Origin: Pseudorhodobacter sp. PARRP1
Lineage (GTDB): Bacteria; Pseudomonadota; Alphaproteobacteria; Rhodobacterales; Rhodobacteraceae
Direction: 5' to 3'
Assembly (NCBI GenBank): GCA_002256245.1
Contig: NKIU01000005.1
Location: 62,001-126,000, forward strand
DNA: 64,000 bases
Part shown: piece by piece, positions 1 to 64,000 of the stretch
Layout: each line of letters starts with the position of its first letter
How positions within the stretch are numbered: the first letter of the stretch is position 1
Translations under genes and position numbers: made by a program
The notes under the pieces: generated by a model
Told to the model about the DNA's origin: nothing
Database searches by the model: none
The model's input: the letters and a program-made list of their open reading frames with translations, nothing else

Positions 1-258
1 CATCACCTGCTCGCCCGCCGCATCTTGGCCCGGCAACACCACGGTCAGATAGTCCATATCCTCTTCGTGGTAGAGCCGGTTCGAGATTTCGATTTCTTCC
101 ATATCCGCCAGCGTCGGCACATCGACCCCCAAGGCGCGCACCGCCGCTTCTTCCTCGGGCGTTGCGCGCAGCAGATCAATCCATTCCGCATGATCCAGCG
201 GCGCGCCTTCCGGCAGGATTTCCAAGCGTTTGTTGGCAAAATGATAGGCCGTCAGCAT
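1..258 (-). CDS. CorA-family magnesium transporter, N-terminal part (cut by window edge)
   Basis: Only the first 86 codons are in the window; the gene runs off the left edge in frame. The visible protein begins MLTAYHFANKRLEI and contains TLADMEEIEISNRLY, the stretch typical of the soluble N-terminal domain of CorA-like Mg/Co channels, which forms the cytoplasmic funnel. The C-terminal membrane helices and the GMN signature would lie outside, so the channel itself is not proven here. The family call rests on that one motif and the general character of the domain. No gene precedes it on the same strand for about 100 bp, so it probably has its own promoter. Confidence 0.7.
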   Translation of the reverse strand, partial: MLTAYHFANKRLEILPEGAPLDHAEWIDLLRATPEEEAAVRALGVDVPTLADMEEIEISNRLYHEEDMDYLTVVLPGQDAAGEQVM

Positions 259-366
259 CCGCGCACCTCGCAAAATCTCACGCTTGCCTAGCGCCAATCC
301 ACGGTGCCGCCAATCCTGCAATTTTGCGCAACATGATCGCCCTCGGCAAAGCATCGCCCAAGGCGT
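259..366. other. Intergenic, no gene seen
   Basis: This short gap lies between the 3' end of the UPF0261 gene and the start of the CorA-like gene, both on the minus strand. I see no convincing small gene or strong hairpin in it. It should carry the corA-like promoter. Confidence 0.4.
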
Positions 367-1599
367 TCAAAACGTCTTCACAACACCTGCCGCCACCCAG
401 GCATCAAACCGCGCCAGAACCGCATCTGAAAACGCCGCGTCATTGATATGAGTGTCCAGCTCCACCAGTTCCACCTGCGCCGGGCACGAGACCCGCATCT
501 CGTCACAAAACGCCGCCAACCCGACCGCATCCTCCAGGGGCGCGCCCGGCCTGTCCCACTCATGCCCGCCCCGGTTCGGCAGGAAAAACACCACCGGCCC
601 GGTGGACCCTGCCAGCTTGTTGCAGATTTCCCGCGCCACCAAACGCCGCTGATCCGCCGTCTGAACCACCGAGGTCAGCAGCCGGTTGTGGGCATGGGCC
701 GGGGTGTCCTTGAAGGCATCCGGCAGCGGATGCCAAGCCACAAAGTCGATCAGATCATAGCAGCCCATCGACACCATCTGCGGCACACCCGCCCGCCCCG
801 CTGCCGTCAAGCGATCTTCGCCCGCTGAAATCGCCGAGCCGAACAAATGGTTGGCCACCTCTTGCGGCGCGAAATCCATCACCGCCGCGAAGGCCCCATC
901 GGCCGCAAGGCTTTCAAACGCCCGCCCGCCCATGCCGGTGGCGTGAAACACCGCCACCTCGAAGCCGCGCGCCTCAAGTGCCGGTTTCAACGTCACCATA
1001 TAGCGCAGCACGGTCTTGCCAAACCCGGTCATCCCGATCAGCGGCTTGCGGACCGCAGGCAACTCCACCGCACGCGCAGCCCCCAGCACCGCCCCCGCCG
1101 CCTGCGAAAGCGCGGCCCTGCAAACCGCGTTCAACCCGTAAAGCCCCCCCGCCCACAGGATCATCTGAATGTCGGCAGCCAGCCGCGCAGGCGGGATCAT
1201 CGGGCTGAAACTGATCGTCGAGACCACATATTTCGGCACACCCAGCGGCAGCGCCGCACAGACATCCAGCGCCAGATCGGTGCCCATCGACCCGCCCAGC
1301 ACCAACACCCCATCAAACCGGCCGTCGCGATGCAGCCGCGCCGCCAGCGCCGCCGCCCCCTGCGCCATTGCCTGCATCGCGATATTCTCATCCTCTGCCG
1401 CGATGATCGCCGCAATCGAGGTGCCGGCCGCCGCCACCACGTCGTGCTTGGAGAAATCCGTCGCCGCCTTGGGGTCGCCCAACACAGACACATCCATCGT
1501 CAAAGCCTCGCCGCCCTGCTTGCGGATGATCTCGGCAAGATAGGTCAGCTCGTCATCCTTGGTGTCATACGTGCCTACAAGCAGGATGCGACTTCCCAT
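367..1599 (-). CDS. UPF0261 / Tm-1-like ATP-binding protein
   Basis: A 410-residue protein beginning MGSRILLVGTYDTKDDEL, the glycine-rich N-terminal signature of the UPF0261 (Tm-1-like ATP-binding domain) family. Further glycine-rich loops follow (VLGGSMGTDLA, IGMTGFG), then a C-terminal half with FFLPNRGGHEWD. Plant Tm-1 binds ATP and blocks tobamovirus replicase; bacterial members have no settled reaction and are often found with a PEP-hydrolase-like TIM barrel, which is not present here. The frame stays open 24 codons upstream, but the extension crosses the palindromes at 1651-1692, so the ATG at 1599 is chosen. The upstream neighbour on the same strand is an aldehyde dehydrogenase 113 bp away. 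Confidence 0.82.
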   Translation of the reverse strand: MGSRILLVGTYDTKDDELTYLAEIIRKQGGEALTMDVSVLGDPKAATDFSKHDVVAAAGTSIAAIIAAEDENIAMQAMAQGAAALAARLHRDGRFDGVLVLGGSMGTDLALDVCAALPLGVPKYVVSTISFSPMIPPARLAADIQMILWAGGLYGLNAVCRAALSQAAGAVLGAARAVELPAVRKPLIGMTGFGKTVLRYMVTLKPALEARGFEVAVFHATGMGGRAFESLAADGAFAAVMDFAPQEVANHLFGSAISAGEDRLTAAGRAGVPQMVSMGCYDLIDFVAWHPLPDAFKDTPAHAHNRLLTSVVQTADQRRLVAREICNKLAGSTGPVVFFLPNRGGHEWDRPGAPLEDAVGLAAFCDEMRVSCPAQVELVELDTHINDAAFSDAVLARFDAWVAAGVVKTF

Positions 1600-1650
1600 A
1601 AATACCTCATTTAGTTGTTGAGATTTCCGAAAACACCAAATATCCACATC

Positions 1651-1692
1651 TGTCCCCGCGGGGACACGCAATCACCTGTCCCCGCGGGGACA
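1651..1692. repeat. Two copies of a 16-bp palindrome, TGTCCCCGCGGGGACA
   Basis: Perfect copies lie at 1651-1666 and 1677-1692, 10 bp apart, between the aldehyde dehydrogenase stop and the UPF0261 start. The same 16 bases recur at 7052-7067 and 61855-61870. Here their position, 52-93 bp upstream of an ATG, would suit an operator, but the other copies sit between convergent genes, so a dispersed repeat is at least as likely. Confidence 0.85.
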
Positions 1693-1712
1693 AAAGCGGC
1701 GTCATCCACCCA

Positions 1713-3203
1713 TCAAAGCTGAATCCAGGCGGTTTTCAGATCGGTGTATTTGTCCAGCGCATGCAGGCTTTTGTCATGCCCATTGCCCGATTGCTTGACC
1801 CCGCCCAGCGGCACCGAATTATCCGCCCCGCCATAGGTGTTCACATGCACCACGCCCGCGCGGATGCCACGCACCATGCGATGCGCGCGGCCCAGATTTG
1901 CCGTCCAGACCCCCGCAGCAAGGCCAAAATCGCTGGCATTGGCCAGCCGCAGCGCCTCGGCCTCGTCCGCAAACGGGGTCACGGCAAGAACCGGGCCGAA
2001 CACTTCCTCACGATACAGCCGATGCTCGGGGCGCACGCCTGTCACCACCGTTGGCTCCATATAATAGCCGCCCGTGTCTGGCAGCGCGCGATGGCCGCCC
2101 AGCACGATCTGGCCGCCTTCTGCGACAGCGTCAGCGACAAACCCCAAATTGCCCAGCAACTGCGTTTCCGAGTTCACCGCGCCAATCTGGGTGCCAAGGC
2201 TCAACGGATTGCCAATCGGCATCTTGGCCGCAGATGCCGCCAGCATGGCGACAAATTCATCATGCACCGAAGCCTCAACCAGCAGCCGTGATCCCGCCAC
2301 ACAAACCTGCCCGGCATTGCGGAAAATCGCGGTCGCGGCAGCCTTGACAGCCGCCGCCAGATCCGGCGCATCCGCAAAAACGACATTCGGGCTTTTGCCG
2401 CCCAGTTCCAGATAGCACCGCTTGAGGTTAGATCGCGCCGCATATTCAAGCAACCGCCGCCCGGTCGGACCCGACCCGGTGAACACCATCACATCGACAT
2501 CCATCGACAGCGCCAGCGCCTCGCCAGTCACGCGCCCCGGCCCGGTCACAACGTTGAACACCCCCGGCGGCACGCCAGCCTCCAGCGCCAATTCGGCCAG
2601 CTTCAGCAGGGTCAGCGAAGCGGTTTCGGCAGGCTTCAACACCACCGAATTGCCCGCAGCCAAGGCCGGAGCGATCTTCCACGACCCGATCATCAACGGA
2701 AAATTCCACGGCACAATCGCCGCCACAACCCCCACAGGTTCGCGGTGGATCAACGCCAGAATGTTGTCGGCGGTTGGGGCAATCTCGCCATAGACCTTGT
2801 CGATGGCCTCGGCATAGTAGCGGAACGTGCCCGCCGCACTCCCCGGCTCGGCCTTCAGCGCCATGCTGATATCGGTGCCATTGTCGCGCACACCCAATAC
2901 CGCGAGTTCAAGGCTGTTCTTCTCGATCAGATCGGCCAGCCGATGCAGCACCACCTTGCGCCCCGCAGGCGGCATCCGCGACCACACACCGCTTTCAAAA
3001 CTTGCCCGCGCCGCAGCCACCGCCCGCGCGACATCGGCCTGCGATGCATTGGCGGTTGTGGTCAGTTCTTTGCCATTGATCGGCGAAAGCACCGAAGTCT
3101 CGCCCGCCTCGCCCTCGACCCACTGGCCGTTGATCAGCAGTTTGCCCGCAGGCACAGATGCCAAAGCCAGACGATCAATCTCAATTTGGGTGGGGGCGGC
3201 CAT
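1713..3203 (-). CDS. NAD(P)-dependent aldehyde dehydrogenase, PuuC-like
   Basis: A 496-residue aldehyde dehydrogenase. Visible family features are VPWNFPLMIGSWKIAPALA in the cofactor-binding region, the general base Glu in LELGGKSPNVVF, the catalytic Cys in NAGQVCVAGSRLL and the C-terminal EEVFGPVL motif. The enzyme should oxidise an aldehyde to its acid. Together with the downstream permease, and with the divergent aminotransferase, it fits oxidation of an aminoaldehyde made by transamination of a diamine or polyamine. A GTG three bases further out is possible, but AGGAG lies six bases before the ATG at 3203. The substrate is inferred from context only. Confidence 0.9.
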   Translation of the reverse strand: MAAPTQIEIDRLALASVPAGKLLINGQWVEGEAGETSVLSPINGKELTTTANASQADVARAVAAARASFESGVWSRMPPAGRKVVLHRLADLIEKNSLELAVLGVRDNGTDISMALKAEPGSAAGTFRYYAEAIDKVYGEIAPTADNILALIHREPVGVVAAIVPWNFPLMIGSWKIAPALAAGNSVVLKPAETASLTLLKLAELALEAGVPPGVFNVVTGPGRVTGEALALSMDVDVMVFTGSGPTGRRLLEYAARSNLKRCYLELGGKSPNVVFADAPDLAAAVKAAATAIFRNAGQVCVAGSRLLVEASVHDEFVAMLAASAAKMPIGNPLSLGTQIGAVNSETQLLGNLGFVADAVAEGGQIVLGGHRALPDTGGYYMEPTVVTGVRPEHRLYREEVFGPVLAVTPFADEAEALRLANASDFGLAAGVWTANLGRAHRMVRGIRAGVVHVNTYGGADNSVPLGGVKQSGNGHDKSLHALDKYTDLKTAWIQL

Positions 3204-3223
3204 CACATGCTCCTGCGCAATGA

Positions 3224-3253
3224 AAAAGGGCGGCCGCTCCGGGCCGCCCTTTT
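3224..3253 (-). terminator. Rho-independent terminator after the APC permease
   Basis: A perfect 12-bp stem (3224-3235 with 3242-3253) and a 6-nt loop. Read on the minus strand it ends in a run of Ts. It lies between the permease stop and the aldehyde dehydrogenase start, so the two genes may be only partly co-transcribed. Confidence 0.85.
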
Positions 3254-3263
3254 GTGGTTTGGG

Positions 3264-4697
3264 TCAGACTTTGGTTTTGCCCAGATCGGCAAACTTGGCC
3301 GGATCAGACGCTTTCAGCTTGGCGGCAAGCAAGATGCCCACGATGCCAGCCACGATCACCAAAGACGGCAGCATCCACGACAGATGCCCTTCCGCCCCGG
3401 TCAGCGCGCCGAAATCCATGAAGATCTTGACGAACAGAACCGCCATGATCACGCCCGAGATGATCGGCAAGACCTTGGTGGAAAGTGCCGTCTCGCCCAT
3501 CGCATCCTTGGCGAAGAACGCAATCACCGCAAACGAGGTCAGCGACATCAGCCCCAACACGCCCAAAGTGCCAAGTTGCGACAACCACGAGAACAGGTTC
3601 AGCACCGGATCAAGCCCGTTCACCACAAACACCGTCACAAAGATCAGCGCCAGAATGGTCTGGATCACCGAGCCGATATGCGGCGAAAGGTGCTGCGCAT
3701 GGGTAAAGCCAACGGCCGCGGGCAGGATGCCTTCGCGCCCGGTGACAAAGATGTAGCGCGCAATGGCGTTGTGGAAGGCCAGCAGCGCCGCAAACACCGA
3801 AGTCACGAACAAGACGCCCATGATTATCGACATTGTGTCACCCAGATAGGTGCTGCCCAGTTGGAACAGGAACATAGTCGGGTCCATGCCGCCCAGCGTC
3901 GGCATCAACTGCTCATTGCCGATCCCCATCACCATCAGCCAAGAGGTGATCGAGTAGAAAATCCCGATGGCCAGCACCGAAAGGAACGTGGCACGCGGCA
4001 CAGTCACGTGCGGATCGCGGGCTTCCTCGGAATAGATCGTGGTGGCTTCAAAACCGATGAAGCCTGCGAAAGAATACAGCACGCCAATCGACCAGGTGCC
4101 CGAGAAGATATTGGCAGGCATGAAGGGCTCAAAGTTCAAACCGCTCGCGCCGCCTTTGGCCAAGATCACCACGTCCAGCAGCAGAACGATGGCGAACTCG
4201 AAAAACACCAGGACCATCAGCACTTTGGCCGACAGATCGACTTGCCGATACCCCAGCACCGCAATCACCGCGATGGCCGCGTAGGACCAGTAATACCACG
4301 GCATATCCAGACCAAACTGCGCGAACGTGCCCGCCGCGGCATAGCCGAACAGCCCCATCAGACCGATCTGCATGGCGTTGTAGGACAGCATCGCGATCAA
4401 AGCCGCAGCGCCACCGATATGGCCACCCAAACCTTGCGCCGCGAAAGCATAGAAGGCACCGGCGTTCTTCACATGCCGCGACATCGCCACATAGCCCGCC
4501 GCGAACATCAGCAAGATCGCCGTCACGATCAGGAAAGTGCCGGGAATGCCAATGCCGTTGCCCAGCAGCATCGACAGCGGAATCCCCCCCGCCGCCCCGG
4601 TCAGCGGTGCCGCCGCCGACACCACCATGAACGTCACAGCCGCGACGCCCAGCGAGTTTTTCTTAAGTTGGTTTGAAGGAATGCCAGCCTCAGCCAT
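3264..4697 (-). CDS. APC-superfamily amino acid/polyamine permease
   Basis: A 477-residue, very hydrophobic inner-membrane protein with about 12 predicted helices. The first membrane segment carries VVSAAAPLTGAAGGIP, matching the glycine-rich unwound TM1 of APC transporters, and FAGFIGFEATTIYSEEARDP matches the conserved TM6 region. The family imports amino acids, polyamines or related amines by symport or exchange. It is followed by an aldehyde dehydrogenase and divergent from an IclR regulator and a class III aminotransferase, so it probably imports the amine those enzymes degrade. The ATG at 4697 gives a normal-length N-terminus. The exact substrate cannot be read from the sequence. Confidence 0.88.
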   Translation of the reverse strand: MAEAGIPSNQLKKNSLGVAAVTFMVVSAAAPLTGAAGGIPLSMLLGNGIGIPGTFLIVTAILLMFAAGYVAMSRHVKNAGAFYAFAAQGLGGHIGGAAALIAMLSYNAMQIGLMGLFGYAAAGTFAQFGLDMPWYYWSYAAIAVIAVLGYRQVDLSAKVLMVLVFFEFAIVLLLDVVILAKGGASGLNFEPFMPANIFSGTWSIGVLYSFAGFIGFEATTIYSEEARDPHVTVPRATFLSVLAIGIFYSITSWLMVMGIGNEQLMPTLGGMDPTMFLFQLGSTYLGDTMSIIMGVLFVTSVFAALLAFHNAIARYIFVTGREGILPAAVGFTHAQHLSPHIGSVIQTILALIFVTVFVVNGLDPVLNLFSWLSQLGTLGVLGLMSLTSFAVIAFFAKDAMGETALSTKVLPIISGVIMAVLFVKIFMDFGALTGAEGHLSWMLPSLVIVAGIVGILLAAKLKASDPAKFADLGKTKV

Positions 4698-4789
4698 GCT
4701 GCACCTCCGGATATGCGGAATTTGTCATACGCGTTCCCTTCCTGTCTGTTGACTGCCTCCGTTCAGCGGCGGCTTTCGGTTTGTTATTT

Positions 4790-4837
4790 GAACCGATGGT
4801 TCGATTTTATTTGACAGCACCCGCGACATTCTGTCAA
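4790..4837. promoter_or_regulatory. Candidate operators in the permease/IclR divergent promoter
   Basis: Two perfect inverted repeats lie between the divergent starts: GAACC-GAT-GGTTC at 4790-4802, and TTGACAG-N13-CTGTCAA at 4811-4817/4831-4837. Either could be the binding site of the adjacent IclR regulator. The left arm of the second also resembles a -35 box for rightward transcription. Confidence 0.5.
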
Positions 4838-4886
4838 CTGAAATGAAGGGGCTGGCTTTTGGGCGGCACGGGGCATCAGGCGAATT

Positions 4887-5672
4887 ATGGGAACGATCTC
4901 CAAAGCACTGGAATTGCTGAACTACTTCACCAAGGCCCGCCCGTTGATCGGGCTGTCGGACTTGGCGCGGCTGGCCGAGCTGAACAAGGCGACCTGCTTT
5001 CGCCTGCTGACCGAACTGGCTGACAACGGTTTTGTCGAGCAGATCGGCACCAGTCGCGAATATCGGCTTGGACCCAGTGTGTTGCGGTTGGCGGCGTTGC
5101 GTGAGGCGCAGGTGCCGACGCGGGAGGCGGCGATGCCGGTGTTGCAGGTGCTGGCGCAGCAGACTGGTGAGACGGCGCATTTGTCATTGCTGATTGCCGA
5201 CATCCTGCGGCCTTTGGCCCATGCCTACAGTGCCGCCCATGCCACCAAAGTGATGCTGGAGGATACCGAGGCGTTACCGTTTCATGCGACATCCTCTGGT
5301 CTTGCGGTGCTGGCGTTTCAGCCCGAAGCCTTTCGCAACCGGATTCTGGCGCAGCCCTTGCCGCGATTGACCACCTCGACCGAGACGGTTCCGGCTGCCT
5401 TGCGCGCCTGCATCAATGAGGTGCGCGCTTTGGGCTATGCCGAAAGCCGGGGCGGCTACGAATCGGATGTGCATTCCATGGCGGTGCCGCTGTTTGACGC
5501 CTTGGGGCGTTGCAGCGGAGCGCTGGCCGTGGCCGCCTTGGGCAGCCGCATGGGTGAGGCGCAGCGGCGCAAGATCCGCCATGCCCTGCTGCAAGCCGGA
5601 ACCGAAATCACCACGCTTTGGGGCGGCACTTTGCCCGCCGATATCGCGACACTGTGGCGCTTGGCCGCCTGA
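4887..5672 (+). CDS. IclR-family transcriptional regulator
   Basis: A 261-residue regulator. Residues 1-60 form the winged helix (ISKALELLNYFT, then LSDLARLAELNKATCFRLL as the recognition region), and residues 75-250 the IclR effector-binding domain (AHLSLL, HATSSGLAVLA, ESRGGYESDVHSMAVPLFD). It is transcribed away from the permease and 14 bp ahead of the aminotransferase, so it is likely the local regulator of amine uptake and breakdown and may be autoregulated through the inverted repeats at 4790-4837. The first residues run straight into the helix, as is normal for short members of the family. Confidence 0.9.
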   Translation: MGTISKALELLNYFTKARPLIGLSDLARLAELNKATCFRLLTELADNGFVEQIGTSREYRLGPSVLRLAALREAQVPTREAAMPVLQVLAQQTGETAHLSLLIADILRPLAHAYSAAHATKVMLEDTEALPFHATSSGLAVLAFQPEAFRNRILAQPLPRLTTSTETVPAALRACINEVRALGYAESRGGYESDVHSMAVPLFDALGRCSGALAVAALGSRMGEAQRRKIRHALLQAGTEITTLWGGTLPADIATLWRLAA

Positions 5673-5686
5673 CGGAAGGAAAGACG

Positions 5687-7048
5687 ATGAAAGACGAAAA
5701 CTACCTGAAGGCCCACAACGCCCGCAGCATGTGGCATCCGATGACGGCCCCTTCCGACAGCCTGAAAAACCCGCCCGCGATCATCACCGGCGGCAAGGGC
5801 GTGCGGATTACCGATATTGACGGGCACGAAGTGGTCGATGGCGTGGGCGGTTTGTGGAACGTCAATCTGGGCTATTCCTGCCAGCCGGTGAAAGACGCGA
5901 TCACCGCGCAGATGGAGCGGTTGCCGTATTATTCGACCTTCCGGGGCACCTCGAATGATTGCGTGATCGAACTGGCCGAGGAGTTGCGCAAGTTTTTCGA
6001 ACCCGATGGGCTTGTCAGATCGTTCTTCACCTCGGGCGGGTCGGATTCGGTTGAGACCGCGCTGCGGCTGTCGCGGCAGTATCACAAGATCCGGGGTGAT
6101 CAGGGGCGGGTGAAATTCCTGAGCCTGAAAAAGGGCTATCACGGCACGCATATGGGCGGGGCTTCGGTGAACGGCAACGCCAATTTCCGCACCATGTATG
6201 AACCGCTGCTGCCCGGCTGCCATCACATTCCGGCCCCCTACACCTATCGCAACCCGTTCAACGAATCCGATCCGGCCAAGCTGGCGCAACTGTGCTTGCA
6301 GGCGCTGGAGGATGAGATTGCCTTCCAAGGTGCCAGCACCATCGCCGCGTTTATCATGGAGCCGATTTTGGGCGCGGGCGGGGTGATCTTGCCGCATGAA
6401 AGCTTCATGCCAGGGGTTGAGGCGATTTGCCGGAAGCACGGTATTTTGTTGATCGCGGATGAGGTGATCACGGCGTTCGGGCGCACCGGGGCTTGGACGG
6501 GTAGTCGGTTGTGGGGGGTCAAGCCGGATTTCGCCTGCACCGCGAAGGCGATCACCAACGGCTATTTCCCGTTTGGCGCTGCGATGATTTCCGAGCGTGT
6601 GGCCGAGGTGTTTGAGGGCGACGAGACCGGCAAGGCGGCCATCGGGCATGGCTATACCTATTCTGGCCATCCGGTTGGCGCGGCGGCTGCGCTGGCGTGT
6701 CTGGCGGAAACGCAAAAGCTGGATGTGAAGGTGAACGCTGCCGCGCGCGGGGCAGAGTTGCATCAGGGGCTGCTTGATTTGCAGGGCAAATATGAGGTGA
6801 TCGGCGATGTGCGCGGCGGGCATGGGTTGATGTGCGCGCTGGAACTGGTGGCGGACCGGGCCTCGAAAAAACCGGCTGACAAAGCCGTGCCGGGCAAGGT
6901 GCAGGCGGTGGCCTATCAGTCGGGCGCGATGGTGCGGGTGTCTGGCAACAACATCATCATGTCGCCACCCTTGGTGCTGACTTCGGCGGATGTGCAGGTG
7001 ATCTTGTCGAGCCTGGATGCCGGGTTTGCGGCTGTGGCGGGTATGTAA
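5687..7048 (+). CDS. Class III PLP aminotransferase (omega-amino acid/amine:pyruvate type)
   Basis: A 453-residue fold-type I aminotransferase. It shows the PLP phosphate-binding region FTSGGSDSVETALRLSRQY, GYHGTHMGGASVNG, the cofactor Asp in LLIADEVITAFGRTG, and the Schiff-base Lys in CTAKAITNGYFP. This subgroup moves the terminal amino group of omega-amino acids, polyamines or other amines to pyruvate. The ATG at 5687 has AGGAAAG just upstream; a longer open frame exists but overlaps the IclR gene. Position after the regulator and opposite the aldehyde dehydrogenase suggests amine to aldehyde to acid. The exact amine donor is unknown. Confidence 0.9.
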   Translation: MKDENYLKAHNARSMWHPMTAPSDSLKNPPAIITGGKGVRITDIDGHEVVDGVGGLWNVNLGYSCQPVKDAITAQMERLPYYSTFRGTSNDCVIELAEELRKFFEPDGLVRSFFTSGGSDSVETALRLSRQYHKIRGDQGRVKFLSLKKGYHGTHMGGASVNGNANFRTMYEPLLPGCHHIPAPYTYRNPFNESDPAKLAQLCLQALEDEIAFQGASTIAAFIMEPILGAGGVILPHESFMPGVEAICRKHGILLIADEVITAFGRTGAWTGSRLWGVKPDFACTAKAITNGYFPFGAAMISERVAEVFEGDETGKAAIGHGYTYSGHPVGAAAALACLAETQKLDVKVNAAARGAELHQGLLDLQGKYEVIGDVRGGHGLMCALELVADRASKKPADKAVPGKVQAVAYQSGAMVRVSGNNIIMSPPLVLTSADVQVILSSLDAGFAAVAGM

Positions 7049-7051
7049 ATT

Positions 7052-7067
7052 TGTCCCCGCGGGGACA
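7052..7067. repeat. 16-bp palindrome, TGTCCCCGCGGGGACA (copy 3)
   Basis: A perfect copy three bases after the aminotransferase stop, in the space between convergent genes. With copies at 1651 and 1677 it brackets the amine module (1713-7048). A protein-independent role such as transcription termination is possible, but no T-run follows. Confidence 0.85.
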
Positions 7068-7175
7068 GATCTCTGCATCTTGTTGTTTATAGAAAATCAG
7101 ACGCAAAATGTAGTAAGAACAGGTGCCGCGAGAGGTTTCCTCGTTGCACCTTTGCTTTCAGGCTTTGCGCCCGCC

Positions 7176-7886
7176 TTACCGAATGGTTTCCGCCAAACGC
7201 GGGGCCACGGCGCGCACCTGTGCGATGTAGTCGCGCAGCATCGGCACCCGGCGCGGGCGAAAACTTGCGCCAGACAGCGCCACATCCTGCATCTGGCCCA
7301 GATGAAAACGCCGGAAATCCTGACGCAGGCAACACCACGCCAAGCACATCAGGGCCTGATCAAAATACACAATCGACAGCGGCCAGATGCAGCGCTTTGT
7401 CTGGCTGCCGTTCTTGTCGAGATAGGTCAGGCTGACCTCTTGTTCCGCCCAAGACGCCTCGCGCAGCAGGGCCACATGGGCGGGCGGCGGCGTGCGGGTT
7501 TGAAAGCGGATCGAGCGGGACACCGCATGAACGGCCTGTCGCTGCACGCGTTCGGGCAGGGTGGCGGTGATCTTGGCCATTGCCATTTCGGCGGCTTTGG
7601 CCATGGCGGGATCGCCCATCTGCCGCACCTCGGCCAAGCCCAGCACCAGCGATTCGACCTCTAGGCGCGTGAACATCTGCGGCGGCAGGGCGGGGTCTTC
7701 TGTCAGGGTGTAGCCAACGCCTGCCTCGCCGTCGATCAAGGCACCGCCTGCGCGCAGGCTGTCGATGTCGCGGTAAATCGTGCGCTCGGACACCGCCATC
7801 TCCTCGGCCAAGCGGGCGGCGGTGACGGGCTGCGGCAACATGCGCAGGGCGGTCAGCAGGCGGAACAATCGGTCGGATTTGGCCAT
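7176..7886 (-). CDS. YafY-type HTH/WYL-domain transcriptional regulator
   Basis: A 236-residue protein with an N-terminal DeoR-like helix-turn-helix (LAEEMAVSERTIYRDIDSL) followed by a WYL-type ligand-sensing domain containing IWPLSIVYFDQALMCLAWC. The start MAKSDRLFRLLTAL at 7886 places the first helix at the expected distance; the frame extends 20 codons further but that part is unlike the family. Members often control the adjacent divergent gene, here the GST-like protein 71 bp away. The effector is unknown. Confidence 0.88.
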   Translation of the reverse strand: MAKSDRLFRLLTALRMLPQPVTAARLAEEMAVSERTIYRDIDSLRAGGALIDGEAGVGYTLTEDPALPPQMFTRLEVESLVLGLAEVRQMGDPAMAKAAEMAMAKITATLPERVQRQAVHAVSRSIRFQTRTPPPAHVALLREASWAEQEVSLTYLDKNGSQTKRCIWPLSIVYFDQALMCLAWCCLRQDFRRFHLGQMQDVALSGASFRPRRVPMLRDYIAQVRAVAPRLAETIR

Positions 7887-7957
7887 GGCATCCTGACGGT
7901 TTCTGGCAGTAGGACTGTAGCATAGTGAGGGTATGGAAATAAGCAACGGAGATGAAA

Positions 7958-8563
7958 ATGCTGACCCTGTTCCACGCGCCGCAGTCGCGATCCTCGGCCA
8001 TCGTCACGCTGATCGAAGAAATGGGCATCACCGAGAAGGTGGATATCCGGATGGTTGACATCGTGCGGGCGCGGTTTGGCACCGGTGCGGCCGATGCGGC
8101 CAACCCGCACCCGGAAAAGAAAGCGCCCTGTCTGGTGCATGACGGCCATATCATCACCGAACGCGGCGCGATCATGACGCATCTGACCACGCTGTTCCCG
8201 TCTGGTATGGCGCCGCAGGTGGGCACTCCGGCATGGGGGGCGTTCCTGACGTGGATGAACTGGTATCAGGGCGTGATGGAGCCGGTGCTGGTGCTGGATT
8301 TTGCCAAAGTGGTGCATCCGGCGCTGACGGCGACGTTTCGCGGGATGGATGAGGTGACGGCGCGGATCAGGGCGGCGCTGGAGCGCGGGCCGTGGCTGCT
8401 GGGCGATCATTTCACCGCCGCCGATCTGCTGGTGCATTCGCCCTATGCGTGGTTCGACAATGTGCCGGATGATCCGCTGATCAAGGATTGGGTGGCGCGC
8501 TGTATGGCGCGGCCGGCGCGGCTGAAGGTGCTGGCGGCGGATGCAAGCCAGATGGCGGCCTGA
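7958..8563 (+). CDS. Glutathione S-transferase family protein
   Basis: A 201-residue protein with a thioredoxin-like N-terminal domain (MLTLFHAPQSRSS, then KKAPCLVHDGHIITERGAI, where the conserved Pro of the glutathione site sits) and an all-helical C-terminal domain ending PLIKDWVARCMARPA. It probably binds glutathione; the substrate is unknown. A first ATG at 7952 abuts GGAG with no spacing, so the second ATG at 7958, six bases after GGAG, is taken as the start. It is divergent from the YafY-type regulator, which may control it. Confidence 0.85.
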   Translation: MLTLFHAPQSRSSAIVTLIEEMGITEKVDIRMVDIVRARFGTGAADAANPHPEKKAPCLVHDGHIITERGAIMTHLTTLFPSGMAPQVGTPAWGAFLTWMNWYQGVMEPVLVLDFAKVVHPALTATFRGMDEVTARIRAALERGPWLLGDHFTAADLLVHSPYAWFDNVPDDPLIKDWVARCMARPARLKVLAADASQMAA

Positions 8564-8572
8564 GGCGCACGA

Positions 8573-8602
8573 AAAAAGGGCCGCCCGGTGGGCGACCCTT
8601 TT
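8573..8602. terminator. Bidirectional terminator between the GST-like gene and HU
   Basis: A-rich left side, GGGCCGCCC-type stem with one mismatch, 3-nt loop and T-rich right side. It serves two convergent genes. Confidence 0.75.
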
Positions 8603-8623
8603 CGAAGGCTAAGCCGTTTCAGA

Positions 8624-8911
8624 TCAGGCGTTGACGCTGTCTTTCAGGGCTTTGGCGATGGCGAATTTCACTTGCTTGTCGGCAGCTTTGGTGACGGTCT
8701 CGCCGGTGGCGGGGTTGCGCACCTGACGCTCGGGACGCTCGCGGCAGGCCATTTTGCCCAGACCCGGCAGCATCACCGAGCCGCCAGCCGCAACTTCACG
8801 CGCCACAACAGCAGCAACGGCATCCAAAGCAGCGGTTGCGGTTTTTTTGTCTGCGCCCATGGCATCGGCGATTGCGGCCACCAGTTGAGTTTTGGTCATG
8901 GCTTTGTTCAT
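8624..8911 (-). CDS. HU-family DNA-binding protein
   Basis: A 95-residue histone-like protein. MTKTQLVAAIADAMGADKKTA is the dimerising helical part. GSVMLPGLGKMACRERPERQ leads into the DNA-binding arm, whose tip RNPATGETV carries the conserved Asn-Pro that intercalates between base pairs. HU bends and packs DNA in the nucleoid. Length and motif match the family well. Two Met codons lie within five residues; the outer one (MNKAM) is kept. It stands alone and has its own terminator shared with the convergent gene. Confidence 0.93.
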   Translation of the reverse strand: MNKAMTKTQLVAAIADAMGADKKTATAALDAVAAVVAREVAAGGSVMLPGLGKMACRERPERQVRNPATGETVTKAADKQVKFAIAKALKDSVNA

Positions 8912-9033
8912 GGTCTTGTCCTTGTTTGAAGCCCTCGTTCCTCGGGGCTCAGATATAACGATTGCAGGGGCTTCTCATGCTTTCGCGCCCGATGGCAAGC
9001 CCTTTTTGGCTTAAAATAAGGGATTTCCTTGGG

Positions 9034-10536
9034 TCAAAGGAACGCAGTCTCTTCAAAACTGCGCAACTTGCGGCTGTGAATCCGCTCGATGGGCATATCG
9101 CGCAGGCGCTCCATCGCGCGGATGCCGATTTGCAGATGGCGGCTGACTTGGGTCTTGTAGAACTCGCTGGCCATGCCGGGCAGCTTCAACTCGCCGTGCA
9201 GGGGTTTGTCGGACACGCACAGCAGGGTGCCGTAGGGCACGCGGAAGCGGAAGCCGTTGGCGGCGATGGTGGCCGATTCCATATCCAGCGCGATGGCGCG
9301 CGATTGCGAGAGGCGCTGCACGGGGCCGGATTTGTCGCGCAGCTCCCAGTTGCGGTTGTCGATGGTGGCGACGGTGCCGGTGCGCATGATGCGCTTTAAC
9401 TCGTAGCCTTCCAGTTGGGTGACTTCGGCGACGGCCTCTTGCAGGGCGATCTGGATTTCGGCCAGCGCGGGGATCGGCACCCAGACGGGCAGGTCGTCAT
9501 CCAGCACGTGATCTTCGCGCAAGTAGGCGTGGGCGAGGCAGAAATCGCCCAGGGACTGGCTGTTGCGCAGGCCCGCGCAATGGCCGACCATCAGCCAGGC
9601 ATGCGGGCGCAGCACGGCGATGTGGTCGGTGGCGGTTTTGGCGTTGGACGGGCCGACGCCGATGTTGACCAAGGTGATGCCGTTGCCGTCGGCGCGTTTG
9701 AGGTGATAGGTCGGCATCTGCGGCGTTTTGGTCGAGGGCAGGATCACGCCATCGGGCGTGGTGATTTCCTGATTTCCGGTGGCGACAAAGCTGGTGTAGC
9801 CTGCGTCTTCATCGCCAAGGATGGCGCGGGCGTAGGCTTCGAACTCGTCCACGTAGAACTGATAGTTGGTGAACAGCACGTGGTTCTGGAAATGCGTCGC
9901 ATCGGTGGCGGTGTAGTGCGACAGGCGGGCAAGGCTGTAATCAACGCGCTGTGCGGTGAAGGGCGCAAGCGGTTGCGAGCCGTCGGCGTTGTGGGTGCGG
10001 GTGCCGTTGACGATATCGTCGTTGGTGGTGGCAAGATCGGGCACGTCGAACACATCGCGCAAGCTGAACTCTAGCACGCCTTCCTGCGGGACAGACACCA
10101 GCGGGTTGCCTGCGACGGCAAAATGCACCGGGATCGGCGTGTCGGAATAGCCGATCTGCACCGCGACGCCGTGGTTCTGCATCAACAGGCCGATCTGCTG
10201 GATCAGGTAGTTGCGGAACAGATCGGGGCGGGTGACGGAGGTGGCATAGGTGCCAGGGCTTGCGACATGGCCAAAGGCCAAACGGCTGTCGGTCTTGATG
10301 TGGCTGCTGACCGTCAGGCGGATTTCGGGGTAGAAGGCGCGCAGGCGGGTGGCGGGTTTGGCCCCTGTCACCGCAGCGCTGAAGTGGTGGGACAGAAAAC
10401 CGATCGCGTCGGCGTAAAGCGCTTCGAGCCGGTCAACGGCGGCGGCGGCATCGGTGAAAAATTCGGGGTCAGTGTGGGCGGGTGTCAGAGCGGGTTCATC
10501 GTGCATCATATCATCTTCTTCATTTTGATCGGGCAT
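9034..10536 (-). CDS. amn: AMP nucleosidase
   Basis: A 500-residue enzyme that hydrolyses AMP to adenine and ribose 5-phosphate, a control point of the adenylate pool. An N-terminal regulatory domain (residues 20-180; RLRAFYPEIRLTVSSHIKTDSRLAFGHV in part) precedes the nucleoside-phosphorylase-like catalytic part with GVGPSNAKTATDHIAVLRPHAWLMVGHCAG and ALDMESATIAANGFRFRVPYGTLL, whose Glu binds ribose in this fold. Length is close to the E. coli enzyme. A downstream ATG pair (residues 10-11) could be the true start. It is transcribed alone, divergent from an epimerase-like gene. Confidence 0.92.
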   Translation of the reverse strand: MPDQNEEDDMMHDEPALTPAHTDPEFFTDAAAAVDRLEALYADAIGFLSHHFSAAVTGAKPATRLRAFYPEIRLTVSSHIKTDSRLAFGHVASPGTYATSVTRPDLFRNYLIQQIGLLMQNHGVAVQIGYSDTPIPVHFAVAGNPLVSVPQEGVLEFSLRDVFDVPDLATTNDDIVNGTRTHNADGSQPLAPFTAQRVDYSLARLSHYTATDATHFQNHVLFTNYQFYVDEFEAYARAILGDEDAGYTSFVATGNQEITTPDGVILPSTKTPQMPTYHLKRADGNGITLVNIGVGPSNAKTATDHIAVLRPHAWLMVGHCAGLRNSQSLGDFCLAHAYLREDHVLDDDLPVWVPIPALAEIQIALQEAVAEVTQLEGYELKRIMRTGTVATIDNRNWELRDKSGPVQRLSQSRAIALDMESATIAANGFRFRVPYGTLLCVSDKPLHGELKLPGMASEFYKTQVSRHLQIGIRAMERLRDMPIERIHSRKLRSFEETAFL

Positions 10537-10638
10537 CTAAGGCCGAAGCGGGCGATTTCGCAAGTGAAGTCTTGATGACGCGGGCTTGCGGCGATGTGGG
10601 GTCTTGCGAAGCGAGGGATGCGCGGGAATAAAGGCGGG

Positions 10639-11469
10639 ATGAAAACCTTGCTTTCCCTTGGACATGGCTATTCGGCGGCGGCGCTGGCGGCGTTGCTGAT
10701 CCCGCTGGGGTGGCGGGTTATTGGCACCACGCAAACCCCCGACCGCATTGCGGATTTGCGGGCGCAGGGGGTAGAGCCGCTGCTGTGGCCCTGCGATATT
10801 GGGCCTGCGCTGGGAGATGCGACGCATATTCTGGCCTCCGCTGCGCCGGATGGGTCGGGCGACCCCTTCTTGCACGCGGCGCGTGATCTGATCATGGCGG
10901 CGCGGCCTGAATGGGTGGGTTATCTTTCGACTACCGCGGTTTATGGCGACCATCAGGGCGGCTGGGTGGATGAGGAAACGCCGGTCAAGCCGCAATCGGG
11001 CCGGGCGGTGGCGCGGGTGCTGGCGGAACGGCAATGGCTGGCCACGGGCTTGCCGGTGCAGGTGTTCCGGCTGGCGGGTATTTACGGCCCCGGTCGTGGG
11101 CCGTTTGAGAAGGTGCGCGACGGGTCGGCGCGGCGGGTGATCAAGGCGAACCAAGTGTTCAGCCGGATTCATGTGGCCGATATTGCCGCGACCTTGCTGG
11201 CGTCGATCAAGGCTCCCGACCCCGGTGCGATCTATAATGTCTGCGACGACAACCCCGCCCCGCCCGAGGATGTGCTGTCTTATGCGGCGGCACTGCTGGG
11301 CTACCCCGAGCCGCCCACGGTGCTGTTCGAGGAGGCCGAAATGTCGCCGATGCAGATCAGTTTCTATTCGGAATCCAAGCGGGTTCGGAATGACAAGATC
11401 AAGCGCGATCTGGGGGTTAAGCTGAATTTTCCGACCTATCAGGATGGTTTGCGCGGGCTGTTGGACTAG
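10639..11469 (+). CDS. NAD(P)-binding epimerase-like protein (extended/atypical SDR)
   Basis: A 276-residue Rossmann protein beginning MKTLLSLGHGYSAAALAALL, whose GHGYSA loop replaces the usual GxxGxxG. LSTTAVYGDHQGGWVDEE gives the Thr and Tyr of the SDR active site, but the Lys normally four residues after the Tyr is not where expected; FRLAGIYGPGRGP is typical of the YeeZ-like group. The reaction is unknown. The start at 10639 is preceded by GGCGGG; an upstream in-frame start overlaps nothing useful. Divergent from amn and 45 bp ahead of a DUF1349 gene, with which it may be co-transcribed. Confidence 0.78.
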   Translation: MKTLLSLGHGYSAAALAALLIPLGWRVIGTTQTPDRIADLRAQGVEPLLWPCDIGPALGDATHILASAAPDGSGDPFLHAARDLIMAARPEWVGYLSTTAVYGDHQGGWVDEETPVKPQSGRAVARVLAERQWLATGLPVQVFRLAGIYGPGRGPFEKVRDGSARRVIKANQVFSRIHVADIAATLLASIKAPDPGAIYNVCDDNPAPPEDVLSYAAALLGYPEPPTVLFEEAEMSPMQISFYSESKRVRNDKIKRDLGVKLNFPTYQDGLRGLLD

Positions 11470-11514
11470 GCCTTGCGCGCGCGTGACGTGTTACCCCTTT
11501 TGGCGGAGTTTGCG

Positions 11515-12081
11515 ATGGACTGGGACAGGTGGCAATGGCTGAACCCTCCGGCTGCGGTGGCGCGGGAGGGCGGCGCGTTGCGGGTGACAACCGGCGATCA
11601 GACCGATTTCTGGCACGGCACCTATTACGGATTTCAGCACCACAACGGCCACTTTCTGCATCAGCCCGCCCCTGCGGAGTTCAGTGTTGAGACCACGCTG
11701 CGGGCGGATTTTTCGCAGCAGTATGATCAGGCGGGGCTGATGATCCGCGCTGATGACACGCATTGGGTGAAATGCGGGATCGAGTTTGTCGGCGGTGTGG
11801 CGTATCTCGCGGTGGTGGTGACGAACGGCATGTCGGATTGGTCGCAGATGCCGCTGCCGGGGTTTGAGGGCCGGTTGCGGCTGCGGCTAAGCCGGGTGCG
11901 CGATGCGGTTTGGGTGCAGTATCTGGAAGCGGGGGCGTGGAGGATGCTGCGGCTGGCGTATTTCCCGCCTGATTTGGCGGTGGATGCCGGGGTGATGTGC
12001 TGCTCGCCTTCGCGCGCGGGGTTGGAGGTGGTGTTTGAAGCGGTGGCGCTGACCCAGCCGATCTCGACGGAAGCCTATTGA
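11515..12081 (+). CDS. DUF1349 domain protein (concanavalin-like fold)
   Basis: A 188-residue protein starting MDWDRWQWLNPP. TDFWHGTYYGFQHHNGHF, YDQAGLMIRADDTHWVKCGIEF and the DWSQMPL segment match DUF1349, a beta-sandwich family related to concanavalin-like lectins and once linked in yeast to regulation of enolase. No signal peptide is seen, so it is probably cytosolic. Its stop codon abuts the start of the TetR gene, and an SDR lies just upstream, suggesting a three-gene transcript. The function is unknown. An upstream TTG at 11473 is a weaker start; the ATG at 11515 follows GGCGGAG. Confidence 0.8.
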   Translation: MDWDRWQWLNPPAAVAREGGALRVTTGDQTDFWHGTYYGFQHHNGHFLHQPAPAEFSVETTLRADFSQQYDQAGLMIRADDTHWVKCGIEFVGGVAYLAVVVTNGMSDWSQMPLPGFEGRLRLRLSRVRDAVWVQYLEAGAWRMLRLAYFPPDLAVDAGVMCCSPSRAGLEVVFEAVALTQPISTEAY

Positions 12082-12690
12082 ATGACCAAGCCGCCCCGGA
12101 AACTGTCACGAGAGGCGCGGCGCGTGCAGTTGATCGAGGCCACCATCGCGGTGCTTGCGATCAAGGGCTATGCGCGGGTGACGATGAGCGATGTGGCGGT
12201 GCAGGCCGGGTTGTCGCATGGGCTGGTGAATTTTCATTTCCAGTCGAAAGAGTTGCTGCTGGCCGAAACGCTGACCTATCTGGCCGATGAATATGTGCAG
12301 AACTGGCAGGCGGCGCTGGCGGCGGCGGCCCCTGATCCGGCGGCGCAACTGGATGCGCTGATCCGCGCCGATTTCACGGCAGAGTTGTGCACGCCGCAGC
12401 GGTTGGCGGCGTGGTGTGCGTTTTGGGGCGAGGCGCAGAGCCGGCCGCTTTATCAAGAGAAATGCGGCGCGAATAATGCCGAATATGTCACCCGGCTGGA
12501 GGGTTTGTGTGCGGCGCTGCTGGGGCCTGCGGGCCAGCCTGTGCGGGTGGCGCGGGCGATCCGCGTGGCAAGCGAGGGTTTGTGGATGGATCTGGTGACG
12601 CAGGCGGAACCCTATAGCGTGGATGAGGCGCTGGAGACTTTGCTGGACGTGGCTGCGGCTTTTTTCCCACAGGCCATCACGCGGGCGTGA
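12082..12690 (+). CDS. TetR-family regulator, BetI-like C-terminal domain
   Basis: A 202-residue regulator. The N-terminal helix-turn-helix is IAVLAIKGYARVTMSDVAVQAGLSHGLVNFHF, quoted here in outline; the last part, VAVQAGLSHGLVNFHF, is the recognition helix. The C-terminal region with AWCAFWGEAQSRP resembles the BetI/BetI-type ligand domain. The ATG begins directly after the stop of the DUF1349 gene, so the two are translationally coupled. There are no bet genes nearby, so a choline role is not supported; the target is unknown. Confidence 0.85.
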   Translation: MTKPPRKLSREARRVQLIEATIAVLAIKGYARVTMSDVAVQAGLSHGLVNFHFQSKELLLAETLTYLADEYVQNWQAALAAAAPDPAAQLDALIRADFTAELCTPQRLAAWCAFWGEAQSRPLYQEKCGANNAEYVTRLEGLCAALLGPAGQPVRVARAIRVASEGLWMDLVTQAEPYSVDEALETLLDVAAAFFPQAITRA

Positions 12691-12748
12691 GAATTTTCGG
12701 TGCAAGGGGTTGAACCGCGCCAATGCCACCCTAATTGTGGAGTGCGAG

Positions 12749-12816
12749 ACGGGCCCCTCTGACGATGTTTCATCGTGATGTCGGATCGCATCGAGTGCGC
12801 TCGATGTCATGCCCGT
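12749..12816 (+). promoter_or_regulatory. Structured leader ahead of terC (possible cis-regulatory RNA)
   Basis: A closing helix ACGGGC/GCCCGT (12749-12754 with 12811-12816) encloses two hairpins: ACGATG-TTT-CATCGT (12762-12776) and CATCGAG-TGCG-CTCGATG (12789-12806). The arrangement is a three-way junction 45 bp before the terC start. TerC/Alx genes elsewhere are often preceded by the manganese-sensing yybP-ykoY riboswitch, but I cannot see its conserved loop sequences here. Confidence 0.45.
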
Positions 12817-12860
12817 GTGTTTTGGCTGACTTCTGGCGTTTGTGCAAAACAGAGGACAGT

Positions 12861-13817
12861 ATGGACATTATCACTTCACTATTTTTGGGCACGCCGATCT
12901 GGATGTGGCTGACCTTTATCACCATCGTGTTGGTGCTGCTGGCGGCTGATCTGGGGTTGGTCAACAACGGCGACCAAGAGATTGGCGTTGCGAAAAGCCT
13001 GCGGTTGTCGGCGGTGTATATCGCGCTGGGCGTGGCGTTTTCGGGCTTTGTCTATTGGCAGATGGGGTCGGAAGCCACCGCGCAGTATCTGACGGCGTTT
13101 GTGGTGGAAAAGACGCTTGCGATGGACAACGTGTTTGTTATCGCGTTGATTTTCAGCAGTTTTGCCATTCCGCGGATGTATCAGCACCGGGTGCTGTTCT
13201 GGGGTATTCTGGGCGTGATCGTGCTGCGCGGCATCATGATTGGTCTGGGTGCGACGCTGGTGGCTGAATATGCGTGGCTTTTGTATGTGTTCGCCGCTTT
13301 CCTGATCTTTACCGGCATCAAGATGCTGTTCACGGATGAAAGCAACCACTCGGTCGATGGCCCGGTGCTGCGGTTTTTGAAGCGGCACTTGCGGGTGACG
13401 GAAGGGCTGGAGGGCAACGCGTTTTTCGTGAAGCGTGACGGCTTGCGCTACATCACGCCGCTGTTTCTGGCGCTGGTGCTGATCGAGATTGCCGACCTTG
13501 TGTTCGCGGTGGATTCGGTGCCTGCGGTGTTTGCGATCACCACCAACCCGTTCATCGTTTATACCTCGAACATCTTTGCGATCTTGGGTTTGCGGGCGTT
13601 GTATTTCGCGCTGTCGGCGATCTTGCACCGCTTTGCTTATCTGAAATACGCGCTGTCGCTGCTGTTGGTGTTTATCGGGTCGAAAGTGTTTGTGGCCGAC
13701 TGGATGGGGCTGGAGAAGTTCCCGCCGAGCTGGTCGCTGGGTGTGACCTTCGCGATCCTCGCGGCTGGTGTGGGGTTCAGCCTGTATAAAACGCGCGGCA
13801 AGGTGGCCGAGCATTAA
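12861..13817 (+). CDS. TerC/Alx-family integral membrane protein
   Basis: A 318-residue inner-membrane protein with about nine helices. It has the family's acidic membrane motifs: LLAADLGLVN near the N-terminus, VEKTLAMDNVFVIALIF, and ALVLIEIADLVFAVDSVPAVFAIT in part. The family is linked to tellurite resistance and to manganese or calcium export, possibly supplying metal to secreted proteins. The ATG at 12861 gives the standard N-terminus; the frame is open further upstream but covers the structured leader. It stands as a single gene followed by several hairpins. Confidence 0.9.
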   Translation: MDIITSLFLGTPIWMWLTFITIVLVLLAADLGLVNNGDQEIGVAKSLRLSAVYIALGVAFSGFVYWQMGSEATAQYLTAFVVEKTLAMDNVFVIALIFSSFAIPRMYQHRVLFWGILGVIVLRGIMIGLGATLVAEYAWLLYVFAAFLIFTGIKMLFTDESNHSVDGPVLRFLKRHLRVTEGLEGNAFFVKRDGLRYITPLFLALVLIEIADLVFAVDSVPAVFAITTNPFIVYTSNIFAILGLRALYFALSAILHRFAYLKYALSLLLVFIGSKVFVADWMGLEKFPPSWSLGVTFAILAAGVGFSLYKTRGKVAEH

Positions 13818-13822
13818 GTGGG

Positions 13823-13916
13823 GGGTGCCATTGCACCCACCAAGCGGAACAGTTCCGTTGAGGCCCCGGTGGCCCAAAGCCACCGGGCAGCGCCTGCCCT
13901 GCCCATGGCAGGCGCT
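13823..13916. repeat. Run of four hairpins downstream of terC
   Basis: Four consecutive perfect inverted repeats: GGGTGC/GCACCC (13823-13838), CGGAAC/GTTCCG (13845-13857), CCCGGTGGC/GCCACCGGG (13865-13887) and AGCGCCTGCC/GGCAGGCGCT (13889-13916). No T-run follows the first three. They look like a small REP-like cluster or a compound terminator. The 227-bp gap between terC and the flavin reductase otherwise holds only the terminator at 13996. Confidence 0.7.
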
Positions 13917-13995
13917 TCACGCCCGCCAGGTCAGGCGCTGCCCTCGGGCGGCGGTGCTTGAGGCGGTTACGGGGCGGGCGTTCTCACTTGGCCGG

Positions 13996-14020
13996 GGCCG
14001 ATCCATTGGATCGGCCTTTT
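13996..14020 (+). terminator. Rho-independent terminator
   Basis: Stem GGCCGATCC/GGATCGGCC (13996-14004 with 14008-14016), 3-nt loop, then TTTT. It ends the rightward terC transcript before the convergent flavin reductase gene. Confidence 0.8.
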
Positions 14021-14044
14021 CCGTCCATGTTCAGGGGACCTTAT

Positions 14045-14542
14045 TCAGGGGATATGCACCGCGCGTTTGTAGGCGCGTTGGCCATAGAGCAGGGCATCGT
14101 GGTTATCGGTCAGCGCCACGGCGCTGACTTCGCCGACCATGATGTAATGGGTTTCCCACAGCAGCGCGGTTTTCAGGCTGCATTCGAAACTGGCCGAGGC
14201 CTCGGTCAGCACCGGTTGGCCGCCCTGCCCCGGATGCCATTTCACCGCATCAAAGCGGTCGCCTTCCGGTTTCTGGCGGCCCGAGAACAGATCGGACGTG
14301 GCCTGTTGCGCGGCACTCAGCAGGTTGGCGCAGAAGGCGCGGTTGCGCAGGATCGCGGTGGCGGCAGGCGAGAGGTGATGCACGCAGACCAGAAGTGACG
14401 GGCCTGCGCCATCGGCGGAAACCGAGGTCATGGACGACACCGTGACGCCGAAGCGGCCAGCCTCGCCATCGGTGGTGATCACCGAGACGAAGGTGGAAGC
14501 GCGGCTCATGGCTTCGATGAAGTGATGGCGCAGGTCGGTCAT
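14045..14542 (-). CDS. Flavin reductase-like protein (short form)
   Basis: A 165-residue protein with the flavin-reductase split-barrel pattern: STFVSVITTDGEAGRFGVTVSSMTSVS in outline, with GVTVSSMTSVS as the flavin-binding core, then SLLVCVHHLSP and FCANLLSAAQ. Such proteins use NAD(P)H to supply reduced FMN or FAD to a partner monooxygenase. It ends the leftward catabolic cluster, 3 bp after the glutamine-synthetase-like gene. The natural partner in the window is the acyl-CoA-dehydrogenase-like flavoprotein at 17824-19131. A second, longer reductase lies at 20318. Confidence 0.85.
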   Translation of the reverse strand: MTDLRHHFIEAMSRASTFVSVITTDGEAGRFGVTVSSMTSVSADGAGPSLLVCVHHLSPAATAILRNRAFCANLLSAAQQATSDLFSGRQKPEGDRFDAVKWHPGQGGQPVLTEASASFECSLKTALLWETHYIMVGEVSAVALTDNHDALLYGQRAYKRAVHIP

Positions 14543-14545
14543 ATA

Positions 14546-15889
14546 TTACCCCAGATCAAAGAAGCGTTGCAGTTCGACATCGGGCACTTTCTTGCGGAAT
14601 TGGTCGTATTGGCTTTGTCGGGTGGCGGCAAAGGCCTCGACAAAGCGGGGGCCAAGCCAGTCTTTCGCAAAGGCGGAATTGCGCAGGCGGTCAATCGCCT
14701 CGGGCATGGAGCGCGCGAAATCGGGGCGGTCGCCTGAAAGGTTGTGGCCGTTGCCGATGACTTCGGGTTCAGGCTCGATCTGCTCGATGATGCCCGCGAC
14801 GCCTGCGGCGATGGTGGCGGCGGCGGTCAGGTAGGGGTTGGTATCGGCCCCGGGCAGGCGGTTTTCAACGCGCAGGCTGCCCGCATCGTGACCTACCACC
14901 CGGAAGCAGGTGGTGCGGTTTTCATAGCCCCACGTCAGGCCGGGGGGCGCGAAAGTGCCGGGGGCGAAGCGGCGGTAAGAGTTCACGGTGGGCTGGCAGA
15001 TCAGGGTCATGTCGCCGATGTAGCGCTGTAGGCCGCCGATGAAATGGCGGAAGGTTTGGGAAATGCCGTTTTTCTCGCCGTCTTGGTAGAAGATCGGTTT
15101 ACCTGCGGCGTCTTTCAGCGAGATATGGACGTGGATCGACTGGCTGTCGGCATCCTCTGTCCAGCGCGGCATGAAGGTGACGCAGCGTCCTTGCCGCATC
15201 GCCAGCGCGCGGATGAAGTTTTTCAAGAGCACCAACTGGTCCGCAGGCTCCAGCCCCTCGCCCGCGCCGATGCAGGCCTCCATAAAGCCGCCGCCGATTT
15301 CTTCGTGCATTTTGGCAAGGTCAATGCGCAGCGGGCCGCACATATCCGAGACCGCCTCATACCATTCCTGCTGCACGGTTTGATACAGGATCAGATCGTG
15401 GCTGGCGTGCATGGTGGCGGTTTTCAGGTTGCGATAGCCTTTGTCGCGGGCGGATTCGGGGGATTCGTCGAACAGGGTGTATTCCAGTTCCATCCCGTAT
15501 TTCGGGGTAAACCCGTGCGCGCCTGCGCGGTCGAGCACCGATTTCAAGATAGAGCGCGGGCAGAGGGCGGCGGTGTCGCCGGAATATTGGGTGAGCAAAA
15601 GCAGGTCATGGCCGGGGCGCGCCCACGGGATGCGGCGGGCGGAGGTGGGATCGACGATCAGCGGGTCGTCGTGGAAATCGGAGGTGCCATCCGTGACGCC
15701 GGGCATTTCCAGCATCTGATCGGTGGGGTCCAATGCGAGTTGCGCCGGGGCCATGCCCATGCCGGCTTTCAGGATGCCGTTCAGGCTGCGGCGGGACACC
15801 ATCTGGCCGCGCAAAAGGCCGTTGGTATCGACCAATGCGACGGTGGCAAAGCGGCTGGACTCGTCGTCAAGAAAGGCTTGCAGGCTCAT
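14546..15889 (-). CDS. Glutamine synthetase-like ligase (probable gamma-glutamyl-amine ligase)
   Basis: A 447-residue protein of the glutamine synthetase fold. The start MSLQAFLDDESSRF at 15889 is chosen because its ATG overlaps the upstream TetR stop. MELEYTLFD carries metal-binding glutamates, SQSIHVHISL corresponds to the metal-binding His region, RRFAPGTFAPPGLTWGYENR to the ATP/glutamate loop and RVENRLPGADTNPYL to the C-terminal signature. In catabolic operons such proteins (PuuA, IpuC, aniline-type ligases) join glutamate to an amine instead of ammonia. Context here suggests activation of an amine substrate; it is very unlikely to be the housekeeping GlnA. Confidence 0.85.
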   Translation of the reverse strand: MSLQAFLDDESSRFATVALVDTNGLLRGQMVSRRSLNGILKAGMGMAPAQLALDPTDQMLEMPGVTDGTSDFHDDPLIVDPTSARRIPWARPGHDLLLLTQYSGDTAALCPRSILKSVLDRAGAHGFTPKYGMELEYTLFDESPESARDKGYRNLKTATMHASHDLILYQTVQQEWYEAVSDMCGPLRIDLAKMHEEIGGGFMEACIGAGEGLEPADQLVLLKNFIRALAMRQGRCVTFMPRWTEDADSQSIHVHISLKDAAGKPIFYQDGEKNGISQTFRHFIGGLQRYIGDMTLICQPTVNSYRRFAPGTFAPPGLTWGYENRTTCFRVVGHDAGSLRVENRLPGADTNPYLTAAATIAAGVAGIIEQIEPEPEVIGNGHNLSGDRPDFARSMPEAIDRLRNSAFAKDWLGPRFVEAFAATRQSQYDQFRKKVPDVELQRFFDLG

Positions 15890-16545
15890 TTTGTCCCCGT
15901 GATGGTTTGAAGTTGGGCCAGATCTTTGGCCGGGTCGGTGGCATAGGCTTTCAGGAAAACCCGCAGACCGTTGTGGATGTAGCGGGCGAGTTCGGGTTTG
16001 GTCGGGATGCGGTCGGGCAGGTGCAGGGCCTGGTTGCGGGGGGCCGACAGGATCAGGCCCCAAAGGTCTTCGGCGGCGAGTTCGGCATCGTCGAAGGCCA
16101 GTTTTCCGGCATCACGCTGGCGGGTCAGGTAAGTGATCATGCCGGCCAGAACCCGGTCGGGGCCAGCGGCTTGGTAGGCGCGGCCGATCTCGGGGAAGCG
16201 TTGCGCCTCGCCGATGATCAGGCGGGCGAGCGAGAGGAATTCGGGGCGCATGACGGTATCGGCGTAGTGCCATGCAAAGCTGTGCAGTTCGGCCACCATG
16301 TCGGTGCCGGGGTGATCGAAGGCCAGCAGCATGGTGTTGCGTTCGGCCAGCATGATCTCGGTGAACAACTGCTCTTTGGTGCCAAAGTATTGATAAAGCG
16401 TGGGTTTGGACACAGCAGCTTTGGCTGCGATGGCATCCATCGAGGTGCCGGAATAGCCTTCGGCAGCAAAAACCGACAGGGCGGCATCAAGGATGCGGCG
16501 TTGTTTGGCGATGCGGTTGAGTTCGCGTTGCGGGATGGCTGTCAT
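15886..16545 (-). CDS. TetR-family regulator inside the catabolic operon
   Basis: A 219-residue regulator. The N-terminal part has the classic TetR helix-turn-helix, GYSGTSMDAIAAKAAVSKPT followed by LYQYFGTKEQLF. The C-terminal part resembles the AefR-like ligand domain (ADTVMRPEFLSLARLIIGEA). Both ends overlap neighbours by 4 bp (ATGA with the hydrolase and with the GS-like gene), so it is translated as part of the operon. An imperfect 19-bp palindrome at 20244-20262, upstream of the NicX-like gene, resembles TetR operators and could be its target. Confidence 0.88.
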   Translation of the reverse strand: MTAIPQRELNRIAKQRRILDAALSVFAAEGYSGTSMDAIAAKAAVSKPTLYQYFGTKEQLFTEIMLAERNTMLLAFDHPGTDMVAELHSFAWHYADTVMRPEFLSLARLIIGEAQRFPEIGRAYQAAGPDRVLAGMITYLTRQRDAGKLAFDDAELAAEDLWGLILSAPRNQALHLPDRIPTKPELARYIHNGLRVFLKAYATDPAKDLAQLQTITGTK

Positions 16546-17822
16546 ACGAGAATCCGGGTCAGGAATTGCAGCAGCGGGCGGTTGTAGGCCTGCGGTTGCG
16601 CGACGTTGCAGACATGGCCTGCGTCGGCGATCACCTCGAACCGGACATCGGGGCGCGGGGCGGCGTCGGTGATGCGGCCTGCGACGGCGCGGATTTCTGA
16701 CGGGGGCGCGAGGCGGTCGTGTTCGCCTGTCATCAGCAGGGTGGGCATGGTGAGGCGCGCGAAGTCGAATCGCTCCAACGGGTTGGTGAAGCAGCGCAGG
16801 GCGTCGCGGTAGGTGGCGGCGGGGATGGCGGACATTGAGGCCAAGAGGTCGGCCCGGATGGTGTCGGAGGCGTTGGGGCCTGCGATGACATTGACGACGG
16901 CGGGGGCGAAATCGGCGGGGGTTTGGCCTGCGTCGAGCGGGACTTCGCGGCTGACGCGGAAGGCCTCGCGTTCTTCTGGGCCTGCTTCGGACATGCCGGT
17001 GCAACCGCCGGAGAGGACCAATCCTGCGAGTTTGTCGGGGTGGCGCATCGCAAAGCTGGTGGCGATCCACGAGCCGTAGGACAGGCCGCAGAGGATCAGC
17101 TTTTCAGCGTTGAAAGCGGCCATGACGCGCAGGATGTCTTCGCAATAGTCGTCGATGGTGGATTGGCGGAAACCAAGGGTGCTGTCGCCGTAACCGCGCA
17201 AGTCTAGCGCTGCGGCTTGGGCGTAGTTGCCGACGGCTTGCAGTTGGGCCGCCCAGTTTGTGCGCGCGCCGCCGATGCCGTGCAGGAACAGCACCAGCGG
17301 GCCGGGTTTGGCGGGGGTGTGGGTGAGGGCCAGTTGCGGGGTGCCGGGCAGGATGCGGGTTTGCAGGGGGGCGTTGGGCAACAGCGGTTCGGGCGTGGTT
17401 GGGGCTGTGGTTGCGGAGGACAGCGCGTCGATGCCCGCCTCAAAAATCGGTTTGGTGCCGTTGGCGATCTCGGCAGCGCGGGCCGGGGGGGCCACGATTT
17501 CCGCGCTCCAGTTGATCACAGAACCTGCGGGTGAGGCGGAAATCGTTATGCGGGCGGTGTAGCGGTCGGCCCCCCGGATGCCCTCAAGGTGGGTATAGGC
17601 GAGGCTGCGGTCGCTGTCGGAGCGGTAGATCAGTTGCTCACGATAGACGGTGTCCTCGCCATGGGCGGTGAAGCGGCGGATTTCGGCACCGGTTTCGCTG
17701 CGCTCTGCGGTGATGGTGGCAAGGCCGGGGTGCCATGCGCCGCAGAAGTCGCGCGCCACGGCCCAGACGGCGTCGGGCGTGGCGGGGGTGCGGCCCATGA
17801 CGTGGACGGTTTCGCGGGCCAT
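16542..17822 (-). CDS. SRPBCC domain fused to alpha/beta hydrolase
   Basis: A 426-residue two-domain protein. Residues 1-145 resemble an SRPBCC (START-like) ligand-binding domain (ATPDAVWAVARDFCGAWHP, SDRSLAYTHLEG). Residues about 170-426 are an alpha/beta hydrolase: oxyanion region LFLHGIGGARTNW, nucleophile Ser in LCGLSYGSW, acid in TGEHDRLAPP and His in ADAGHVCNV. The NicD N-formylmaleamate deformylase of nicotinate breakdown is a plain alpha/beta hydrolase, and here the gene sits two places from a NicX-like dioxygenase, so a deformylase-like role is plausible. The N-terminal fusion is unusual. Frames run without a break, so it is not an assembly artefact. Confidence 0.85.
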   Translation of the reverse strand: MARETVHVMGRTPATPDAVWAVARDFCGAWHPGLATITAERSETGAEIRRFTAHGEDTVYREQLIYRSDSDRSLAYTHLEGIRGADRYTARITISASPAGSVINWSAEIVAPPARAAEIANGTKPIFEAGIDALSSATTAPTTPEPLLPNAPLQTRILPGTPQLALTHTPAKPGPLVLFLHGIGGARTNWAAQLQAVGNYAQAAALDLRGYGDSTLGFRQSTIDDYCEDILRVMAAFNAEKLILCGLSYGSWIATSFAMRHPDKLAGLVLSGGCTGMSEAGPEEREAFRVSREVPLDAGQTPADFAPAVVNVIAGPNASDTIRADLLASMSAIPAATYRDALRCFTNPLERFDFARLTMPTLLMTGEHDRLAPPSEIRAVAGRITDAAPRPDVRFEVIADAGHVCNVAQPQAYNRPLLQFLTRILV

Positions 17823-17823
17823 T

Positions 17824-19131
17824 TCAGCGCAGGCCTTTGAGCGAACCCGAGTCGCCGCGCCACAAAGACGAGCGCGCGCCGCCTTCGTCGCCGGGGGCTT
17901 TGTCCAGCTCATCCATGTCATAGAGGGTAAGGACCGAAAGATAATCTTCCATGATTTCAGATGTATAGGGCAGCATCAACGCGCCACAGCGGCTGTCGCG
18001 ATACATCCGCTCCAGCGGCATGGATTTCAGCATCGACTGCCCGCCACAGGTGCGGATCGCAAGGGCGGCAATTTCCTGCACGCCTTCCATGACGTTATAC
18101 TGTGCTGCATACATCCGCAGCACTTGCGCCTTGGAGGGCATCCCCTGCGCCTCCATAAACGCCTGCCACCACAGCGCGCGCATGTTGGCCAGACGCGCAT
18201 ACATGCGGCCTACGGCGATGCGCTTGGTGCCGAACATGCGCCGATCAGCGGCGGGCTGGCCTTCAACCTCGCCGCGCAGGTAGGCGACGGTGAAGTCATA
18301 AGCGCCTTGCGCGAGGCCCATGTAGGTGGGCGACAGGGTGGCCATCATATGCGGCCAATGCGGCAGGGTTTTGATGAACAACCCGCGCGGCATCATCAGA
18401 TCGTCTTCGCTGACGAACACGTCCTTCAGCACCAGATCGCGGGAGTTGGTGCCGCGCATCCCCAACGGGTCCCACGTGCCTTGCACGGTCAGGCCTTTGG
18501 CCTCTTTCGGGACGACGAAGATCATGGTGTCTTCGTGGCGAGGCTCGACGCCCTCGAAATGCTCGGTGCAGACGATCGAGTAATAGTCGCAATAGCCTGC
18601 GAGGGAGGCGAATTTCTTGAAGCCGTTGATCACCCAGCCGCCATCGACCTTGCGGCAGTTGGTTTGGGCGGGTTTGGACGTCCAGTTCTGCCCCGCTTCC
18701 GAGATCGGTTGCGAGTAGATGCCCTGCTCGGCCACGGCGCGTCGGAATTGGCGTGCGCGCAAGGGGGCGAAGGCGGCGCGATCCTCGTCGGTGAGGTTCG
18801 GCAGTTCATACATGAAGCGCGACCACATCATGGATGAGTTGTGCATGTTGAAGGTCAGCGCGGTGGCGCCGCAGTATTTGCCAATCTCGGCCCCGCACAT
18901 CGCGTATTCGCCCAAGGAAAACCCGTGGCCGCCGAATTCCTCGGGAACTGTCAGGGTCAGGAAGCCTTCGGCGGCAAGGTCTTTGTAGTTCTGCACCGGG
19001 AACGTGGCTTCCATGTCGATGCCCTTGGCGCGGGCGGCGAAGCTGGGGCCAAGTTCATTCAGGCGGTTCAGAACCGCCTGCACTTCGGGGCGGATGCGGC
19101 TGAGGTCGTAGTAGTCGGCAATCGTGCTCAT
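17824..19131 (-). CDS. Acyl-CoA dehydrogenase-like flavoprotein (possible monooxygenase)
   Basis: A 435-residue member of the acyl-CoA dehydrogenase fold: LTVPEEFGGHGFSLGEYAMC in the N-terminal domain, WVINGFKKFASLAGY in the beta domain, TWDPLGMRGTNSRDLVLKDVFV, and LERMYRDSRCGALML near the end. At the place of the usual IYEGTSE catalytic motif it reads MLPYTSE, so the common general-base Glu appears missing. Relatives lacking it (DszC, HpaH-like, IacA types) are flavin-dependent monooxygenases served by a reductase. Two flavin reductases in the same cluster favour that reading. It lies 1 bp from the hydrolase gene. Confidence 0.82.
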   Translation of the reverse strand: MSTIADYYDLSRIRPEVQAVLNRLNELGPSFAARAKGIDMEATFPVQNYKDLAAEGFLTLTVPEEFGGHGFSLGEYAMCGAEIGKYCGATALTFNMHNSSMMWSRFMYELPNLTDEDRAAFAPLRARQFRRAVAEQGIYSQPISEAGQNWTSKPAQTNCRKVDGGWVINGFKKFASLAGYCDYYSIVCTEHFEGVEPRHEDTMIFVVPKEAKGLTVQGTWDPLGMRGTNSRDLVLKDVFVSEDDLMMPRGLFIKTLPHWPHMMATLSPTYMGLAQGAYDFTVAYLRGEVEGQPAADRRMFGTKRIAVGRMYARLANMRALWWQAFMEAQGMPSKAQVLRMYAAQYNVMEGVQEIAALAIRTCGGQSMLKSMPLERMYRDSRCGALMLPYTSEIMEDYLSVLTLYDMDELDKAPGDEGGARSSLWRGDSGSLKGLR

Positions 19132-19149
19132 GGGTTTTCTCCGTTGCGC

Positions 19150-20202
19150 TTACAGCGCGAGTTCGCCTTGAAGGACGCCCGCTTTGACGACGATGCGTCC
19201 GTCAAGGGCGATGGTGCAGTTGCGCATCGGCAGATCAAAATGGCCGAGCGTGTAGCGGCCCGCGTATTGGTTGGCCCCGGTGGACCACAGGAACGATCCG
19301 GCAAGGGCGCGGAATTCGACGGCCTGCATGTCGCGCTTGTCATACATCGCGGCGCTGATCCAATGGGCGTGCGGGTTCATCCCCCAGCCGACATGGCTGA
19401 GGCCGTAGGCGTTCGGATCATCCCAGGCGGCCATGTATTCGCGGAAATGCAGGGCGTCGATGCCGTCGCCTTTGATGGCGGTGACGAAATCATTCTCGAT
19501 GGTGCAGTCGATGCGGCTGGTCAGGTAGGTTTTGAACGTCAGGTTCATATCGCCCACGTCCATCACGATCCGCCCGTTCACCGCGTTCTTGCCGGGGAAG
19601 GCAAGGCACAGGCCGCCCGGCCAATGCGCCACATCACCGGGCTTGGTGCCGAAGCCCGCGGTGCCGCCACAGGGCGCGTCGCGCAGGTTGATGGTCAGAT
19701 CGGTGCCCGCGGCGGAAGTCACGCGCATCTCTGACGCCTCGCGCAGCATTTGCGTGCCGAGGGCAACCTTGGGGCCGTGTTCGGCTTTCGGCTCGGTGCG
19801 TTCAAGGATTTCGGGGTGTTCGTTGGTGATCACCAGCAGGCGGGTGCGGCCAGCGGACTCAATCTCGGGCCATTCCGGGGCGTGGATGATGCCTTCGACG
19901 GTGCAATCGACGATGACTTCGACCCGCTTCAAGGCTTCGATCACGGCGCGGTTTTGCTGGATCGCCCAGCTTGTGCCGGTGGATTTGACCGGAACCGGGG
20001 CGTTCATCGGCGGGGTCGGCATGGTGATGATGCAAAACTCCGCGCCCAGATCGTAGGCGGCGAGTTCGCACAGGTGGATCAGCACCGGGCGGGATTGGGT
20101 TTCGCAAAGGATGGCGATGGGGGTGCCGCGACCGATGCCGTTCAGCGCCAACACCCGGCGGAAGGCGGCGAGCCATTTGCCCTCGATCCGTTCTTGCATC
20201 AT
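19150..20202 (-). CDS. NicX-like 2,5-dihydroxypyridine 5,6-dioxygenase family protein
   Basis: A 350-residue protein, the length of Pseudomonas NicX. The C-terminal half matches from memory of that family: DVGDMNLTFKTYL, YGLSHVGWGMNPHAHW and LGHFDLPMRNC. The iron ligands known for NicX (a His in the SHxGWG segment, then His and Asp in HxDxPxRNC) are all present. NicX opens the pyridine ring of 2,5-dihydroxypyridine to N-formylmaleamate. The fold is shared with M29-like aminopeptidases, so the substrate may differ. The ATG at 20202 follows AAAGGAG. It starts a leftward transcription unit. Confidence 0.83.
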   Translation of the reverse strand: MMQERIEGKWLAAFRRVLALNGIGRGTPIAILCETQSRPVLIHLCELAAYDLGAEFCIITMPTPPMNAPVPVKSTGTSWAIQQNRAVIEALKRVEVIVDCTVEGIIHAPEWPEIESAGRTRLLVITNEHPEILERTEPKAEHGPKVALGTQMLREASEMRVTSAAGTDLTINLRDAPCGGTAGFGTKPGDVAHWPGGLCLAFPGKNAVNGRIVMDVGDMNLTFKTYLTSRIDCTIENDFVTAIKGDGIDALHFREYMAAWDDPNAYGLSHVGWGMNPHAHWISAAMYDKRDMQAVEFRALAGSFLWSTGANQYAGRYTLGHFDLPMRNCTIALDGRIVVKAGVLQGELAL

Positions 20203-20243
20203 CGCGGTTTCTCCTTTGACCCATGGATTTGAGTCGAAACATT

Positions 20244-20262
20244 TTACTGATCGGTTTAGTAA
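20244..20262. promoter_or_regulatory. Imperfect palindrome, candidate TetR operator
   Basis: TTACT-N9-AGTAA, with seven of nine base pairs symmetric across 19 bp, about 45 bp upstream of the NicX-like start. The AT-rich spacing and length suit a TetR-family site. The TetR gene lies downstream in the same transcript. Confidence 0.4.
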
Positions 20263-20286
20263 TTATGAGAGTCATGTTTGTGTCAA

Positions 20287-20306
20287 CAAGATTTTCGAAA
20301 ATCTTG
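20287..20306. promoter_or_regulatory. 20-bp perfect palindrome, candidate GntR operator
   Basis: CAAGATTTTCGAAAATCTTG is a perfect 20-bp palindrome between the flavin reductase stop and the NicX-like start. Its core ATTTTCGAAAAT recurs exactly at 24074-24085, next to the GntR gene. Two identical cores in two promoters of one cluster suggest a shared regulator. Confidence 0.65.
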
Positions 20307-20317
20307 CCGAGCGCCGA

Positions 20318-20953
20318 TTATCTGGGGGTTTGCGTCGGCCAGTCCGCCCATTTCGGGCGATCCAACTCGAAGGTGTCGTGGCTGCGCACGTAGGTGGAGC
20401 CATAGCTGCGCGCCACGAGGCCCAAGGCGGGGGTGTCGATATGGGCGCGTTCGGCGTTCAGGATGAACCGGTCATCGATATGCACGGCCAGAACCCGGCC
20501 GATGACGATGGTCTGATGCGGGCCGGTGACGACCGAGGACAGCATGGCACATTCAAACGCCACCGGGCTGGCGGCGATGCGCGGCGGGCGGATATGCGCG
20601 GAGGGCATGGTTTCCAGGCCTGCAAGGTTCAGTTCGTTGACCCCCGTCGGGGCATCGACCGAGGTGACGTTCATCTGCTGCACCAAAGCTTCGGGCACCA
20701 GATTGACCACGAATTCCCCGGTGGCCAGGATGTTGGCCGCCGTATCCTTGAAGCCGCGCACGGGGTCGGCCATCAGGCCCAGAACGAGGGTGGGCGGGGC
20801 AGAGCCCATGACGTTGAAAAAGCTGTAGGGCGCGGCGTTCAGCGCGCCCTTTGCGCTTTGCGTGACCACCCAGGCAATCGGGCGCGGCATCACGGTGGCG
20901 GCGAGCAGTTTGTAGGCAATCGGCTCGGCCACCTTATCCAGATCCCAGCGCAT
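20318..20953 (-). CDS. Flavin reductase-like protein (long form)
   Basis: A 211-residue protein of the flavoredoxin/flavin reductase family: YKLLAATVMPRPIAWVVTQS, NAAPYSFFNVMGSAPPTLVLGL and GEFVVNLV, the usual sequence around the FMN-binding barrel, then a C-terminal LGLVARSYGSTYVRS. It could supply reduced flavin to the monooxygenase-like protein at 17824, or act on its own. Its ATG shares one base with the nitrilase stop (TGATG), so the two are translated together. It ends the cupin-FAH-nitrilase transcript. Confidence 0.85.
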   Translation of the reverse strand: MRWDLDKVAEPIAYKLLAATVMPRPIAWVVTQSAKGALNAAPYSFFNVMGSAPPTLVLGLMADPVRGFKDTAANILATGEFVVNLVPEALVQQMNVTSVDAPTGVNELNLAGLETMPSAHIRPPRIAASPVAFECAMLSSVVTGPHQTIVIGRVLAVHIDDRFILNAERAHIDTPALGLVARSYGSTYVRSHDTFELDRPKWADWPTQTPR

Positions 20954-21876
20954 CAGATTTCCTTCACGGCGCGTTTGGCGCGGGTATCGACGGTCAGTTC
21001 AAACACATCGGGGCGGGCGTAGTGGCCGGTTACGTCGAAATCGTATTTGGCGCGCATCACTTCCGCCGGGTCGATTTCGGCGTAAAGAATGGTCTCGCCG
21101 CTGAAATCGGGGCCTGCCAGCACCTTGCCCAACGGGCCGATGATCGCCGATCCGCCGCGCATCATCACGGTGTCGGGGTCATCACCCAAGGTACTTTCAT
21201 GGTCGGGGCCATAGGCGGCGCGGGTGATGTATTGGCAGGCGGTCAGCACGAAGGTGCGGCCCTCCATCGCGATGTGCTGCATGGTGGGCAGCCAGGTGTC
21301 GCGATCATCGGCGGTGGGGGCGCAGTAGAGGCTGACGCCTTGATGATACATGTGCATCCGCAGCGCGGGCATGTAGTTTTCCCAGCAGATCACCGCACCT
21401 ATGGTGCCAAGATCGGTCTGGAAGGTGGGCAGGGTAGAGCCATCGCCAAAGCCCCAGATCAGCCGCTCGGCGGCGGTGGGCATCAGTTTGCGGTGCTTGC
21501 CGACAAGGCCCTTTGCGCCGTCGAAGTAAAGGGCTGTGCAGTAGAGCGTGGCCCCGTCGCGTTCAATCGCACCGATGACGGCGAAGGTGTTGGTTTCCGC
21601 CGTGGCCTCGGCCAGCAGCGCCACTTCGGGGCCATCCAGATCAATGGCGGCGGCGTGGTAGCGGGCGAAGGCAGCGCGGCCTTCGGGTTTGCGCATCCCG
21701 ATGGGGGCACCAAAGCTGGCACCTTTCGGATAGCCGCCGAGCAGGGCTTCGGGGAACACCACCAGTTTCGCACCCTTTGCGGCGGCGTCGCGCAGGGTCG
21801 CGGCGGCTTTTTCAGCCGTCGCCAGCGGGTCGTTGGGGAGAGAGGCGATTTGGGCGACGGCGACGGTGAAAGTCAT
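20953..21876 (-). CDS. Nitrilase
   Basis: A 307-residue carbon-nitrogen hydrolase with the complete catalytic triad: Glu in LVVFPEALLGGYP, Lys in GKHRKLMPTAAER and Cys in GAVICWENYMP. The CWEN context is that of true nitrilases (nitrile to acid plus ammonia) rather than amidases. The C-terminal IGPLGKVLAGPDFSGETILYAEID in outline is also typical. It is in one transcript with an FAH hydrolase and a bicupin dioxygenase, so it may feed a carboxylate into that route, though action on a ring-opened amide-like intermediate cannot be excluded. The start MTFTVAVAQIA at 21876 is standard. Confidence 0.9.
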   Translation of the reverse strand: MTFTVAVAQIASLPNDPLATAEKAAATLRDAAAKGAKLVVFPEALLGGYPKGASFGAPIGMRKPEGRAAFARYHAAAIDLDGPEVALLAEATAETNTFAVIGAIERDGATLYCTALYFDGAKGLVGKHRKLMPTAAERLIWGFGDGSTLPTFQTDLGTIGAVICWENYMPALRMHMYHQGVSLYCAPTADDRDTWLPTMQHIAMEGRTFVLTACQYITRAAYGPDHESTLGDDPDTVMMRGGSAIIGPLGKVLAGPDFSGETILYAEIDPAEVMRAKYDFDVTGHYARPDVFELTVDTRAKRAVKEI

Positions 21877-21901
21877 GGGACGTTCCTTTTGTGGCAGCCC
21901 G

Positions 21902-21919
21902 CCGGGGGCCAGCCCCCGG
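21902..21919. repeat. GC-rich hairpin followed by GGGATATTTG element
   Basis: CCGGGGGC-CA-GCCCCCGG, followed at 21921 by CCCCCGGGATATTTGAACAG. A similar sequence, CCCCCGTGGGATATTTGG, occurs at 55093-55110. Such elements look like a dispersed intergenic repeat. Here it lies between the FAH and nitrilase genes. Confidence 0.55.
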
Positions 21920-21956
21920 ACCCCCGGGATATTTGAACAGAGAGGATGACCAAAGA

Positions 21957-22877
21957 TCAGTCTGGTGTGGCGTTGACAACAGGATGGCGGATGCTGCCGA
22001 TGCCTTCCACTGTGGCCACAACCACGTCGCCGGGCCAGAGCCATTCTTGCGGCGTGCGCCCCGCGCCGACGCCTTCCGGCGTGCCCGAGGCGATGATGTC
22101 GCCGGGTTCCAGCGTGATGCCCGAGGAGATGTCGGCGATCAGCGTGGCCACATTGAACAGCATGTGGCGGGTGTTGGAGCGTTGTTTTTCCACGCCGTTG
22201 ACGGTCAGCCAGAGGTCGAGGGTTTGCGGATCGGGGATATCGTCGGCGGTGATGATGCAGGGGCCGAAGGGGGCGTAGGTGTCTTGGCCTTTGGAGAAAA
22301 TCCACTGGCCAGCGCGGCGGTTGTCGCGGGCGGAAATGTCGATCATCACCGAATAGCCGAAGACATGGGTGAGGGCGGCGTCGCGGCTGACGCGGCGGGC
22401 GGTGGTGCCGATGATCACGGCAAGCTCTACCTCCCAATCAAGTTGCTGGGTGATTTTGGCGTTGTGCTCGATGGCAGAGCCGGGGCCGATCACGGTGGTG
22501 GGGGGTTTGGAGAAGATCACCGGCTGTTTCGGCAGGTCTTTCGAGGTATCGAGAGACGCGGCACTTTCGGCGACATGTTCGACATAGTTCAGACCGATGC
22601 CAAAGATGTTCTTGCGCGGGCGCGGGATCGGGGCGAGCAGGGTGACATTGGCCAGATCGGTGGCGACACCGGTGGCATAATCGCCCTCGGCCCCCTCAAG
22701 GCAGGCCTTCAGCGTGGCCAGACCGGGGCGACCTGCGTCAATGAGGGCCAGCATGGAATCGGGCAGATCTTCGCCCATCATCACGCCCAAGCGTGCCACA
22801 TCGACGACGAGATCGCCGTCCATCACGCCCAGCTTTGCGGCGGCCTCGACCGAGGCGCGGTAGGTAACCAGTTTCAT
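21957..22877 (-). CDS. Fumarylacetoacetate hydrolase (FAH) family protein
   Basis: A 306-residue protein with the FAH fold in its C-terminal two thirds: NIFGIGLNYVEH, QPVIFSKPPTTVIGPG, the metal-binding glutamates in LDWEVELAVIIG, and GDIIASGTPEGVG. The family hydrolyses C-C bonds in diketo acids, for example fumarylpyruvate or maleylpyruvate after gentisate ring opening, or decarboxylates oxaloacetate-like acids. It lies 9 bp from a gentisate-dioxygenase-like gene, which makes hydrolysis of its ring-opened product the natural reading. No maleylpyruvate isomerase is seen next to it. Confidence 0.88.
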   Translation of the reverse strand: MKLVTYRASVEAAAKLGVMDGDLVVDVARLGVMMGEDLPDSMLALIDAGRPGLATLKACLEGAEGDYATGVATDLANVTLLAPIPRPRKNIFGIGLNYVEHVAESAASLDTSKDLPKQPVIFSKPPTTVIGPGSAIEHNAKITQQLDWEVELAVIIGTTARRVSRDAALTHVFGYSVMIDISARDNRRAGQWIFSKGQDTYAPFGPCIITADDIPDPQTLDLWLTVNGVEKQRSNTRHMLFNVATLIADISSGITLEPGDIIASGTPEGVGAGRTPQEWLWPGDVVVATVEGIGSIRHPVVNATPD

Positions 22878-22886
22878 ATCTTGTCC

Positions 22887-24008
22887 TTACAGAAGCGGCT
22901 GGTGGCCGTTGTTGTCGCCAAAGGCTTCTTCGCGGTAGAGGCCCAAGGCCCGCATGACGGGCAGATCAGACAGGCAGAACAGGCAGGCGTCCTCGCCCGG
23001 TTGATCGTTGACGTGTTCATGCCAAGCCCATGACGGCACGCAGAAAATATCGCGTTCCTGCCAGTCATACCGTTTGCCGTTGATGATGGAATGGCCGCGC
23101 CCCTTGGCGACGTGGTAAAGGTAGCTGCCGGTGTGGCGATGGGCTTTGGTGTGTTCCCCGGCCCGCAGCAGTTGCATCGAGGCCCCCAGCGTCTGCATCA
23201 CCGGGCCGTTGGTGACGGGGTTCACATATTCCATCAGCACCCCGTCGAAGGGCGAGCCATCGCTGGCACCGGCGTATTTCACCAGCGCCTCATAGGTCGG
23301 GGCCCATTCGTATTTGAACATCGGGCTGTAGCCTTTGTTCCACGCACCACCGCCGGGGGTAAGGCCGGCGTTGCCCCAGGTTTTGGTCATATCATCCACC
23401 GGATAGCCGACGGCTTGGCCAAGATCGGGGTGGACCTCGTAGAAGTTCGCCTCCATCGCGTTGACGAAGGGGATGTCGAGACCGTCTTGCCAGATGCAGG
23501 GGGTGCCTTCGGCGGCGACGCCGTGTTCGTGCCATGTGCCGTTTGGCGTGAGGACGAAATCATTCGAGCCGAGTGTCATCTTGTGGCCATCAACCACGGT
23601 ATAAGCGCCGCTGCCTTCCATGATGAAGCGGATCGCGCTGGCGGAATGGCGATGGGCCGAGGCAACCTCGCCGGGGTTCATCACTTGCAGACCGGCGTAG
23701 ATCCAACCGACCGCAGCGGCCACATCGGTGCGGCCGGGGTTGTTGAGGTAGATCACCCGCCGCCCCGCCTTTTCGGGCGTGACCAGTTGCACCGAGCGCA
23801 GCACATGTTCGCGCAGATCACGGTAGCGCCAGACCACCGGCACAGATTGGCTTTTGGGCGCCCAAGGTTCGATCTTGTTGGCAACCGTCCACAAGGCCCC
23901 GGCGCTGAATTTATCAAGCTGGTCGTAGTAGGCCAGCAGTTCGGGCGTGTCTTCGACATTGGCGCGGCCTGCAACGTCTTCACGGTGGTTTTCGCGTTGA
24001 TTGCTCAT
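22887..24008 (-). CDS. Gentisate 1,2-dioxygenase-like bicupin
   Basis: A 373-residue two-cupin protein. Cupin 1 has AHRHSASAIRFIMEGSGAY and TPNGTWHEHG, the His-x-His and later His of the Fe(II) site of gentisate and 1-hydroxy-2-naphthoate dioxygenases. Cupin 2 has KAHRHTGSYLYHVAKGRGHS and PSWAWHEHV. The family cleaves the ring of aromatic rings with adjacent hydroxyl and carboxyl groups using O2. The start MSNQRENHRED at 24008 is chosen; upstream the frame is open but unrelated to the family. It is the promoter-proximal gene of cupin-FAH-nitrilase-flavin reductase and divergent from a GntR regulator. Confidence 0.87.
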   Translation of the reverse strand: MSNQRENHREDVAGRANVEDTPELLAYYDQLDKFSAGALWTVANKIEPWAPKSQSVPVVWRYRDLREHVLRSVQLVTPEKAGRRVIYLNNPGRTDVAAAVGWIYAGLQVMNPGEVASAHRHSASAIRFIMEGSGAYTVVDGHKMTLGSNDFVLTPNGTWHEHGVAAEGTPCIWQDGLDIPFVNAMEANFYEVHPDLGQAVGYPVDDMTKTWGNAGLTPGGGAWNKGYSPMFKYEWAPTYEALVKYAGASDGSPFDGVLMEYVNPVTNGPVMQTLGASMQLLRAGEHTKAHRHTGSYLYHVAKGRGHSIINGKRYDWQERDIFCVPSWAWHEHVNDQPGEDACLFCLSDLPVMRALGLYREEAFGDNNGHQPLL

Positions 24009-24072
24009 GTCCCTGCCCCTGATGCCGAATTTCTGAAGGCAAGATGCCAGAATAATTTCCGCAAGCAAGTCA

Positions 24073-24086
24073 TATTTTCGAAAATA
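24073..24086. promoter_or_regulatory. 14-bp perfect palindrome, candidate GntR operator
   Basis: TATTTTCGAAAATA, between the divergent bicupin and GntR genes. It shares the 12-bp core with the palindrome at 20287-20306. Its position would let one protein control both directions. Confidence 0.65.
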
Positions 24087-24146
24087 ATGAAATTGCCATC
24101 CGATCTGGCCTGCGCCATACTGGCGGCAAGCAGAAAGAGGCCCGCG

Positions 24147-24824
24147 ATGACTTTGGCAGAAACCGCCTATGATGCACTGCGGCACGATATCGTGCGGGGC
24201 GTGCTGGCTCCGGGAAAGCCGCTGCGGATGGCGCAGTTGTCAGAGCGCTATGGCATGGGATTCTCGCCGCTGCGCGAGGCGCTGAACCGCTTGCAGGCCG
24301 AGCGGTTGGTGACATCCATCGCCCTGCGCGGGTTTTCGGTGGCGCCGCTGTCGATGGCGGAAATGTGGGATACCATCAACACCCGCGTGCTGATCGAGCA
24401 ACGCGCGTTGCGGCTGGCGATGGCGCAGGGCGGGGATGATTGGGAAACCGGCATCGTCAGCGCGCTGCACAGCCTGACGCTGCAATCGACACGGGCGGCA
24501 GAGGGCGGGGCGGATGAGCAGAAACTGCTGGAAGACCGCCACCACGGCTTTCATCTGGCGCTGATTGCGGGCTGCGGATCAAGCTGGCTGCTGGAGTTTT
24601 TTCAGCGGCTTTATGCAGAGGCCGAGCGTTATCGCTATCCGATGTTGCAACAGCGCAATGTCGAACATCACCGCGATATTCAGGCCGAACATGCGGCGCT
24701 GGCGAAGGCCACTTTGGCGCGCGATGCCGATATGGCCTGCGATCTGTTGGCCGAACATTACCTGCGCACCGCCCGGTTTATCGAGGCGCAGATGACGGCA
24801 GCGCCACAGGTGCAAAGCGCGTAA
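24147..24824 (+). CDS. GntR-family (FCD-type) regulator of the catabolic cluster
   Basis: A 225-residue protein. Residues 1-70 form the GntR winged helix (AYDALRHDIVRGVLAPGKPL, then YGMGFSPLREALNRLQAE), and residues 85-215 an all-helical FCD effector domain with metal-binding-type residues (RHHGFHLALIAG, NVEHHRDIQAEHAAL). FCD regulators respond to small carboxylates. The ATG at 24147 is 6 bases after AGAGG; an ATG at 24087 is possible but would overlap the palindrome. It is divergent from the bicupin gene, so it likely controls the cluster and itself. Confidence 0.88.
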   Translation: MTLAETAYDALRHDIVRGVLAPGKPLRMAQLSERYGMGFSPLREALNRLQAERLVTSIALRGFSVAPLSMAEMWDTINTRVLIEQRALRLAMAQGGDDWETGIVSALHSLTLQSTRAAEGGADEQKLLEDRHHGFHLALIAGCGSSWLLEFFQRLYAEAERYRYPMLQQRNVEHHRDIQAEHAALAKATLARDADMACDLLAEHYLRTARFIEAQMTAAPQVQSA

Positions 24825-24827
24825 GGT

Positions 24828-25706
24828 CTATCCAGCGAGCGGGATCACATCGACGGCCTGCTTGCTTTTCTGCCCGCCCGAAATGCGCATCGTGCCTTTG
24901 ATCGGCGACACATCGCTGTAATCGCGCCCGTAGGCGACGACGATGTGATCTTCCCCGGCCAGTTTATCGTTGGTGGGGTCGAATTCCAGCCAGCCAGCAT
25001 CCGGCCCACACCACGCCCGCACCCAAGCGTGCATCGCGTCAGCCCCTTCCAGCCGGGGCTTTCCGGGCGGTGGCAGGGTGCGCAGAAAACCACTGACATA
25101 GCCCGCCGGGATGCCGATACCGCGCAGGCAGGCGATCATGATATGGCTGAAATCCTGACAGACACCTTGACGCTTGGCGAAAGCCTCGGTCGCAGGCGTG
25201 TCAACAGTGGTGGCTTTGGGGTCAAACTTCATGTGGCGATAAAGCGCGCTGCCGATTGCGACCACAGCTTCGGCCACGGTCATGCCGGGGTGCAAAGCGC
25301 CCAGCGCAAAGGCCGTCATCGCGCGGTCGCGTGGAACGCGGACGGAAGTGGAGAGGAAATGCAGCGGTGAGGCGGGGCCAAGATCGCGCTGAGCCGCCAA
25401 GGCTGCAGCCAGATCGGGCAAGGCGATGGCATTGGGGGGCATGTTGGGGATCACCAGACGCTCGATACGCGCCTTCATGGTGAAGGCAACCGCATCGTGT
25501 GGGCCGCGAAAGCTGAACTCGGTGATGCGGTTGCCGAAAAAGTCGATCCGATCCAGCCGCTCTTCGGGGCGCGGCGTGATGTCGAGCAGGCTGGCCTGCA
25601 CACGCTGGCCCGGGATATCCAGCGGCATCACGCAAACCACATGCCGCCCGCCCACCGCCGGGTTGGCGTATTGATAGGCGATTTGCAGTTTGATGTCGTA
25701 GATCAT
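24828..25706 (-). CDS. Transglutaminase-like protein with bacterial N-terminal domain
   Basis: A 292-residue protein. An N-terminal beta domain (residues 1-90, typical of bacterial transglutaminase-like proteins) precedes a papain-like transglutaminase core with Cys in RQGVCQDFSHIM, His in AMHAWVRAW and Asp in LEFDPTNDKL. This triad can form or break amide bonds. It is the last of three leftward genes with an ATP-grasp/alpha-E protein and a transglutaminase-DUF2126 protein, a grouping widely conserved in bacteria. The convergent GntR gene ends 3 bp away. The substrate is unknown. Confidence 0.87.
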   Translation of the reverse strand: MIYDIKLQIAYQYANPAVGGRHVVCVMPLDIPGQRVQASLLDITPRPEERLDRIDFFGNRITEFSFRGPHDAVAFTMKARIERLVIPNMPPNAIALPDLAAALAAQRDLGPASPLHFLSTSVRVPRDRAMTAFALGALHPGMTVAEAVVAIGSALYRHMKFDPKATTVDTPATEAFAKRQGVCQDFSHIMIACLRGIGIPAGYVSGFLRTLPPPGKPRLEGADAMHAWVRAWCGPDAGWLEFDPTNDKLAGEDHIVVAYGRDYSDVSPIKGTMRISGGQKSKQAVDVIPLAG

Positions 25707-25722
25707 CGCGCCACCCCTTAAA

Positions 25723-25819
25723 AACGTATCTGGTTCAGATTGTATCGAAAACCGCTGCCTCTCGCATCCGCTTGAACACGCTTTTCGATAAGTGTTTTTC
25801 TAACAAAACCAGACACGTT
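25723..25819. repeat. Nested inverted repeats between the alpha-E and transglutaminase genes
   Basis: Outer arms AACGTATCTGGTT (25723-25735) and AACCAGACACGTT (25807-25819) match at 12 of 13 positions. Inner arms TATCGAAAA (25743-25751) and TTTTCGATA (25782-25790) match perfectly. They fill the 113-bp gap and could form one long stem-loop in the transcript between two genes that otherwise act together. Confidence 0.65.
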
Positions 25820-28216
25820 CTAATGCATGAACGCGGCGTTCAGCGCGTTGGACAGATCATAGATCTGGCCGCGCGCCGTCAGCAGCGCCTCGGCGTCCAG
25901 CGTCTGCACGGTGTGCACGATGATCGAGGTTTGCAGCAGGCGGACCTTACGCTCAAACTCGGTCATCTGACCATGCGGGCCGGTGCTAGAGAGTTCGTCC
26001 ACGCATTTCGCGATCACATCCAACTGAAAGCGCACCGCGCGCGGGTTGCATTCGTCCAGTGCCAGCAGGTCGATCACACTCTCGCGGCTGGTGAACACGG
26101 CATAGCGCTGGCGGTGCACCATGATGCTGTCGCCAACCTCGATCGCCATATCCAGACCGCCGGGCAGCGCGGTGGGGCCTGTCACCGCGGCAAGAAGATC
26201 GGTCATCATCGCGGCGCGCTCTAGCGAACGGCCGATGGACAGAAACTGCCAGCCGGTCGCGCGATACATGTTTTCATGCACAAGGCCGGAAAAGCCCGCG
26301 ATCTTGCGCAGCATCACGCTCATCACCTGTGCGGCATCGCTGCCGGTTTCGGTGGTTTTGGCGATGCGGGTCATGGATTTCTCCATATCCTGCAAGGCGG
26401 CCCAGCCATCGACGCTGAAGCGGTCGCGGATTTGAGAGGCGCTGTAAACGGCAGAGCTGAGGGTGTTGAGAACACCCGCCGGAAACGCCTCGGTCGCATC
26501 GACGCCGTAGGATTTCAGCCGGGCGCGGATGGTGGCAAGCAAGGCGGTGTTGCCAGCCTCATTCACCCGGCCGTTGTAGGCGCGCACAAGACGCAGCAGG
26601 CCCTCGGTGCGCTCGACATAGCGGCCAAGCCAGAACAGATTGTCAGCCGCACGGCTGGGCAAAGGGCCGGGTTGCGCGCGCACGAACGGCGCGGATTTGG
26701 GCGCGCGCAGGGTGACGGGTTCAACCGGGGTGTCGCTGACCACCCAGACATCGGCGACCGAGCCGCCGTTGCGCATGGAAATTGCGGTGGTGTCGGTGCC
26801 TGCGCCAATGCGGGCAAAGCCCCCCGGCATCACCTGCCAGCCACTTTCGGTGCGGGCCAGAAACACCCGCAGCGACATCGGGCGCGGCACAAGCGCGCCG
26901 TTTTCGTAAAACGGCGTCGTGGACAGGGTCACCAGTTCTTTGCCCACCAGACCGCCCGCATTGTCGGTCAGCCAATCGTGCAGGTCGGCATCATCGGCAG
27001 CGCCACGCATCTGGCCGCCAATGGCGTGGGGCGCGGTGGTTTCAAACGCGATGCGGGTCGCCATCGCCGGACCGATCAACATGCGGTCGGCATGGGCGCG
27101 GACATGGGCAAGCTCTTTTTCCTGACCGCACCACCATGTTGCCACGTTGGGGATTTGCAGCTTTTGCCCGGTCAGCACTTGGGCGATTTTCGGCAGAAAC
27201 GCCATCAGGGCCTGCGTTTCCAGCACACCGACGCCCAATGCGTTGACCATCGTCACATTGCCTTGGCGCACCGCCGACATCAGGCCGGGGGTGCCAAGCT
27301 GGCTGTCGCCGCGCAATTCCAGCGGATCGGCCCAGATGCCATCCATCCGCCGCCACAGCACATCAACCGGGGCAAGGCCTTCAACCGTGCGGACGTAAAG
27401 CTGGCCGTTTTCCACGGTCAGATCCTCGCCCTCCAGCAGCGCCATGCCAAGGTAGCGGGCGATATAGGCTTGTTCGTAATAGGTGTCGGTCAGCGGCCCC
27501 GGCGTCAGGATGCCCACGCGCGAGGTCGGATCGCTGCGCAGTTTTTCCAGCGCGTCGCGGAAGGCGCGGAAGAAGCCTGCAAGGCGGTGAACGTTGGTCG
27601 TCCGATACAGGTCGGGGAACACGCGGGAGGCCGCCACCCGGTTTTCCAGCGCAAAACCTGCGCCAGAGGGTGCATCGGTGCGATCCGACAGCACCCACCA
27701 GCGGCCATCGGGGCCACGGCCAATTTCAAACGCCATGAAGTGCAGGAAATGCCCCGAGCGTGGCTTGACCCCGACCATGGGCCGCAGCCATTCGGGGTTT
27801 TCGGCGATCAGGCTGGCGGGCAAGTGGCCGTCTGCCACCAAGCGGTTTTCGCCGTAAAGGTCGGCGGCCAGCAACTCCATCAGATCGGCGCGCTGGATCA
27901 GGCCGGCCTCGATGCTGTGCCATTCAGCCTCGGGCAAAAGGATTGGCACCGCCGAGAACGGCCAATCCCGACCTGCGCTGGATTTATCGCCATATTTGCG
28001 GAAGAACACGCCGGTGTCAGCCAGATGCTGCTCTCCCCGCGCGAAGGCGTCCTTCACCTCGGCATCCGACAGACCTGACATATGCGCAAGCAGCCCGGCC
28101 CAAACCGGACGCATCACGCCCTGCGCGTCCACCAGTTCATCCGGCACGCCGGGCAGCGGGCGATACCGGGCGAAAAGCTGGGTATCAACCGGCTTGGTTT
28201 TGGCCTTGCGTGCCAT
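25820..28216 (-). CDS. Circularly permuted ATP-grasp / alpha-E fusion protein
   Basis: A 798-residue fusion. Residues about 70-480 are the circularly permuted ATP-grasp type 2 region (DLYGENRLVADGHLPASLIA in part, VGILTPGPLTDTYYEQAYIA, MVNALGVGVLETQALMAFLP). Residues about 500-798 form the all-helical alpha-E domain (RAADNLFWLGRYVERTEGL, GWQFLSIGRSLERAAMMTDLL). In many genomes these are two genes. The pair is predicted to ligate peptides or amides together with transglutaminase-like partners. The ATG at 28216 shares one base with the DUF2126 gene stop (TGATG), so translation is coupled; a TTG one codon earlier is possible. Confidence 0.87.
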   Translation of the reverse strand: MARKAKTKPVDTQLFARYRPLPGVPDELVDAQGVMRPVWAGLLAHMSGLSDAEVKDAFARGEQHLADTGVFFRKYGDKSSAGRDWPFSAVPILLPEAEWHSIEAGLIQRADLMELLAADLYGENRLVADGHLPASLIAENPEWLRPMVGVKPRSGHFLHFMAFEIGRGPDGRWWVLSDRTDAPSGAGFALENRVAASRVFPDLYRTTNVHRLAGFFRAFRDALEKLRSDPTSRVGILTPGPLTDTYYEQAYIARYLGMALLEGEDLTVENGQLYVRTVEGLAPVDVLWRRMDGIWADPLELRGDSQLGTPGLMSAVRQGNVTMVNALGVGVLETQALMAFLPKIAQVLTGQKLQIPNVATWWCGQEKELAHVRAHADRMLIGPAMATRIAFETTAPHAIGGQMRGAADDADLHDWLTDNAGGLVGKELVTLSTTPFYENGALVPRPMSLRVFLARTESGWQVMPGGFARIGAGTDTTAISMRNGGSVADVWVVSDTPVEPVTLRAPKSAPFVRAQPGPLPSRAADNLFWLGRYVERTEGLLRLVRAYNGRVNEAGNTALLATIRARLKSYGVDATEAFPAGVLNTLSSAVYSASQIRDRFSVDGWAALQDMEKSMTRIAKTTETGSDAAQVMSVMLRKIAGFSGLVHENMYRATGWQFLSIGRSLERAAMMTDLLAAVTGPTALPGGLDMAIEVGDSIMVHRQRYAVFTSRESVIDLLALDECNPRAVRFQLDVIAKCVDELSSTGPHGQMTEFERKVRLLQTSIIVHTVQTLDAEALLTARGQIYDLSNALNAAFMH

Positions 28217-31200
28217 CAAGCCCGGGGTGCGCGGCGCAGGTCGAGGGTCATGGGAAACTCGGGGTGCGGGGTTTCAGAGACGGGTTCATAGAGGCCACCG
28301 GTATGGCCATGCGGTTCAAACCGGGCAAGTCTGCGGGCTTCGGCCTCATTGCTGTTGACCGGGAAGGTATCGTAATTGCGCCCGCCGGGATGGGCGACGT
28401 GATAGGTGCAGCCACCCAAGGCGCGGCCTGTCCAGGTGTCATACACGTCAAAGGTCAAGGGCGCGTTAACCGGCAACACCGGGTGCAAGGCGAGCGGCGG
28501 CTGCCACGCCTTGAAGCGAACGGCGGCAACGGAAACCCCTGCCCCCACGGTTTGCATCGGCATCTGGCGTTGGTTGCAGGTGACGGTGTAGCGGCCCGGA
28601 TCACCGCCGGTCAGCTTGGCTTGCAGGCGCTCCACCGAGCTGTCGGTGTAGCGCACGGTGCCACCGATGGCCCCGGTTTCGCCCATGACGTGCCACGGCT
28701 CCAGCGCCTGACGGATTTCCAAGGTGACGCCTTCAAACGTCGCCTCACCGCAGAACGGAAAGCGGAACTCGGCCTGGGCCTTGAACCAATCGGGGTTGAA
28801 ATCAAAGCCATGCTGGCGCAGGTCGGCCAGCACATCCAGAAAATCGGCCCAGACGAAATGCGGCAGCATGAAGCGGTCGGCCAGATTGGTGCCCCAGCGG
28901 GTGAGGTTGCCTTTGATCGGGGCCGCCCACATCCCCGCGATCAGGGCGCGGATCAGCAGTTGTTGCGCTAGGCTCATCCGCGGGTTCGGCGGCATCTCAA
29001 AACCGCGGAACTCGACCAGACCAAGGCGGCCTGTCGGGCCATCGGGGGAATACAGCTTGTCGATGCAGATTTCCGCGCGGTGGGTGTTGCCTGTCACGTC
29101 CACCAGCAGGTTGCGCAACAGGCGGTCCACCAGCCAGGGCGGCGGCGCTGCCCCCTGCCCCGGTGTCGGGATTTGGGCCAGCGCGATTTCCAACTCATAC
29201 AGCGCATCCATCCGCGCCTCGTCGATGCGCGGGGCCTGAGAGGTGGGGCCGATGAACAGGCCAGAGAACATGTAGGACAAGCTGGGGTGACGCTGCCAGT
29301 GCAGGATCAGGCTGGCCAAAAGATCGGGGCGGCGCAGGAAGGGGCTGTCGGCGGGGGTGACGCCGCCTACCACGACATGATTGCCGCCGCCGGTTCCGGT
29401 ATGCTTGCCGTCGATCATGAATTTGTCGGCACCAAGGCGCAACTGGCGCGCCTCTTCATAGACGATTTCCGTGGTGAGGACGGTTTCGCCCCAGTTGTGC
29501 GACGGGTGGATGTTCACCTCGATCACGCCCGGATCGGGGGCGACGCGGATCACGTTCAGGCGCGGATCATTGGGCGGGCCGTAGCCTTCGATATGCACAG
29601 GCAGGCCCAGCTTGGCCGCAGCGGTTTCGGCGGCGGCGATCAGTTCGAGATAGTCTTCAACCTTTTCCACCGGCGGCATGAACACGCACAGGCGACCATC
29701 GCGAGGTTCGACCGAAATCGCGGTGCGCACGGAACCCGCAAGGTCGGAAATCACCTGCTCGCGACGGTCTTGCGTGGCCTCGGATGCGGTGAAGCTGGCG
29801 ACAGGTTGGGCCGGTTCGGGCGTGAAATCGGGCAGCGGGCCACGGTCGTCGAATGGGTCACCGGGGTTCACATGCGGGTAATCGGCGGGCTTGACGTAGG
29901 GCAATGATCCCAGCGGCAACCGGTAGCCGACGGGGCTGTCGCCCGGCACAAGGAACAGATGGCCACGCCGCAGCGCCCATTTTTCCGACACCCAAGTTTG
30001 GGCGGCTCGGCTCTGCCAGCGTTGCACGGGCAGCACGAAGCCAGAGGGTTCCGTCAGGCCACGCGAGAAGACGCGGGCGATGCGGTTGCGTTCTTCGGGG
30101 TCTTTCAGATGCGAGTTTTCGGGGGTGACGTTTTCGGGCAGATTGCCTTCCTTGACGATCCATTCGGCCGGGTCTTCAAAGGCGGGGGTCACATTTTCCG
30201 CAGGCAAACCAAGGGTTTCGGCGATGTTCTGCAGCAGGGTGCTGGCCTGTTGTGGCGTGGCCCCTTCGGCCACCTCATGCGCGATCAGGTCGGGGTTGTG
30301 CCAGATCGGCTTGCCATCGCGGCGCCAGTAGAGGCTGAACGTCCAGCGCGGCAGGGTTTCACCCGGATACCATTTGCCTTGGCCGTAATGCAGAAAACCG
30401 CCGGGGGCGAATTTGGCTTGCAGACGGCGGATCAGCGCATCGGCAAAGACGCGTTTGGTGGGGCCGACGGCATCGGTGTTCCACTCGCCCGCCTCGAAAT
30501 CGTCGATCGACACGAAGGTCGGCTCGCCGCCCATGGTCAGGCGCACATCGCCTGCGGCCAGCGCCGCATCGACCTTATGGCCAAGCTGGTTCAGCTCATT
30601 CCACGCGGTATCCGAAAACGGCATGGTGATGCGGGGATGTTCGGCGGTGCGCGTCACCGTCATGTCGAAGTCGAAAGCGACCTCGGCATAACTCGCCATG
30701 CCGGAGATGGGGGCTGCATTGGAGTAATGCGGGGTGGCAGACAGCGGGATATGGCTTTCGCCCGTCAGCAGGCCAGAGGTGGGATCAAGCCCGATCCAGC
30801 CCGCGCCCGGCAGATAAACCTCGCACCACGCATGGAGGTCGGTGAAGTCTTTGTCGGTGCCTTGCGGGCCATCAACCGCCACCAGATCGGGTTTCAACTG
30901 GATCAGATAGCCCGACACAAACCGCGCGGCGAAGCCCAGATGCCGCAATGCATTCACCAGCAACCACGAGGTATCGCGGCACGAGCCCAAGGCCAGACCA
31001 AGGGTTTCTTCCGGCGTCTGCACGCCCGGCTCCATGCGGATGACATAGCCGATTTCGGCCGCCAACTGCGCATTCAGCCGCACGATGAAATCAATGGTGC
31101 GCAACGGGTCGCGCGGCACGCGGTCGAGGAACGCCTGCAACAGAGGCCCCGGCGCGTCGCATTTGCGGTAGATCACCAGATCGTCGGCAATTTCGAGCGG

Positions 31201-31518
31201 ATACTCAAACGGCCAAGTCTCGGCGCTGGGATCAACGAAGAAATCGAACGGATTATACACGGTCATGTCGGCGGTCAGATCGACCTCGATCTTCAACTCT
31301 GTCACCGGATCGGGAAAGACATAGCGGGCCAGCCAGTTGCCATACAAATCCTGCTGGTAATTCACAAAATGATTCGCAGGCGTCACCTTCAGCGCATGCG
31401 AGACCACCCGCGTGCGGCTGTGCGGTGCCGGGCGCAAACGGATGATCTGCGGGCCAAGCGTGACCGGGCGGTCGTATTTGTAATGCGTCAGGTGGTAGAT
31501 GCTGGCGAGGATCGACAT
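28216..31518 (-). CDS. Transglutaminase-like protein with C-terminal DUF2126
   Basis: A large 1100-residue protein. Residues 1-280 form a bacterial transglutaminase-like module with Cys in [13 protein letters not shown], His in [14 protein letters not shown] and Asp in [10 protein letters not shown]. The remaining 800 residues are DUF2126, with [36 protein letters not shown] and [13 protein letters not shown]; comparative work has linked DUF2126 to glutamine-synthetase-like amide-ligase folds. It is the first gene of the three-gene operon, with AAGGAAA before the ATG. The system as a whole has no established product. Confidence 0.88.
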
Positions 31519-31650
31519 GAAATTTCCTTCAGGGATAGAGAGGTTTTTTCACAGCCAGCGGTGATCCTCTAACACTTTGTGCATCACCAAGCCGATTAGG
31601 CGCAAGTGATGAAGTTTTCCGCAAATACCGCCTATAAAACAAGCAGGTCG

Positions 31651-32565
31651 TCAAAGCGCCCCGTGCTGCGCGCGCAAAGTCTCGGCCGAGAATCGCACCA
31701 GTTCCGCCACCTGACCCAACTGCTTGGCGAGTGGCGAGGTTTTGCGCCAGACCATACCCACCATCCGCTGCGGTTTCGGATCACCAAACCGCGCCACCGA
31801 GACCGCGGCAGAGCGGGTTTCCACCGCCATCGCCATCTCCGGGATCAGCGTGACGCCAATTCCTGCGCTGACCATCTGCACCAAAGTGGACAGCGAGCTT
31901 CCGTCCAGAAGTTCGCGCGGTGGGGCGGCGGACATGTTGCAGAACGACAGCGCCTGATCGCGGAAACAGTGGCCTTCCTCCAGCAGAAGCAGGCGCATTT
32001 CACGCAGGCGTTCGCGGCTGGGTACGGGTTTGCCCGCATCCTCTGCCGGGCGGATCAGCACGAAATCTTCGGAAAACAGCGGCATTTCCGTCAGCGAGGG
32101 TTCCGAGATGGGCAGCGCCACGATGGCGGTATCGAGGCGTCCCTCGGCCAGTTCGGTCAGCAGTTTCGGCGTGACGGTTTCGCGCAGTTGCAGGTCCAGA
32201 TCGGCGTTCTGCCGCATCAGGTTGCCGATGATCGTCGGCAACAGATAGGGCGCGATGGTGGGAATCACCCCGATCCGCAACCGACCCGCCAGTTGGCTTT
32301 GCGCCGCCCGCGCGATGTCAGCCAACTCATCCACCGAGCGCAGAATGTCGCGCACCCGGACCGCAAAAGCCTCGCCAAAGCTGGTCAGCCGCACCTGCCG
32401 CGCGCCACGCTCAAACAGATCGGTGCCAAGGGCTGCTTCCAGTTCCTTGATCTGCATCGACAAAGCCGGCTGCGAGATGGCGCAGACCTCTGCCGCGCGG
32501 CCAAAATGACCGTGGCGGGCCAGCGCCTCAAAATAGCGGAACTGTTTCAGGGTGAAGTTTATCAT
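31651..32565 (-). CDS. oxyR: OxyR, hydrogen-peroxide-sensing LysR regulator
   Basis: A 304-residue LysR-type regulator. The N-terminal helix-turn-helix (FEALARHGHFGRAAEVCAIS, then QPALSMQIKELE) is followed by the regulatory domain with EEGHCFRDQALSFC, the two redox cysteines nine residues apart that form the OxyR disulfide. It is divergent from katG, its usual target, and the intergenic space carries a strong inverted repeat. Length and cysteine spacing match OxyR well. It should activate katG on peroxide stress. Confidence 0.93.
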   Translation of the reverse strand: MINFTLKQFRYFEALARHGHFGRAAEVCAISQPALSMQIKELEAALGTDLFERGARQVRLTSFGEAFAVRVRDILRSVDELADIARAAQSQLAGRLRIGVIPTIAPYLLPTIIGNLMRQNADLDLQLRETVTPKLLTELAEGRLDTAIVALPISEPSLTEMPLFSEDFVLIRPAEDAGKPVPSRERLREMRLLLLEEGHCFRDQALSFCNMSAAPPRELLDGSSLSTLVQMVSAGIGVTLIPEMAMAVETRSAAVSVARFGDPKPQRMVGMVWRKTSPLAKQLGQVAELVRFSAETLRAQHGAL

Positions 32566-32605
32566 AAGGCAAGCTTATCGTAACAATCAGTATATTCAAC
32601 TTAAA

Positions 32606-32637
32606 CTAATGCCACGCAGTTGTTATAGTGGCATTAG
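32606..32637. promoter_or_regulatory. Inverted repeat between oxyR and katG
   Basis: CTAATGCCAC (32606-32615) and GTGGCATTAG (32628-32637) are perfect 10-bp arms with a 12-bp spacer. The overall symmetric length of 32 bp suits an OxyR tetramer site. Rightward katG starts 55 bp later. Confidence 0.6.
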
Positions 32638-34923
<2,286 letters not shown>

Positions 34924-34941
34924 ACGGTTCTGAAAAACGAA

Positions 34942-34975
34942 ACCGCGCGCGGGTTTGCCCCGCGCGCGGTTTTTA
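34942..34975 (+). terminator. Rho-independent terminator after katG
   Basis: A 12-bp GC-rich stem (34942-34953 with 34959-34970), 5-nt loop, then a T-run. An A-run on the other side suggests it also serves the convergent small gene at 35012. Confidence 0.88.
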
Positions 34976-35011
34976 TTTGCTTGTCCTTGAAAGGACAGGC
35001 CGTTTGCGCCG

Positions 35012-35302
35012 TTACATCTTCAAGGCGTCGATGACTTTGCCTTCAGGATGCGCCTTGCAGGCATCCGCTGCGGCGGTGGCCATGTCGGCGTCGCTGAGCG
35101 CGCTGTATTTGGTGTTCATCGCAGCGTCGTCCTTCAACGCTTCTTTCATCGCGATGCCGACGGCGCTCATGTTCTGCATGTCCATCAGCGCGAAGTCGTT
35201 GCAAGAGACCGTCGAAGGGTCAACTTTGATATCGCCTTCGGTCTGCGCGAAAGCCGGAACGGCCAGCAAGGCAACGGCCGCGAATGCATAGGTCATTTTC
35301 AT
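35012..35302 (-). CDS. HdeA/HdeB-like small periplasmic protein
   Basis: A 96-residue protein. A signal peptide (MKMTYAFAAVALLAVPAFAQ, cleavage after AFA) precedes a short mature domain with two cysteines (STVSCNDFALMD and AADACKAHPEGKV) that should pair as in the acid-stress chaperone HdeA. The CxDF..MD and C..HP pattern is what suggests the family; identity to characterised members is probably low. It would act in the periplasm. The start at 35302 is followed by an alternative Met two codons later. It is a single gene convergent with katG. Confidence 0.68.
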   Translation of the reverse strand: MKMTYAFAAVALLAVPAFAQTEGDIKVDPSTVSCNDFALMDMQNMSAVGIAMKEALKDDAAMNTKYSALSDADMATAAADACKAHPEGKVIDALKM

Positions 35303-35584
35303 CGGTGTATCCTCCTCAAGGCCCGCAATGTCGCGGGATGGGATTGAAGTAAGCCTCACAGATCAAACCAAAAGGGTGCGGGGCTTGATGAGCGATGCGT
35401 GGATTAGTGTGCGGCGAGTTTGCGCCAAAAGCCCCGCGCCGCTGCGCAGAAACGCGCCCAAAAACCTGCGATGCCGCAGGGGTAGGTGATTTGTGCTGTT
35501 TAGCCCTGCAACGGAATCGGTTTGGGCGCGTTGGTGCGCTTGCGTGTAGAAAATGTTTGCGAAAGCCTGATTTTCACCACAGCG
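35303..35584. other. Intergenic, no gene seen
   Basis: This 282-bp stretch lies between dxs and the HdeA-like gene. It holds a small hairpin, CCCGC/GCGGG near 35322-35337, just upstream of the HdeA-like start, and presumably that gene's promoter. I see no supported coding region. Confidence 0.4.
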
Positions 35585-37498
35585 CTATGCCCGCTTCCCC
35601 ACCACCGCCACGCCCAAGACTTCCAGCACTTTCGCTTCGATGTGGGCGGCGTCCATGCCGGCGCTGCGATACATCGCGTCGGGGCTGGCGTGGTCGATGA
35701 AGGTGTCGGGCAGGACCATGCTGCGGAATTTCAGGCCTTGGTCGAAGATCGCTTCATCGGCCAGCAGTTGCGCGACGTGGCTGCCGAAGCCGCCGATAGC
35801 GCCTTCTTCGATGGTGATCAGGGCTTCGTGCGTTCTCGCCAGATGCAGGATCAGGTCGCGGTCGAGCGGTTTGGCGAAGCGGGCGTCGGCTATGGTGGGG
35901 GTCAGGCCTTTGGCGGCAAGGCTTTCGGCGGCCTTTTGCACTTCGGACAGGCGGGTGCCGAAGGACAGCAGCGCCACGCGGGCACCCTGTTGGATCAGGC
36001 GGCCTTTGCCGATTTCCAGCGGGATGCCTTTTGCGGGCATTTCCACTCCGGTGCCTTCGCCGCGCGGGTAGCGGAAGGCGATGGGGCCGGAATTGTGGGC
36101 GGCGGCGGTGGCGACCATGTGGACGAGTTCGGCCTCATCTGCCGCAGCCATCACCACGAAGCCGGGAAGGTTGGAGAGGAACGCCACGTCGAATGACCCG
36201 GCATGGGTTGCGCCGTCTGCGCCGACCAATCCGGCGCGGTCGATGGCGAAGCGGACGGGGAGGCGTTGGATGGCGACGTCATGCACGACTTGGTCGTAGC
36301 CGCGTTGCAGGAAGGTGGAGTAAATCGTGCAGAATGGCTTCATGCCACCAGCGGCAAGGCCTGCCGAGAAAGTGACGGCGTGTTGTTCAGCGATGCCTAC
36401 GTCAAACGTCCGTTTGGGGAAGCGGGCGGCGAACAGGTCAAGCCCGGTGCCATCGGGCATCGCGGCGGTGATGGCGACGATTTTATCGTCGGACTCGGCC
36501 TCGCGGATCAGCGATTGGGCGAACACCTTGGTATAGCTGGGGGCGTTGGAGGCGGCCTTTTGCTGCACACCTGTCAGCACGTCGAATTTAGCTGTCGCGT
36601 GGCCTTTGTCGCGGGCAGCCTCGGCCGGGGCGTAGCCCTTGCCCTTTTTGGTCAGCACATGGATCAGCATTGGCCCGGTGGCGCGGGCTTGCGCGGTGCG
36701 CAGGACTGGAAGGAGTTGGTCAAGGTCGTGGCCGTCGATGGGGCCGACGTAGGAGAAGCCCAACTCCTCAAACAAAGTGCCGCCCACGGCCATGCCTTTC
36801 AGCATTTCCTTGGCGCGACGAGCACCTTCCTGGAAGGGTTCGGGCAGCAGGGAGACCATGCCTTTGGCGGCAGATTTCAGATCCTGAAACGGCTCGCCCG
36901 CATACATGCGCGACAGGTAAGCCGACAGCGCGCCAACCGGGGGAGCGATGGACATCTCATTGTCGTTCAGGATGACGAACAGGCGTTTCTTCAGATGGCC
37001 CGCGTTGTTCATCGCCTCAAACGCCATGCCAGCAGACATGGAGCCATCGCCGATCACCGCGATAGCATCGCCGGGATCACCGCCGAGGTCAGCGGCCATC
37101 GCAAAGCCCAAAGCGGCAGAGATCGAGGTGGAGGAATGCGCCGCGCCAAACGGATCATAGGGAGATTCGCTGCGTTTGGTGAAGCCCGACAGGCCGTTCT
37201 CGGTGCGCAAGGTGCGGATGCGGTCGCGGCGTCCGGTCAGGATTTTATGCGGATAACATTGGTGGCCAACGTCCCAGATGATCTTGTCGCGCGGGGCGTG
37301 GAAGGTGGCATGCAAAGCGACGGTCAGTTCCACAACGCCAAGGCCTGCGCCAAGATGGCCTCCGGTCACGGACACCGCCGAGATGGTTTCGGCGCGCAAC
37401 TCGTCGGCCAGTTGCTTCAACTCGCGGTCGGAAAAGGCCTTCAGATCGGCGGGCAGATGCACGCGGTCAAGAAGCGGGGTCTTGGGACGTTCGGTCAT
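35585..37498 (-). CDS. dxs: 1-deoxy-D-xylulose-5-phosphate synthase
   Basis: A 637-residue thiamine-diphosphate enzyme that joins pyruvate and glyceraldehyde 3-phosphate, the first step of the MEP route to isoprenoids. [20 protein letters not shown] and [15 protein letters not shown] lie in the N-terminal domain, [19 protein letters not shown] is the ThDP-binding motif, and [17 protein letters not shown] holds the catalytic Glu of the transketolase family. The length is standard. It follows ispA by 4 bp on the same strand, so both steps toward isoprenoids, including carotenoid and quinone precursors, are made together. Confidence 0.96.
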
Positions 37499-37502
37499 AT
37501 GC

Positions 37503-38372
37503 TCAGCTTTCCCGCGCGATGGTGAAGCGTGCGCAGTCGATCAGGTTTTGCGCGGATGCGCCGTAGGGGGCCAGATGGTCGCAGGCCTCAACAATCAGGG
37601 ATTTAGCCCGCGCGCGGGCGGCATCCAGACCGAGCAGCGACACGAAAGTGGCTTTCCCGGCGTCGGCATCTTTTTGCAGGCGCTTTCCGGCTTTGGCAGC
37701 ATCGCCGGTGACATCCAGAATGTCGTCAGCAATCTGGAACGCCAGACCAAGCGCGGTGGCGTAAGCGCGCAACGGCCGGGGATTTTGCTGCGCCAGAATG
37801 GCCCCGGCTTCGGCGGCAAAACCGATCAGCGCACCGGTCTTCCCGGCTTGCAGCGTGGTGATTTCGTCCAGCGACAGCGGCGTGCCAGCCGTTTCGGCGG
37901 CAATATCCAGCGCCTGCCCCAGCACCATGCCAGCCGCCCCCGAGGCTTTGGCGAGGCCCGACACCAGTTTCAGACGAATATCGGCGCTGCCCAGCGCAGG
38001 GTCTGTCAGCAGATCAAAAGCAAGGGTTTGCAGCGCATCTCCGGCCAAGATCGCGGTCGCCTCGTCCCAGCGCACGTGCACGGTCGGTTGGCCCCGCCGC
38101 AAAGTGTCGTCATCCATCGCGGGCAGATCATCATGCACAAGGCTATAGGCGTGCAAAGCCTCGACCGCGGCTGCCGCCGAGACCGAAACACCCGGCGCAA
38201 CCCCCAACATGCGGGCGGATTCCAGCACCAGAAACCCGCGCAAGCGTTTGCCGCCCGCACAGGCATAGGCCATGGCATGGATCACCGGTTGATCGGGCAA
38301 TGTGGCGAAAGCGGCGTCCAACCGGGCCTGGATCAGGCCGGCATCTGCCGAAAGAAGGGCGGGAAAGCTCAC
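37503..38372 (-). CDS. ispA: Farnesyl diphosphate synthase family polyprenyl synthase
   Basis: A 289-residue prenyl-chain synthase. It has both aspartate-rich motifs that bind the magnesium-diphosphate: [17 protein letters not shown] (first) and [12 protein letters not shown] (second), plus [12 protein letters not shown] for substrate binding. It condenses C5 units to geranyl and farnesyl diphosphate. The start is a GTG at 38372 inside the ATGTGA end of xseB, so translation is coupled. Order xseB-ispA-dxs is classic for proteobacteria. Product chain length (C15 versus C20) cannot be settled by eye. Confidence 0.92.
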
Positions 38373-38608
38373 ATCCCCTCCACCGGGGAGGTGCCCGTGG
38401 CGCGGCCTTCTGCGGCGCGGATCAGTTCGACCTTTTCCTCGGCCGATTTCAACTTGGCCGCACAATGGGCTTTCAGCAGCGCGCCGCGCTCATACAACGC
38501 GATGCTTTGCTCCAGCGCAACCTCGCCGCGTTCCAACTGCGTGACAACAGATTCAAGCGCAGCCATGGCTTCCTCGAAGGACATATCTGCGACGGTTTTA
38601 TCGGTCAT
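38369..38608 (-). CDS. xseB: Exodeoxyribonuclease VII small subunit
   Basis: A 79-residue protein. MSFEEAMAALESVVTQLERG and LEQSIALYERGALLKAHC match the two-helix XseB subunit, several copies of which bind the large XseA subunit to make the single-strand exonuclease. The length is typical. It overlaps the deacetylase gene upstream (ATGA) and ispA downstream (ATGTGA), giving a tightly packed four-gene operon. xseA is not in the window. Confidence 0.92.
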   Translation of the reverse strand: MTDKTVADMSFEEAMAALESVVTQLERGEVALEQSIALYERGALLKAHCAAKLKSAEEKVELIRAAEGRATGTSPVEGM

Positions 38609-39549
38609 CGACCACGCTCCTGCAAAACACCCAGATGTGCGGCAACCGAAGCGGTCAACGCGGGCAGATCATAACCGCCCTCAAGACAGGATACCACCCG
38701 GCCCGCGCAATGTGCATCCGCCAGATCGCAAATCCGCTGCGTTATCCAGCCGAAATCCTCGACCTGCCATTCCAGCCCGGCAAGCGGATCATCCTTGTGC
38801 GCGTCAAAGCCTGCCGAGATCAGGATCAGATCAGGCTTCCATGCGGCAATGCGGGGAAAGATCAGGGTCTCGTAGGCTTCGCGCATCGGCCCGCCGCCGG
38901 TGCCTTCGGACAAGGGCACGTTCAGGATTTGCCCATGCGCCCCGGTCTCTGCGGCGCTGCCCGTGCCGGGATAAAGCGGCATCTGGTGGCTGGAGCAGAA
39001 CAGCGCGCGCGGCTCGTTCCACAGCAAATCCTGCGTGCCGTTGCCATGGTGCACATCGAAATCCACCACAGCCACGCGCGGAAGATTGTGGTGCTGCAAG
39101 GCGCGCAGCGCGGCAATCGCGACGGTGCCCAACAGGCAAAACCCCATCGCAGTTTCGGTTTCGGCGTGATGTCCGGGCGGACGGGCGGCCAGAAAAGCGT
39201 TGCGCGCCTCGCCCGCCATGACGGCATCTATCGCCGCACATGCCCCGCCCACCGCATGAAGCGCCGCCGCGACAGAACCGGGCGAAAGCCAGGTGTCGGG
39301 GTCTAGCTGTGCCAAGCCGCTTGCCGGCGTGGCCGCGCGCAATTTGGCAAGGTAGCGCGCCGGATGCGCGCGCAGGATATCGGCATCATCGGCCAGCGGG
39401 GCCATGCGATGGGTCACCTTCAGCCCCGCCATCCCCGCCTGCACAGCGGCATAGCGCGCCACCTGCTCGGGATGGCCGGGGGGTGTCAGGTGCTGTTCTG
39501 ACTGCGGCGCGCTGAAAACAAGGGTGGTCACGGGATCGGCCTTTTTCAT
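38605..39549 (-). CDS. Histone deacetylase-superfamily deacetylase
   Basis: A 314-residue arginase/deacetylase-fold protein. ARPPGHHAETETAMGFCLL carries the catalytic His pair, VVDFDVHHGNGTQDLL and ISAGFDAHKDDPLAG the zinc-binding Asp and His, and CLEGGYDLPAL the C-terminal loop. Bacterial members act on acetylated polyamines, acetoin-like acetyl compounds or protein lysines; which applies here cannot be told. It is the first gene of the deacetylase-xseB-ispA-dxs operon, an order found in related genomes. Confidence 0.9.
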   Translation of the reverse strand: MKKADPVTTLVFSAPQSEQHLTPPGHPEQVARYAAVQAGMAGLKVTHRMAPLADDADILRAHPARYLAKLRAATPASGLAQLDPDTWLSPGSVAAALHAVGGACAAIDAVMAGEARNAFLAARPPGHHAETETAMGFCLLGTVAIAALRALQHHNLPRVAVVDFDVHHGNGTQDLLWNEPRALFCSSHQMPLYPGTGSAAETGAHGQILNVPLSEGTGGGPMREAYETLIFPRIAAWKPDLILISAGFDAHKDDPLAGLEWQVEDFGWITQRICDLADAHCAGRVVSCLEGGYDLPALTASVAAHLGVLQERGR

Positions 39550-39629
39550 TCAACCAAAACCGTAATGCAGCGGCGCGAAAATCAAAACCGTTGATTGTGC
39601 GCAGCGATGCGCGTTCAGCGCGACAAATA

Positions 39630-39658
39630 GCCCGGATTTATCGCTGACAAATCCGGGC
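39630..39658 (-). terminator. Hairpin after the PRC-barrel gene
   Basis: GCCCGGATTT/AAATCCGGGC (39630-39639 with 39649-39658), 9-nt loop. Read leftward it is followed by a T-rich sequence, so it probably ends the PRC-barrel transcript. Confidence 0.6.
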
Positions 39659-39685
39659 CGGGGCTGTTTGCCAACAGATCAGCGA

Positions 39686-39982
39686 TCAGTGGTGATGCTC
39701 GGGCAGTTCTTTCAACTGCTCTTTCGTCCACGAGGTCACGCCATGCACCTCGCCGTTTTCGTCGCGCATCAGGTTCAACTGATCAACGCTGACCAGAACC
39801 GGCTTTGCGCCGATGCCCAGAAAACCACCGACGTCGATGACGACATCTGTAACGGTGCCAGCACCGTGGACATGCGAGATGGTGCCGATCTTGCTGTCAT
39901 CGGCGCCATAGATCGGGGCGTCCTCAAGATTGGCGGCGGTCAGTTCGGCGCGGCCAAGCGGTGTGTGTCTGCTGTGGTCCAT
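39686..39982 (-). CDS. PRC-barrel domain protein
   Basis: A 98-residue protein. DAPIYGADDSKIGTISHVHG and DVVIDVGGFLGIGAKPVLV match the PRC-barrel, a small beta domain first seen in the photosynthetic reaction centre H subunit and in RimM. Free-standing copies are common in Rhodobacteraceae and have no set role. It ends in a His-rich tail (LPEHHH). The ATG at 39982 follows GGAGGAAG, stronger than the start 16 codons upstream. No signal peptide; soluble. It is a single gene. Confidence 0.8.
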   Translation of the reverse strand: MDHSRHTPLGRAELTAANLEDAPIYGADDSKIGTISHVHGAGTVTDVVIDVGGFLGIGAKPVLVSVDQLNLMRDENGEVHGVTSWTKEQLKELPEHHH

Positions 39983-40260
39983 ATCTTCCTCCGGGGCTGT
40001 CGATTTCACGGATGAAAGCGCCTTCTGCAAACGGGACAGAAGCTTGGATGCCGAGGAGGAATATCAGAAAAACCGCCCCGTGCTTCATACCGCTGTGCCT
40101 GATTGTCATGCAGACGGCGCTTTCAGGGGGAAAACCCTTAGCCCGCGCAACAGTTCCGGGCTTTCGCGACCAACCACGATATCGGCGCGGACACGCCGAA
40201 ACCGAAGGCCGCAGCCGGCGGTTTGTCACCGATCACGCCGCAGATACGACGGTGGCTGCG
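39983..40260. other. Intergenic, no supported gene
   Basis: A 278-bp stretch between the thioesterase and PRC-barrel genes. A minus-strand frame from 40088 to 39924 encodes a signal-peptide-like start (MKHGAVFLIFLLGIQASVPF), but most of it overlaps the PRC-barrel start in another frame and I do not accept it. Confidence 0.4.
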
Positions 40261-40671
40261 TCAGAATTTCGGGTCGCGCAAAACGATCTGGGTTTGCGTC
40301 ACCATGGCCGCCATCTTGCCATCGCTGCGGGTCAGCGTTGTTTGCCAGACCATGGTCTGCCGCCCGCCATGCAGCAGCACGCTGACGCCCTGCACCAGAT
40401 CGCCCGCAGGAATAGCGCGAAAGAAGTTGGTTTTGCTTTCGACCGTCGTGGTGCGTTCGGTCGGCCCGATGTTCATCTGCGCACCCATCCCACCCAGATG
40501 ATCGGCCATGGCCATGATCGCCCCGCCATGCAGCGTGCCGTTGGTGTTGATCAACTGCGCCGCGGCGCGCATTTCGCCCTCTACCCGGTCGGGCTGCGCC
40601 GACAGGATACGCAGGCCAAGGTGATTGCAGAAAGGTGGCTGGTCTTGCAGCAAGGCTTGGTCGGCAGGCAT
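40261..40671 (-). CDS. PaaI-type hotdog-fold thioesterase
   Basis: A 136-residue hotdog protein. LINTNGTLHGGAIMAMADHLGG is the PaaI/4HBT signature, with HGG at the active site, and TERTTTVESKTNFFRAIPAGD continues the sheet. Members cleave aryl- or acyl-CoA thioesters. The start MPADQALLQ at 40671 gives the family's normal length. A strong hairpin lies just upstream at 40730. No operon partner helps to define the substrate. Confidence 0.85.
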   Translation of the reverse strand: MPADQALLQDQPPFCNHLGLRILSAQPDRVEGEMRAAAQLINTNGTLHGGAIMAMADHLGGMGAQMNIGPTERTTTVESKTNFFRAIPAGDLVQGVSVLLHGGRQTMVWQTTLTRSDGKMAAMVTQTQIVLRDPKF

Positions 40672-40729
40672 GAAACACTCGGGGTTACGGCAGGCGCATC
40701 GTGGTGCGCATTGACGCGGAAAGGGGGGT

Positions 40730-40751
40730 CCGGGGGGCGCAAGCCCCCCGG
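40730..40751 (-). terminator. GC-rich hairpin downstream of the secreted protein gene
   Basis: CCGGGGGGC-GCAA-GCCCCCCGG, 9-bp stem with a GNRA-like loop, 12 bp after the stop of the gene at 40763. No T-run; it may be a terminator or a member of a GC-rich intergenic repeat class. Confidence 0.55.
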
Positions 40752-40762
40752 CATGGCAAGGG

Positions 40763-41260
40763 TCAGCCCTTTTCTTGTTCTTCCTGGCAGGCGATGGTCT
40801 CATTGATCGCCTCGTCGCTGCCCGACAGGTCAATCGACATCACGTCCGCGCCTTGGTTTTGCAGCGTCAAGGTGTTCTTCGCCGCCAGATCGGTCAGGAA
40901 ATCGACGGTGTCAAACGTCACCAACACGCCCGGCAGATCATCCAGATGCAGGCCCTTGCCGTTGCCGTCATATTTCTGATCGTCCAGCATGAAGCTGATC
41001 GGGTAATCGGTGCCATCGGTGATGTCGCCCCAAGCGGTGTTGGCGGCAATCACATAGCCATTGCCTGCAGTGCGGTCAAAGCCGATACGGACATGGCTGC
41101 CATCTTCGAAATCAGACGACAAAAGGCAGCCGTTGCCCATGGTCGGATCAACCTGAACATCCCAGCCGCCGGCTTCGGAATAGGGCACAAGGTCTTGCGC
41201 CAAAGCTGCGGTGGACATCAGAGCAAGGCCGCAAGCAGCGGCGCATTTCAGCAAAGTCAT
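40763..41260 (-). CDS. Secreted protein of unknown function
   Basis: A 165-residue protein with a signal peptide (MTLLKCAAACGLALMSTAAL, cleavage near ALAQ) and a mature domain containing GNGCLLSSDFEDGSHVRIGF and ISFMLDDQKYDGNGKG. It has two cysteines in the mature part, one near each end. The pattern recalls small periplasmic proteins of Rhodobacteraceae, but I recognise no named domain. GGAG lies 5 bp before the ATG at 41260. It sits alone between the response regulator and the thioesterase. Confidence 0.7.
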   Translation of the reverse strand: MTLLKCAAACGLALMSTAALAQDLVPYSEAGGWDVQVDPTMGNGCLLSSDFEDGSHVRIGFDRTAGNGYVIAANTAWGDITDGTDYPISFMLDDQKYDGNGKGLHLDDLPGVLVTFDTVDFLTDLAAKNTLTLQNQGADVMSIDLSGSDEAINETIACQEEQEKG

Positions 41261-41341
41261 GGTCTCTCCCATAGGGTTGTTGTTTGGCCAAACTGGCGGG
41301 CAATCGTTAATATTCTGTCGCTGCGATCCATCGTTCAGGGA

Positions 41342-42043
41342 TCAGTCGGTTTGCAGCATATAGCCCTCCCCGCGCACCGTTTGCAGGTAACGCGGCACTT
41401 TCGGGTCATCTTCAATCTTGCGCCGCAGCCGGGTGATCTGCACATCCACCGCCCGCTCTTGCCCCGCGCTGTCTTCGCGCGGCATATCGCCCACCAGCTT
41501 GTCACGTGACAACGCGGTGCCCGGTTGCGCCGAGAAGACCCGCATCAGCGCCGCCTCGGTCGAGGTCAGCCGGATCAGTTCCTGCCCGCGCCACAGCTCG
41601 CCGCGATCCATGTCGTAGCGCACCGGCCCCATGTGCAGCACCTTCGGCGCAGGGCTGTCGGGCTTGACGCTGGGGACACGGCGCAGAATTGCGTTGATGC
41701 GCAGCAAAAGTTCCTTCGGTTCGAACGGCTTGATCAAATAATCATCCGCTCCAGCCTCAAAGCCCTCAATCCGGTTGGCGGTTTCGCCCTTGGCGGTCAG
41801 CAGCAGGATCGGCACGGTCAGGCTGGCACGCAAAGCCCGGGTCAGGCTGATGCCATCCTCGCCGGGCATCATCACGTCCAGCACCAGCATGTCAAACTCC
41901 AGCCCCGCAAGCAGACGCCGCGCCTGCGCCGCATCACGCGCGACGGATACCAGAAAACCATTCCGGATCAGAAATTTCTGCAACAGGCCGCGGATGCGTT
42001 CATCATCGTCAACGACCAGAAGATGTGCAGGTAATTCAGTCAT
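41342..42043 (-). CDS. petR: OmpR-type response regulator, PetR-like
   Basis: A 233-residue response regulator. The receiver domain (residues 8-120) has the acidic pair in LLVVDDDERI, the phospho-acceptor Asp in LVLDVMMPGEDG and the Lys in YLIKPFEPKEL. The C-terminal winged helix ends RAVDVQITRLRRKIEDDP and VRGEGYMLQ. No histidine kinase is adjacent. Instead a MarR-family gene overlaps its start by 4 bp, the same pairing as petP-petR of Rhodobacter capsulatus, where PetR is essential-like and first found near cytochrome bc1 genes. The gene name rests on that pairing. Confidence 0.8.
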   Translation of the reverse strand: MTELPAHLLVVDDDERIRGLLQKFLIRNGFLVSVARDAAQARRLLAGLEFDMLVLDVMMPGEDGISLTRALRASLTVPILLLTAKGETANRIEGFEAGADDYLIKPFEPKELLLRINAILRRVPSVKPDSPAPKVLHMGPVRYDMDRGELWRGQELIRLTSTEAALMRVFSAQPGTALSRDKLVGDMPREDSAGQERAVDVQITRLRRKIEDDPKVPRYLQTVRGEGYMLQTD

Positions 42044-42540
42044 GTGCTGCCCTCTTTCAGCCCTTGATACTGACGGCGTTGTTCGGCGTCCATCATTGCT
42101 TCCAGCACGGTGCGAAAGCCTTGCACCGCCGACGGCCCTGCGGCGCGATAGGCCGCCCGCATCCGGGCGCGCTGCGCATCAGACAAGGCGCGTTCAAGCG
42201 TATGGCCTTTTTCCGTCAGATAAAGGTGACGCTCGCGCTTGTCCTGTTTGCCGACACGGGCCTCGACAAGGCCATCATCAAACAGCGTGCGCAACACCCG
42301 GTTCAGCGATTGTTTGGTGACGCCCAGAATGGTCAGCAGATTGCCCACCGTGGTGCCCGGAGAGCGGTTGATGAAATGCACGGCGCGGTGATGCGCGCGG
42401 CCATAATCCATATCCGCCAAGATACGGTCAGGGTCGGCGGTAAAGCCGCGATAGGCAAAGAACATCGCCTCGATGCCCTTGCGCAGGTTCTCGTCCGTCA
42501 GGAACAGCAGGCTTTCGCCGTGGGTGCTTGGTTCGGCCAT
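42040..42540 (-). CDS. petP: MarR-family regulator, PetP-like
   Basis: A 166-residue winged-helix protein. HFINRSPGTTVGNLLTILGV then TKQSLNRVLRTLFDDGLVEA forms the MarR DNA-binding region, and the beta wing follows in GKQDKRERHLYLTEKG. It overlaps petR by 4 bp (ATGA), so they are translated together. In R. capsulatus petP precedes petR in this way. The start MAEPSTHGESL at 42540 follows GGAG; seven codons of open frame upstream are ignored. It is divergent from an aminotransferase. No petABC genes are in the window. Confidence 0.8.
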   Translation of the reverse strand: MAEPSTHGESLLFLTDENLRKGIEAMFFAYRGFTADPDRILADMDYGRAHHRAVHFINRSPGTTVGNLLTILGVTKQSLNRVLRTLFDDGLVEARVGKQDKRERHLYLTEKGHTLERALSDAQRARMRAAYRAAGPSAVQGFRTVLEAMMDAEQRRQYQGLKEGST

Positions 42541-42678
42541 GGAAGTCTCCTCGGCCCGCAAGATACGTCAGCCTTGTTGACATTCCAAGACATAAGGTTT
42601 AGCGATTCGACGATTTCGCGCAATATTATGTCCGCTGCGGGCCTATTGCGCGCAACTTTCGCGATAATGGAGGCTGCT

Positions 42679-43545
42679 ATGGCAGGATATGACGATCGGG
42701 ACGGGTTCATCTGGATGGATGGCAAACTGGTGGAATGGCGCTCGGCCAATGTGCATATCCTGACCCATGCTTTGCACTATGCGTCGTCGGTGTTTGAGGG
42801 GGAGCGGTGCTATAATGGCCGCATCTTCAAATCGGTGGAACATTCCGAGCGGCTGCGGAAATCGGGCGAGTTGCTGGACATGGCCCTGCCCTATTCGGTG
42901 GCCGAGATTGAGGCGGCCAAGGAAGCCACGCTGAAGGCCAACGGGCTGACCGACGGCTATGTGCGGGCGTTGGCTTGGCGCGGGGCGGGTGAGGATATGG
43001 GGGTGGCGTCCAAGAAAAACCCGATCCGCATGGCGGTGGCGGTGTGGTCCTGGGGCAATTACTACGGCGATGCCAAGACCAAGGGGGCGAAGCTGGACAT
43101 CGCCAAGTGGAAGCGGCCCTCGCCGGAAACCATCCCGCACGCGGCGAAGGCGGCGGGGTTGTATATGATCTGCACCATGTCGAAACATGCAGCCGAGGCG
43201 AAGGGCTGTTCGGATGCGATGATGTTCGACTATCGCGGCTATGTGGCCGAGGCGACGGGGGCGAACATCTTCTTCGTCAAGGACGGCGAGGTTCACACCC
43301 CGCTGCCCGATGCGTTCCTGAACGGGATCACGCGCCAGACGGTGATCGGGATGCTGCGGGACAAGGGCATCACGGTGCATGAGCGGCACATCCTGCCCGC
43401 CGAATTGGAGGGGTTCCAGCAGTGCTGGCTGACCGGGACGGCGGCGGAGGTGACGCCGGTTGGGCAGATCGGGGACTATGGCTTTGAGGTCGGCGCGCTG
43501 ACTTTGGATGTGGCCAGCAGCTATGAAAAGCTGGTGCGGGCCTGA
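42679..43545 (+). CDS. ilvE: Branched-chain amino acid aminotransferase
   Basis: A 288-residue fold-type IV aminotransferase. HALHYASSVFEGERCYNG is the N-terminal signature, the Schiff-base Lys lies in YMICTMSKHAAEAKGCSDA (equivalent to the conserved Lys before the AxxxG region), and EATGANIFFVKDG with TPLPDAFLNGITR forms the PLP-phosphate site. It converts Leu, Ile and Val with their keto acids. The ATG at 42679 follows GGAGG. Its last 38 codons and terminator are duplicated about 7.16 kb downstream, flanking a sugar operon. Confidence 0.93.
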   Translation: MAGYDDRDGFIWMDGKLVEWRSANVHILTHALHYASSVFEGERCYNGRIFKSVEHSERLRKSGELLDMALPYSVAEIEAAKEATLKANGLTDGYVRALAWRGAGEDMGVASKKNPIRMAVAVWSWGNYYGDAKTKGAKLDIAKWKRPSPETIPHAAKAAGLYMICTMSKHAAEAKGCSDAMMFDYRGYVAEATGANIFFVKDGEVHTPLPDAFLNGITRQTVIGMLRDKGITVHERHILPAELEGFQQCWLTGTAAEVTPVGQIGDYGFEVGALTLDVASSYEKLVRA

Positions 43546-43684
43546 GGGGTTCGACGGCTGGTTTTGGAGAGAATAGAGAAGGTCCCAACTCGGGACCTTT
43601 TTTATTTGTTTAGAGTCAATGGGTTAGGGGTGCGGATTTAAGGATTTGTTAAGGATTGGGGGTTCGGATGCCCCGGTTTGGGGC
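43434..43684 (+). repeat. Direct repeat, left copy: ilvE 3' end plus terminator
   Basis: This stretch matches 50593-50843 at a constant offset of 7159 bp with no insertion or deletion and about 25 mismatches in 240 positions by hand count. It covers the last 37 ilvE codons, the stop, the terminator and about 80 bp beyond. The two copies bracket the sugar-uptake operon. Confidence 0.9.
43579..43603 (+). terminator. Rho-independent terminator after ilvE
   Basis: AAGGTCCC-AACTC-GGGACCTT followed by a T-run. An identical hairpin lies at 50738-50762 in the second repeat copy. Confidence 0.9.
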
Positions 43685-44032
43685 CTGCACTTTGGGGCCT
43701 GCCCCCCGAAGTTCCCGCGCTGTGATGTATCGTCTGCCCGACCGGAAGGCGCAGACGCATGAGAAAAAGCCGCCCAAAAGCAGAAGGACGAGAACGCCAA
43801 GCCGAAACGCTTGCTGGCGGATGCCATGCAGGACACTCCCGCCCCCCGCCGTATGTGCAAAACATCCGCGCCCGCCGTCGGTAGGCCAAAGATTGCGGCA
43901 AGACAGGACGGCTGCGGCCATTGTGACGACCTAGAATCCGATGTCGCAAAAGCAAGCGCCGTCGCCACGCGACCCGACCGCCTGCGAACTTTCCGAACGC
44001 TTTGGCGTGGCGCGCAGTTTATCTTTTACAAA
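43685..44032. other. Intergenic, no supported gene
   Basis: About 350 bp between the left repeat and the sugar operon promoter. Several minus-strand frames stay open but overlap one another, lack a good ribosome site and resemble nothing I know. The right end becomes AT-rich toward the operon promoter. Confidence 0.4.
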
Positions 44033-44056
44033 TCACAAATTTATGGATATTTGTGA
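44033..44056. promoter_or_regulatory. Inverted repeat upstream of the sugar operon
   Basis: TCACAAAT-N8-ATTTGTGA, perfect 8-bp arms, 20 bp before the first ATG and within an AT-rich stretch. A plausible operator for the RpiR-type regulator encoded in the operon. Its closeness to the start suits repression. Confidence 0.6.
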
Positions 44057-44075
44057 AGTAGGTAGGAGAGAATCA

Positions 44076-45071
44076 ATGCTCGGACAGCGCTTTGCCACGC
44101 GGATCAACTCGTTTGCATCCAATGCCGCCGACTATTGGCCGGATTTGCACGGCAAGCCCTCGTTGGCCCAGATGGTCGCCCGTGCGGCGACGGTGGAGGG
44201 CTTGACGGAACTTGACCTGAACTATCCCGACCATGTGGGGGCTGACCCGCTCAAGGTGGCACAGATGGTGCGGGATGCTGGCCTTTCGGTGTCGGGCCTT
44301 GCGATGCGCTACTATACCAACCCGGCCTACAAGCGTGGCGCTTTCACCAACCCCGACCCCGTGGTGCGACGCGAGGCGATTGAGTTGACCAAGCGCGGCA
44401 TTGACGCGGCCCATGCGATGGGCGCGCCAATGATGACGCTGTGGCTGGGGCAGGATGGCTATGACTACGCCTTTCAGTGCGACTATACCGCACTGTGGGA
44501 GGCCGAGATCGCAGGCATCGCCGAAGTTTGCGCGCACAACCCTGACTGCTTGATTTCTATAGAATATAAGCCGAATGAGCCACGGTCTTATAGCCTGTTG
44601 AACGATGCTTCGACCACGCTGCTGGCGATTGCCGAAGTGGGGGCTGCCAACCTTGGCGTGACGCTGGATTTTGCCCATTCGCTTTATGCCGACGAACAGC
44701 CCGCTTTTGCCGCGTCACTGATTGCGCGCAAAAGCAAGCTGCTGGGCCTGCATCTGAACGACGGCTATGCCAAGCGGGATGATGGGCTGATGGTCGCCTC
44801 GGTGCATGAATTCGCCACGCTGGAATTGCTGCGCGAGGTGCATCGCGCGGGCTTTGACGGTGCCATCTATTTTGACACCTTCCCCGATGCGTCGGGCCTA
44901 GATCCGGTGGCCGAATGTGCCGCCAACATCCGCACCGTCCGCCGTCTGCTGGCGGCTGTTCAGGCCATGGAGGGCGACAACCGCCTGTCTCATGCGCAAT
45001 CTGCCCAAGACCCCGTCATTGCCCAGAACATCGCGCGGCTTGCTGCCGCCAAGGGGGCGCTGGCGGTCTGA
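44076..45071 (+). CDS. TIM-barrel sugar isomerase/epimerase
   Basis: A 331-residue protein of the xylose-isomerase-like TIM-barrel family. LTELDLNYPDHVG, the metal-ligand Glu in ISIEYKPNEPRSYS, NLGVTLDFAHSLYA, LLGLHLNDGYAKRDD and GAIYFDTFPDASG follow the order of strands with metal-binding residues at their ends. Related enzymes interconvert ketoses and aldoses or epimerise sugars and inosose. It opens a six-gene operon; GGAGAG lies before the ATG. The substrate is unknown but is presumably what the transporter brings in. Confidence 0.83.
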   Translation: MLGQRFATRINSFASNAADYWPDLHGKPSLAQMVARAATVEGLTELDLNYPDHVGADPLKVAQMVRDAGLSVSGLAMRYYTNPAYKRGAFTNPDPVVRREAIELTKRGIDAAHAMGAPMMTLWLGQDGYDYAFQCDYTALWEAEIAGIAEVCAHNPDCLISIEYKPNEPRSYSLLNDASTTLLAIAEVGAANLGVTLDFAHSLYADEQPAFAASLIARKSKLLGLHLNDGYAKRDDGLMVASVHEFATLELLREVHRAGFDGAIYFDTFPDASGLDPVAECAANIRTVRRLLAAVQAMEGDNRLSHAQSAQDPVIAQNIARLAAAKGALAV

Positions 45072-45116
45072 CTTTACAAAAAACTATCAATTCGTGTTGA
45101 AAACGGGAGGAACCAA

Positions 45117-46160
45117 ATGCAACACTTTCTGAAAGGCGCACTTGCCGCCAGCGTATTCGCCTTGTCGATGGGCGCGGCCCATGCCGACCTTGCCCCGCTG
45201 AATTCGGACTCTGAGCCGGACCGCATGGACTGGTCCGAGTTGGACGCCAAGTTCGGCGCGCTGGCGGCCCCGGCGGCTGGCACCAAGATCGGCGGGGTGT
45301 CCAAGACGCTGACCAACGAATACTGGCGCTCGCTTGGCCAAGGCTATCAGAATCTGGCTGACAAGCTGGGCGTGACGCTGGTTTATCAGGCCGCCGCCAA
45401 CGAAGGCGACCAACTGGGGCAGCTTTCCATCGCGGAAGACCTGATCAACCAAGGCTTCGCTGCCCTGCTGCTGTCACCGCAAACCGACGCCAACCTGATC
45501 CCGGCTGTGGAAAAGGCCAAGGCGGCTGGCATTCCGGTGCTGAACGTCAATGACGCGGTGATCCCGTCGGCCGAGCACTATGTCGGCAACGTGCAAAAGG
45601 GCAACGGCGTGAACGTCGCCAACTGGTTCATCACCAACCGTCCCGATGGCGGCAAGGTCGCCGTGATCGAGGGCCAGCCGGGTGTTTATGCCGCCGGTCA
45701 GCGCACCGCCGGTTTCACCGAGACCATCAACGCTGCGGGCAAGTTCGAAGTCGTGGCGTCCGTCCCGGCCAACTGGTCGCGTGAAGAGGCTTTCAATGCC
45801 GCCACCACCATCTTGCAACAATACCCCGACCTGATCGGTTTCTATGCCAACAACGACGGCATGGCGCTGGGTGTGGTCGAGGCTGTGAAGGCCGCGGGCA
45901 AGCAAGAACAGGTCGCCGTGTTCGGCACCGACGGGATTTCTGACGCCTATGCCGCCATCAAGGCAGGCGATCTGACCGGCACCGTGGACAGCTTCCCGGT
46001 TCTGACTGGCGAGATTGCGCTGGAAGTGTCGTTGCGTCTGATGGCGGGTCAGGCTCTGCCGCGCGTGGTGGCCACCCCGCAGGCGCTGATCACCAAGGAC
46101 AACGTGGACACCTATGCCACGACCGACATGGCGGCGTTGCGCGCGGCCCTGCTGAAGTGA
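45117..46160 (+). CDS. Periplasmic sugar-binding protein of an ABC importer
   Basis: A 347-residue type I periplasmic binding protein (ribose/galactose class). The signal peptide ends near GAAHA. The mature protein has the two-lobe pattern: VSKTLTNEYWRSLGQGYQNL, GFAALLLSPQTDANLIPAVE, AAGIPVLNVNDAVIP, GFYANNDGMALGVVEAVKAA and VAVFGTDGISDAYAAIKAG. It delivers a monosaccharide or polyol to the permease at 47705. It is followed by a hairpin with a short T-run (46170-46199) that could make its mRNA more abundant than the downstream genes. Confidence 0.92.
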   Translation: MQHFLKGALAASVFALSMGAAHADLAPLNSDSEPDRMDWSELDAKFGALAAPAAGTKIGGVSKTLTNEYWRSLGQGYQNLADKLGVTLVYQAAANEGDQLGQLSIAEDLINQGFAALLLSPQTDANLIPAVEKAKAAGIPVLNVNDAVIPSAEHYVGNVQKGNGVNVANWFITNRPDGGKVAVIEGQPGVYAAGQRTAGFTETINAAGKFEVVASVPANWSREEAFNAATTILQQYPDLIGFYANNDGMALGVVEAVKAAGKQEQVAVFGTDGISDAYAAIKAGDLTGTVDSFPVLTGEIALEVSLRLMAGQALPRVVATPQALITKDNVDTYATTDMAALRAALLK

Positions 46161-46169
46161 TCTGACTGG

Positions 46170-46199
46170 CCTGCCCGGACGCTCCTCCGGGCAGGTCTT
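46170..46199 (+). terminator. Intercistronic attenuator after the binding-protein gene
   Basis: CCTGCCCGGA/TCCGGGCAGG (46170-46179 with 46186-46195), 6-nt loop, then TCTTTT. It lies inside the operon, where such partial terminators raise binding protein over transporter levels. Confidence 0.7.
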
Positions 46200-46218
46200 T
46201 TCCTTGCGGATATCCCCC

Positions 46219-47697
46219 ATGACTTCCCGACTTTCCCTGACTGATGTGCAGAAATCCTTCGGCGTGACCAAGGTGCTGCATGGCGTGGCGCTGACCGTGC
46301 AGCCCGGCGAGGTCCATGGGCTGCTGGGCGAGAATGGCGCGGGCAAATCCACGCTGTTGAACATCCTCTCGGGCGTTTTGTCCTGCGATACTGGCAGAAT
46401 CGAGATTGACGGCCACGAGGTGCAGATTTCCGCGCCCCGCGATGCGACCGATGCCGGGATTGCGATGATCCATCAGGAACTGCAACAGGTGCCTGAGTTG
46501 ACCGTGGCGCAGAATATTTTCCTGGGCCATGCCCTGCGCAAGGGCCTGTTTGTGGATCGCGCGCGGCAAGAGGCCGAGGCGCGGCGGCTGCTGGCCTCGC
46601 TCGACCCCGCCATCGACGTGACCGCCCCGATCCGCAGCCTGCGCGTGGCGCAGCGGCAGATTGTCGAGATCGCCAAGGCGTTGCGGGCCAACGCGAAAAT
46701 CATCGCGATGGACGAGCCGACGTCTTCGCTGACCCCGGCAGAATTTGAAAAGCTGGTGGCGGTGATTGGGCGGCTGTCGGCGCAAGGGGTGTCGGTCATC
46801 TACGTCAGCCATAAGATGGACGAGGTGTTCCGCGTCTGCCAGACCGCCACCATCCTGCGCGATGGGCGGCTGATCGCGCAGGTGCCGATCCCGGCGACCC
46901 CGGTGTCGCAGGTGATCGAATTGATGGTGGGCCGCGAACTGGCGAAGTCGATGCACAATTCCTTTGCCACCACGCGCACGGTTCTGAAGGTTTCGGGCCT
47001 GTCGCGGGGCCGCGCCGTTCTGGACGCTGACTTTGAACTCCATGCCGGTGAAGTCCTTGGGATTGCCGGGCTTGTCGGCTCGGGCCGCACTGAACTGATG
47101 CGGCTGATTGCTGGCGTTGATCGCGCGGACAAGGGGCAGGTTGAGGTGGCAGGCCGGGCCATCGCCTCTGGCCCGCGCGCGCGGATCAAGGCGGGGCTGG
47201 GGCTGGTGCCAGAGGAGCGCAAGCGGGATGGCATCGTGCGCCAGCGTCCGGTGACGTCGAACATCGGCCTGCCCGCGATGCGGCAATTTTCAAGGCTGGG
47301 CCTGATCCGCAAGGGCATGCTGCGCGCCCGCTCGGAACAGTTGATGAAGGAAGTGAACCTGCGGCCCTTCGACGTCGCGCGCCCCATTGGCAGCTTTTCG
47401 GGGGGCAACCAGCAAAAGGCCATCATCGGGCGCTGGCTGGCGGCAGGGACCGAGATTTTCCTGTTCGACGAACCCACCCGCGGCATCGACGTGGGGGCCA
47501 AGGCTGAAATCTACGACCTGATCGAGAGGCTGGCAAAAGAGGGCAAGGCCGTCCTTTTCGTCTCGTCCGAACTGCCCGAGGTGATCCGCCTGGCCGACCG
47601 CGTGCTGGTCATGCGCGAGGGGCGGATCAGCGCCACGCTTGAGGCCACCGAGATCACCGAAGCCAATATCGCCCGCAACGCCATTCCGTCTTCCTGA
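46219..47697 (+). CDS. Sugar ABC transporter ATPase (two ABC domains)
   Basis: A 492-residue tandem ATPase of the RbsA/MglA class. Domain 1 has Walker A in GLLGENGAGKSTLLN and Walker B in IIAMDEPTSSLT; its signature is degenerate (RVAQRQIVEIAKAL), as in the class. Domain 2 has a degenerate Walker A (LVGSGRTELMRLI) but a clear signature (SFSGGNQQKAIIGRWL) and Walker B (EIFLFDEPTRGIDVGAK). It powers import with the permease that starts 7 bp after it. The ATG at 46219 is preferred to a TTG at 46204. Confidence 0.93.
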   Translation: MTSRLSLTDVQKSFGVTKVLHGVALTVQPGEVHGLLGENGAGKSTLLNILSGVLSCDTGRIEIDGHEVQISAPRDATDAGIAMIHQELQQVPELTVAQNIFLGHALRKGLFVDRARQEAEARRLLASLDPAIDVTAPIRSLRVAQRQIVEIAKALRANAKIIAMDEPTSSLTPAEFEKLVAVIGRLSAQGVSVIYVSHKMDEVFRVCQTATILRDGRLIAQVPIPATPVSQVIELMVGRELAKSMHNSFATTRTVLKVSGLSRGRAVLDADFELHAGEVLGIAGLVGSGRTELMRLIAGVDRADKGQVEVAGRAIASGPRARIKAGLGLVPEERKRDGIVRQRPVTSNIGLPAMRQFSRLGLIRKGMLRARSEQLMKEVNLRPFDVARPIGSFSGGNQQKAIIGRWLAAGTEIFLFDEPTRGIDVGAKAEIYDLIERLAKEGKAVLFVSSELPEVIRLADRVLVMREGRISATLEATEITEANIARNAIPSS

Positions 47698-47704
47698 GGG
47701 TCCA

Positions 47705-48661
47705 ATGAACACCATCTTCAAAAGCATCAAGTTCCGCGATGCGGGCACCCTGATCGGGTTGATCCTGATTTCCGTCGTGTTCGCCAGCCTGTCGCCAACC
47801 TTTCTGACGGCACCAAACCTGCTGAACGTGTTGCAGCAATCTTCGATCAACGCCTGTATCGCGCTTGGGATGACGCTGGTGATCATTTCGGGCGGGATTG
47901 ACCTGTCGGTGGGGCCAGTGGCGGCCCTGACTGCCATTCTGGGCGCGGCGATGATGGTGGCGGGCGTCCCGGTGCCGCTGGCCATTTTGGGTGCCCTTGC
48001 GGCAGGCGCGGCCTGCGGGTTCGTCAATGGCGCGTTGATCGCCTGGGGTGGCTTGCAGCCGTTCATCGTCACGCTGGGGGGCCTGTCACTCTACCGCGCA
48101 CTGGCGCTGATCTACACCGGAGGCCAGCCGATCTTTGGCCTGCCCGACAGCTTTCGCGCGCTGACCAACGGCACTTTGGCAGGCATCCCCACCCCGGTCA
48201 TCATCGTGGCCGTGCTGGCGATCGTGGCGTGGGTTATCCTGAACAAGACCCCGTTGGGCGAGTATTTCATGGCCATCGGCGGCAACCCCGAGGCCGCCCG
48301 CATCGCCGGGGTTCCGGTGGTGCTGACCAAGCTTGCCGCCTACATGATCTCGGGCTTCATGGCCGCGGTTGCTGCGATGATCCTGATTGGCCGGCTGGGT
48401 GCGGCCGAACCCACCATGGGCACGCTGTGGGAGTTGGATGCCATCGCGGCCTCGGCCATCGGTGGGGCAAGCCTGATGGGCGGGCGTGGCAGCATCCCCG
48501 GCACGCTGATCGGCTGCATCATTCTGGGCACGCTGCGCAACGGGCTGACGCTTTTGAACGTGCAGGCCTTCTACCAGTTGCTTGCCACCGGTATCATCAT
48601 CATTGTCGCCATGCTGATCGACAAGTTCGCATCGGGCGCAGGTGGTGGAAAACAGGGGTAA
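47705..48661 (+). CDS. Sugar ABC transporter permease, RbsC-like
   Basis: A 318-residue inner-membrane protein with eight to ten helices. ALGMTLVIISGGIDLSVGPV is the signature segment of RbsC-type permeases, and EYFMAIGGNPEAARIAGVPV is the EAA-like loop that contacts the ATPase. GGASLMGGRGSIPGTLIGC is also typical. It forms the channel of the importer with the ATPase upstream. The RpiR-family gene follows after 2 bp. Confidence 0.93.
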   Translation: MNTIFKSIKFRDAGTLIGLILISVVFASLSPTFLTAPNLLNVLQQSSINACIALGMTLVIISGGIDLSVGPVAALTAILGAAMMVAGVPVPLAILGALAAGAACGFVNGALIAWGGLQPFIVTLGGLSLYRALALIYTGGQPIFGLPDSFRALTNGTLAGIPTPVIIVAVLAIVAWVILNKTPLGEYFMAIGGNPEAARIAGVPVVLTKLAAYMISGFMAAVAAMILIGRLGAAEPTMGTLWELDAIAASAIGGASLMGGRGSIPGTLIGCIILGTLRNGLTLLNVQAFYQLLATGIIIIVAMLIDKFASGAGGGKQG

Positions 48662-48663
48662 AG

Positions 48664-49518
48664 ATGGGTGATCCAAGGGCCGTGGGCGCGCAAATCCGGA
48701 TGAAGCTGCCAAGCCTGACGCCTTTGGAGGGCAAGGTGGCCGCCGATATCCTTGCCCGCAAGGATATTGATGAGACAACGCCCTTGCGCGAGATCGCCGA
48801 GAAATCGTCGGTGTCTGAGGCGATGGTGGTCAAGGTGGCCAAAAAGCTGGGCTTCGACGGGTTCCGCGACTTCCGGCAGGGGCTGGTGGACTACTACCGC
48901 TCTGATACCGCCAGCCTGCATGCCGAGATTGGTGAGGCGGATACGGCTGGGGAGATCGTCCAGAAGGTGTTCCGCACCGCGATGCAGGCTTTGGAGGAAA
49001 CCTTCGCCATTCTGGATCTTGAGGCGTTTGACCGGGCGGCAGATTATCTGGCGGGGGCCAAGCAACGGGATTTCTACGGGCTGGGTGGGTCGGCGCAGAT
49101 TGCGCGGGATGTCAGCCACAAGTTCCTGCGGATTGGCATTCGAACCTCGGTTTTCGATGACGCGCATATGATGATGATGTCGGCGGCGCTGCTGGGGCCC
49201 GATGATGTGGCGGTTGCCTTTTCACATTCGGGATCGACCGCCGCCGTGCTGGAAGCGGCCGAGTTGGCCCGGCGCAATGGGGCGCGGACGATTGCCGTCA
49301 CAAACTACCCGGAAAGCCCGCTGGCGCGGCTGGTTGACGTGGTGTTGTGCTCTACCGCGCAGAATTCACCGCTGTTGGGAGAGAACGCCACCGCGCGCAT
49401 CGCGCAGTTGAACCTGCTTGATGCGCTGTTCGTGGCGGTCGCGCAGCGTGACCGCAATGCCGCCGATGCCAACCTGAACCGCACCATGCGCGCGGTCCAA
49501 TCCAAACGCAGATTGTGA
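48664..49518 (+). CDS. RpiR-family transcriptional regulator
   Basis: A 284-residue regulator. The N-terminal helix-turn-helix (LREIAEKSSVSEAMVVKVAK) is followed by KLGFDGFRDFRQGL, the family hallmark. The C-terminal SIS domain (FYGLGGSAQIARDVSHKFLR, AVAFSHSGSTAAVLEAAELA) binds a phosphosugar. It is encoded inside the sugar operon between permease and kinase, so it probably senses the phosphorylated sugar and acts at the inverted repeat at 44033. The E. coli allose operon also pairs an RpiR-type regulator with an RbsC-type transporter. Confidence 0.9.
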   Translation: MGDPRAVGAQIRMKLPSLTPLEGKVAADILARKDIDETTPLREIAEKSSVSEAMVVKVAKKLGFDGFRDFRQGLVDYYRSDTASLHAEIGEADTAGEIVQKVFRTAMQALEETFAILDLEAFDRAADYLAGAKQRDFYGLGGSAQIARDVSHKFLRIGIRTSVFDDAHMMMMSAALLGPDDVAVAFSHSGSTAAVLEAAELARRNGARTIAVTNYPESPLARLVDVVLCSTAQNSPLLGENATARIAQLNLLDALFVAVAQRDRNAADANLNRTMRAVQSKRRL

Positions 49519-49525
49519 GACAGCC

Positions 49526-50416
49526 ATGACCTCCGCCCCGCCTATCGTTCTGACTGTCGGAAGCCTGCACTACGACATCATGGTCGAGGCCGACCATCTG
49601 CCGCGCAAGGACGAGACGGCGATAGGCTCGCGGTGGTTTCCCAAATTCGGCGGCAAGGGCGGCAATCAGGCGGTGGCAGCGGCTATGGCGGGGGCGTCCA
49701 GCCGCATGGTTGGCGCTGTGGGCGATGACGGATTTGGCAGTTTCCTGCGCGCCAATCTGACCAAGGGCGGCGTCGAGGATGGTTTTGTAGCGACCGTGCC
49801 GGGGGTCGGTTCGGGCATGAGCGTGGCCATTCAGGATGCGGACGGCGACTATGCTGCGACCATCGTATCGGGGGCCAACCTGCACATCTCGGCCAAGGCG
49901 CTGGCGGATGATGCGCTGTGGGATGGTGTCAAAGTGCTGGTCCTGCAGAATGAGGTGCCCGAGGCGGTGAACCTTGCCGCAGCGTCCCAAGCGCGCCTGC
50001 GCGGTGTGCGCACCGTGTTGAACGCAGCACCCTGGCGCAGCCTTGGTGATGGGTTGCGGCAGCTTGTCGATATTCTGGTGGTCAACGCCGTTGAGGCCGA
50101 GATGATGGGCACGGCACCGGTCTGCTGTTTGCCAGGCGCTGCCGAGGCTGCCAAGCTTCTGGCGGATCAGTTCGAAACCGTGATCGTCACCGCAGGCAGC
50201 AAAGGGCTGGCGGCCTGGGGCGCCCATGACGAGCGTCTGCAACTGCCCGCTGAAAAGGTCGCGGCCATCAGCAGCCATGGCGCCGGCGACGCTTTCATCG
50301 GCACTCTGGCGGCGCAGCTGGCGGTGGGATGCGACCTCGCAGAGGCCTGTCGCGCCGCGTCTTCGGCTGCGGCACGGCATGTGGCGGGAATACGGCCTGA
50401 GGGCACCGGGGTGTAG
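49526..50416 (+). CDS. PfkB/ribokinase-family sugar kinase
   Basis: A 296-residue kinase. FGGKGGNQAVAAAMAG is the ribokinase substrate-binding signature, TVIVTAGSKGLAAWG lies before the nucleotide site, and SSHGAGDAFIGTLAAQL contains the GAGD anion hole and catalytic Asp. It should phosphorylate the imported sugar. It closes the operon, 7 bp after the regulator. Just after its stop the sequence turns into non-coding remnant and then the second ilvE repeat. The substrate is unknown. Confidence 0.9.
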   Translation: MTSAPPIVLTVGSLHYDIMVEADHLPRKDETAIGSRWFPKFGGKGGNQAVAAAMAGASSRMVGAVGDDGFGSFLRANLTKGGVEDGFVATVPGVGSGMSVAIQDADGDYAATIVSGANLHISAKALADDALWDGVKVLVLQNEVPEAVNLAAASQARLRGVRTVLNAAPWRSLGDGLRQLVDILVVNAVEAEMMGTAPVCCLPGAAEAAKLLADQFETVIVTAGSKGLAAWGAHDERLQLPAEKVAAISSHGAGDAFIGTLAAQLAVGCDLAEACRAASSAAARHVAGIRPEGTGV

Positions 50417-50590
50417 GCTTAACTTCTGGGCCTGTGCTGTGACGGGTCGCCGGACACGCGCGGTTGACGTTCGGCTTCAAGGCAAAGCCCACCGCCAGCG
50501 GCAGGATGCTGTGGTCGGTCGGGTGCAAGAGGCGGCAGGCCTTGCGCAGGCGGTGTGCGCTGACGATTTGCGGCAGGTTCATCGCTTTGA
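50417..50590. other. Remnant sequence, no intact gene
   Basis: About 170 bp between the kinase stop and the ilvE remnant. A short minus-strand frame (reading LPQIVSAHRLRKACRLLHPT) is open but has no known relative, and the plus strand has a stop directly before the ilvE-like part. It may hold debris from the event that made the repeats. Confidence 0.4.
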
Positions 50591-50704
50591 TCCGGCACGG
50601 CGGTGGAGGTGGTGTCGGTTGGGCAGATCGGGGACTGTGGCTTTGAAGTTGGGGCGCTGACTTTGGAGGTGGCCAGCAGCTATGAAAAGGCGGTGCGGGC
50701 CTGA
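50591..50704 (+). pseudogene. ilvE 3'-end remnant
   Basis: About 38 codons that repeat the C-terminus of the ilvE gene at 42679: it reads VGQIGDCGFEVGALTLEVAS against VGQIGDYGFEVGALTLDVAS, then SYEKAVRA and the same stop. The frame is closed by TGA immediately upstream (50588-50590) and no start is available, so it is not a gene. Differences are mostly silent or conservative, suggesting it came from another ilvE, for example that of a donor strain. Confidence 0.85.
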
Positions 50705-50843
50705 GGGGTTTGAGGGCTGGTTTTGGAGAGACTGGGGAAGGTCCCAACTCGGGACCTTTTTTATGTGTTTAGAGTCAGTGGGTTAGTGGTGTGGTTTTAA
50801 GGATTTGTTAAGGATTGGGGGTTCGGAGGTTCCTGTTTGGGGT
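50593..50843 (+). repeat. Direct repeat, right copy: ilvE 3' end plus terminator
   Basis: The partner of 43434-43684, offset by exactly 7159 bp. After 50843 the two sequences diverge completely. The duplicated terminator hairpin is at 50738-50762. Confidence 0.9.
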
Positions 50844-50956
50844 CAGCTATTCGGCTTAGATAAACGGCTGCTATGAGCCCATTGCGTCCGGTCGGGTGAA
50901 AGCCGATACTTCTCTTGCAAATTACAATCCCACTTCACAAACGCCACAGAACTCCA

Positions 50957-51319
50957 ATGAAATATGAGGCTGCCGAGGCACTGTCAGAACAGGAGATCAT
51001 TGATCGCCTTCATCAGGCGCAACACGACGACGAGATAATCCGCACCCTTGTTTCAGCCGTTTTCTACACTGAGACGGACTTCGCGGGGCGTTTGCTGCTA
51101 AGCGCCTTTGAACGAATTGATTTTTCCAGCAGACGCATTCTGGCTAACGTCGTAACCAGCTTTATGCAAATGCATAGAACCGCCTTTTTGGCAGATGAGT
51201 TTTTAGCCGAGCTACGTAAGAGCGGTTCAGACGTTGAAGCGATGATTGGGAGCATAGAGGAAATTGAGGAGTTTCGCTCTTTGTTTGTCGCAAGGTCCTC
51301 CCACTTGCGAGATCAATGA
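50957..51319 (+). CDS. Hypothetical all-helical protein, foreign-looking
   Basis: A 120-residue acidic protein, start MKYEAAEALSEQEIIDRLHQ. It appears almost wholly helical, with repeating ERIDFSSRRILANVV and QMHRTAFLADEFLAEL segments that recall HEAT-like polymorphic-toxin immunity proteins, though I cannot name a family. Its codons are clearly richer in A and T than neighbouring genes (GAA, ATT, AAT, TTT), a sign of transfer. It lies just beyond the right ilvE repeat, alone, with no toxin gene visible beside it. Confidence 0.6.
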   Translation: MKYEAAEALSEQEIIDRLHQAQHDDEIIRTLVSAVFYTETDFAGRLLLSAFERIDFSSRRILANVVTSFMQMHRTAFLADEFLAELRKSGSDVEAMIGSIEEIEEFRSLFVARSSHLRDQ

Positions 51320-51592
51320 CCGTCCGCTTCGTCCACACAGCGGTCACTCAGCACTTGATGCGTCCACCGGTAACGGTATCTCGAACCTGCCCGCTCCTGC
51401 CCGCAACAACGCGCTTTGGCGTCGCTGGGATGCGTCCGACCTTCGCCCGTGAGGGCGCGGGGCGCGGGGGCCGCTGGGATCGGGGGGTTGAGGCGTAGGG
51501 TGCTTAGAACCGGCGTGGACGCGCCGTCTTGGGGGCGGGGGCGGCCGTGTGATGCGCTTGGCTGTGCCGCTTCACGGGCTTGGTTGGGCGAT
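51320..51592. other. Intergenic, no supported gene
   Basis: About 270 bp with GC-rich low-complexity sequence in its right half. Open frames occur in several phases but none has a good start, ribosome site or recognisable product. Confidence 0.4.
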
Positions 51593-51772
51593 TTAAGCCT
51601 GCTGGCCGCGGGCGATGCGCAGGAAGTGTTGCAGGCGTTTGGCGTCATCGGTGGTTTGCGGGCGCTGGTGCAGGGCGCGGGGGGCGGCGGAGGGGCTGTG
51701 CTCTAGCCGCAGGAAGTTTTTCACGCGGCTGCCTGTGGGTGCGGTGCGGTGATCGGCGCGGTGTTTGGTCAT
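51593..51772 (-). CDS. Small basic protein of unknown function (59 residues)
   Basis: An ATG at 51772 with GGAGG five bases upstream opens a 59-codon frame ending TAA at 51593. The product starts MTKHRADHRTAPTGSRVKNF and ends LQHFLRIARGQQA; it is basic, His- and Arg-rich and has no membrane segment. The good ribosome site and codon use like that of its neighbours are the reasons to accept it. It may be a conserved small protein of the family; no function can be given. Confidence 0.5.
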   Translation of the reverse strand: MTKHRADHRTAPTGSRVKNFLRLEHSPSAAPRALHQRPQTTDDAKRLQHFLRIARGQQA

Positions 51773-51986
51773 CGAAGCCTCCGGTTGCGACGCGAGTTGC
51801 GGGGCTATGGTAGCACGCCTGGCGGCATGTCCCTAGCGGATGCGCGGCGGGAAGGCGGGGTTTGGCTGATGGGGCGCGGTTGAAGCCTTGGGTCGGGCCG
51901 TGTGGTGCAAGGCTGGGCGGGGACTTTGCGCGGTCAGGCTTGTGGCCTGGGGTCGGGTTATCGGGGAAGACCACTACATGTTGTGG
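51773..51986. other. Intergenic, no supported gene
   Basis: About 210 bp between the small ORF and the DUF1294 gene, both leftward. It presumably holds the small gene's promoter. I see no other feature. Confidence 0.35.
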
Positions 51987-52427
51987 TCAGGGCGCGTCTG
52001 CGTCGCTGCCGGGGCCGAAGCGACGCGGCAGGGCGGGGGCTTCGGGGGTGGCAGAGGTTGCGAACAGGCCCTGCGCATGGCTGGTGACATAGGTGGAGAT
52101 TTTGTCCCATGTCAGATCCGATTGCAGGACCAGCGCGGTGGCGACAAGGCCGGGCAGCACCAGCACGGACAGGTTCAGCAGCAGGCCGAACGGCTGTTTG
52201 CGGGTTTTGTGGCGCAGGCGGTGTTGCGCGATTTTGGCCCCCAGCCAGCCGCCCAAAGTGGCAAGGATCAGCAGGCTCCGCTCGGGGATGCGGCCTTGGG
52301 CGTTGGTGGCGCGGGATTTGTCCACCGCGAAGGCGGTATAGGCCAGGCCGTTGGCCAGCAGGATATAGCCCGCAAGGCAAAGGGCTGCGAAGGCGGTGGT
52401 GCCGGGGGTGAGGAATGCTGTGATCAT
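51987..52427 (-). CDS. DUF1294 membrane protein
   Basis: A 146-residue protein. YTAFAVDKSRATNAQGRIPE followed by RSLLILATLGGWLGAKIAQH and RLRHKTRKQPF is the DUF1294 signature; three to four membrane helices are expected (residues 10-30, 55-72 and 85-103 are hydrophobic). The C-terminal 40 residues are an Ala/Pro-rich soluble tail not typical of the family core. Function unknown. It is 68 bp downstream of the SDR gene on the same strand. Confidence 0.82.
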   Translation of the reverse strand: MITAFLTPGTTAFAALCLAGYILLANGLAYTAFAVDKSRATNAQGRIPERSLLILATLGGWLGAKIAQHRLRHKTRKQPFGLLLNLSVLVLPGLVATALVLQSDLTWDKISTYVTSHAQGLFATSATPEAPALPRRFGPGSDADAP

Positions 52428-52495
52428 GCCGCCAGTGTGGCTGCCGAACGTGGCGGGATTTCGGCGGCATCGGGGCCGAATGGCGAAGATGCGGC

Positions 52496-53260
52496 TTAGA
52501 CTGCCGAGAAGCCGCCATCGACGAACAATTGCGTGCCGGTGACGAATTCGGCGTCATCCGAGGCAAGGTAGAGGGCGGCGCGGGCGATGTCCTCGGGCTG
52601 GCCAAAGCGGCCCTGCGCGGCCTTGATCGCGGCTTCGGAGGCATCGACGCCAAGGGCGGTGAGTTCGGCCACTTCGCGCTGGCCGTGCGGGGTTTCGATA
52701 AAGCCGGGGCAGACGGCGTTGCAGCGGATGCCCCGGTCGCGGAACTCGACCGCGATGGCGCGGGCGAACATGTGGCAGGCCCCTTTGGTGGCGTCATACA
52801 GCACCTCCATCGGGGTGGCATAGACGGCGGAAATCGAGGAGGTGCAGACGATGGAGCCGCGGCCTTGCTCCAGCATCATCGGCAGGACGGCGCGGGTCAT
52901 CAGATACATCGACTTGACGTTGACGTCGAACAGCATGTCCCAATCGGCTTCCTCGGTTTCGAGGAAGGGTTTGATGACGATGGTGCCGGCGTGATTGAAC
53001 AGCACGTTGACGGGGCCGAGTTGCGATTTGACGGTGGCGACGGCGGCCTCGACTTGCGATTTTTGGCTGACATCGGCGGTGGCAAAGCAGGCGCGGTGGC
53101 CTTTCAGCACCAGATCGAAGGCAAGGGCCTGGCCGGCCTCGACATTGCGGTCGATGATGCCGACGGCAGCACCCTCGGCGGCAAACAGGCGCGCGGCGGC
53201 AGCGCCGATGCCGGTGGCCCCGCCCGAGATGATGGCAACCTTGCCCTTTAGCCGATCCAT
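52496..53260 (-). CDS. Short-chain dehydrogenase/reductase
   Basis: A 254-residue classical SDR. The cofactor loop is SGGATGIGAAAARLFA, NHAG follows in LFNHAGTIVIKPF, the catalytic Ser is in VCTSSISAVYA and the Tyr-x-x-x-Lys in VLYDATKGACH. The C-terminal CPGFIETP and FVTGTQLFVDGGFSA are standard. Asp at the end of the second strand (IIDRN) points to NAD(H). The reaction is unknown. The start MDRLKGKVAIIS at 53260 is canonical; longer frames upstream run into hairpins. Confidence 0.9.
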   Translation of the reverse strand: MDRLKGKVAIISGGATGIGAAAARLFAAEGAAVGIIDRNVEAGQALAFDLVLKGHRACFATADVSQKSQVEAAVATVKSQLGPVNVLFNHAGTIVIKPFLETEEADWDMLFDVNVKSMYLMTRAVLPMMLEQGRGSIVCTSSISAVYATPMEVLYDATKGACHMFARAIAVEFRDRGIRCNAVCPGFIETPHGQREVAELTALGVDASEAAIKAAQGRFGQPEDIARAALYLASDDAEFVTGTQLFVDGGFSAV

Positions 53261-53325
53261 ATGTGCCCCCAGAGTGATTTGCGCAGAGCCTAGATTACCT
53301 GCATCGCGGGGGGAACCTGCCTTTT

Positions 53326-53365
53326 GAAGCGAAAGAAAATGCTCTGGGAGAGCATTTTCCGCTTC
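53326..53365. terminator. Hairpin upstream of the SDR gene
   Basis: AAAATGCTCT-GGG-AGAGCATTTT (53336-53358), with outer arms GAAGCG/CGCTTC (53326-53331 with 53360-53365). The T-rich side can act in either direction. Confidence 0.65.
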
Positions 53366-53426
53366 GTTGCTCATAAGGCTGAAAGCCGTTGAGCAAGGGG
53401 CATTGTGCCACAAACCAACGCCTCAT

Positions 53427-53516
53427 AAATCGGGTCGCGCCTGCCTGGCTGGCGCGGTCACGCGCCTGCCGGGGGCAGGCAGGCGCGGCCCGATTTGGCG
53501 CGGGCCAAATCGGGCA
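53427..53516. repeat. Long inverted repeats with two alternative pairings
   Basis: A 19-bp arm at 53427-53445 pairs with 53478-53496 at 18 of 19 positions. The CCCGATTTGG part of the right arm can instead pair with CCAAATCGGG just beyond it. It lies downstream of ohr, whose terminator it may be. Confidence 0.65.
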
Positions 53517-53534
53517 AGTTCAGATGGTGCGCGC

Positions 53535-53963
53535 TTACACCAGCGTGGTGGTCACTTCGACGTTGCCTTTGATGGCGTTCGAGTAGGGGCAGATGAAATG
53601 GCCGCGATCGACGATTTTCTGCGCCACGTCGCGGTCAAGACCGGGCAGCGAGACGGCCAGCGCCACTTGGATGCCGAAGCCGCCATCGGCGCGCGGGCCG
53701 ATGCCGACGGTTGAGGTGACGGTGGCGTTATCGGGGACAGTGCCGAGTTTCTCGCTGCTGGCGGCAAAGCGCATCGCACCAAGATAGCAGGCGGCATAGC
53801 CCACGGCGAACAATTGTTCGGGGTTGTTGCCTGCGCCATTGCCGCCCATTTCTTTCGGCACGGCAAGGGTGACGGCCAATGCGCCGTCTTTGGTGGCGGA
53901 TTTGCCATCACGGCCGCCGCCGGTTGCGGTGGCTTCGGTGGAATAGACGACTTTCGTGGGCAT
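53535..53963 (-). CDS. ohr: Organic hydroperoxide resistance protein Ohr
   Basis: A 142-residue OsmC/Ohr protein. The two reactive cysteines are in VGYAACYLGAMRF and GHFICPYSNAIKGN, and the catalytic Arg region in the N-terminal part is present. Ohr reduces organic peroxides with dihydrolipoyl thiols. The start MPTKVVYSTEA at 53963 gives the standard length. It is divergent from an OhrR-type regulator, and both promoters carry the same 15-bp sequence, the usual arrangement. Confidence 0.94.
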   Translation of the reverse strand: MPTKVVYSTEATATGGGRDGKSATKDGALAVTLAVPKEMGGNGAGNNPEQLFAVGYAACYLGAMRFAASSEKLGTVPDNATVTSTVGIGPRADGGFGIQVALAVSLPGLDRDVAQKIVDRGHFICPYSNAIKGNVEVTTTLV

Positions 53964-53980
53964 GATGTATCCTTTGCGAT

Positions 53981-53995
53981 TTAATCGTGTGCGAT
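53981..53995. promoter_or_regulatory. OhrR box, ohr side
   Basis: TTAATCGTGTGCGAT, with ATCG/CGAT half-sites, 17 bp upstream of ohr. Identical to the site at 54090-54104. Confidence 0.65.
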
Positions 53996-54089
53996 GCATT
54001 TAGCGCGAGTCTGTGTCTGCGTCAAGCCAGATGGCCGCGCGCTTGGGTTAATGATTTTGTAGCGTGCTGGTTCCCGGCGATCTTGTGAA

Positions 54090-54104
54090 TTAATCGTGTG
54101 CGAT
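54090..54104. promoter_or_regulatory. OhrR box, ohrR side
   Basis: A second exact copy of TTAATCGTGTGCGAT, 26 bp upstream of ohrR. Twin copies in the divergent promoter indicate autoregulation and joint control. Confidence 0.65.
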
Positions 54105-54130
54105 CTATCTTGCCGGAAAGGAGTTTCGCC

Positions 54131-54571
54131 ATGGACACCAAAGCCCCTGCCCTGCCGGTTGACGAGATGATCTGCTTTTCGCTGTATTCGGCCACCCATG
54201 CGATGCAGCACGCCTACAAACCGCTGCTGGACGCGTTGGGGCTGACCTATCCGCAATATCTGGTGCTGGTGGCTTTGTGGGGCGCGGATGGTCAGACGGT
54301 GGGGCAGCTTGGGGCGGCCTTGCAGTTGGAAAGCAACACGTTGACGCCGCTTTTGAAGCGGATGCAGGCGCAGGGGTTGGTGCTGCGCGCGCGCGACGCC
54401 CGCGATGAGCGGCAGGTGCGGGTGTCACTCAGCGAGGCCGGGCGCGAGATGCAGGGGCGGGCGGCGGCGATTCCGGGCTGTATTCTGGAGCGGTCGGGGA
54501 TGACCTTGGCGGCGCTGACGGCGCTGCGCGATCAGATCACCTGCCTGCGCGACCAGTTGCGGGCCGATTAG
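54131..54571 (+). CDS. ohrR: OhrR, organic-peroxide-sensing MarR regulator
   Basis: A 146-residue MarR-type repressor. The reactive Cys is in DEMICFSLYSATHAM near the N-terminus, where OhrR senses organic peroxides; LGLTYPQYLVLVALWG and LGAALQLESNTLTPLLKRM form the winged helix. A second Cys further on (IPGCILERSG) may allow a disulfide. The start at 54131 follows AAAGGAG. It is divergent from ohr and should repress it until peroxide is present. Confidence 0.92.
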   Translation: MDTKAPALPVDEMICFSLYSATHAMQHAYKPLLDALGLTYPQYLVLVALWGADGQTVGQLGAALQLESNTLTPLLKRMQAQGLVLRARDARDERQVRVSLSEAGREMQGRAAAIPGCILERSGMTLAALTALRDQITCLRDQLRAD

Positions 54572-54619
54572 GCGATCTGTTTTGTAAGCTGCGTTTTTGG
54601 GATCTGGTTTTTGGAATCT

Positions 54620-54643
54620 GGCCGCCGCTGGGGTGCGGCGGCC
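54620..54643. terminator. Hairpin between ohrR and the small membrane protein gene
   Basis: GGCCGCCGC/GCGGCGGCC, 9-bp stem with a 6-nt loop, between convergent genes. Confidence 0.65.
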
Positions 54644-54656
54644 TTCGGTTGCAGGA

Positions 54657-54965
54657 TTACGGGTTGGCTGGCGCTGGCGCGGGTGCGGCTGGCGCGGTTT
54701 CTGTGCCGGTTTGCGGCGCGATGATCGCACCCTCACCCGGGGCAGGTGTGACTGGGGTTGAGGTAGCGGGCGCTGACGTAGCGGGCGCTGCCCCGCTTTG
54801 CTGTTCGATCTGATCTTGCGGCGCGGGCGGATTGGACTGCGCGGATTCCTGCATCAACCAATAGACGATCAACGCGACGCCAAACAGCGCCGCAAGTGCC
54901 ATGCCGATCAGCGGGCCACGGTGGCGGCGGGCTTGTTTTTCGATATTCGTGTTCGGGGCGGACAT
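54657..54965 (-). CDS. Small membrane-anchored Ala/Pro-rich protein
   Basis: A 102-residue protein: a short basic N-terminus (KQARRHRG), one membrane helix (LIGMALAALFGVALIVYWLM) and a long tail rich in Ala, Pro and Thr (TSAPATSTPVTPAPGEG). The topology suggests cytoplasmic N-terminus and a periplasmic linker-like tail. No family recognised. The ATG at 54965 gives the helix a normal distance; longer frames upstream are unlikely. It is a single gene. Confidence 0.7.
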   Translation of the reverse strand: MSAPNTNIEKQARRHRGPLIGMALAALFGVALIVYWLMQESAQSNPPAPQDQIEQQSGAAPATSAPATSTPVTPAPGEGAIIAPQTGTETAPAAPAPAPANP

Positions 54966-55203
54966 CGGGTATCCCTTCTGTTGAAACATTTCAGAGGGGT
55001 AACGCGGTGGGGCCTGTTTTGTTCCCGCGCGCGGGTGTCGGGCCGGGCATGGGGGTTTCACACCCCCACGCGGGTTTGTGCCAAACCCGCTTCCCCCGTG
55101 GGATATTTGGAAACAGGTGAAAGCAAATTTTAGTCAAATTTGCCGGGTTTTTGCAGGGTCAAACTGGGGTCAAATTTGGGTCCGACCCTGCACAGGCGCG
55201 GGT
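54966..55203. other. Intergenic with GGGATATTTG element and a hairpin
   Basis: CCCCCGTGGGATATTTGG at 55093-55110 resembles the element at 21921. Further right TGCAGGGTC (55152-55160) pairs with GACCCTGCA (55184-55192); the 23-nt loop contains repeated GGTCAAA. The hairpin follows the hutU stop and may be its terminator. No gene seen. Confidence 0.5.
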
Positions 55204-56901
55204 TCAGTTGCCCAGGATCGTGGGCAGGCGCAGGCCTTGGTCTTTGGCGTGTTGGATGGCGGTGTCATAGCCTGCATCAGCGTGACGCCACACACCCGAG
55301 GCCGGGTCATTCCACAGCACACGTTCCAGCCGTTTGGCGGCGTCATCGGTGCCATCGGCGACGATCACGACGCCAGAGTGCTGCGAGAAGCCCATCCCCA
55401 CACCGCCACCGTGGTGCAGCGAAACCCATGTCGCCCCAGAGGCGGTGTTGACCAGCGCGTTCAAGAGCGGCCAGTCGGAAACGGCATCCGAGCCGTCCAT
55501 CATGCTTTCGGTCTCGCGGTTGGGCGAGGCGACGGAGCCGGAGTCGAGGTGATCGCGGCCGATGACGATGGGGGCTTTCAACTCGCCCGATTTGACCATC
55601 TCGTTGAACATCAGACCGGCGCGGTGACGGTCGCCAAGGCCAATCCAGCAGATGCGGGCGGGCAGGCCCTGGAAGGCGATGCGCTCGCCCGCCATATCCA
55701 GCCAGCGGTGCAGGTGGGCGTTGTCGGGGAACAGTTTTTTCATCGCAGCGTCGGTTTTGCAGATATCTTCCGGGTCGCCGGACAGGGCCACCCAGCGGAA
55801 CGGGCCGATGCCTTTGCAGAATAGCGGGCGAATGTAGGCGGGGACGAAACCGGGGAAGGCAAAGGCGTTTTCCAGACCTTCTTCAAGGGCGACTTGGCGG
55901 ATGTTGTTGCCGTAATCCAAGGTGGGCACGCCTGCGTTCCAGAAATCGACCATCGCGGCGACATGGGTGCGCATCGAGGCGCGCGCGGCTTTTTGCACGG
56001 CGGCGGGGTCGGATTCCTGTTTCGCGCGCCATTCGGCGACGTTCCAGCCCTGCGGCAGGTAGCCGTGCAGAGGGTCATGGGCCGAGGTTTGGTCGGTGAC
56101 GATGTCGGGGCGTGGGCCGCCTGCCTTCATGCGTTTCACCAGTTCGGGGAAGACATCAGCGGCGTTGCCGAGAAGGCCCACGGATTTCGCTTCGCCTTTG
56201 GCAGTCCATTCGGCGATCATCGCGAGGGCTTCATCCAGCGTATGCGCCTTGGCGTCGACGTAGCGGGTGCGCAGGCGGAAGTCGATGCGGGTTTCGTCGC
56301 ATTCGACAGCAAGGCAGCAGGCCCCGGCCATAACCGCAGCGAGGGGTTGTGCGCCGCCCATGCCGCCCAGACCGCCGGTGAGGATCCATTTACCCTTCAG
56401 GCTGCCGCCGTAGTGCTGGCGGCCTGCCTCGGCGAAGGTTTCATAGGTGCCTTGCACGATGCCTTGGGTGCCGATGTAGATCCACGAGCCCGCGGTCATC
56501 TGGCCATACATCATCAGGCCCTTTTTATCGAGGGCGTTGAAATGGTCCCATGTCGCCCAATGCGGCACGAGGTTGGAGTTGGCGATCAGCACGCGCGGGG
56601 CGTCTTTGTGGGTGCGGACCACGGCGACGGGGCGGCCGGATTGCACCACCAGCGTCTCATCATCTTCCAGCGTCTTCAGGGTGGCGACGATGCGATCAAA
56701 ATCGCCCCAGGTGCGGGCGGCGCGGCCGATGCCGCCATAGACCACCAGCTCGTGCGGGTTCTCGGCCACGTCGGGGTGCAGGTTGTTCATCAGCATCCGC
56801 ATGGCGGCTTCGGTCTGCCAGCTTTTCGCGGTGATCTCGGTGCCGGTGGCGGGGTAGATGTCGCGGAGGTTGTGGCGGGAGTTGTCGAGCGGTTTGGTCA
56901 T
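55204..56901 (-). CDS. hutU: Urocanate hydratase
   Basis: A 565-residue NAD-dependent enzyme that turns urocanate into imidazolone propionate, step 2 of histidine breakdown. [19 protein letters not shown] is the NAD-binding region and [20 protein letters not shown] contains the conserved Cys-Lys-Gly area; [20 protein letters not shown] and [13 protein letters not shown] are also hallmarks. Length is standard. It is the third gene of hutI-hutH-hutU, 12 bp after hutH. Confidence 0.96.
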
Positions 56902-56913
56902 GTCAGCCTCGGA

Positions 56914-58446
56914 TTACAAGGTGGGAAGGGTGAGGGCGGAGGCTTTGGTCAAGGCTCCGGTGGCGATCAGATCGGCGGCGGCTGCAAGGTCGGGGGCCAT
57001 GTAGCGATCATCGCCCATGGTGGCGACTTGGGTGCGCAGGCAGGCGACGACGGCTTGCAGGGGGGTGGAAGTTTGCAAAGGCGCGCGGAAATCGACGCCT
57101 TGGGCGGCGCAGATCGCTTCCACGCCAAGGATGACGTTGAGGTTTTGCACCATCTTGCCAAGGCGGACGGCGCCATGGGCGGCCATGCTGACGTGGTCTT
57201 CTTGGTTGGCAGAGGTGGGGGTGCTGTCGGTCACGCAGGGCATGGCGATGTGTTTGTTTTCAGACATCAGCGCGGCGGTGGTGACTTCGGCGATCATCAG
57301 GCCGGAGTTCAGGCCGGGGCGCGGGGTTAGGAAAGGTGGGAGGTTGAAGGACAGCACCGGGTCAACCATCAAGGCGACGCGGCGTTGGGCGATGGCTCCG
57401 ATTTCGGCCAAAGCGAGGGCGATCATGTCGGCGGCGAAGCCCACGGGTTCGGCGTGGAAGTTGCCGCCGGAGACGATCAGGCCAGCTTCGGTCAGCACGA
57501 GGGGGTTGTCGGTGGCGGCGTTGGCTTCGATTTCAAGTGTGGTGGCGGCTTGGCGCAGGACGTCCATCGCGGCCCCGGTGACTTGCGGTTGGCAGCGGAT
57601 GCAGTAGGGGTCTTGCACGCGGGCGTCGCCCTCGATGTGGCTTTCGCGGATTTCCGAACCGGCCAGCAGGGCACGCATGAAGGCGGCGGCTTCGATCTGG
57701 CCTGCGTGACCGCGCAGGGAGTGAATTTCGGGTTGCAGCGGCGCGGTGGAGCCCATGATGGCGTCGGTCGAGAGGGCAGAAGTCACCAGCGCCGATTGCG
57801 CGGCATTCCAGCCGTCGAACAATCCCGCGAGTGCGAAGGCGGTGGAGAATTGCGTACCGTTGATGAAGGCGAGGCCTTCTTTCGGGCCGAGTTGCAGGGG
57901 GGAAAGGCCAGCGGCGGCGAGGGCTTTGGCTCCGGGCAGGATCTGGCCTTGGTATTCGGCTTCGCCTTCACCGATGATTACGGCGGTCATGTGGGCCAAT
58001 GGGGCGAGGTCGCCGGATGCGCCGACGGAGCCTTGGGCGGGGATTTGCGGCGTGACGCCTGCGGCCAGCATCGACTCCAACAGTTCGACGAATTCCCAGC
58101 GGATGCCGGATGCGCCGCGACCGAAGGACAGCAGTTTGAGGACCATCAGCAGGCGGGCGTGGCGGCGGGGGATCGCCTCGCCCACGCCGCAGCAATGCGA
58201 CAGGATCAGGTTGCGTTGCAGGGTGGCGGTGTCTGCGGGCGCGATGCGCATACTGGCGAGTTTGCCGAAACCGGTGTTGACGCCGTAAACCGGCGCGTCG
58301 CCTGCGGCGGCGGCGGCGATGGCTGCGGCGGCGCGTTCGATCCCCGGTTTGGCTGTGCGGTTCAGCGTGACGGGCAGTTCCTCGCGGTAGATGCGGACGA
58401 GGTCGGCAAGGGTGACTTGGCCGGGGGTCAGGGTCAAAGCGGTCAA
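56914..58446 (-). CDS. hutH: Histidine ammonia-lyase
   Basis: A 510-residue enzyme that removes ammonia from histidine to give urocanate, step 1 of the pathway. The Ala-Ser-Gly that forms the MIO cofactor is in [29 protein letters not shown] and [15 protein letters not shown] are family signatures. The start is a TTG at 58446 that overlaps the hutI stop and lies 6 bases after GGAGG, so it is both coupled and well supported. Operon hutI-hutH-hutU. Confidence 0.95.
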
Positions 58447-59654
58447 AGCGCGCCTCCGATGATGCGTTGATGAAGCGGGTTGAAGCCGATGCGATAGCTG
58501 AGTTCGGCGGGGTGTTGGGCGTTCCAGATGGCGAGGTCGGCGGCCTGACCGGGGGCGAGTGTGCCATGGGTGGGAAGGCCGAGAGCGCGGGCGGCGTGGG
58601 TGGTGGCCCCTGCGAGGGCCTCGGCGGGGGTCATACGGAACAGGGTGCAGGCCATGTTCATCGCCAGCAGGATGGAGGACATAGGGCTGGAGCCGGGGTT
58701 CATATCGGTGGCGACGGCCATGGGCACGTTGTGTTTTCTAAGCAGCGCGATGGGGGGGGCTTGGGTTTCGCGCAGGGTGTAGAACGCTCCGGGCAGAATC
58801 ACGGCAACGGTGCCGGATTGCGCCATGGCGATGACGCCCGCTTCGTCGAGGTATTCCAGATGATCAGCGGATAGCGCGTTGAAGCGCGCGGCGAGGGCTG
58901 CGCCGCCGAGGTTGGAGAGTTGCTCGGCGTGGAGTTTTACTGGCAGGCCAAGGCCTTGCGCGATTGTGAACAAACGTTCGATTTGCGCGGGAGAGAAAGC
59001 GATGCCTTCGCAGAAACCATCGACGGCATCGACCAAGCCCTCGGCATGGGCGGCGTGCAGGGTGGGGATGGCGACTTCGTCGATATAGGCGTCGGCGCGG
59101 TCTTTGTATTCGGGCGGGATGGCGTGGGCGGCGAGGTAGCTGGTTTTGACGGTGATCTTGCGCAGGGTGGCGATTTCGCGGGCGGCGCGCAGCATCCGCA
59201 ACTCGGTTTCCGCATCAAGGCCATAGCCGGATTTAATCTCGATCACCGCGACGCCTTCGGCGATCATCGCATCGACGAACGGCAGGGCTGCTGCCACCAG
59301 ATCGGACTGCGAGGCGGTGCGGGTGGCTTTGACGGTGGAGATGATGCCGCCGCCAGCGCGGGCGACTTCTTCGTATGTGGCCCCTTGCAGGCGCATTTCA
59401 AACTCGGTGGCGCGGTTGCCACCGTGGACGACGTGGGTGTGGCAGTCGATCAGCGCCGGGGTGATCAGGCGGCCGCCCATGTCGTGCTGCGGGTGGGCGG
59501 CGTGGGAAGCGGGAAGCTCGGCGCGGCGGCCGATCCATGCGATTCGGCCCTGATCCAGCACCACGGCCGCATCGGCAATCAGGCCATAAGGATCAGATTT
59601 CCCCAGCATTGTCGCGGCTTGCAGGTTGGTCAGGGTGATCGCTGTGGGCTGCAC
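58443..59654 (-). CDS. hutI: Imidazolonepropionase
   Basis: A 403-residue metal-dependent amidohydrolase that opens the imidazolone ring to N-formimidoylglutamate, step 3. [19 protein letters not shown] holds the metal-binding His-x-His, [18 protein letters not shown] and [13 protein letters not shown] follow, and [15 protein letters not shown] has the Asp near the metal. The start is a GTG at 59654 seven bases after GAGG. It is the promoter-proximal gene of the leftward hut operon, divergent from hutF. Confidence 0.94.
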
Positions 59655-59707
59655 GGGATGCCTCGTTGAAAGCTATTGCGTGAAGGATGTTTATGCGAGT
59701 ATGTTTA

Positions 59708-59723
59708 TTATGTCTACACATAA
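59708..59723. promoter_or_regulatory. Candidate HutC operator
   Basis: TTATGTCTACACATAA: perfect 6-bp arms around CTAC, in the 81-bp space between hutI and hutF. One site between divergent promoters would control the whole locus. It abuts the hutF ribosome site. Confidence 0.65.
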
Positions 59724-59735
59724 GGAGTCGTCGCC

Positions 59736-61094
59736 GTGATTTTTGCAAGCCGCGCGTTGCTGCCCGAGGGCTGGGCCGAGAATGTCAGGATCACCGTGGC
59801 GGATGGCCAGATCACCGGGGTTGCGGTGGGGGCTGCGGCGCAGGCGGGGGATGTGCTGGTGTCGGCCCTGCTGCCTGCGCTGGCGAACCTGCACAGCCAT
59901 GCGTTTCAGCGCGCGATGGCGGGGATGACCGAGCATCGGATTGCCGGGCGCGACAGTTTCTGGACATGGCGCGATCTGATGTATCGGTTTCTGGATCGGC
60001 TGACGCCGGAGCAGATGCAGGCGATTGCGGCGCTGGTGTTTATGGAGATGCAGGAGGCCGGATATGCCTCGGTCGGGGAGTTCCATTATGTGCATCATCA
60101 GCCGGGTGGGGCGGTTTATGCCGATATTGCCGAGTTGTCGGGGCGGATTTTTGCTGCTGCCGATCTGACCGGGATCGGGCTGACGCATCTGCCGGTGCTT
60201 TATACCTATGGCGGCGCGGGGGAGCAGGCTTTGGCTGCGGGGCAGTTGCGGTTTGGCAATGATGTGGATCGGTTTGCGCGGCTGGTGGAGGCGGCGCGAG
60301 GAGCGGCGCGGGCCTTGCCGGGGGATACGCGGGTGGGGATAGCGCCGCATTCGTTGCGGGCGACCAATCCCGGGGACTTGCTGCGGGCTTTGCCGATTGC
60401 GCAGGGCAATCCGGTGCATATCCATGTGGCGGAACAGCCGAAGGAAGTGGCGGATATCTCGGCTTGGCTGGGGGCGCGTCCGGTGGAGTGGTTGCTGGCG
60501 AATACGCCGATCAACGGCGATTGGTGCGCCATTCATGCGACGCATATGACTGAGGCTGAAACCAGCGGGCTGGCGCGGTCGGGGGCTGTGGCGGGGCTTT
60601 GCCCGATTACGGAAGCCAATCTGGGGGATGGGCCGTTCAATGGGCCGGGGTGGCTGGCGGCGGGTGGTGCGTTTGGCATCGGCTCGGACAGCAATGTGCG
60701 GATTTCGTTGACCGAGGAATTGCGGACCTTGGAGTATAGCCAGCGGCTGCGCGATATTGCGCGGAATGTGATGGTTGTGGGCGAAGGATCGGTTGGCGCG
60801 GCGATCTATCTGGGGGCGGCGAAGGGTGGCGCGCAGGCGTTGGGGCGCAAGTCGGGGGCGATTGCGGTGGGGATGCTGGCGGATTTGACGGCGATTGATC
60901 TGACGCATCCGGCGCTGTGTGCGTTGCGCAATGATCAGATTCTGGATGGGCTCGCGTTTGCGGCATCCGATGCGGTGGTGACCGATCTTTGGTCGGCGGG
61001 GCGGCATCAGGTGCGGGGCGGACGGCATGTCGCGCGCGATCAGATCATCGCGGGGTGGCGGGTGGCTGTGCAGGGGTTGGTGGACGCGCTATAG
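59736..61094 (+). CDS. hutF: Formimidoylglutamate deiminase
   Basis: A 452-residue amidohydrolase that converts N-formimidoylglutamate to N-formylglutamate plus ammonia, step 4 of the five-step histidine route. The metal site is in LANLHSHAFQRAMAGMTE, with HIHVAEQPKEVADI, CAIHATHMTEAET and GIGSDSNVRISL further on; Gln in AEQPKEV is typical of HutF. The start is a GTG at 59736, eight bases after AAGGAG. Downstream hutC follows after 7 bp. Confidence 0.94.
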   Translation: MIFASRALLPEGWAENVRITVADGQITGVAVGAAAQAGDVLVSALLPALANLHSHAFQRAMAGMTEHRIAGRDSFWTWRDLMYRFLDRLTPEQMQAIAALVFMEMQEAGYASVGEFHYVHHQPGGAVYADIAELSGRIFAAADLTGIGLTHLPVLYTYGGAGEQALAAGQLRFGNDVDRFARLVEAARGAARALPGDTRVGIAPHSLRATNPGDLLRALPIAQGNPVHIHVAEQPKEVADISAWLGARPVEWLLANTPINGDWCAIHATHMTEAETSGLARSGAVAGLCPITEANLGDGPFNGPGWLAAGGAFGIGSDSNVRISLTEELRTLEYSQRLRDIARNVMVVGEGSVGAAIYLGAAKGGAQALGRKSGAIAVGMLADLTAIDLTHPALCALRNDQILDGLAFAASDAVVTDLWSAGRHQVRGGRHVARDQIIAGWRVAVQGLVDAL

Positions 61095-61101
61095 GGTCAG
61101 C

Positions 61102-61797
61102 ATGGCAGAGACGACGACCTTTCGCGAGGTGATGGCCGAGATCATCCAGCGCATCACCGAAGGGCCTTGGGGGCCGGGCAGTTTGCTGCCCGGAGAGGTG
61201 GAACTGGCCGAGGAATTCGGCGTCTCGCGCACCACGATGAACCGGGCGTTGCGTGAGGTGTCAGAGCTGGGCTTTCTGGACCGCAAACGCAAGGCGGGCA
61301 CGCGGGTGCGGATGGCCCCGATCCGGCAAGCGCGGTTTGAGATGCCGGTGGTGCGGGCCGAGATTGAGAAAACCGGGGCGCAATATCGCTATCAACTGGT
61401 CAGCCGCGCGGTGATCGTGGCCCCCGATTGGCTGCGGGCGCGGATGCGGCTGAAGGCGCGGGACAAGGTGGTGCATCTGGTGTGCCTGCACTTTGCCGAC
61501 GGCGTGGCGTTTCAGCTGGAGGATCGCTGGATCAACGCGAGCGCCTTGCCGCAGGCGGTGGAGCAGGATTTCTCGGCCGTGGGGCCGAACGAATGGCTGG
61601 TCGCCACCGTGCCGTTTTCGGAAGTGGAGATCAGCTTTTTGGCAGCGGCGGCGGATGCGCGGATGGTGGCGCATCTGGGCCATGCCCCCGGCGATCCGGT
61701 GTTTTGTATCGAGCGCGCGACATGGTGGCAGAACGCTGCTGTGACGCTGGTGACGCTGGCGCATCGGCAGGGATACCGGATGACGACGCGGTATTAA
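61102..61797 (+). CDS. hutC: HutC, GntR-type histidine-utilisation repressor
   Basis: A 231-residue GntR/HutC regulator. The winged helix (residues 8-75) contains LLPGEVELAEEFGVSRTTMN and RALREVSELGFLDRKR. The C-terminal UTRA domain binds the effector, urocanate in known HutC, and ends RQGYRMTTRY, close to the family's usual GHRYRL-like end. It is co-transcribed with hutF and should act at the palindrome at 59708. Confidence 0.93.
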   Translation: MAETTTFREVMAEIIQRITEGPWGPGSLLPGEVELAEEFGVSRTTMNRALREVSELGFLDRKRKAGTRVRMAPIRQARFEMPVVRAEIEKTGAQYRYQLVSRAVIVAPDWLRARMRLKARDKVVHLVCLHFADGVAFQLEDRWINASALPQAVEQDFSAVGPNEWLVATVPFSEVEISFLAAAADARMVAHLGHAPGDPVFCIERATWWQNAAVTLVTLAHRQGYRMTTRY

Positions 61798-61854
61798 GCG
61801 CCGCCAAGCCCGCGCGCGCGGGGCGATCTGGGCCGGGGTTCAGCGGGTTGAATC

Positions 61855-61870
61855 TGTCCCCGCGGGGACA
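61855..61870. repeat. 16-bp palindrome, TGTCCCCGCGGGGACA (copy 4)
   Basis: A perfect copy between the convergent hutC and acuI genes, some 55 kb from the other three. The intergenic space (61798-61941) holds nothing else I can name. Confidence 0.85.
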
Positions 61871-61941
61871 ACGTTACAGATGCTGTGGTTTTGTGCAAAC
61901 TACATACAAGATCGAGTAAAGCGCGGCCTTAGACCGATGGC

Positions 61942-62934
61942 TTAGGCGTTCAGATCAATCACGCAGCGGCCCTGCACTTGCCCGGCCAAAATCGCCGCCC
62001 CCAAGCGTGGCAGATCGGCAAGGCTGGCCGTCGTCACCATCGACTCGAGCTTGTCCATCGGCAGATCGGTGGCGATGCGCGCCCATGCGGCTTGGCGGTT
62101 GGCAAAGGGTTGCAGCACGGAATCGATGCCCAAAAGGTTGACGCCGCGCAGCAGGAACGGGATGACGCTTGCGGGCAAGTTAGAGCCGCCTGCAAGGCCG
62201 ACAGCAGCCACCGACGCGCCGTAGTTCAACTGCCCAAGCACACGCGCCAGCATCGCGCCGCCCACGGCATCAATGCAGGCAGACCAAGCCTCGGCCTCAA
62301 GCGGGCGCTTGACGGTTTCGTTGATCTGCTCGCGCGGCACGATCTGGGTGGCACCCAAGGCGCGCAGATAGGCCTCGGTTTCTGGCCGCCCGGTGACGGC
62401 TGCCACCTGATAACCCAGTTGCGCAAGGATAGAGACCGCGACCGAGCCGACACCACCCGCAGCGCCTGTCACCAGCACCGGCCCCTGCCCCGGTTGCAAG
62501 CCGTGCGCCTCGAGCGCCATCACGGCCAGCATCGCGGTCAAGCCCGCCGTGCCGACGGCCATTGCGGCGCGGGTGGTCAGGCCCTGCGGCAAGGGCACCA
62601 GCCAGTCGGCCTTGACGCGGGCCTTTTGCGCATAGCCGCCCCAATGGGTTTCGCCCACCCGCCAGCCGGTTAGCACCACCTTGTCGCCGGGGCGGTAGCG
62701 CGGATCATCCGACGCCTCGACCGTGCCGGCAAAATCAATCCCCGGCACATGCGGATAGGCGCGCACCATGCCGCCGCCCGAGGTCATGCAAAGCCCGTCC
62801 TTGTAGTTGACGGTCGAATATTCAACCGCCACCAGAACATCACCCTGCGGCAGATCGGCCAAAGTCAGGTCTTTCACCGCCGCATGGGTCGCCCCTGCCG
62901 CGTCTTTATCAATAACCAAAGCTTTGAACGTCAT
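61942..62934 (-). CDS. acuI: AcuI-type acryloyl-CoA reductase (MDR family)
   Basis: A 330-residue zinc-free medium-chain reductase. EYSTVNYKDGLCMTSGGGMV is the N-terminal YhdH/AcuI signature, GWRVGETHWGGYAQKARVKA also matches, and LVTGAAGGVGSVAVSILAQL is the NADPH loop. AcuI reduces acryloyl-CoA to propionyl-CoA, which detoxifies acrylate formed in DMSP or 3-hydroxypropionate metabolism; it is common in Rhodobacteraceae. No DMSP genes are adjacent, so the role is inferred from family alone. Confidence 0.85.
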   Translation of the reverse strand: MTFKALVIDKDAAGATHAAVKDLTLADLPQGDVLVAVEYSTVNYKDGLCMTSGGGMVRAYPHVPGIDFAGTVEASDDPRYRPGDKVVLTGWRVGETHWGGYAQKARVKADWLVPLPQGLTTRAAMAVGTAGLTAMLAVMALEAHGLQPGQGPVLVTGAAGGVGSVAVSILAQLGYQVAAVTGRPETEAYLRALGATQIVPREQINETVKRPLEAEAWSACIDAVGGAMLARVLGQLNYGASVAAVGLAGGSNLPASVIPFLLRGVNLLGIDSVLQPFANRQAAWARIATDLPMDKLESMVTTASLADLPRLGAAILAGQVQGRCVIDLNA

Positions 62935-62988
62935 CTGCGCATCCTTCCGGCGGGTTTGGCCGGATGGGACACCGGGACGGCGCTGGCG

Positions 62989-63702
62989 TCAAGCAGGCTT
63001 GGCCGTGCCCAGCGGCATCGACGCCGCGTAGTTTTCGCGCATGAAGTTCAGGAAATTGTCGCGGTATTGCCGGGTGTGGGCGGCGGCGAGCGTATCGGCG
63101 CGGGCAATGTCGCGGGCGCGGATGGCATCAAGCATTTCGACATGCTCATCGGTCAGCAGATAGCCGTCGTGGGTGCGCTCGATGTATTGGAAATGCAGGT
63201 GCAACATGCGGCGGCCTTGGTCGAGCAGGCGTTCGTAGAAGGCGGTGAGGTAGGGGTTCTGACCTGCCATGGCGATGGCCATGTGGAACTGCTTGTTGGC
63301 TTCGGACATCGCCAGATGATCGCCGGTTTGCACGGCTGCGACGAAATCGGCCTGCCGGGCGGCGATGGCGTGCAGATCGGCCTCGCTGCGCAACTCGGAG
63401 GCAAGGCGGGTGTTCATGCGCTGGGCAATGTCGAGCGCTTCGATGTATTTCGGAAAGCTGGTGACGTCGATTGGCGCGACGATGGTAGAGCGGTTGGCAA
63501 GCATGATCACCAGCCCCTCGCCTGCCAGCCGGATCAGCGCCTCACGCACCGGAGAGCGCGACATGGCAAAGCGGTCGGCCAGCGAGGTTTCGTCCAACAG
63601 CGCGTTCGGGGCGAGGGTGAGCGACAGGATTTCGTCGCGGATGGTCTCGTAGGCGAATTTCGCCCCGGTGCCTTTGGCGCGTTTGATCTCGATTTCATCC
63701 AT
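62989..63702 (-). CDS. GntR-family (FCD-type) regulator
   Basis: A 237-residue regulator. The N-terminal winged helix is AYETIRDEILSLTLAPNALL with FAMSRSPVREALIRLAGEGL; the helical FCD domain follows with HMAIAMAGQNPYLTAFYERL and the metal-binding-type pattern TDEHVEMLDAIRARD. The start MDEIEIKRAKG at 63702 is chosen; the 32-codon extension upstream crosses the operator-like palindrome. It is divergent from a DapA-family gene, its likely target. Confidence 0.88.
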   Translation of the reverse strand: MDEIEIKRAKGTGAKFAYETIRDEILSLTLAPNALLDETSLADRFAMSRSPVREALIRLAGEGLVIMLANRSTIVAPIDVTSFPKYIEALDIAQRMNTRLASELRSEADLHAIAARQADFVAAVQTGDHLAMSEANKQFHMAIAMAGQNPYLTAFYERLLDQGRRMLHLHFQYIERTHDGYLLTDEHVEMLDAIRARDIARADTLAAAHTRQYRDNFLNFMRENYAASMPLGTAKPA

Positions 63703-63747
63703 CGCAAAGCCCTTGCTGTTGCCCGAGCGATAGCGGGTCTGGGGGAT

Positions 63748-63787
63748 TGTGTCGACACAGATTATTTTTGATTTGACGTGTCGGCAC
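63748..63787. promoter_or_regulatory. Candidate GntR operators
   Basis: TGTGTCGACACA (63748-63759) is a perfect 12-bp palindrome, and a near relative, GTGTCGGCAC, lies at 63778-63787. Both are in the space between the regulator and the DapA-family gene. Confidence 0.6.
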
Positions 63788-63856
63788 GCTGTCGCCATGA
63801 TTTTGAGGATGCTTTATGGCCCGTATGGGCGCGATTCGGCTGCAAAAGGATAGCGC

Positions 63857-64000
63857 ATGTTGAAACTGTCTGGCGTGATGCCCGCCCTTGTGACCCCGTT
63901 TGACGCGCAGGGTCAGATCGACTTTGCGGCGTTCAAGACGCATATGGCGGGCTTGCGGTCGTCGGGGGTGACGGGCTGGGTGCCGTGCGGGTCGTCGGGC
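63857..64000 (+). CDS. DapA/NanA-family class I aldolase, N-terminal part (cut by window edge)
   Basis: The first 48 codons are present and run to the right edge in frame. MLKLSGVMPALVTPFDAQGQ is the start of the dihydrodipicolinate synthase family, and WVPCGSSG corresponds to the substrate loop normally read as GTTGE. The change to CGSSG suggests a catabolic aldolase or dehydratase (for example of keto-deoxy sugars or acids) rather than lysine biosynthesis. The divergent FCD-type regulator supports that. Confidence 0.8.
   Translation, partial: MLKLSGVMPALVTPFDAQGQIDFAAFKTHMAGLRSSGVTGWVPCGSSG

Follow-up and report, generated by a model that had tools for sequence, protein, structure and literature searches.

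Two linked gene modules with a NicX-like dioxygenase and a bicupin in Pseudorhodobacter sp. PARRP1, possibly meeting at anthranilate

Eleven clustered genes of Pseudorhodobacter sp. PARRP1 form two linked breakdown modules, a core and an accessory one. They are found in positions 14045–24824 of the window, the whole stretch of 64,000 nucleotides which we have analysed. The core comprises a NicX-like dioxygenase, a flavoprotein similar to acyl-CoA dehydrogenases (ACAD-like), an SRPBCC+alpha/beta hydrolase and a TetR regulator, usually with a GS-like ligase, a flavin reductase and a permease. The accessory module has a GntR regulator, a bicupin, an FAH protein, a nitrilase and a second flavin reductase (FR2). 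The core probably cleaves the nitrogen-containing ring of an indole-like compound and gives anthranilate; the other module probably cleaves the benzene ring of a product of anthranilate. We infer every substrate and every reaction of the scheme in which the modules meet at anthranilate, with the core making it from an indole-type compound and the bicupin opening 5-hydroxyanthranilate or gentisate; its chances appear to us a little short of even. The two ring-opening enzymes probably work in sequence, or else take alternative substrates from a single anthranilate network.

The genes had been listed in a sequence-only reading; all eleven are present, and their families agree with the Pfam, NCBIfam and PDB comparisons. 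On the minus strand we find FR1, a RutF/HpaC-like flavin reductase (14045–14542; PF01613; 123 bits with the RutF model, cut-off 255), a putative GS-like glutamyl-amide ligase (14546–15889; PF00120, 280 bits; DTNGLLRG loop), the TetR/AcrR regulator of the core (15886–16545; PF00440, PF14246), the SRPBCC+alpha/beta hydrolase (16542–17822; PF10604, PF00561; motifs GLSYG, GEHD and AGH), the ACAD-like flavoprotein (17824–19131) and the NicX-like non-heme iron dioxygenase (19150–20202). The same strand continues with FR2, the flavin-reductase-like protein of the bicupin module (20318–20953; PF01613), a NIT4-like nitrilase-superfamily hydrolase (20953–21876), the FAH-family hydrolase (21957–22877; PF01557, 231 bits) and the bicupin ring-cleaving dioxygenase of the gentisate/5-aminosalicylate group (22887–24008). 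The GntR/FCD regulator (24147–24824; PF00392, PF07729) is on the plus strand, divergent from the bicupin. The hydrolase had been described as an alpha/beta hydrolase: the family is right, but the protein also carries an SRPBCC-type domain (PF10604, residues 13–135) fused at its N-terminus.

Related loci were taken from the best 80 of 573 confirmed stretches, so that their counts lean toward close relatives; their genes were predicted with a codon-usage script. Because of contig ends 12/80 loci were left out of the upstream counts (n=68) and 10/80 out of the downstream counts (n=70). Among these best 80, the ACAD-like and SRPBCC+alpha/beta hydrolase genes are each found in 70/70 loci with enough downstream sequence and TetR in 69/70. 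The GS-like ligase is present in 59/70 and missing in 11, FR1 is present in 55/70 and missing in 15. A single gene order of the core recurs across Rhodobacterales and Hyphomicrobiales, and this recurrence exceeds chance. The bicupin is found in 30/68 loci of the same best 80. FAH is present in 30/30 loci with bicupin versus 0/38 without it, GntR in 27/30 versus 4/38, FR2 in 26/30 versus 3/38 and the nitrilase in 17/30 (missing in 13) versus 0/38. In other genomes the bicupin module is found apart from NicX, with a nitrilase in 5/10 such close bicupin loci. The eleven genes had been considered a single unit. This holds for each module but not for the whole set, whose genes do not all travel together: the bicupin module is optional and also occurs apart from NicX. 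The same reading had suspected two linked parts, and two modules which differ in conservation are indeed what we find.

Since the best-80 sample favours close relatives, we also sampled 385 genomes of the class. The NicX-like clade is widespread: it is found in 26 of them (E ≤ 1e-70). Twenty more distant loci of the class have the hydrolase in 17 cases, the ACAD in 17, a CoA ligase in 15 and a flavin reductase in 5; in distant loci the alpha/beta hydrolase stands on its own. Other Alphaproteobacteria repeatedly show a shorter form, NicX-hydrolase-ACAD-CoA ligase. The window also has a permease at 3264–4571, which we do not assign to the system because its identity with the operon permeases of related loci is only about 58%.

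Neither Pfam (E ≤ 0.001) nor NCBIfam has a match for the NicX-like protein. It matches 2,5-dihydroxypyridine 5,6-dioxygenase (7cn3) at 7.8e-58, and its homology to NicX extends over the whole length (TM-score 0.87). Three iron ligands had been noticed in it; they are kept, and so is a fourth, the equivalent of Ser302. Thus H265, S302, H318 and D320 of NicX correspond to H270, S307, H321 and D323, found in 39/39 clade members; equivalents of His105 and His189 are also kept. In a tree the protein falls in its own clade (support 100/99), apart from true NicX. The clade members (19/19 and 20/20) have lost Glu177 and Glu308 and gained a Glu-Gly insertion. The position of Glu177 is occupied by Thr, Val, Ile or Gly in 39/39 of them and by Glu in 8/10 outgroup rows; both glutamates are kept in 8/10 outgroup rows. 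In NicX, Glu177 is the substrate residue which binds the 2-oxygen.

The nic pathway of Pseudomonas putida, as given in the accessible text of PMC7910607, has in common with the window the fold, the four iron ligands and a hydrolase after ring opening. The window system differs by the lack of Glu177, Glu308 and NicE/NicF/NicC, by the Glu-Gly insertion and by its anthranilate-type neighbours. True NicX of Azospirillum is flanked by a monooxygenase, an Asp/Glu racemase, a hydrolase and an isochorismatase, a set which the window does not have, and the core hydrolase gives no blastp match with NicD of that species at E ≤ 1e-3. We use NicC, NicD, NicE and NicF as assumed names for such genes. The window genes might still be a variant of the ordinary nicotinate/2,5-dihydroxypyridine pathway with relocated genes, as the full-length homology and the TM-score would allow. 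This is very improbable: the clade is separate, Glu177 is lost in 39/39 members, and the window cluster has no NicE- or NicF-like gene, as had been claimed, whereas the Azospirillum true NicX has both and five NicX loci of the family (L032–L036) adjoin a NicE-like gene. We reject a plain nicotinate pathway on the loss of Glu177 and the absence of NicE/NicF alongside. The gene set is not that of a plain nicotinate pathway, nor that of a plain gentisate one, in agreement with the sequence-only reading, and the NicX-like clade is distinct from true NicX.

In the ACAD-like protein the Glu of the true acyl-CoA dehydrogenase motif YEGAS is replaced (LPYTS). This loss of the catalytic Glu from YEG(T/A)S appears to rule out acyl-CoA dehydrogenase activity. 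The first Foldseek match of its model is acyl-CoA dehydrogenase 1ws9, in a fold search which cannot tell the two apart. The protein could be a two-component monooxygenase with FR1 as the likely supplier of reduced flavin; FR1 accompanies it in the 55/70 loci of the best 80 given above, and a flavin reductase in only 5/20 class loci. Together the two proteins would add a hydroxyl group to the nitrogen-containing ring of an indole-type compound. The NicX-like enzyme would then cleave the ring where the hydroxylated carbon joins the carbon adjacent to nitrogen, the type of bond which NicX breaks in 2,5-dihydroxypyridine; if its substrate were 3-hydroxyindole, the product would be N-formylanthranilate. 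The SRPBCC+alpha/beta hydrolase may be a deformylase or a ring-fission-product hydrolase; as a deformylase it would take off formate and leave anthranilate. For the GS-like and flavin-reductase-like proteins, comparison with NCBIfam and PDB points to no substrate. The GS-like ligase resembles AtdA1 (aniline) and PuuA (putrescine) in having a GS fold with a non-GS N-terminal loop. It differs in that the operon has no aniline dioxygenase or amidotransferase, and it scores 186 bits with the gamma-glutamylputrescine synthetase model, far under the cut-off of 650.

The link of both modules to anthranilate is supported by repeated genomic context. Among the best 80 of 573 stretches, 10/80 NicX-like loci have an aminobenzoate-CoA ligase. 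It lies directly behind the permease in six (L074, L080, L088, L097, L100 and L123), with one opposite-strand gene in between in L113 and L114, on the other strand in L101 and upstream in L126. In one genome (G104) the only copy of this ligase (E ≤ 1e-150) is within the NicX operon, and the monooxygenase cluster has none; another genome (G178) has two copies, both on contigs other than that of its NicX operon. A whole 2-aminobenzoyl-CoA cluster adjoins the NicX operon in L126 and L128, and in three of the 20 class loci (L226, L228 and L233). The bicupin directly adjoins the ligase in L150 and tryptophan 2,3-dioxygenase in L158. The genome of the window has its own cluster elsewhere (C7), with an NF006101 monooxygenase (1256.7 bits), enoyl-CoA hydratase, dehydrogenase, thioesterase, Rid protein and a ligase 85% identical to that of L074; anthranilate could enter this complete 2-aminobenzoyl-CoA pathway. 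NF006101 is over its cut-off in 11/15 genomes with a NicX at least 70% identical versus 71/233 others (p 0.001), and in 17/18 bicupin genomes versus 65/230 others (p 2.6e-8), by Fisher tests which ignore kinship. We take this monooxygenase to be ACMR, presumably with 2-amino-5-hydroxybenzoyl-CoA as intermediate; our labels arylformamidase, IorA/IorB, kynurenine formamidase and TrpX are likewise assumed.

Other neighbours bear on the starting compound. In Shinella the NicX operon runs on into the ligase, tryptophan 2,3-dioxygenase and kynureninase, and a gene of the tryptophan 2,3-dioxygenase family is linked in L232. These genes would suit a core which acts on a quinoline, such as hydroxylated kynurenate: its pyridine ring would be opened to an N-acyl compound, from which the hydrolase would make anthranilate or something closely related; NicX itself opens a pyridine ring. 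We find this quite doubtful, since extra steps are needed before anthranilate and no aminotransferase or quinoline-specific gene is constant among the loci. The permease, TRAP, ABC and TctC-like transporters near core loci suggest a charged substrate, not indole itself. On the Aminobacter plasmid pAA02 the operon adjoins tyramine oxidase subunit B and an aldehyde dehydrogenase, which for the best reading point to amine entry, and the homoprotocatechuate-type genes adjoining L062, L100, L130 and L133 allow a phenylethylamine reading. The carboxylate and amino-acid type transporters and the Aminobacter neighbours also agree with indole-3-acetate as substrate. The NicX-like enzyme would open it between C2 and C3 to 2-formamidobenzoylacetate, to be deformylated by the hydrolase and split to anthranilate, the same product as from indole. 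The general CoA ligase (15/20 class loci) could act on 2-aminobenzoylacetate, and such a route has been proposed for Bradyrhizobium (Egebo 1991, cited in the available part of PMC8383072). Indole-3-acetate is nevertheless unlikely: known iad loci use the Rieske IadDE in the accessible text of PMC9613470, no marker specific for it is constant among the loci, and the role of the ACAD-like protein becomes less clear.

Turning to the bicupin, metal-binding histidine motifs HRH and HEH are present in both its halves. It reaches 306.5 bits with the gentisate model TIGR02272 (cut-off 442) and 283 bits with the 5-aminosalicylate model NF049978 (cut-off 650). The gentisate 1,2-dioxygenase pathway and the 5-aminosalicylate dioxygenase MabB share with it the combination of bicupin and FAH; the window differs by the scores under both NCBIfam cut-offs, the added nitrilase and flavin-reductase-like protein and the linkage to anthranilate genes. 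We propose that the bicupin would open 5-hydroxyanthranilate (or gentisate) and the FAH protein, as a maleyl- or maleamylpyruvate hydrolase, would split pyruvate from the product. The nitrilase-superfamily protein, an amidase or nitrilase of this branch, would free the amide nitrogen from maleamate. The module contains no 5-hydroxylase for anthranilate.

The bicupin branch could also be a gentisate pathway: a CoA hydroxylase together with a thioesterase would convert salicylate or anthranilate to gentisate, and FAH would act directly on maleylpyruvate as a hydrolase. FAH-type enzymes with this activity are known, so that the lack of a maleylpyruvate isomerase, which had been held against gentisate, does not exclude such a route. 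NF006101 is named salicylyl-CoA 5-hydroxylase, which keeps salicylate and gentisate possible, and 3bu7, the closest solved relative of the bicupin, is a gentisate 1,2-dioxygenase according to its deposition. Bicupin loci L155, L157 and L158, but not L159, have a maleate-isomerase-like gene behind FAH; the window's genome has no match, an empty result which weighs little. The labels maleate isomerase and HbzF-type hydrolase are those we assume. Anthranilate-to-gentisate routes have been described without genes (available parts of PMC6221969 and PMC4539516). We consider this pathway possible, if somewhat doubtful: it leaves the nitrilase unexplained, the bicupin is under the gentisate cut-off and the linkage goes to tryptophan and anthranilate genes.

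The nitrilase had been called a true one, and its Glu-Lys-Cys triad is present (E41, K127 and C164); its closest solved relative is plant NIT4. A nitrile-bearing substrate had been proposed from it, but the nitrilase tracks the bicupin, not NicX (see the counts for the best 80 of 573 loci), and is thus weak evidence for a nitrile as starting substrate. An amide is as likely. For the same reason we reject an acetonitrile entry step as its main role.

Returning to the core, anthranilate is also the product of the iif/ind indole pathway, which has a two-component flavin indole oxygenase with a flavin reductase, and Cupriavidus has the 2-aminobenzoyl-CoA route (available part of PMC6221969). The flavin reductase, the two-component flavin oxygenase and the anthranilate product proposed here are similar. 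According to the same part of that source, iif relies on a dehydrogenase together with a cofactor-independent oxygenase, whereas we propose a NicX-like iron dioxygenase and a hydrolase; no short-chain dehydrogenase is found in the window operon. The iad auxin loci end at anthranilate, as proposed for the core, but iad/iac loci have a Rieske dioxygenase (IadDE) and MarR regulators in the accessible texts of PMC9613470, PMC11630574 and PMC12633357, where the term glutamine synthetase was not found. No Rieske IacCD/IadDE is found among the eleven genes, and we reject the iad and iac pathways as the window system. The open-access library searched, in its available parts, gave no description of this gene set.

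A more specific proposal is that a branch of the NicX family was recruited in many Alphaproteobacteria for the nitrogen ring of bicyclic indole-type compounds (giving N-formylanthranilate or an analogue), together with a bicupin cleaving 5-hydroxyanthranilate to maleamylpyruvate and the nitrilase-superfamily protein as maleamate amidase; in this form we regard it as rather unlikely. If true, a NicX-type iron dioxygenase would give bacterial catabolism a third way to open the indole ring. There would be candidate genes for the indole/IAA-to-anthranilate-to-gentisate-type routes reported without genes in 1968–1991, with a bearing on how rhizobia, roseobacters and freshwater bacteria turn over auxin and tryptophan. 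Genes of the NicX-like clade carry the annotation 'peptidase M29', and they could be mistaken for nicotinate enzymes.

We will start with the gene set, which the sequence-only reading had described as a cluster of eleven genes and a possible pathway for an N-containing aromatic compound. All eleven are present at 14045–24824 and belong to the families it named. Ten lie on the minus strand and follow one another as bicupin dioxygenase, FAH hydrolase, nitrilase-superfamily protein, flavin reductase FR2, NicX-like dioxygenase, ACAD-like flavoprotein, SRPBCC plus alpha/beta hydrolase, TetR, GS-like ligase and a second flavin reductase, FR1; the GntR gene is divergent from them. The genome containing the window has 4.35 Mb. 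The entire set is also found in a Cypionkella psychrotolerans contig, with 90–97% identity.

Neighbours were counted with tblastn in 80 loci which encode a NicX-like relative, the best 80 of 573 confirmed stretches. For the core we used the 70 loci whose downstream sequence reaches 6 kb or more: the ACAD and hydrolase genes are found in all 70, TetR in 69, the GS-like ligase in 59 and FR1 in 55. For the bicupin module we used the 68 loci with at least 5 kb upstream, and only 30 of them have the bicupin. The proposed cluster falls into two modules, a core that is kept in other genomes and a bicupin module that is optional. The 30 bicupin loci all have FAH, 27 GntR, 26 FR2 and 17 the nitrilase, versus 0, 4, 3 and 0 of the 38 loci without bicupin. 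In two loci, L124 and L129, the bicupin module has flipped orientation with respect to the core. An amino-acid permease family is found downstream of FR1 in many loci (cluster c5, n=45, counting one window paralogue); at 50% identity or more the permease is present in 44 of the same best 80 loci.

The bicupin is present in 18 of the 248 genomes surveyed in the family. We took 15 stretches around bicupins outside any NicX locus. Ten have a close bicupin (77–90%), with FAH in nine, FR2 in eight and the nitrilase in five. The five more distant ones (60–65%) have a nitrilase of another subfamily in four cases (32–36% to that of the window) and a maleate-isomerase-like gene in three. By these counts, in bicupin loci with and without NicX, the nitrilase travels with the bicupin.

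The NicX-like protein finds matches in 30 of the 248 genomes at E≤1e-30: 15 have at least 70% identity (the window's own included), seven 41–51% and eight 32–36%. Its placement in a tree, which the sequence-only reading had proposed, gave a window clade of 19 rows apart from the 10 outgroup rows, which include Pseudomonas putida NicX, with support 100/99 (IQ-TREE, 29 rows; the program flags long branches). With residue positions taken from the structure paper (PMC7910607), the four iron ligands and the equivalents of His105 and His189 are kept in all 19 clade rows. The position of Glu177 is Thr, Val or Ile, that of Glu308 is Tyr or Phe, and there is a Glu-Gly insertion before the Leu104-His105 lid; Glu103 of the active site is invariant. 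Eight of the ten outgroup rows have Glu at both positions; the exceptions are L037, with Glu308 alone, and L038, which lacks both. We added 20 loci from other families of the class, and all 20 keep the iron ligands, have lost both Glu and carry the insertion; at the position of His189, 19 have His and L231 has Tyr. The structure prediction (mean pLDDT 86.5, built from 19 sequences) has a TM-score to NicX of up to 0.87. The neighbourhoods of genuine NicX genes differ: the one in Azospirillum is accompanied by a monooxygenase, an Asp/Glu racemase, a hydrolase and an isochorismatase, those of L032–L036 by a racemase-type gene 63–68% identical to that of L158, a bicupin locus.

Among 385 sampled genomes of the class, 26 match the NicX-like protein at E≤1e-70, the window's own and 25 with 45–58% identity. 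Twenty stretches out of those 25 have near NicX an alpha/beta hydrolase (17), an ACAD (17), a CoA ligase (15) and a flavin reductase (5); GS-like and bicupin genes are found in none of the 20. This gene content suggests that the operon in its older form consisted of NicX, hydrolase, ACAD and CoA ligase.

The mechanism we favour takes NicX as its model. That enzyme breaks the bond joining the 5-hydroxylated carbon to the CH adjoining nitrogen, giving N-formylmaleamate (PMC7910607). In 3-hydroxyindole the equivalent bond would be C3–C2; a NicX-like cleavage would yield N-formylanthranilate, which the hydrolase would convert to anthranilate and formate. The ACAD-like protein of the window has lost the dehydrogenase Glu. 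Its closest PDB sequences are 5gj7 and 5z8t, the latter titled flavin-containing monooxygenase; in the fold list indole-bound TdsC is at rank 48, and true acyl-CoA dehydrogenases are equally high. IifC and IndA belong to the ACAD-fold proteins working with a flavin reductase. Both are known indole oxygenases (PMC6221969). We consider that the case for an indole-type substrate of the core is evenly balanced. The finding itself stands and deserves to be pursued, and the system is a variant of known catabolic kinds rather than a new kind.

Its link to anthranilate is a new point, well supported and probably correct. An aminobenzoate-CoA ligase lies directly behind the core permease in six loci and one opposite-strand gene away in two more; with L101 and L126 counted in, it is found in 10 of the best 80 of 573. 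In Shinella and others this ligase family has as neighbours tryptophan 2,3-dioxygenase and a kynureninase that scores 373 bits with TIGR01814 (cut-off 246), which indicates that its substrate is anthranilate. The kynureninase/ligase cluster is downstream of the NicX operon in L113, L114 and L115, and on another contig in the genome of L118. The window's genome encodes tryptophan 2,3-dioxygenase and a 2-aminobenzoyl-CoA cluster whose ligase is 85% identical to that of L074. In genome G104 the only ligase copy at E≤1e-150 is part of the NicX operon, and the monooxygenase cluster 318 kb away has none. G178, by contrast, has two copies, both on contigs other than that of the NicX operon. The single copy of G121, G234 and the window's genome is in the monooxygenase cluster. 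This cluster adjoins the NicX operon in L126 and L128 and, among the 20 class loci, in L226, L228 (same strand, immediately after the CoA ligase) and L233; in L232 the operon is adjoined by a TRAP transporter, with a tryptophan-2,3-dioxygenase-family gene behind it.

The monooxygenase model NF006101 is over cut-off in 82 of the 248 genomes of the family. By tests which ignore kinship, it is associated with NicX of at least 70% identity (11/15 genomes versus 71/233 others, p 0.0012) and with the bicupin (17/18 versus 65/230, p 2.6e-8), as is NicX with the bicupin (7/18 versus 8/230, p 1.4e-5). The bicupin module is an immediate neighbour of the ligase with its cluster in L150 and adjoins a tryptophan 2,3-dioxygenase in L158; in L151, L153 and L156 it has cyclase-family (PF04199) genes nearby. 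Near 2-aminobenzoyl-CoA genes or a bicupin there is also a two-gene 2-oxoacid:ferredoxin-oxidoreductase-like set with POR, DUF6537 and TPP domains (L143 15632–18987, L144 16788–19000, L151 4566–8802), which may form an aryl-CoA from an arylglyoxylate.

In the bicupin branch 5-hydroxyanthranilate would be opened to maleamylpyruvate, which FAH would split into maleamate and pyruvate; an amidase would then be required. This need is the best reason we can offer for the nitrilase-superfamily gene in the module. Gentisate as substrate would require no amidase; a 2018 review describes the gentisate-branch gene as not known at that time (PMC6221969). The full scheme, core and bicupin branch together, is tentative and rather unlikely to be right as a whole.

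Some observations fit the scheme poorly. It gives the GS-like ligase no role. Our guess is gamma-glutamylation of an amine imported by the permease; the amine genes next to the operon of Aminobacter lend this some support. The transporters are more in keeping with a charged substrate (indole carboxylate, IAA or an amine) than with indole. Homoprotocatechuate-type genes adjoin L062, L100, L130 and L133; HpaD of L130 has 400 bits (cut-off 321). The maleate-isomerase-like protein of the distant bicupin loci has no match in the window's genome, although an empty result of this search carries little weight.

Plasmid pAA02 of Aminobacter aminovorans (L184, 21–29 kb) has a complete NicX operon, flanked by beta-hydroxyaspartate (bhc) genes, tyramine oxidase subunit B and an aminomethyltransferase/FAD oxidoreductase pair. 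Several Mesorhizobium-type loci have an FR1 of 390–400 aa (L091 15713–16885, L097 15694–16866, L184 19701–20879; 12 loci in cluster c13). Since the Aminobacter copy is annotated as LysR substrate-binding protein, this suggests a reductase fused with a ligand-binding domain. The marine loci L051 (10142–13436), L130, L133 and L135 share beside the core a FluG-like glutamine synthetase, a P450, a class I amidotransferase and a TctC-type binding protein, which looks like a separate gamma-glutamylation pathway.

In the window itself, a cluster for an amine or an amino acid lies at 1713–7048, separated by 7 kb from the NicX operon, with an aldehyde dehydrogenase (PuuC-like, below cut-off), an amino-acid permease about 58% identical to those of NicX operons, an IclR-type regulator and a class III aminotransferase (PRK07481, over cut-off). 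Catalase-peroxidase KatG (32692–34923, over cut-off) is divergent from a LysR-type gene (31651–32565), and three genes at 55204–59654 resemble, judged by eye, those of histidine utilisation (hutU, hutH, hutI).
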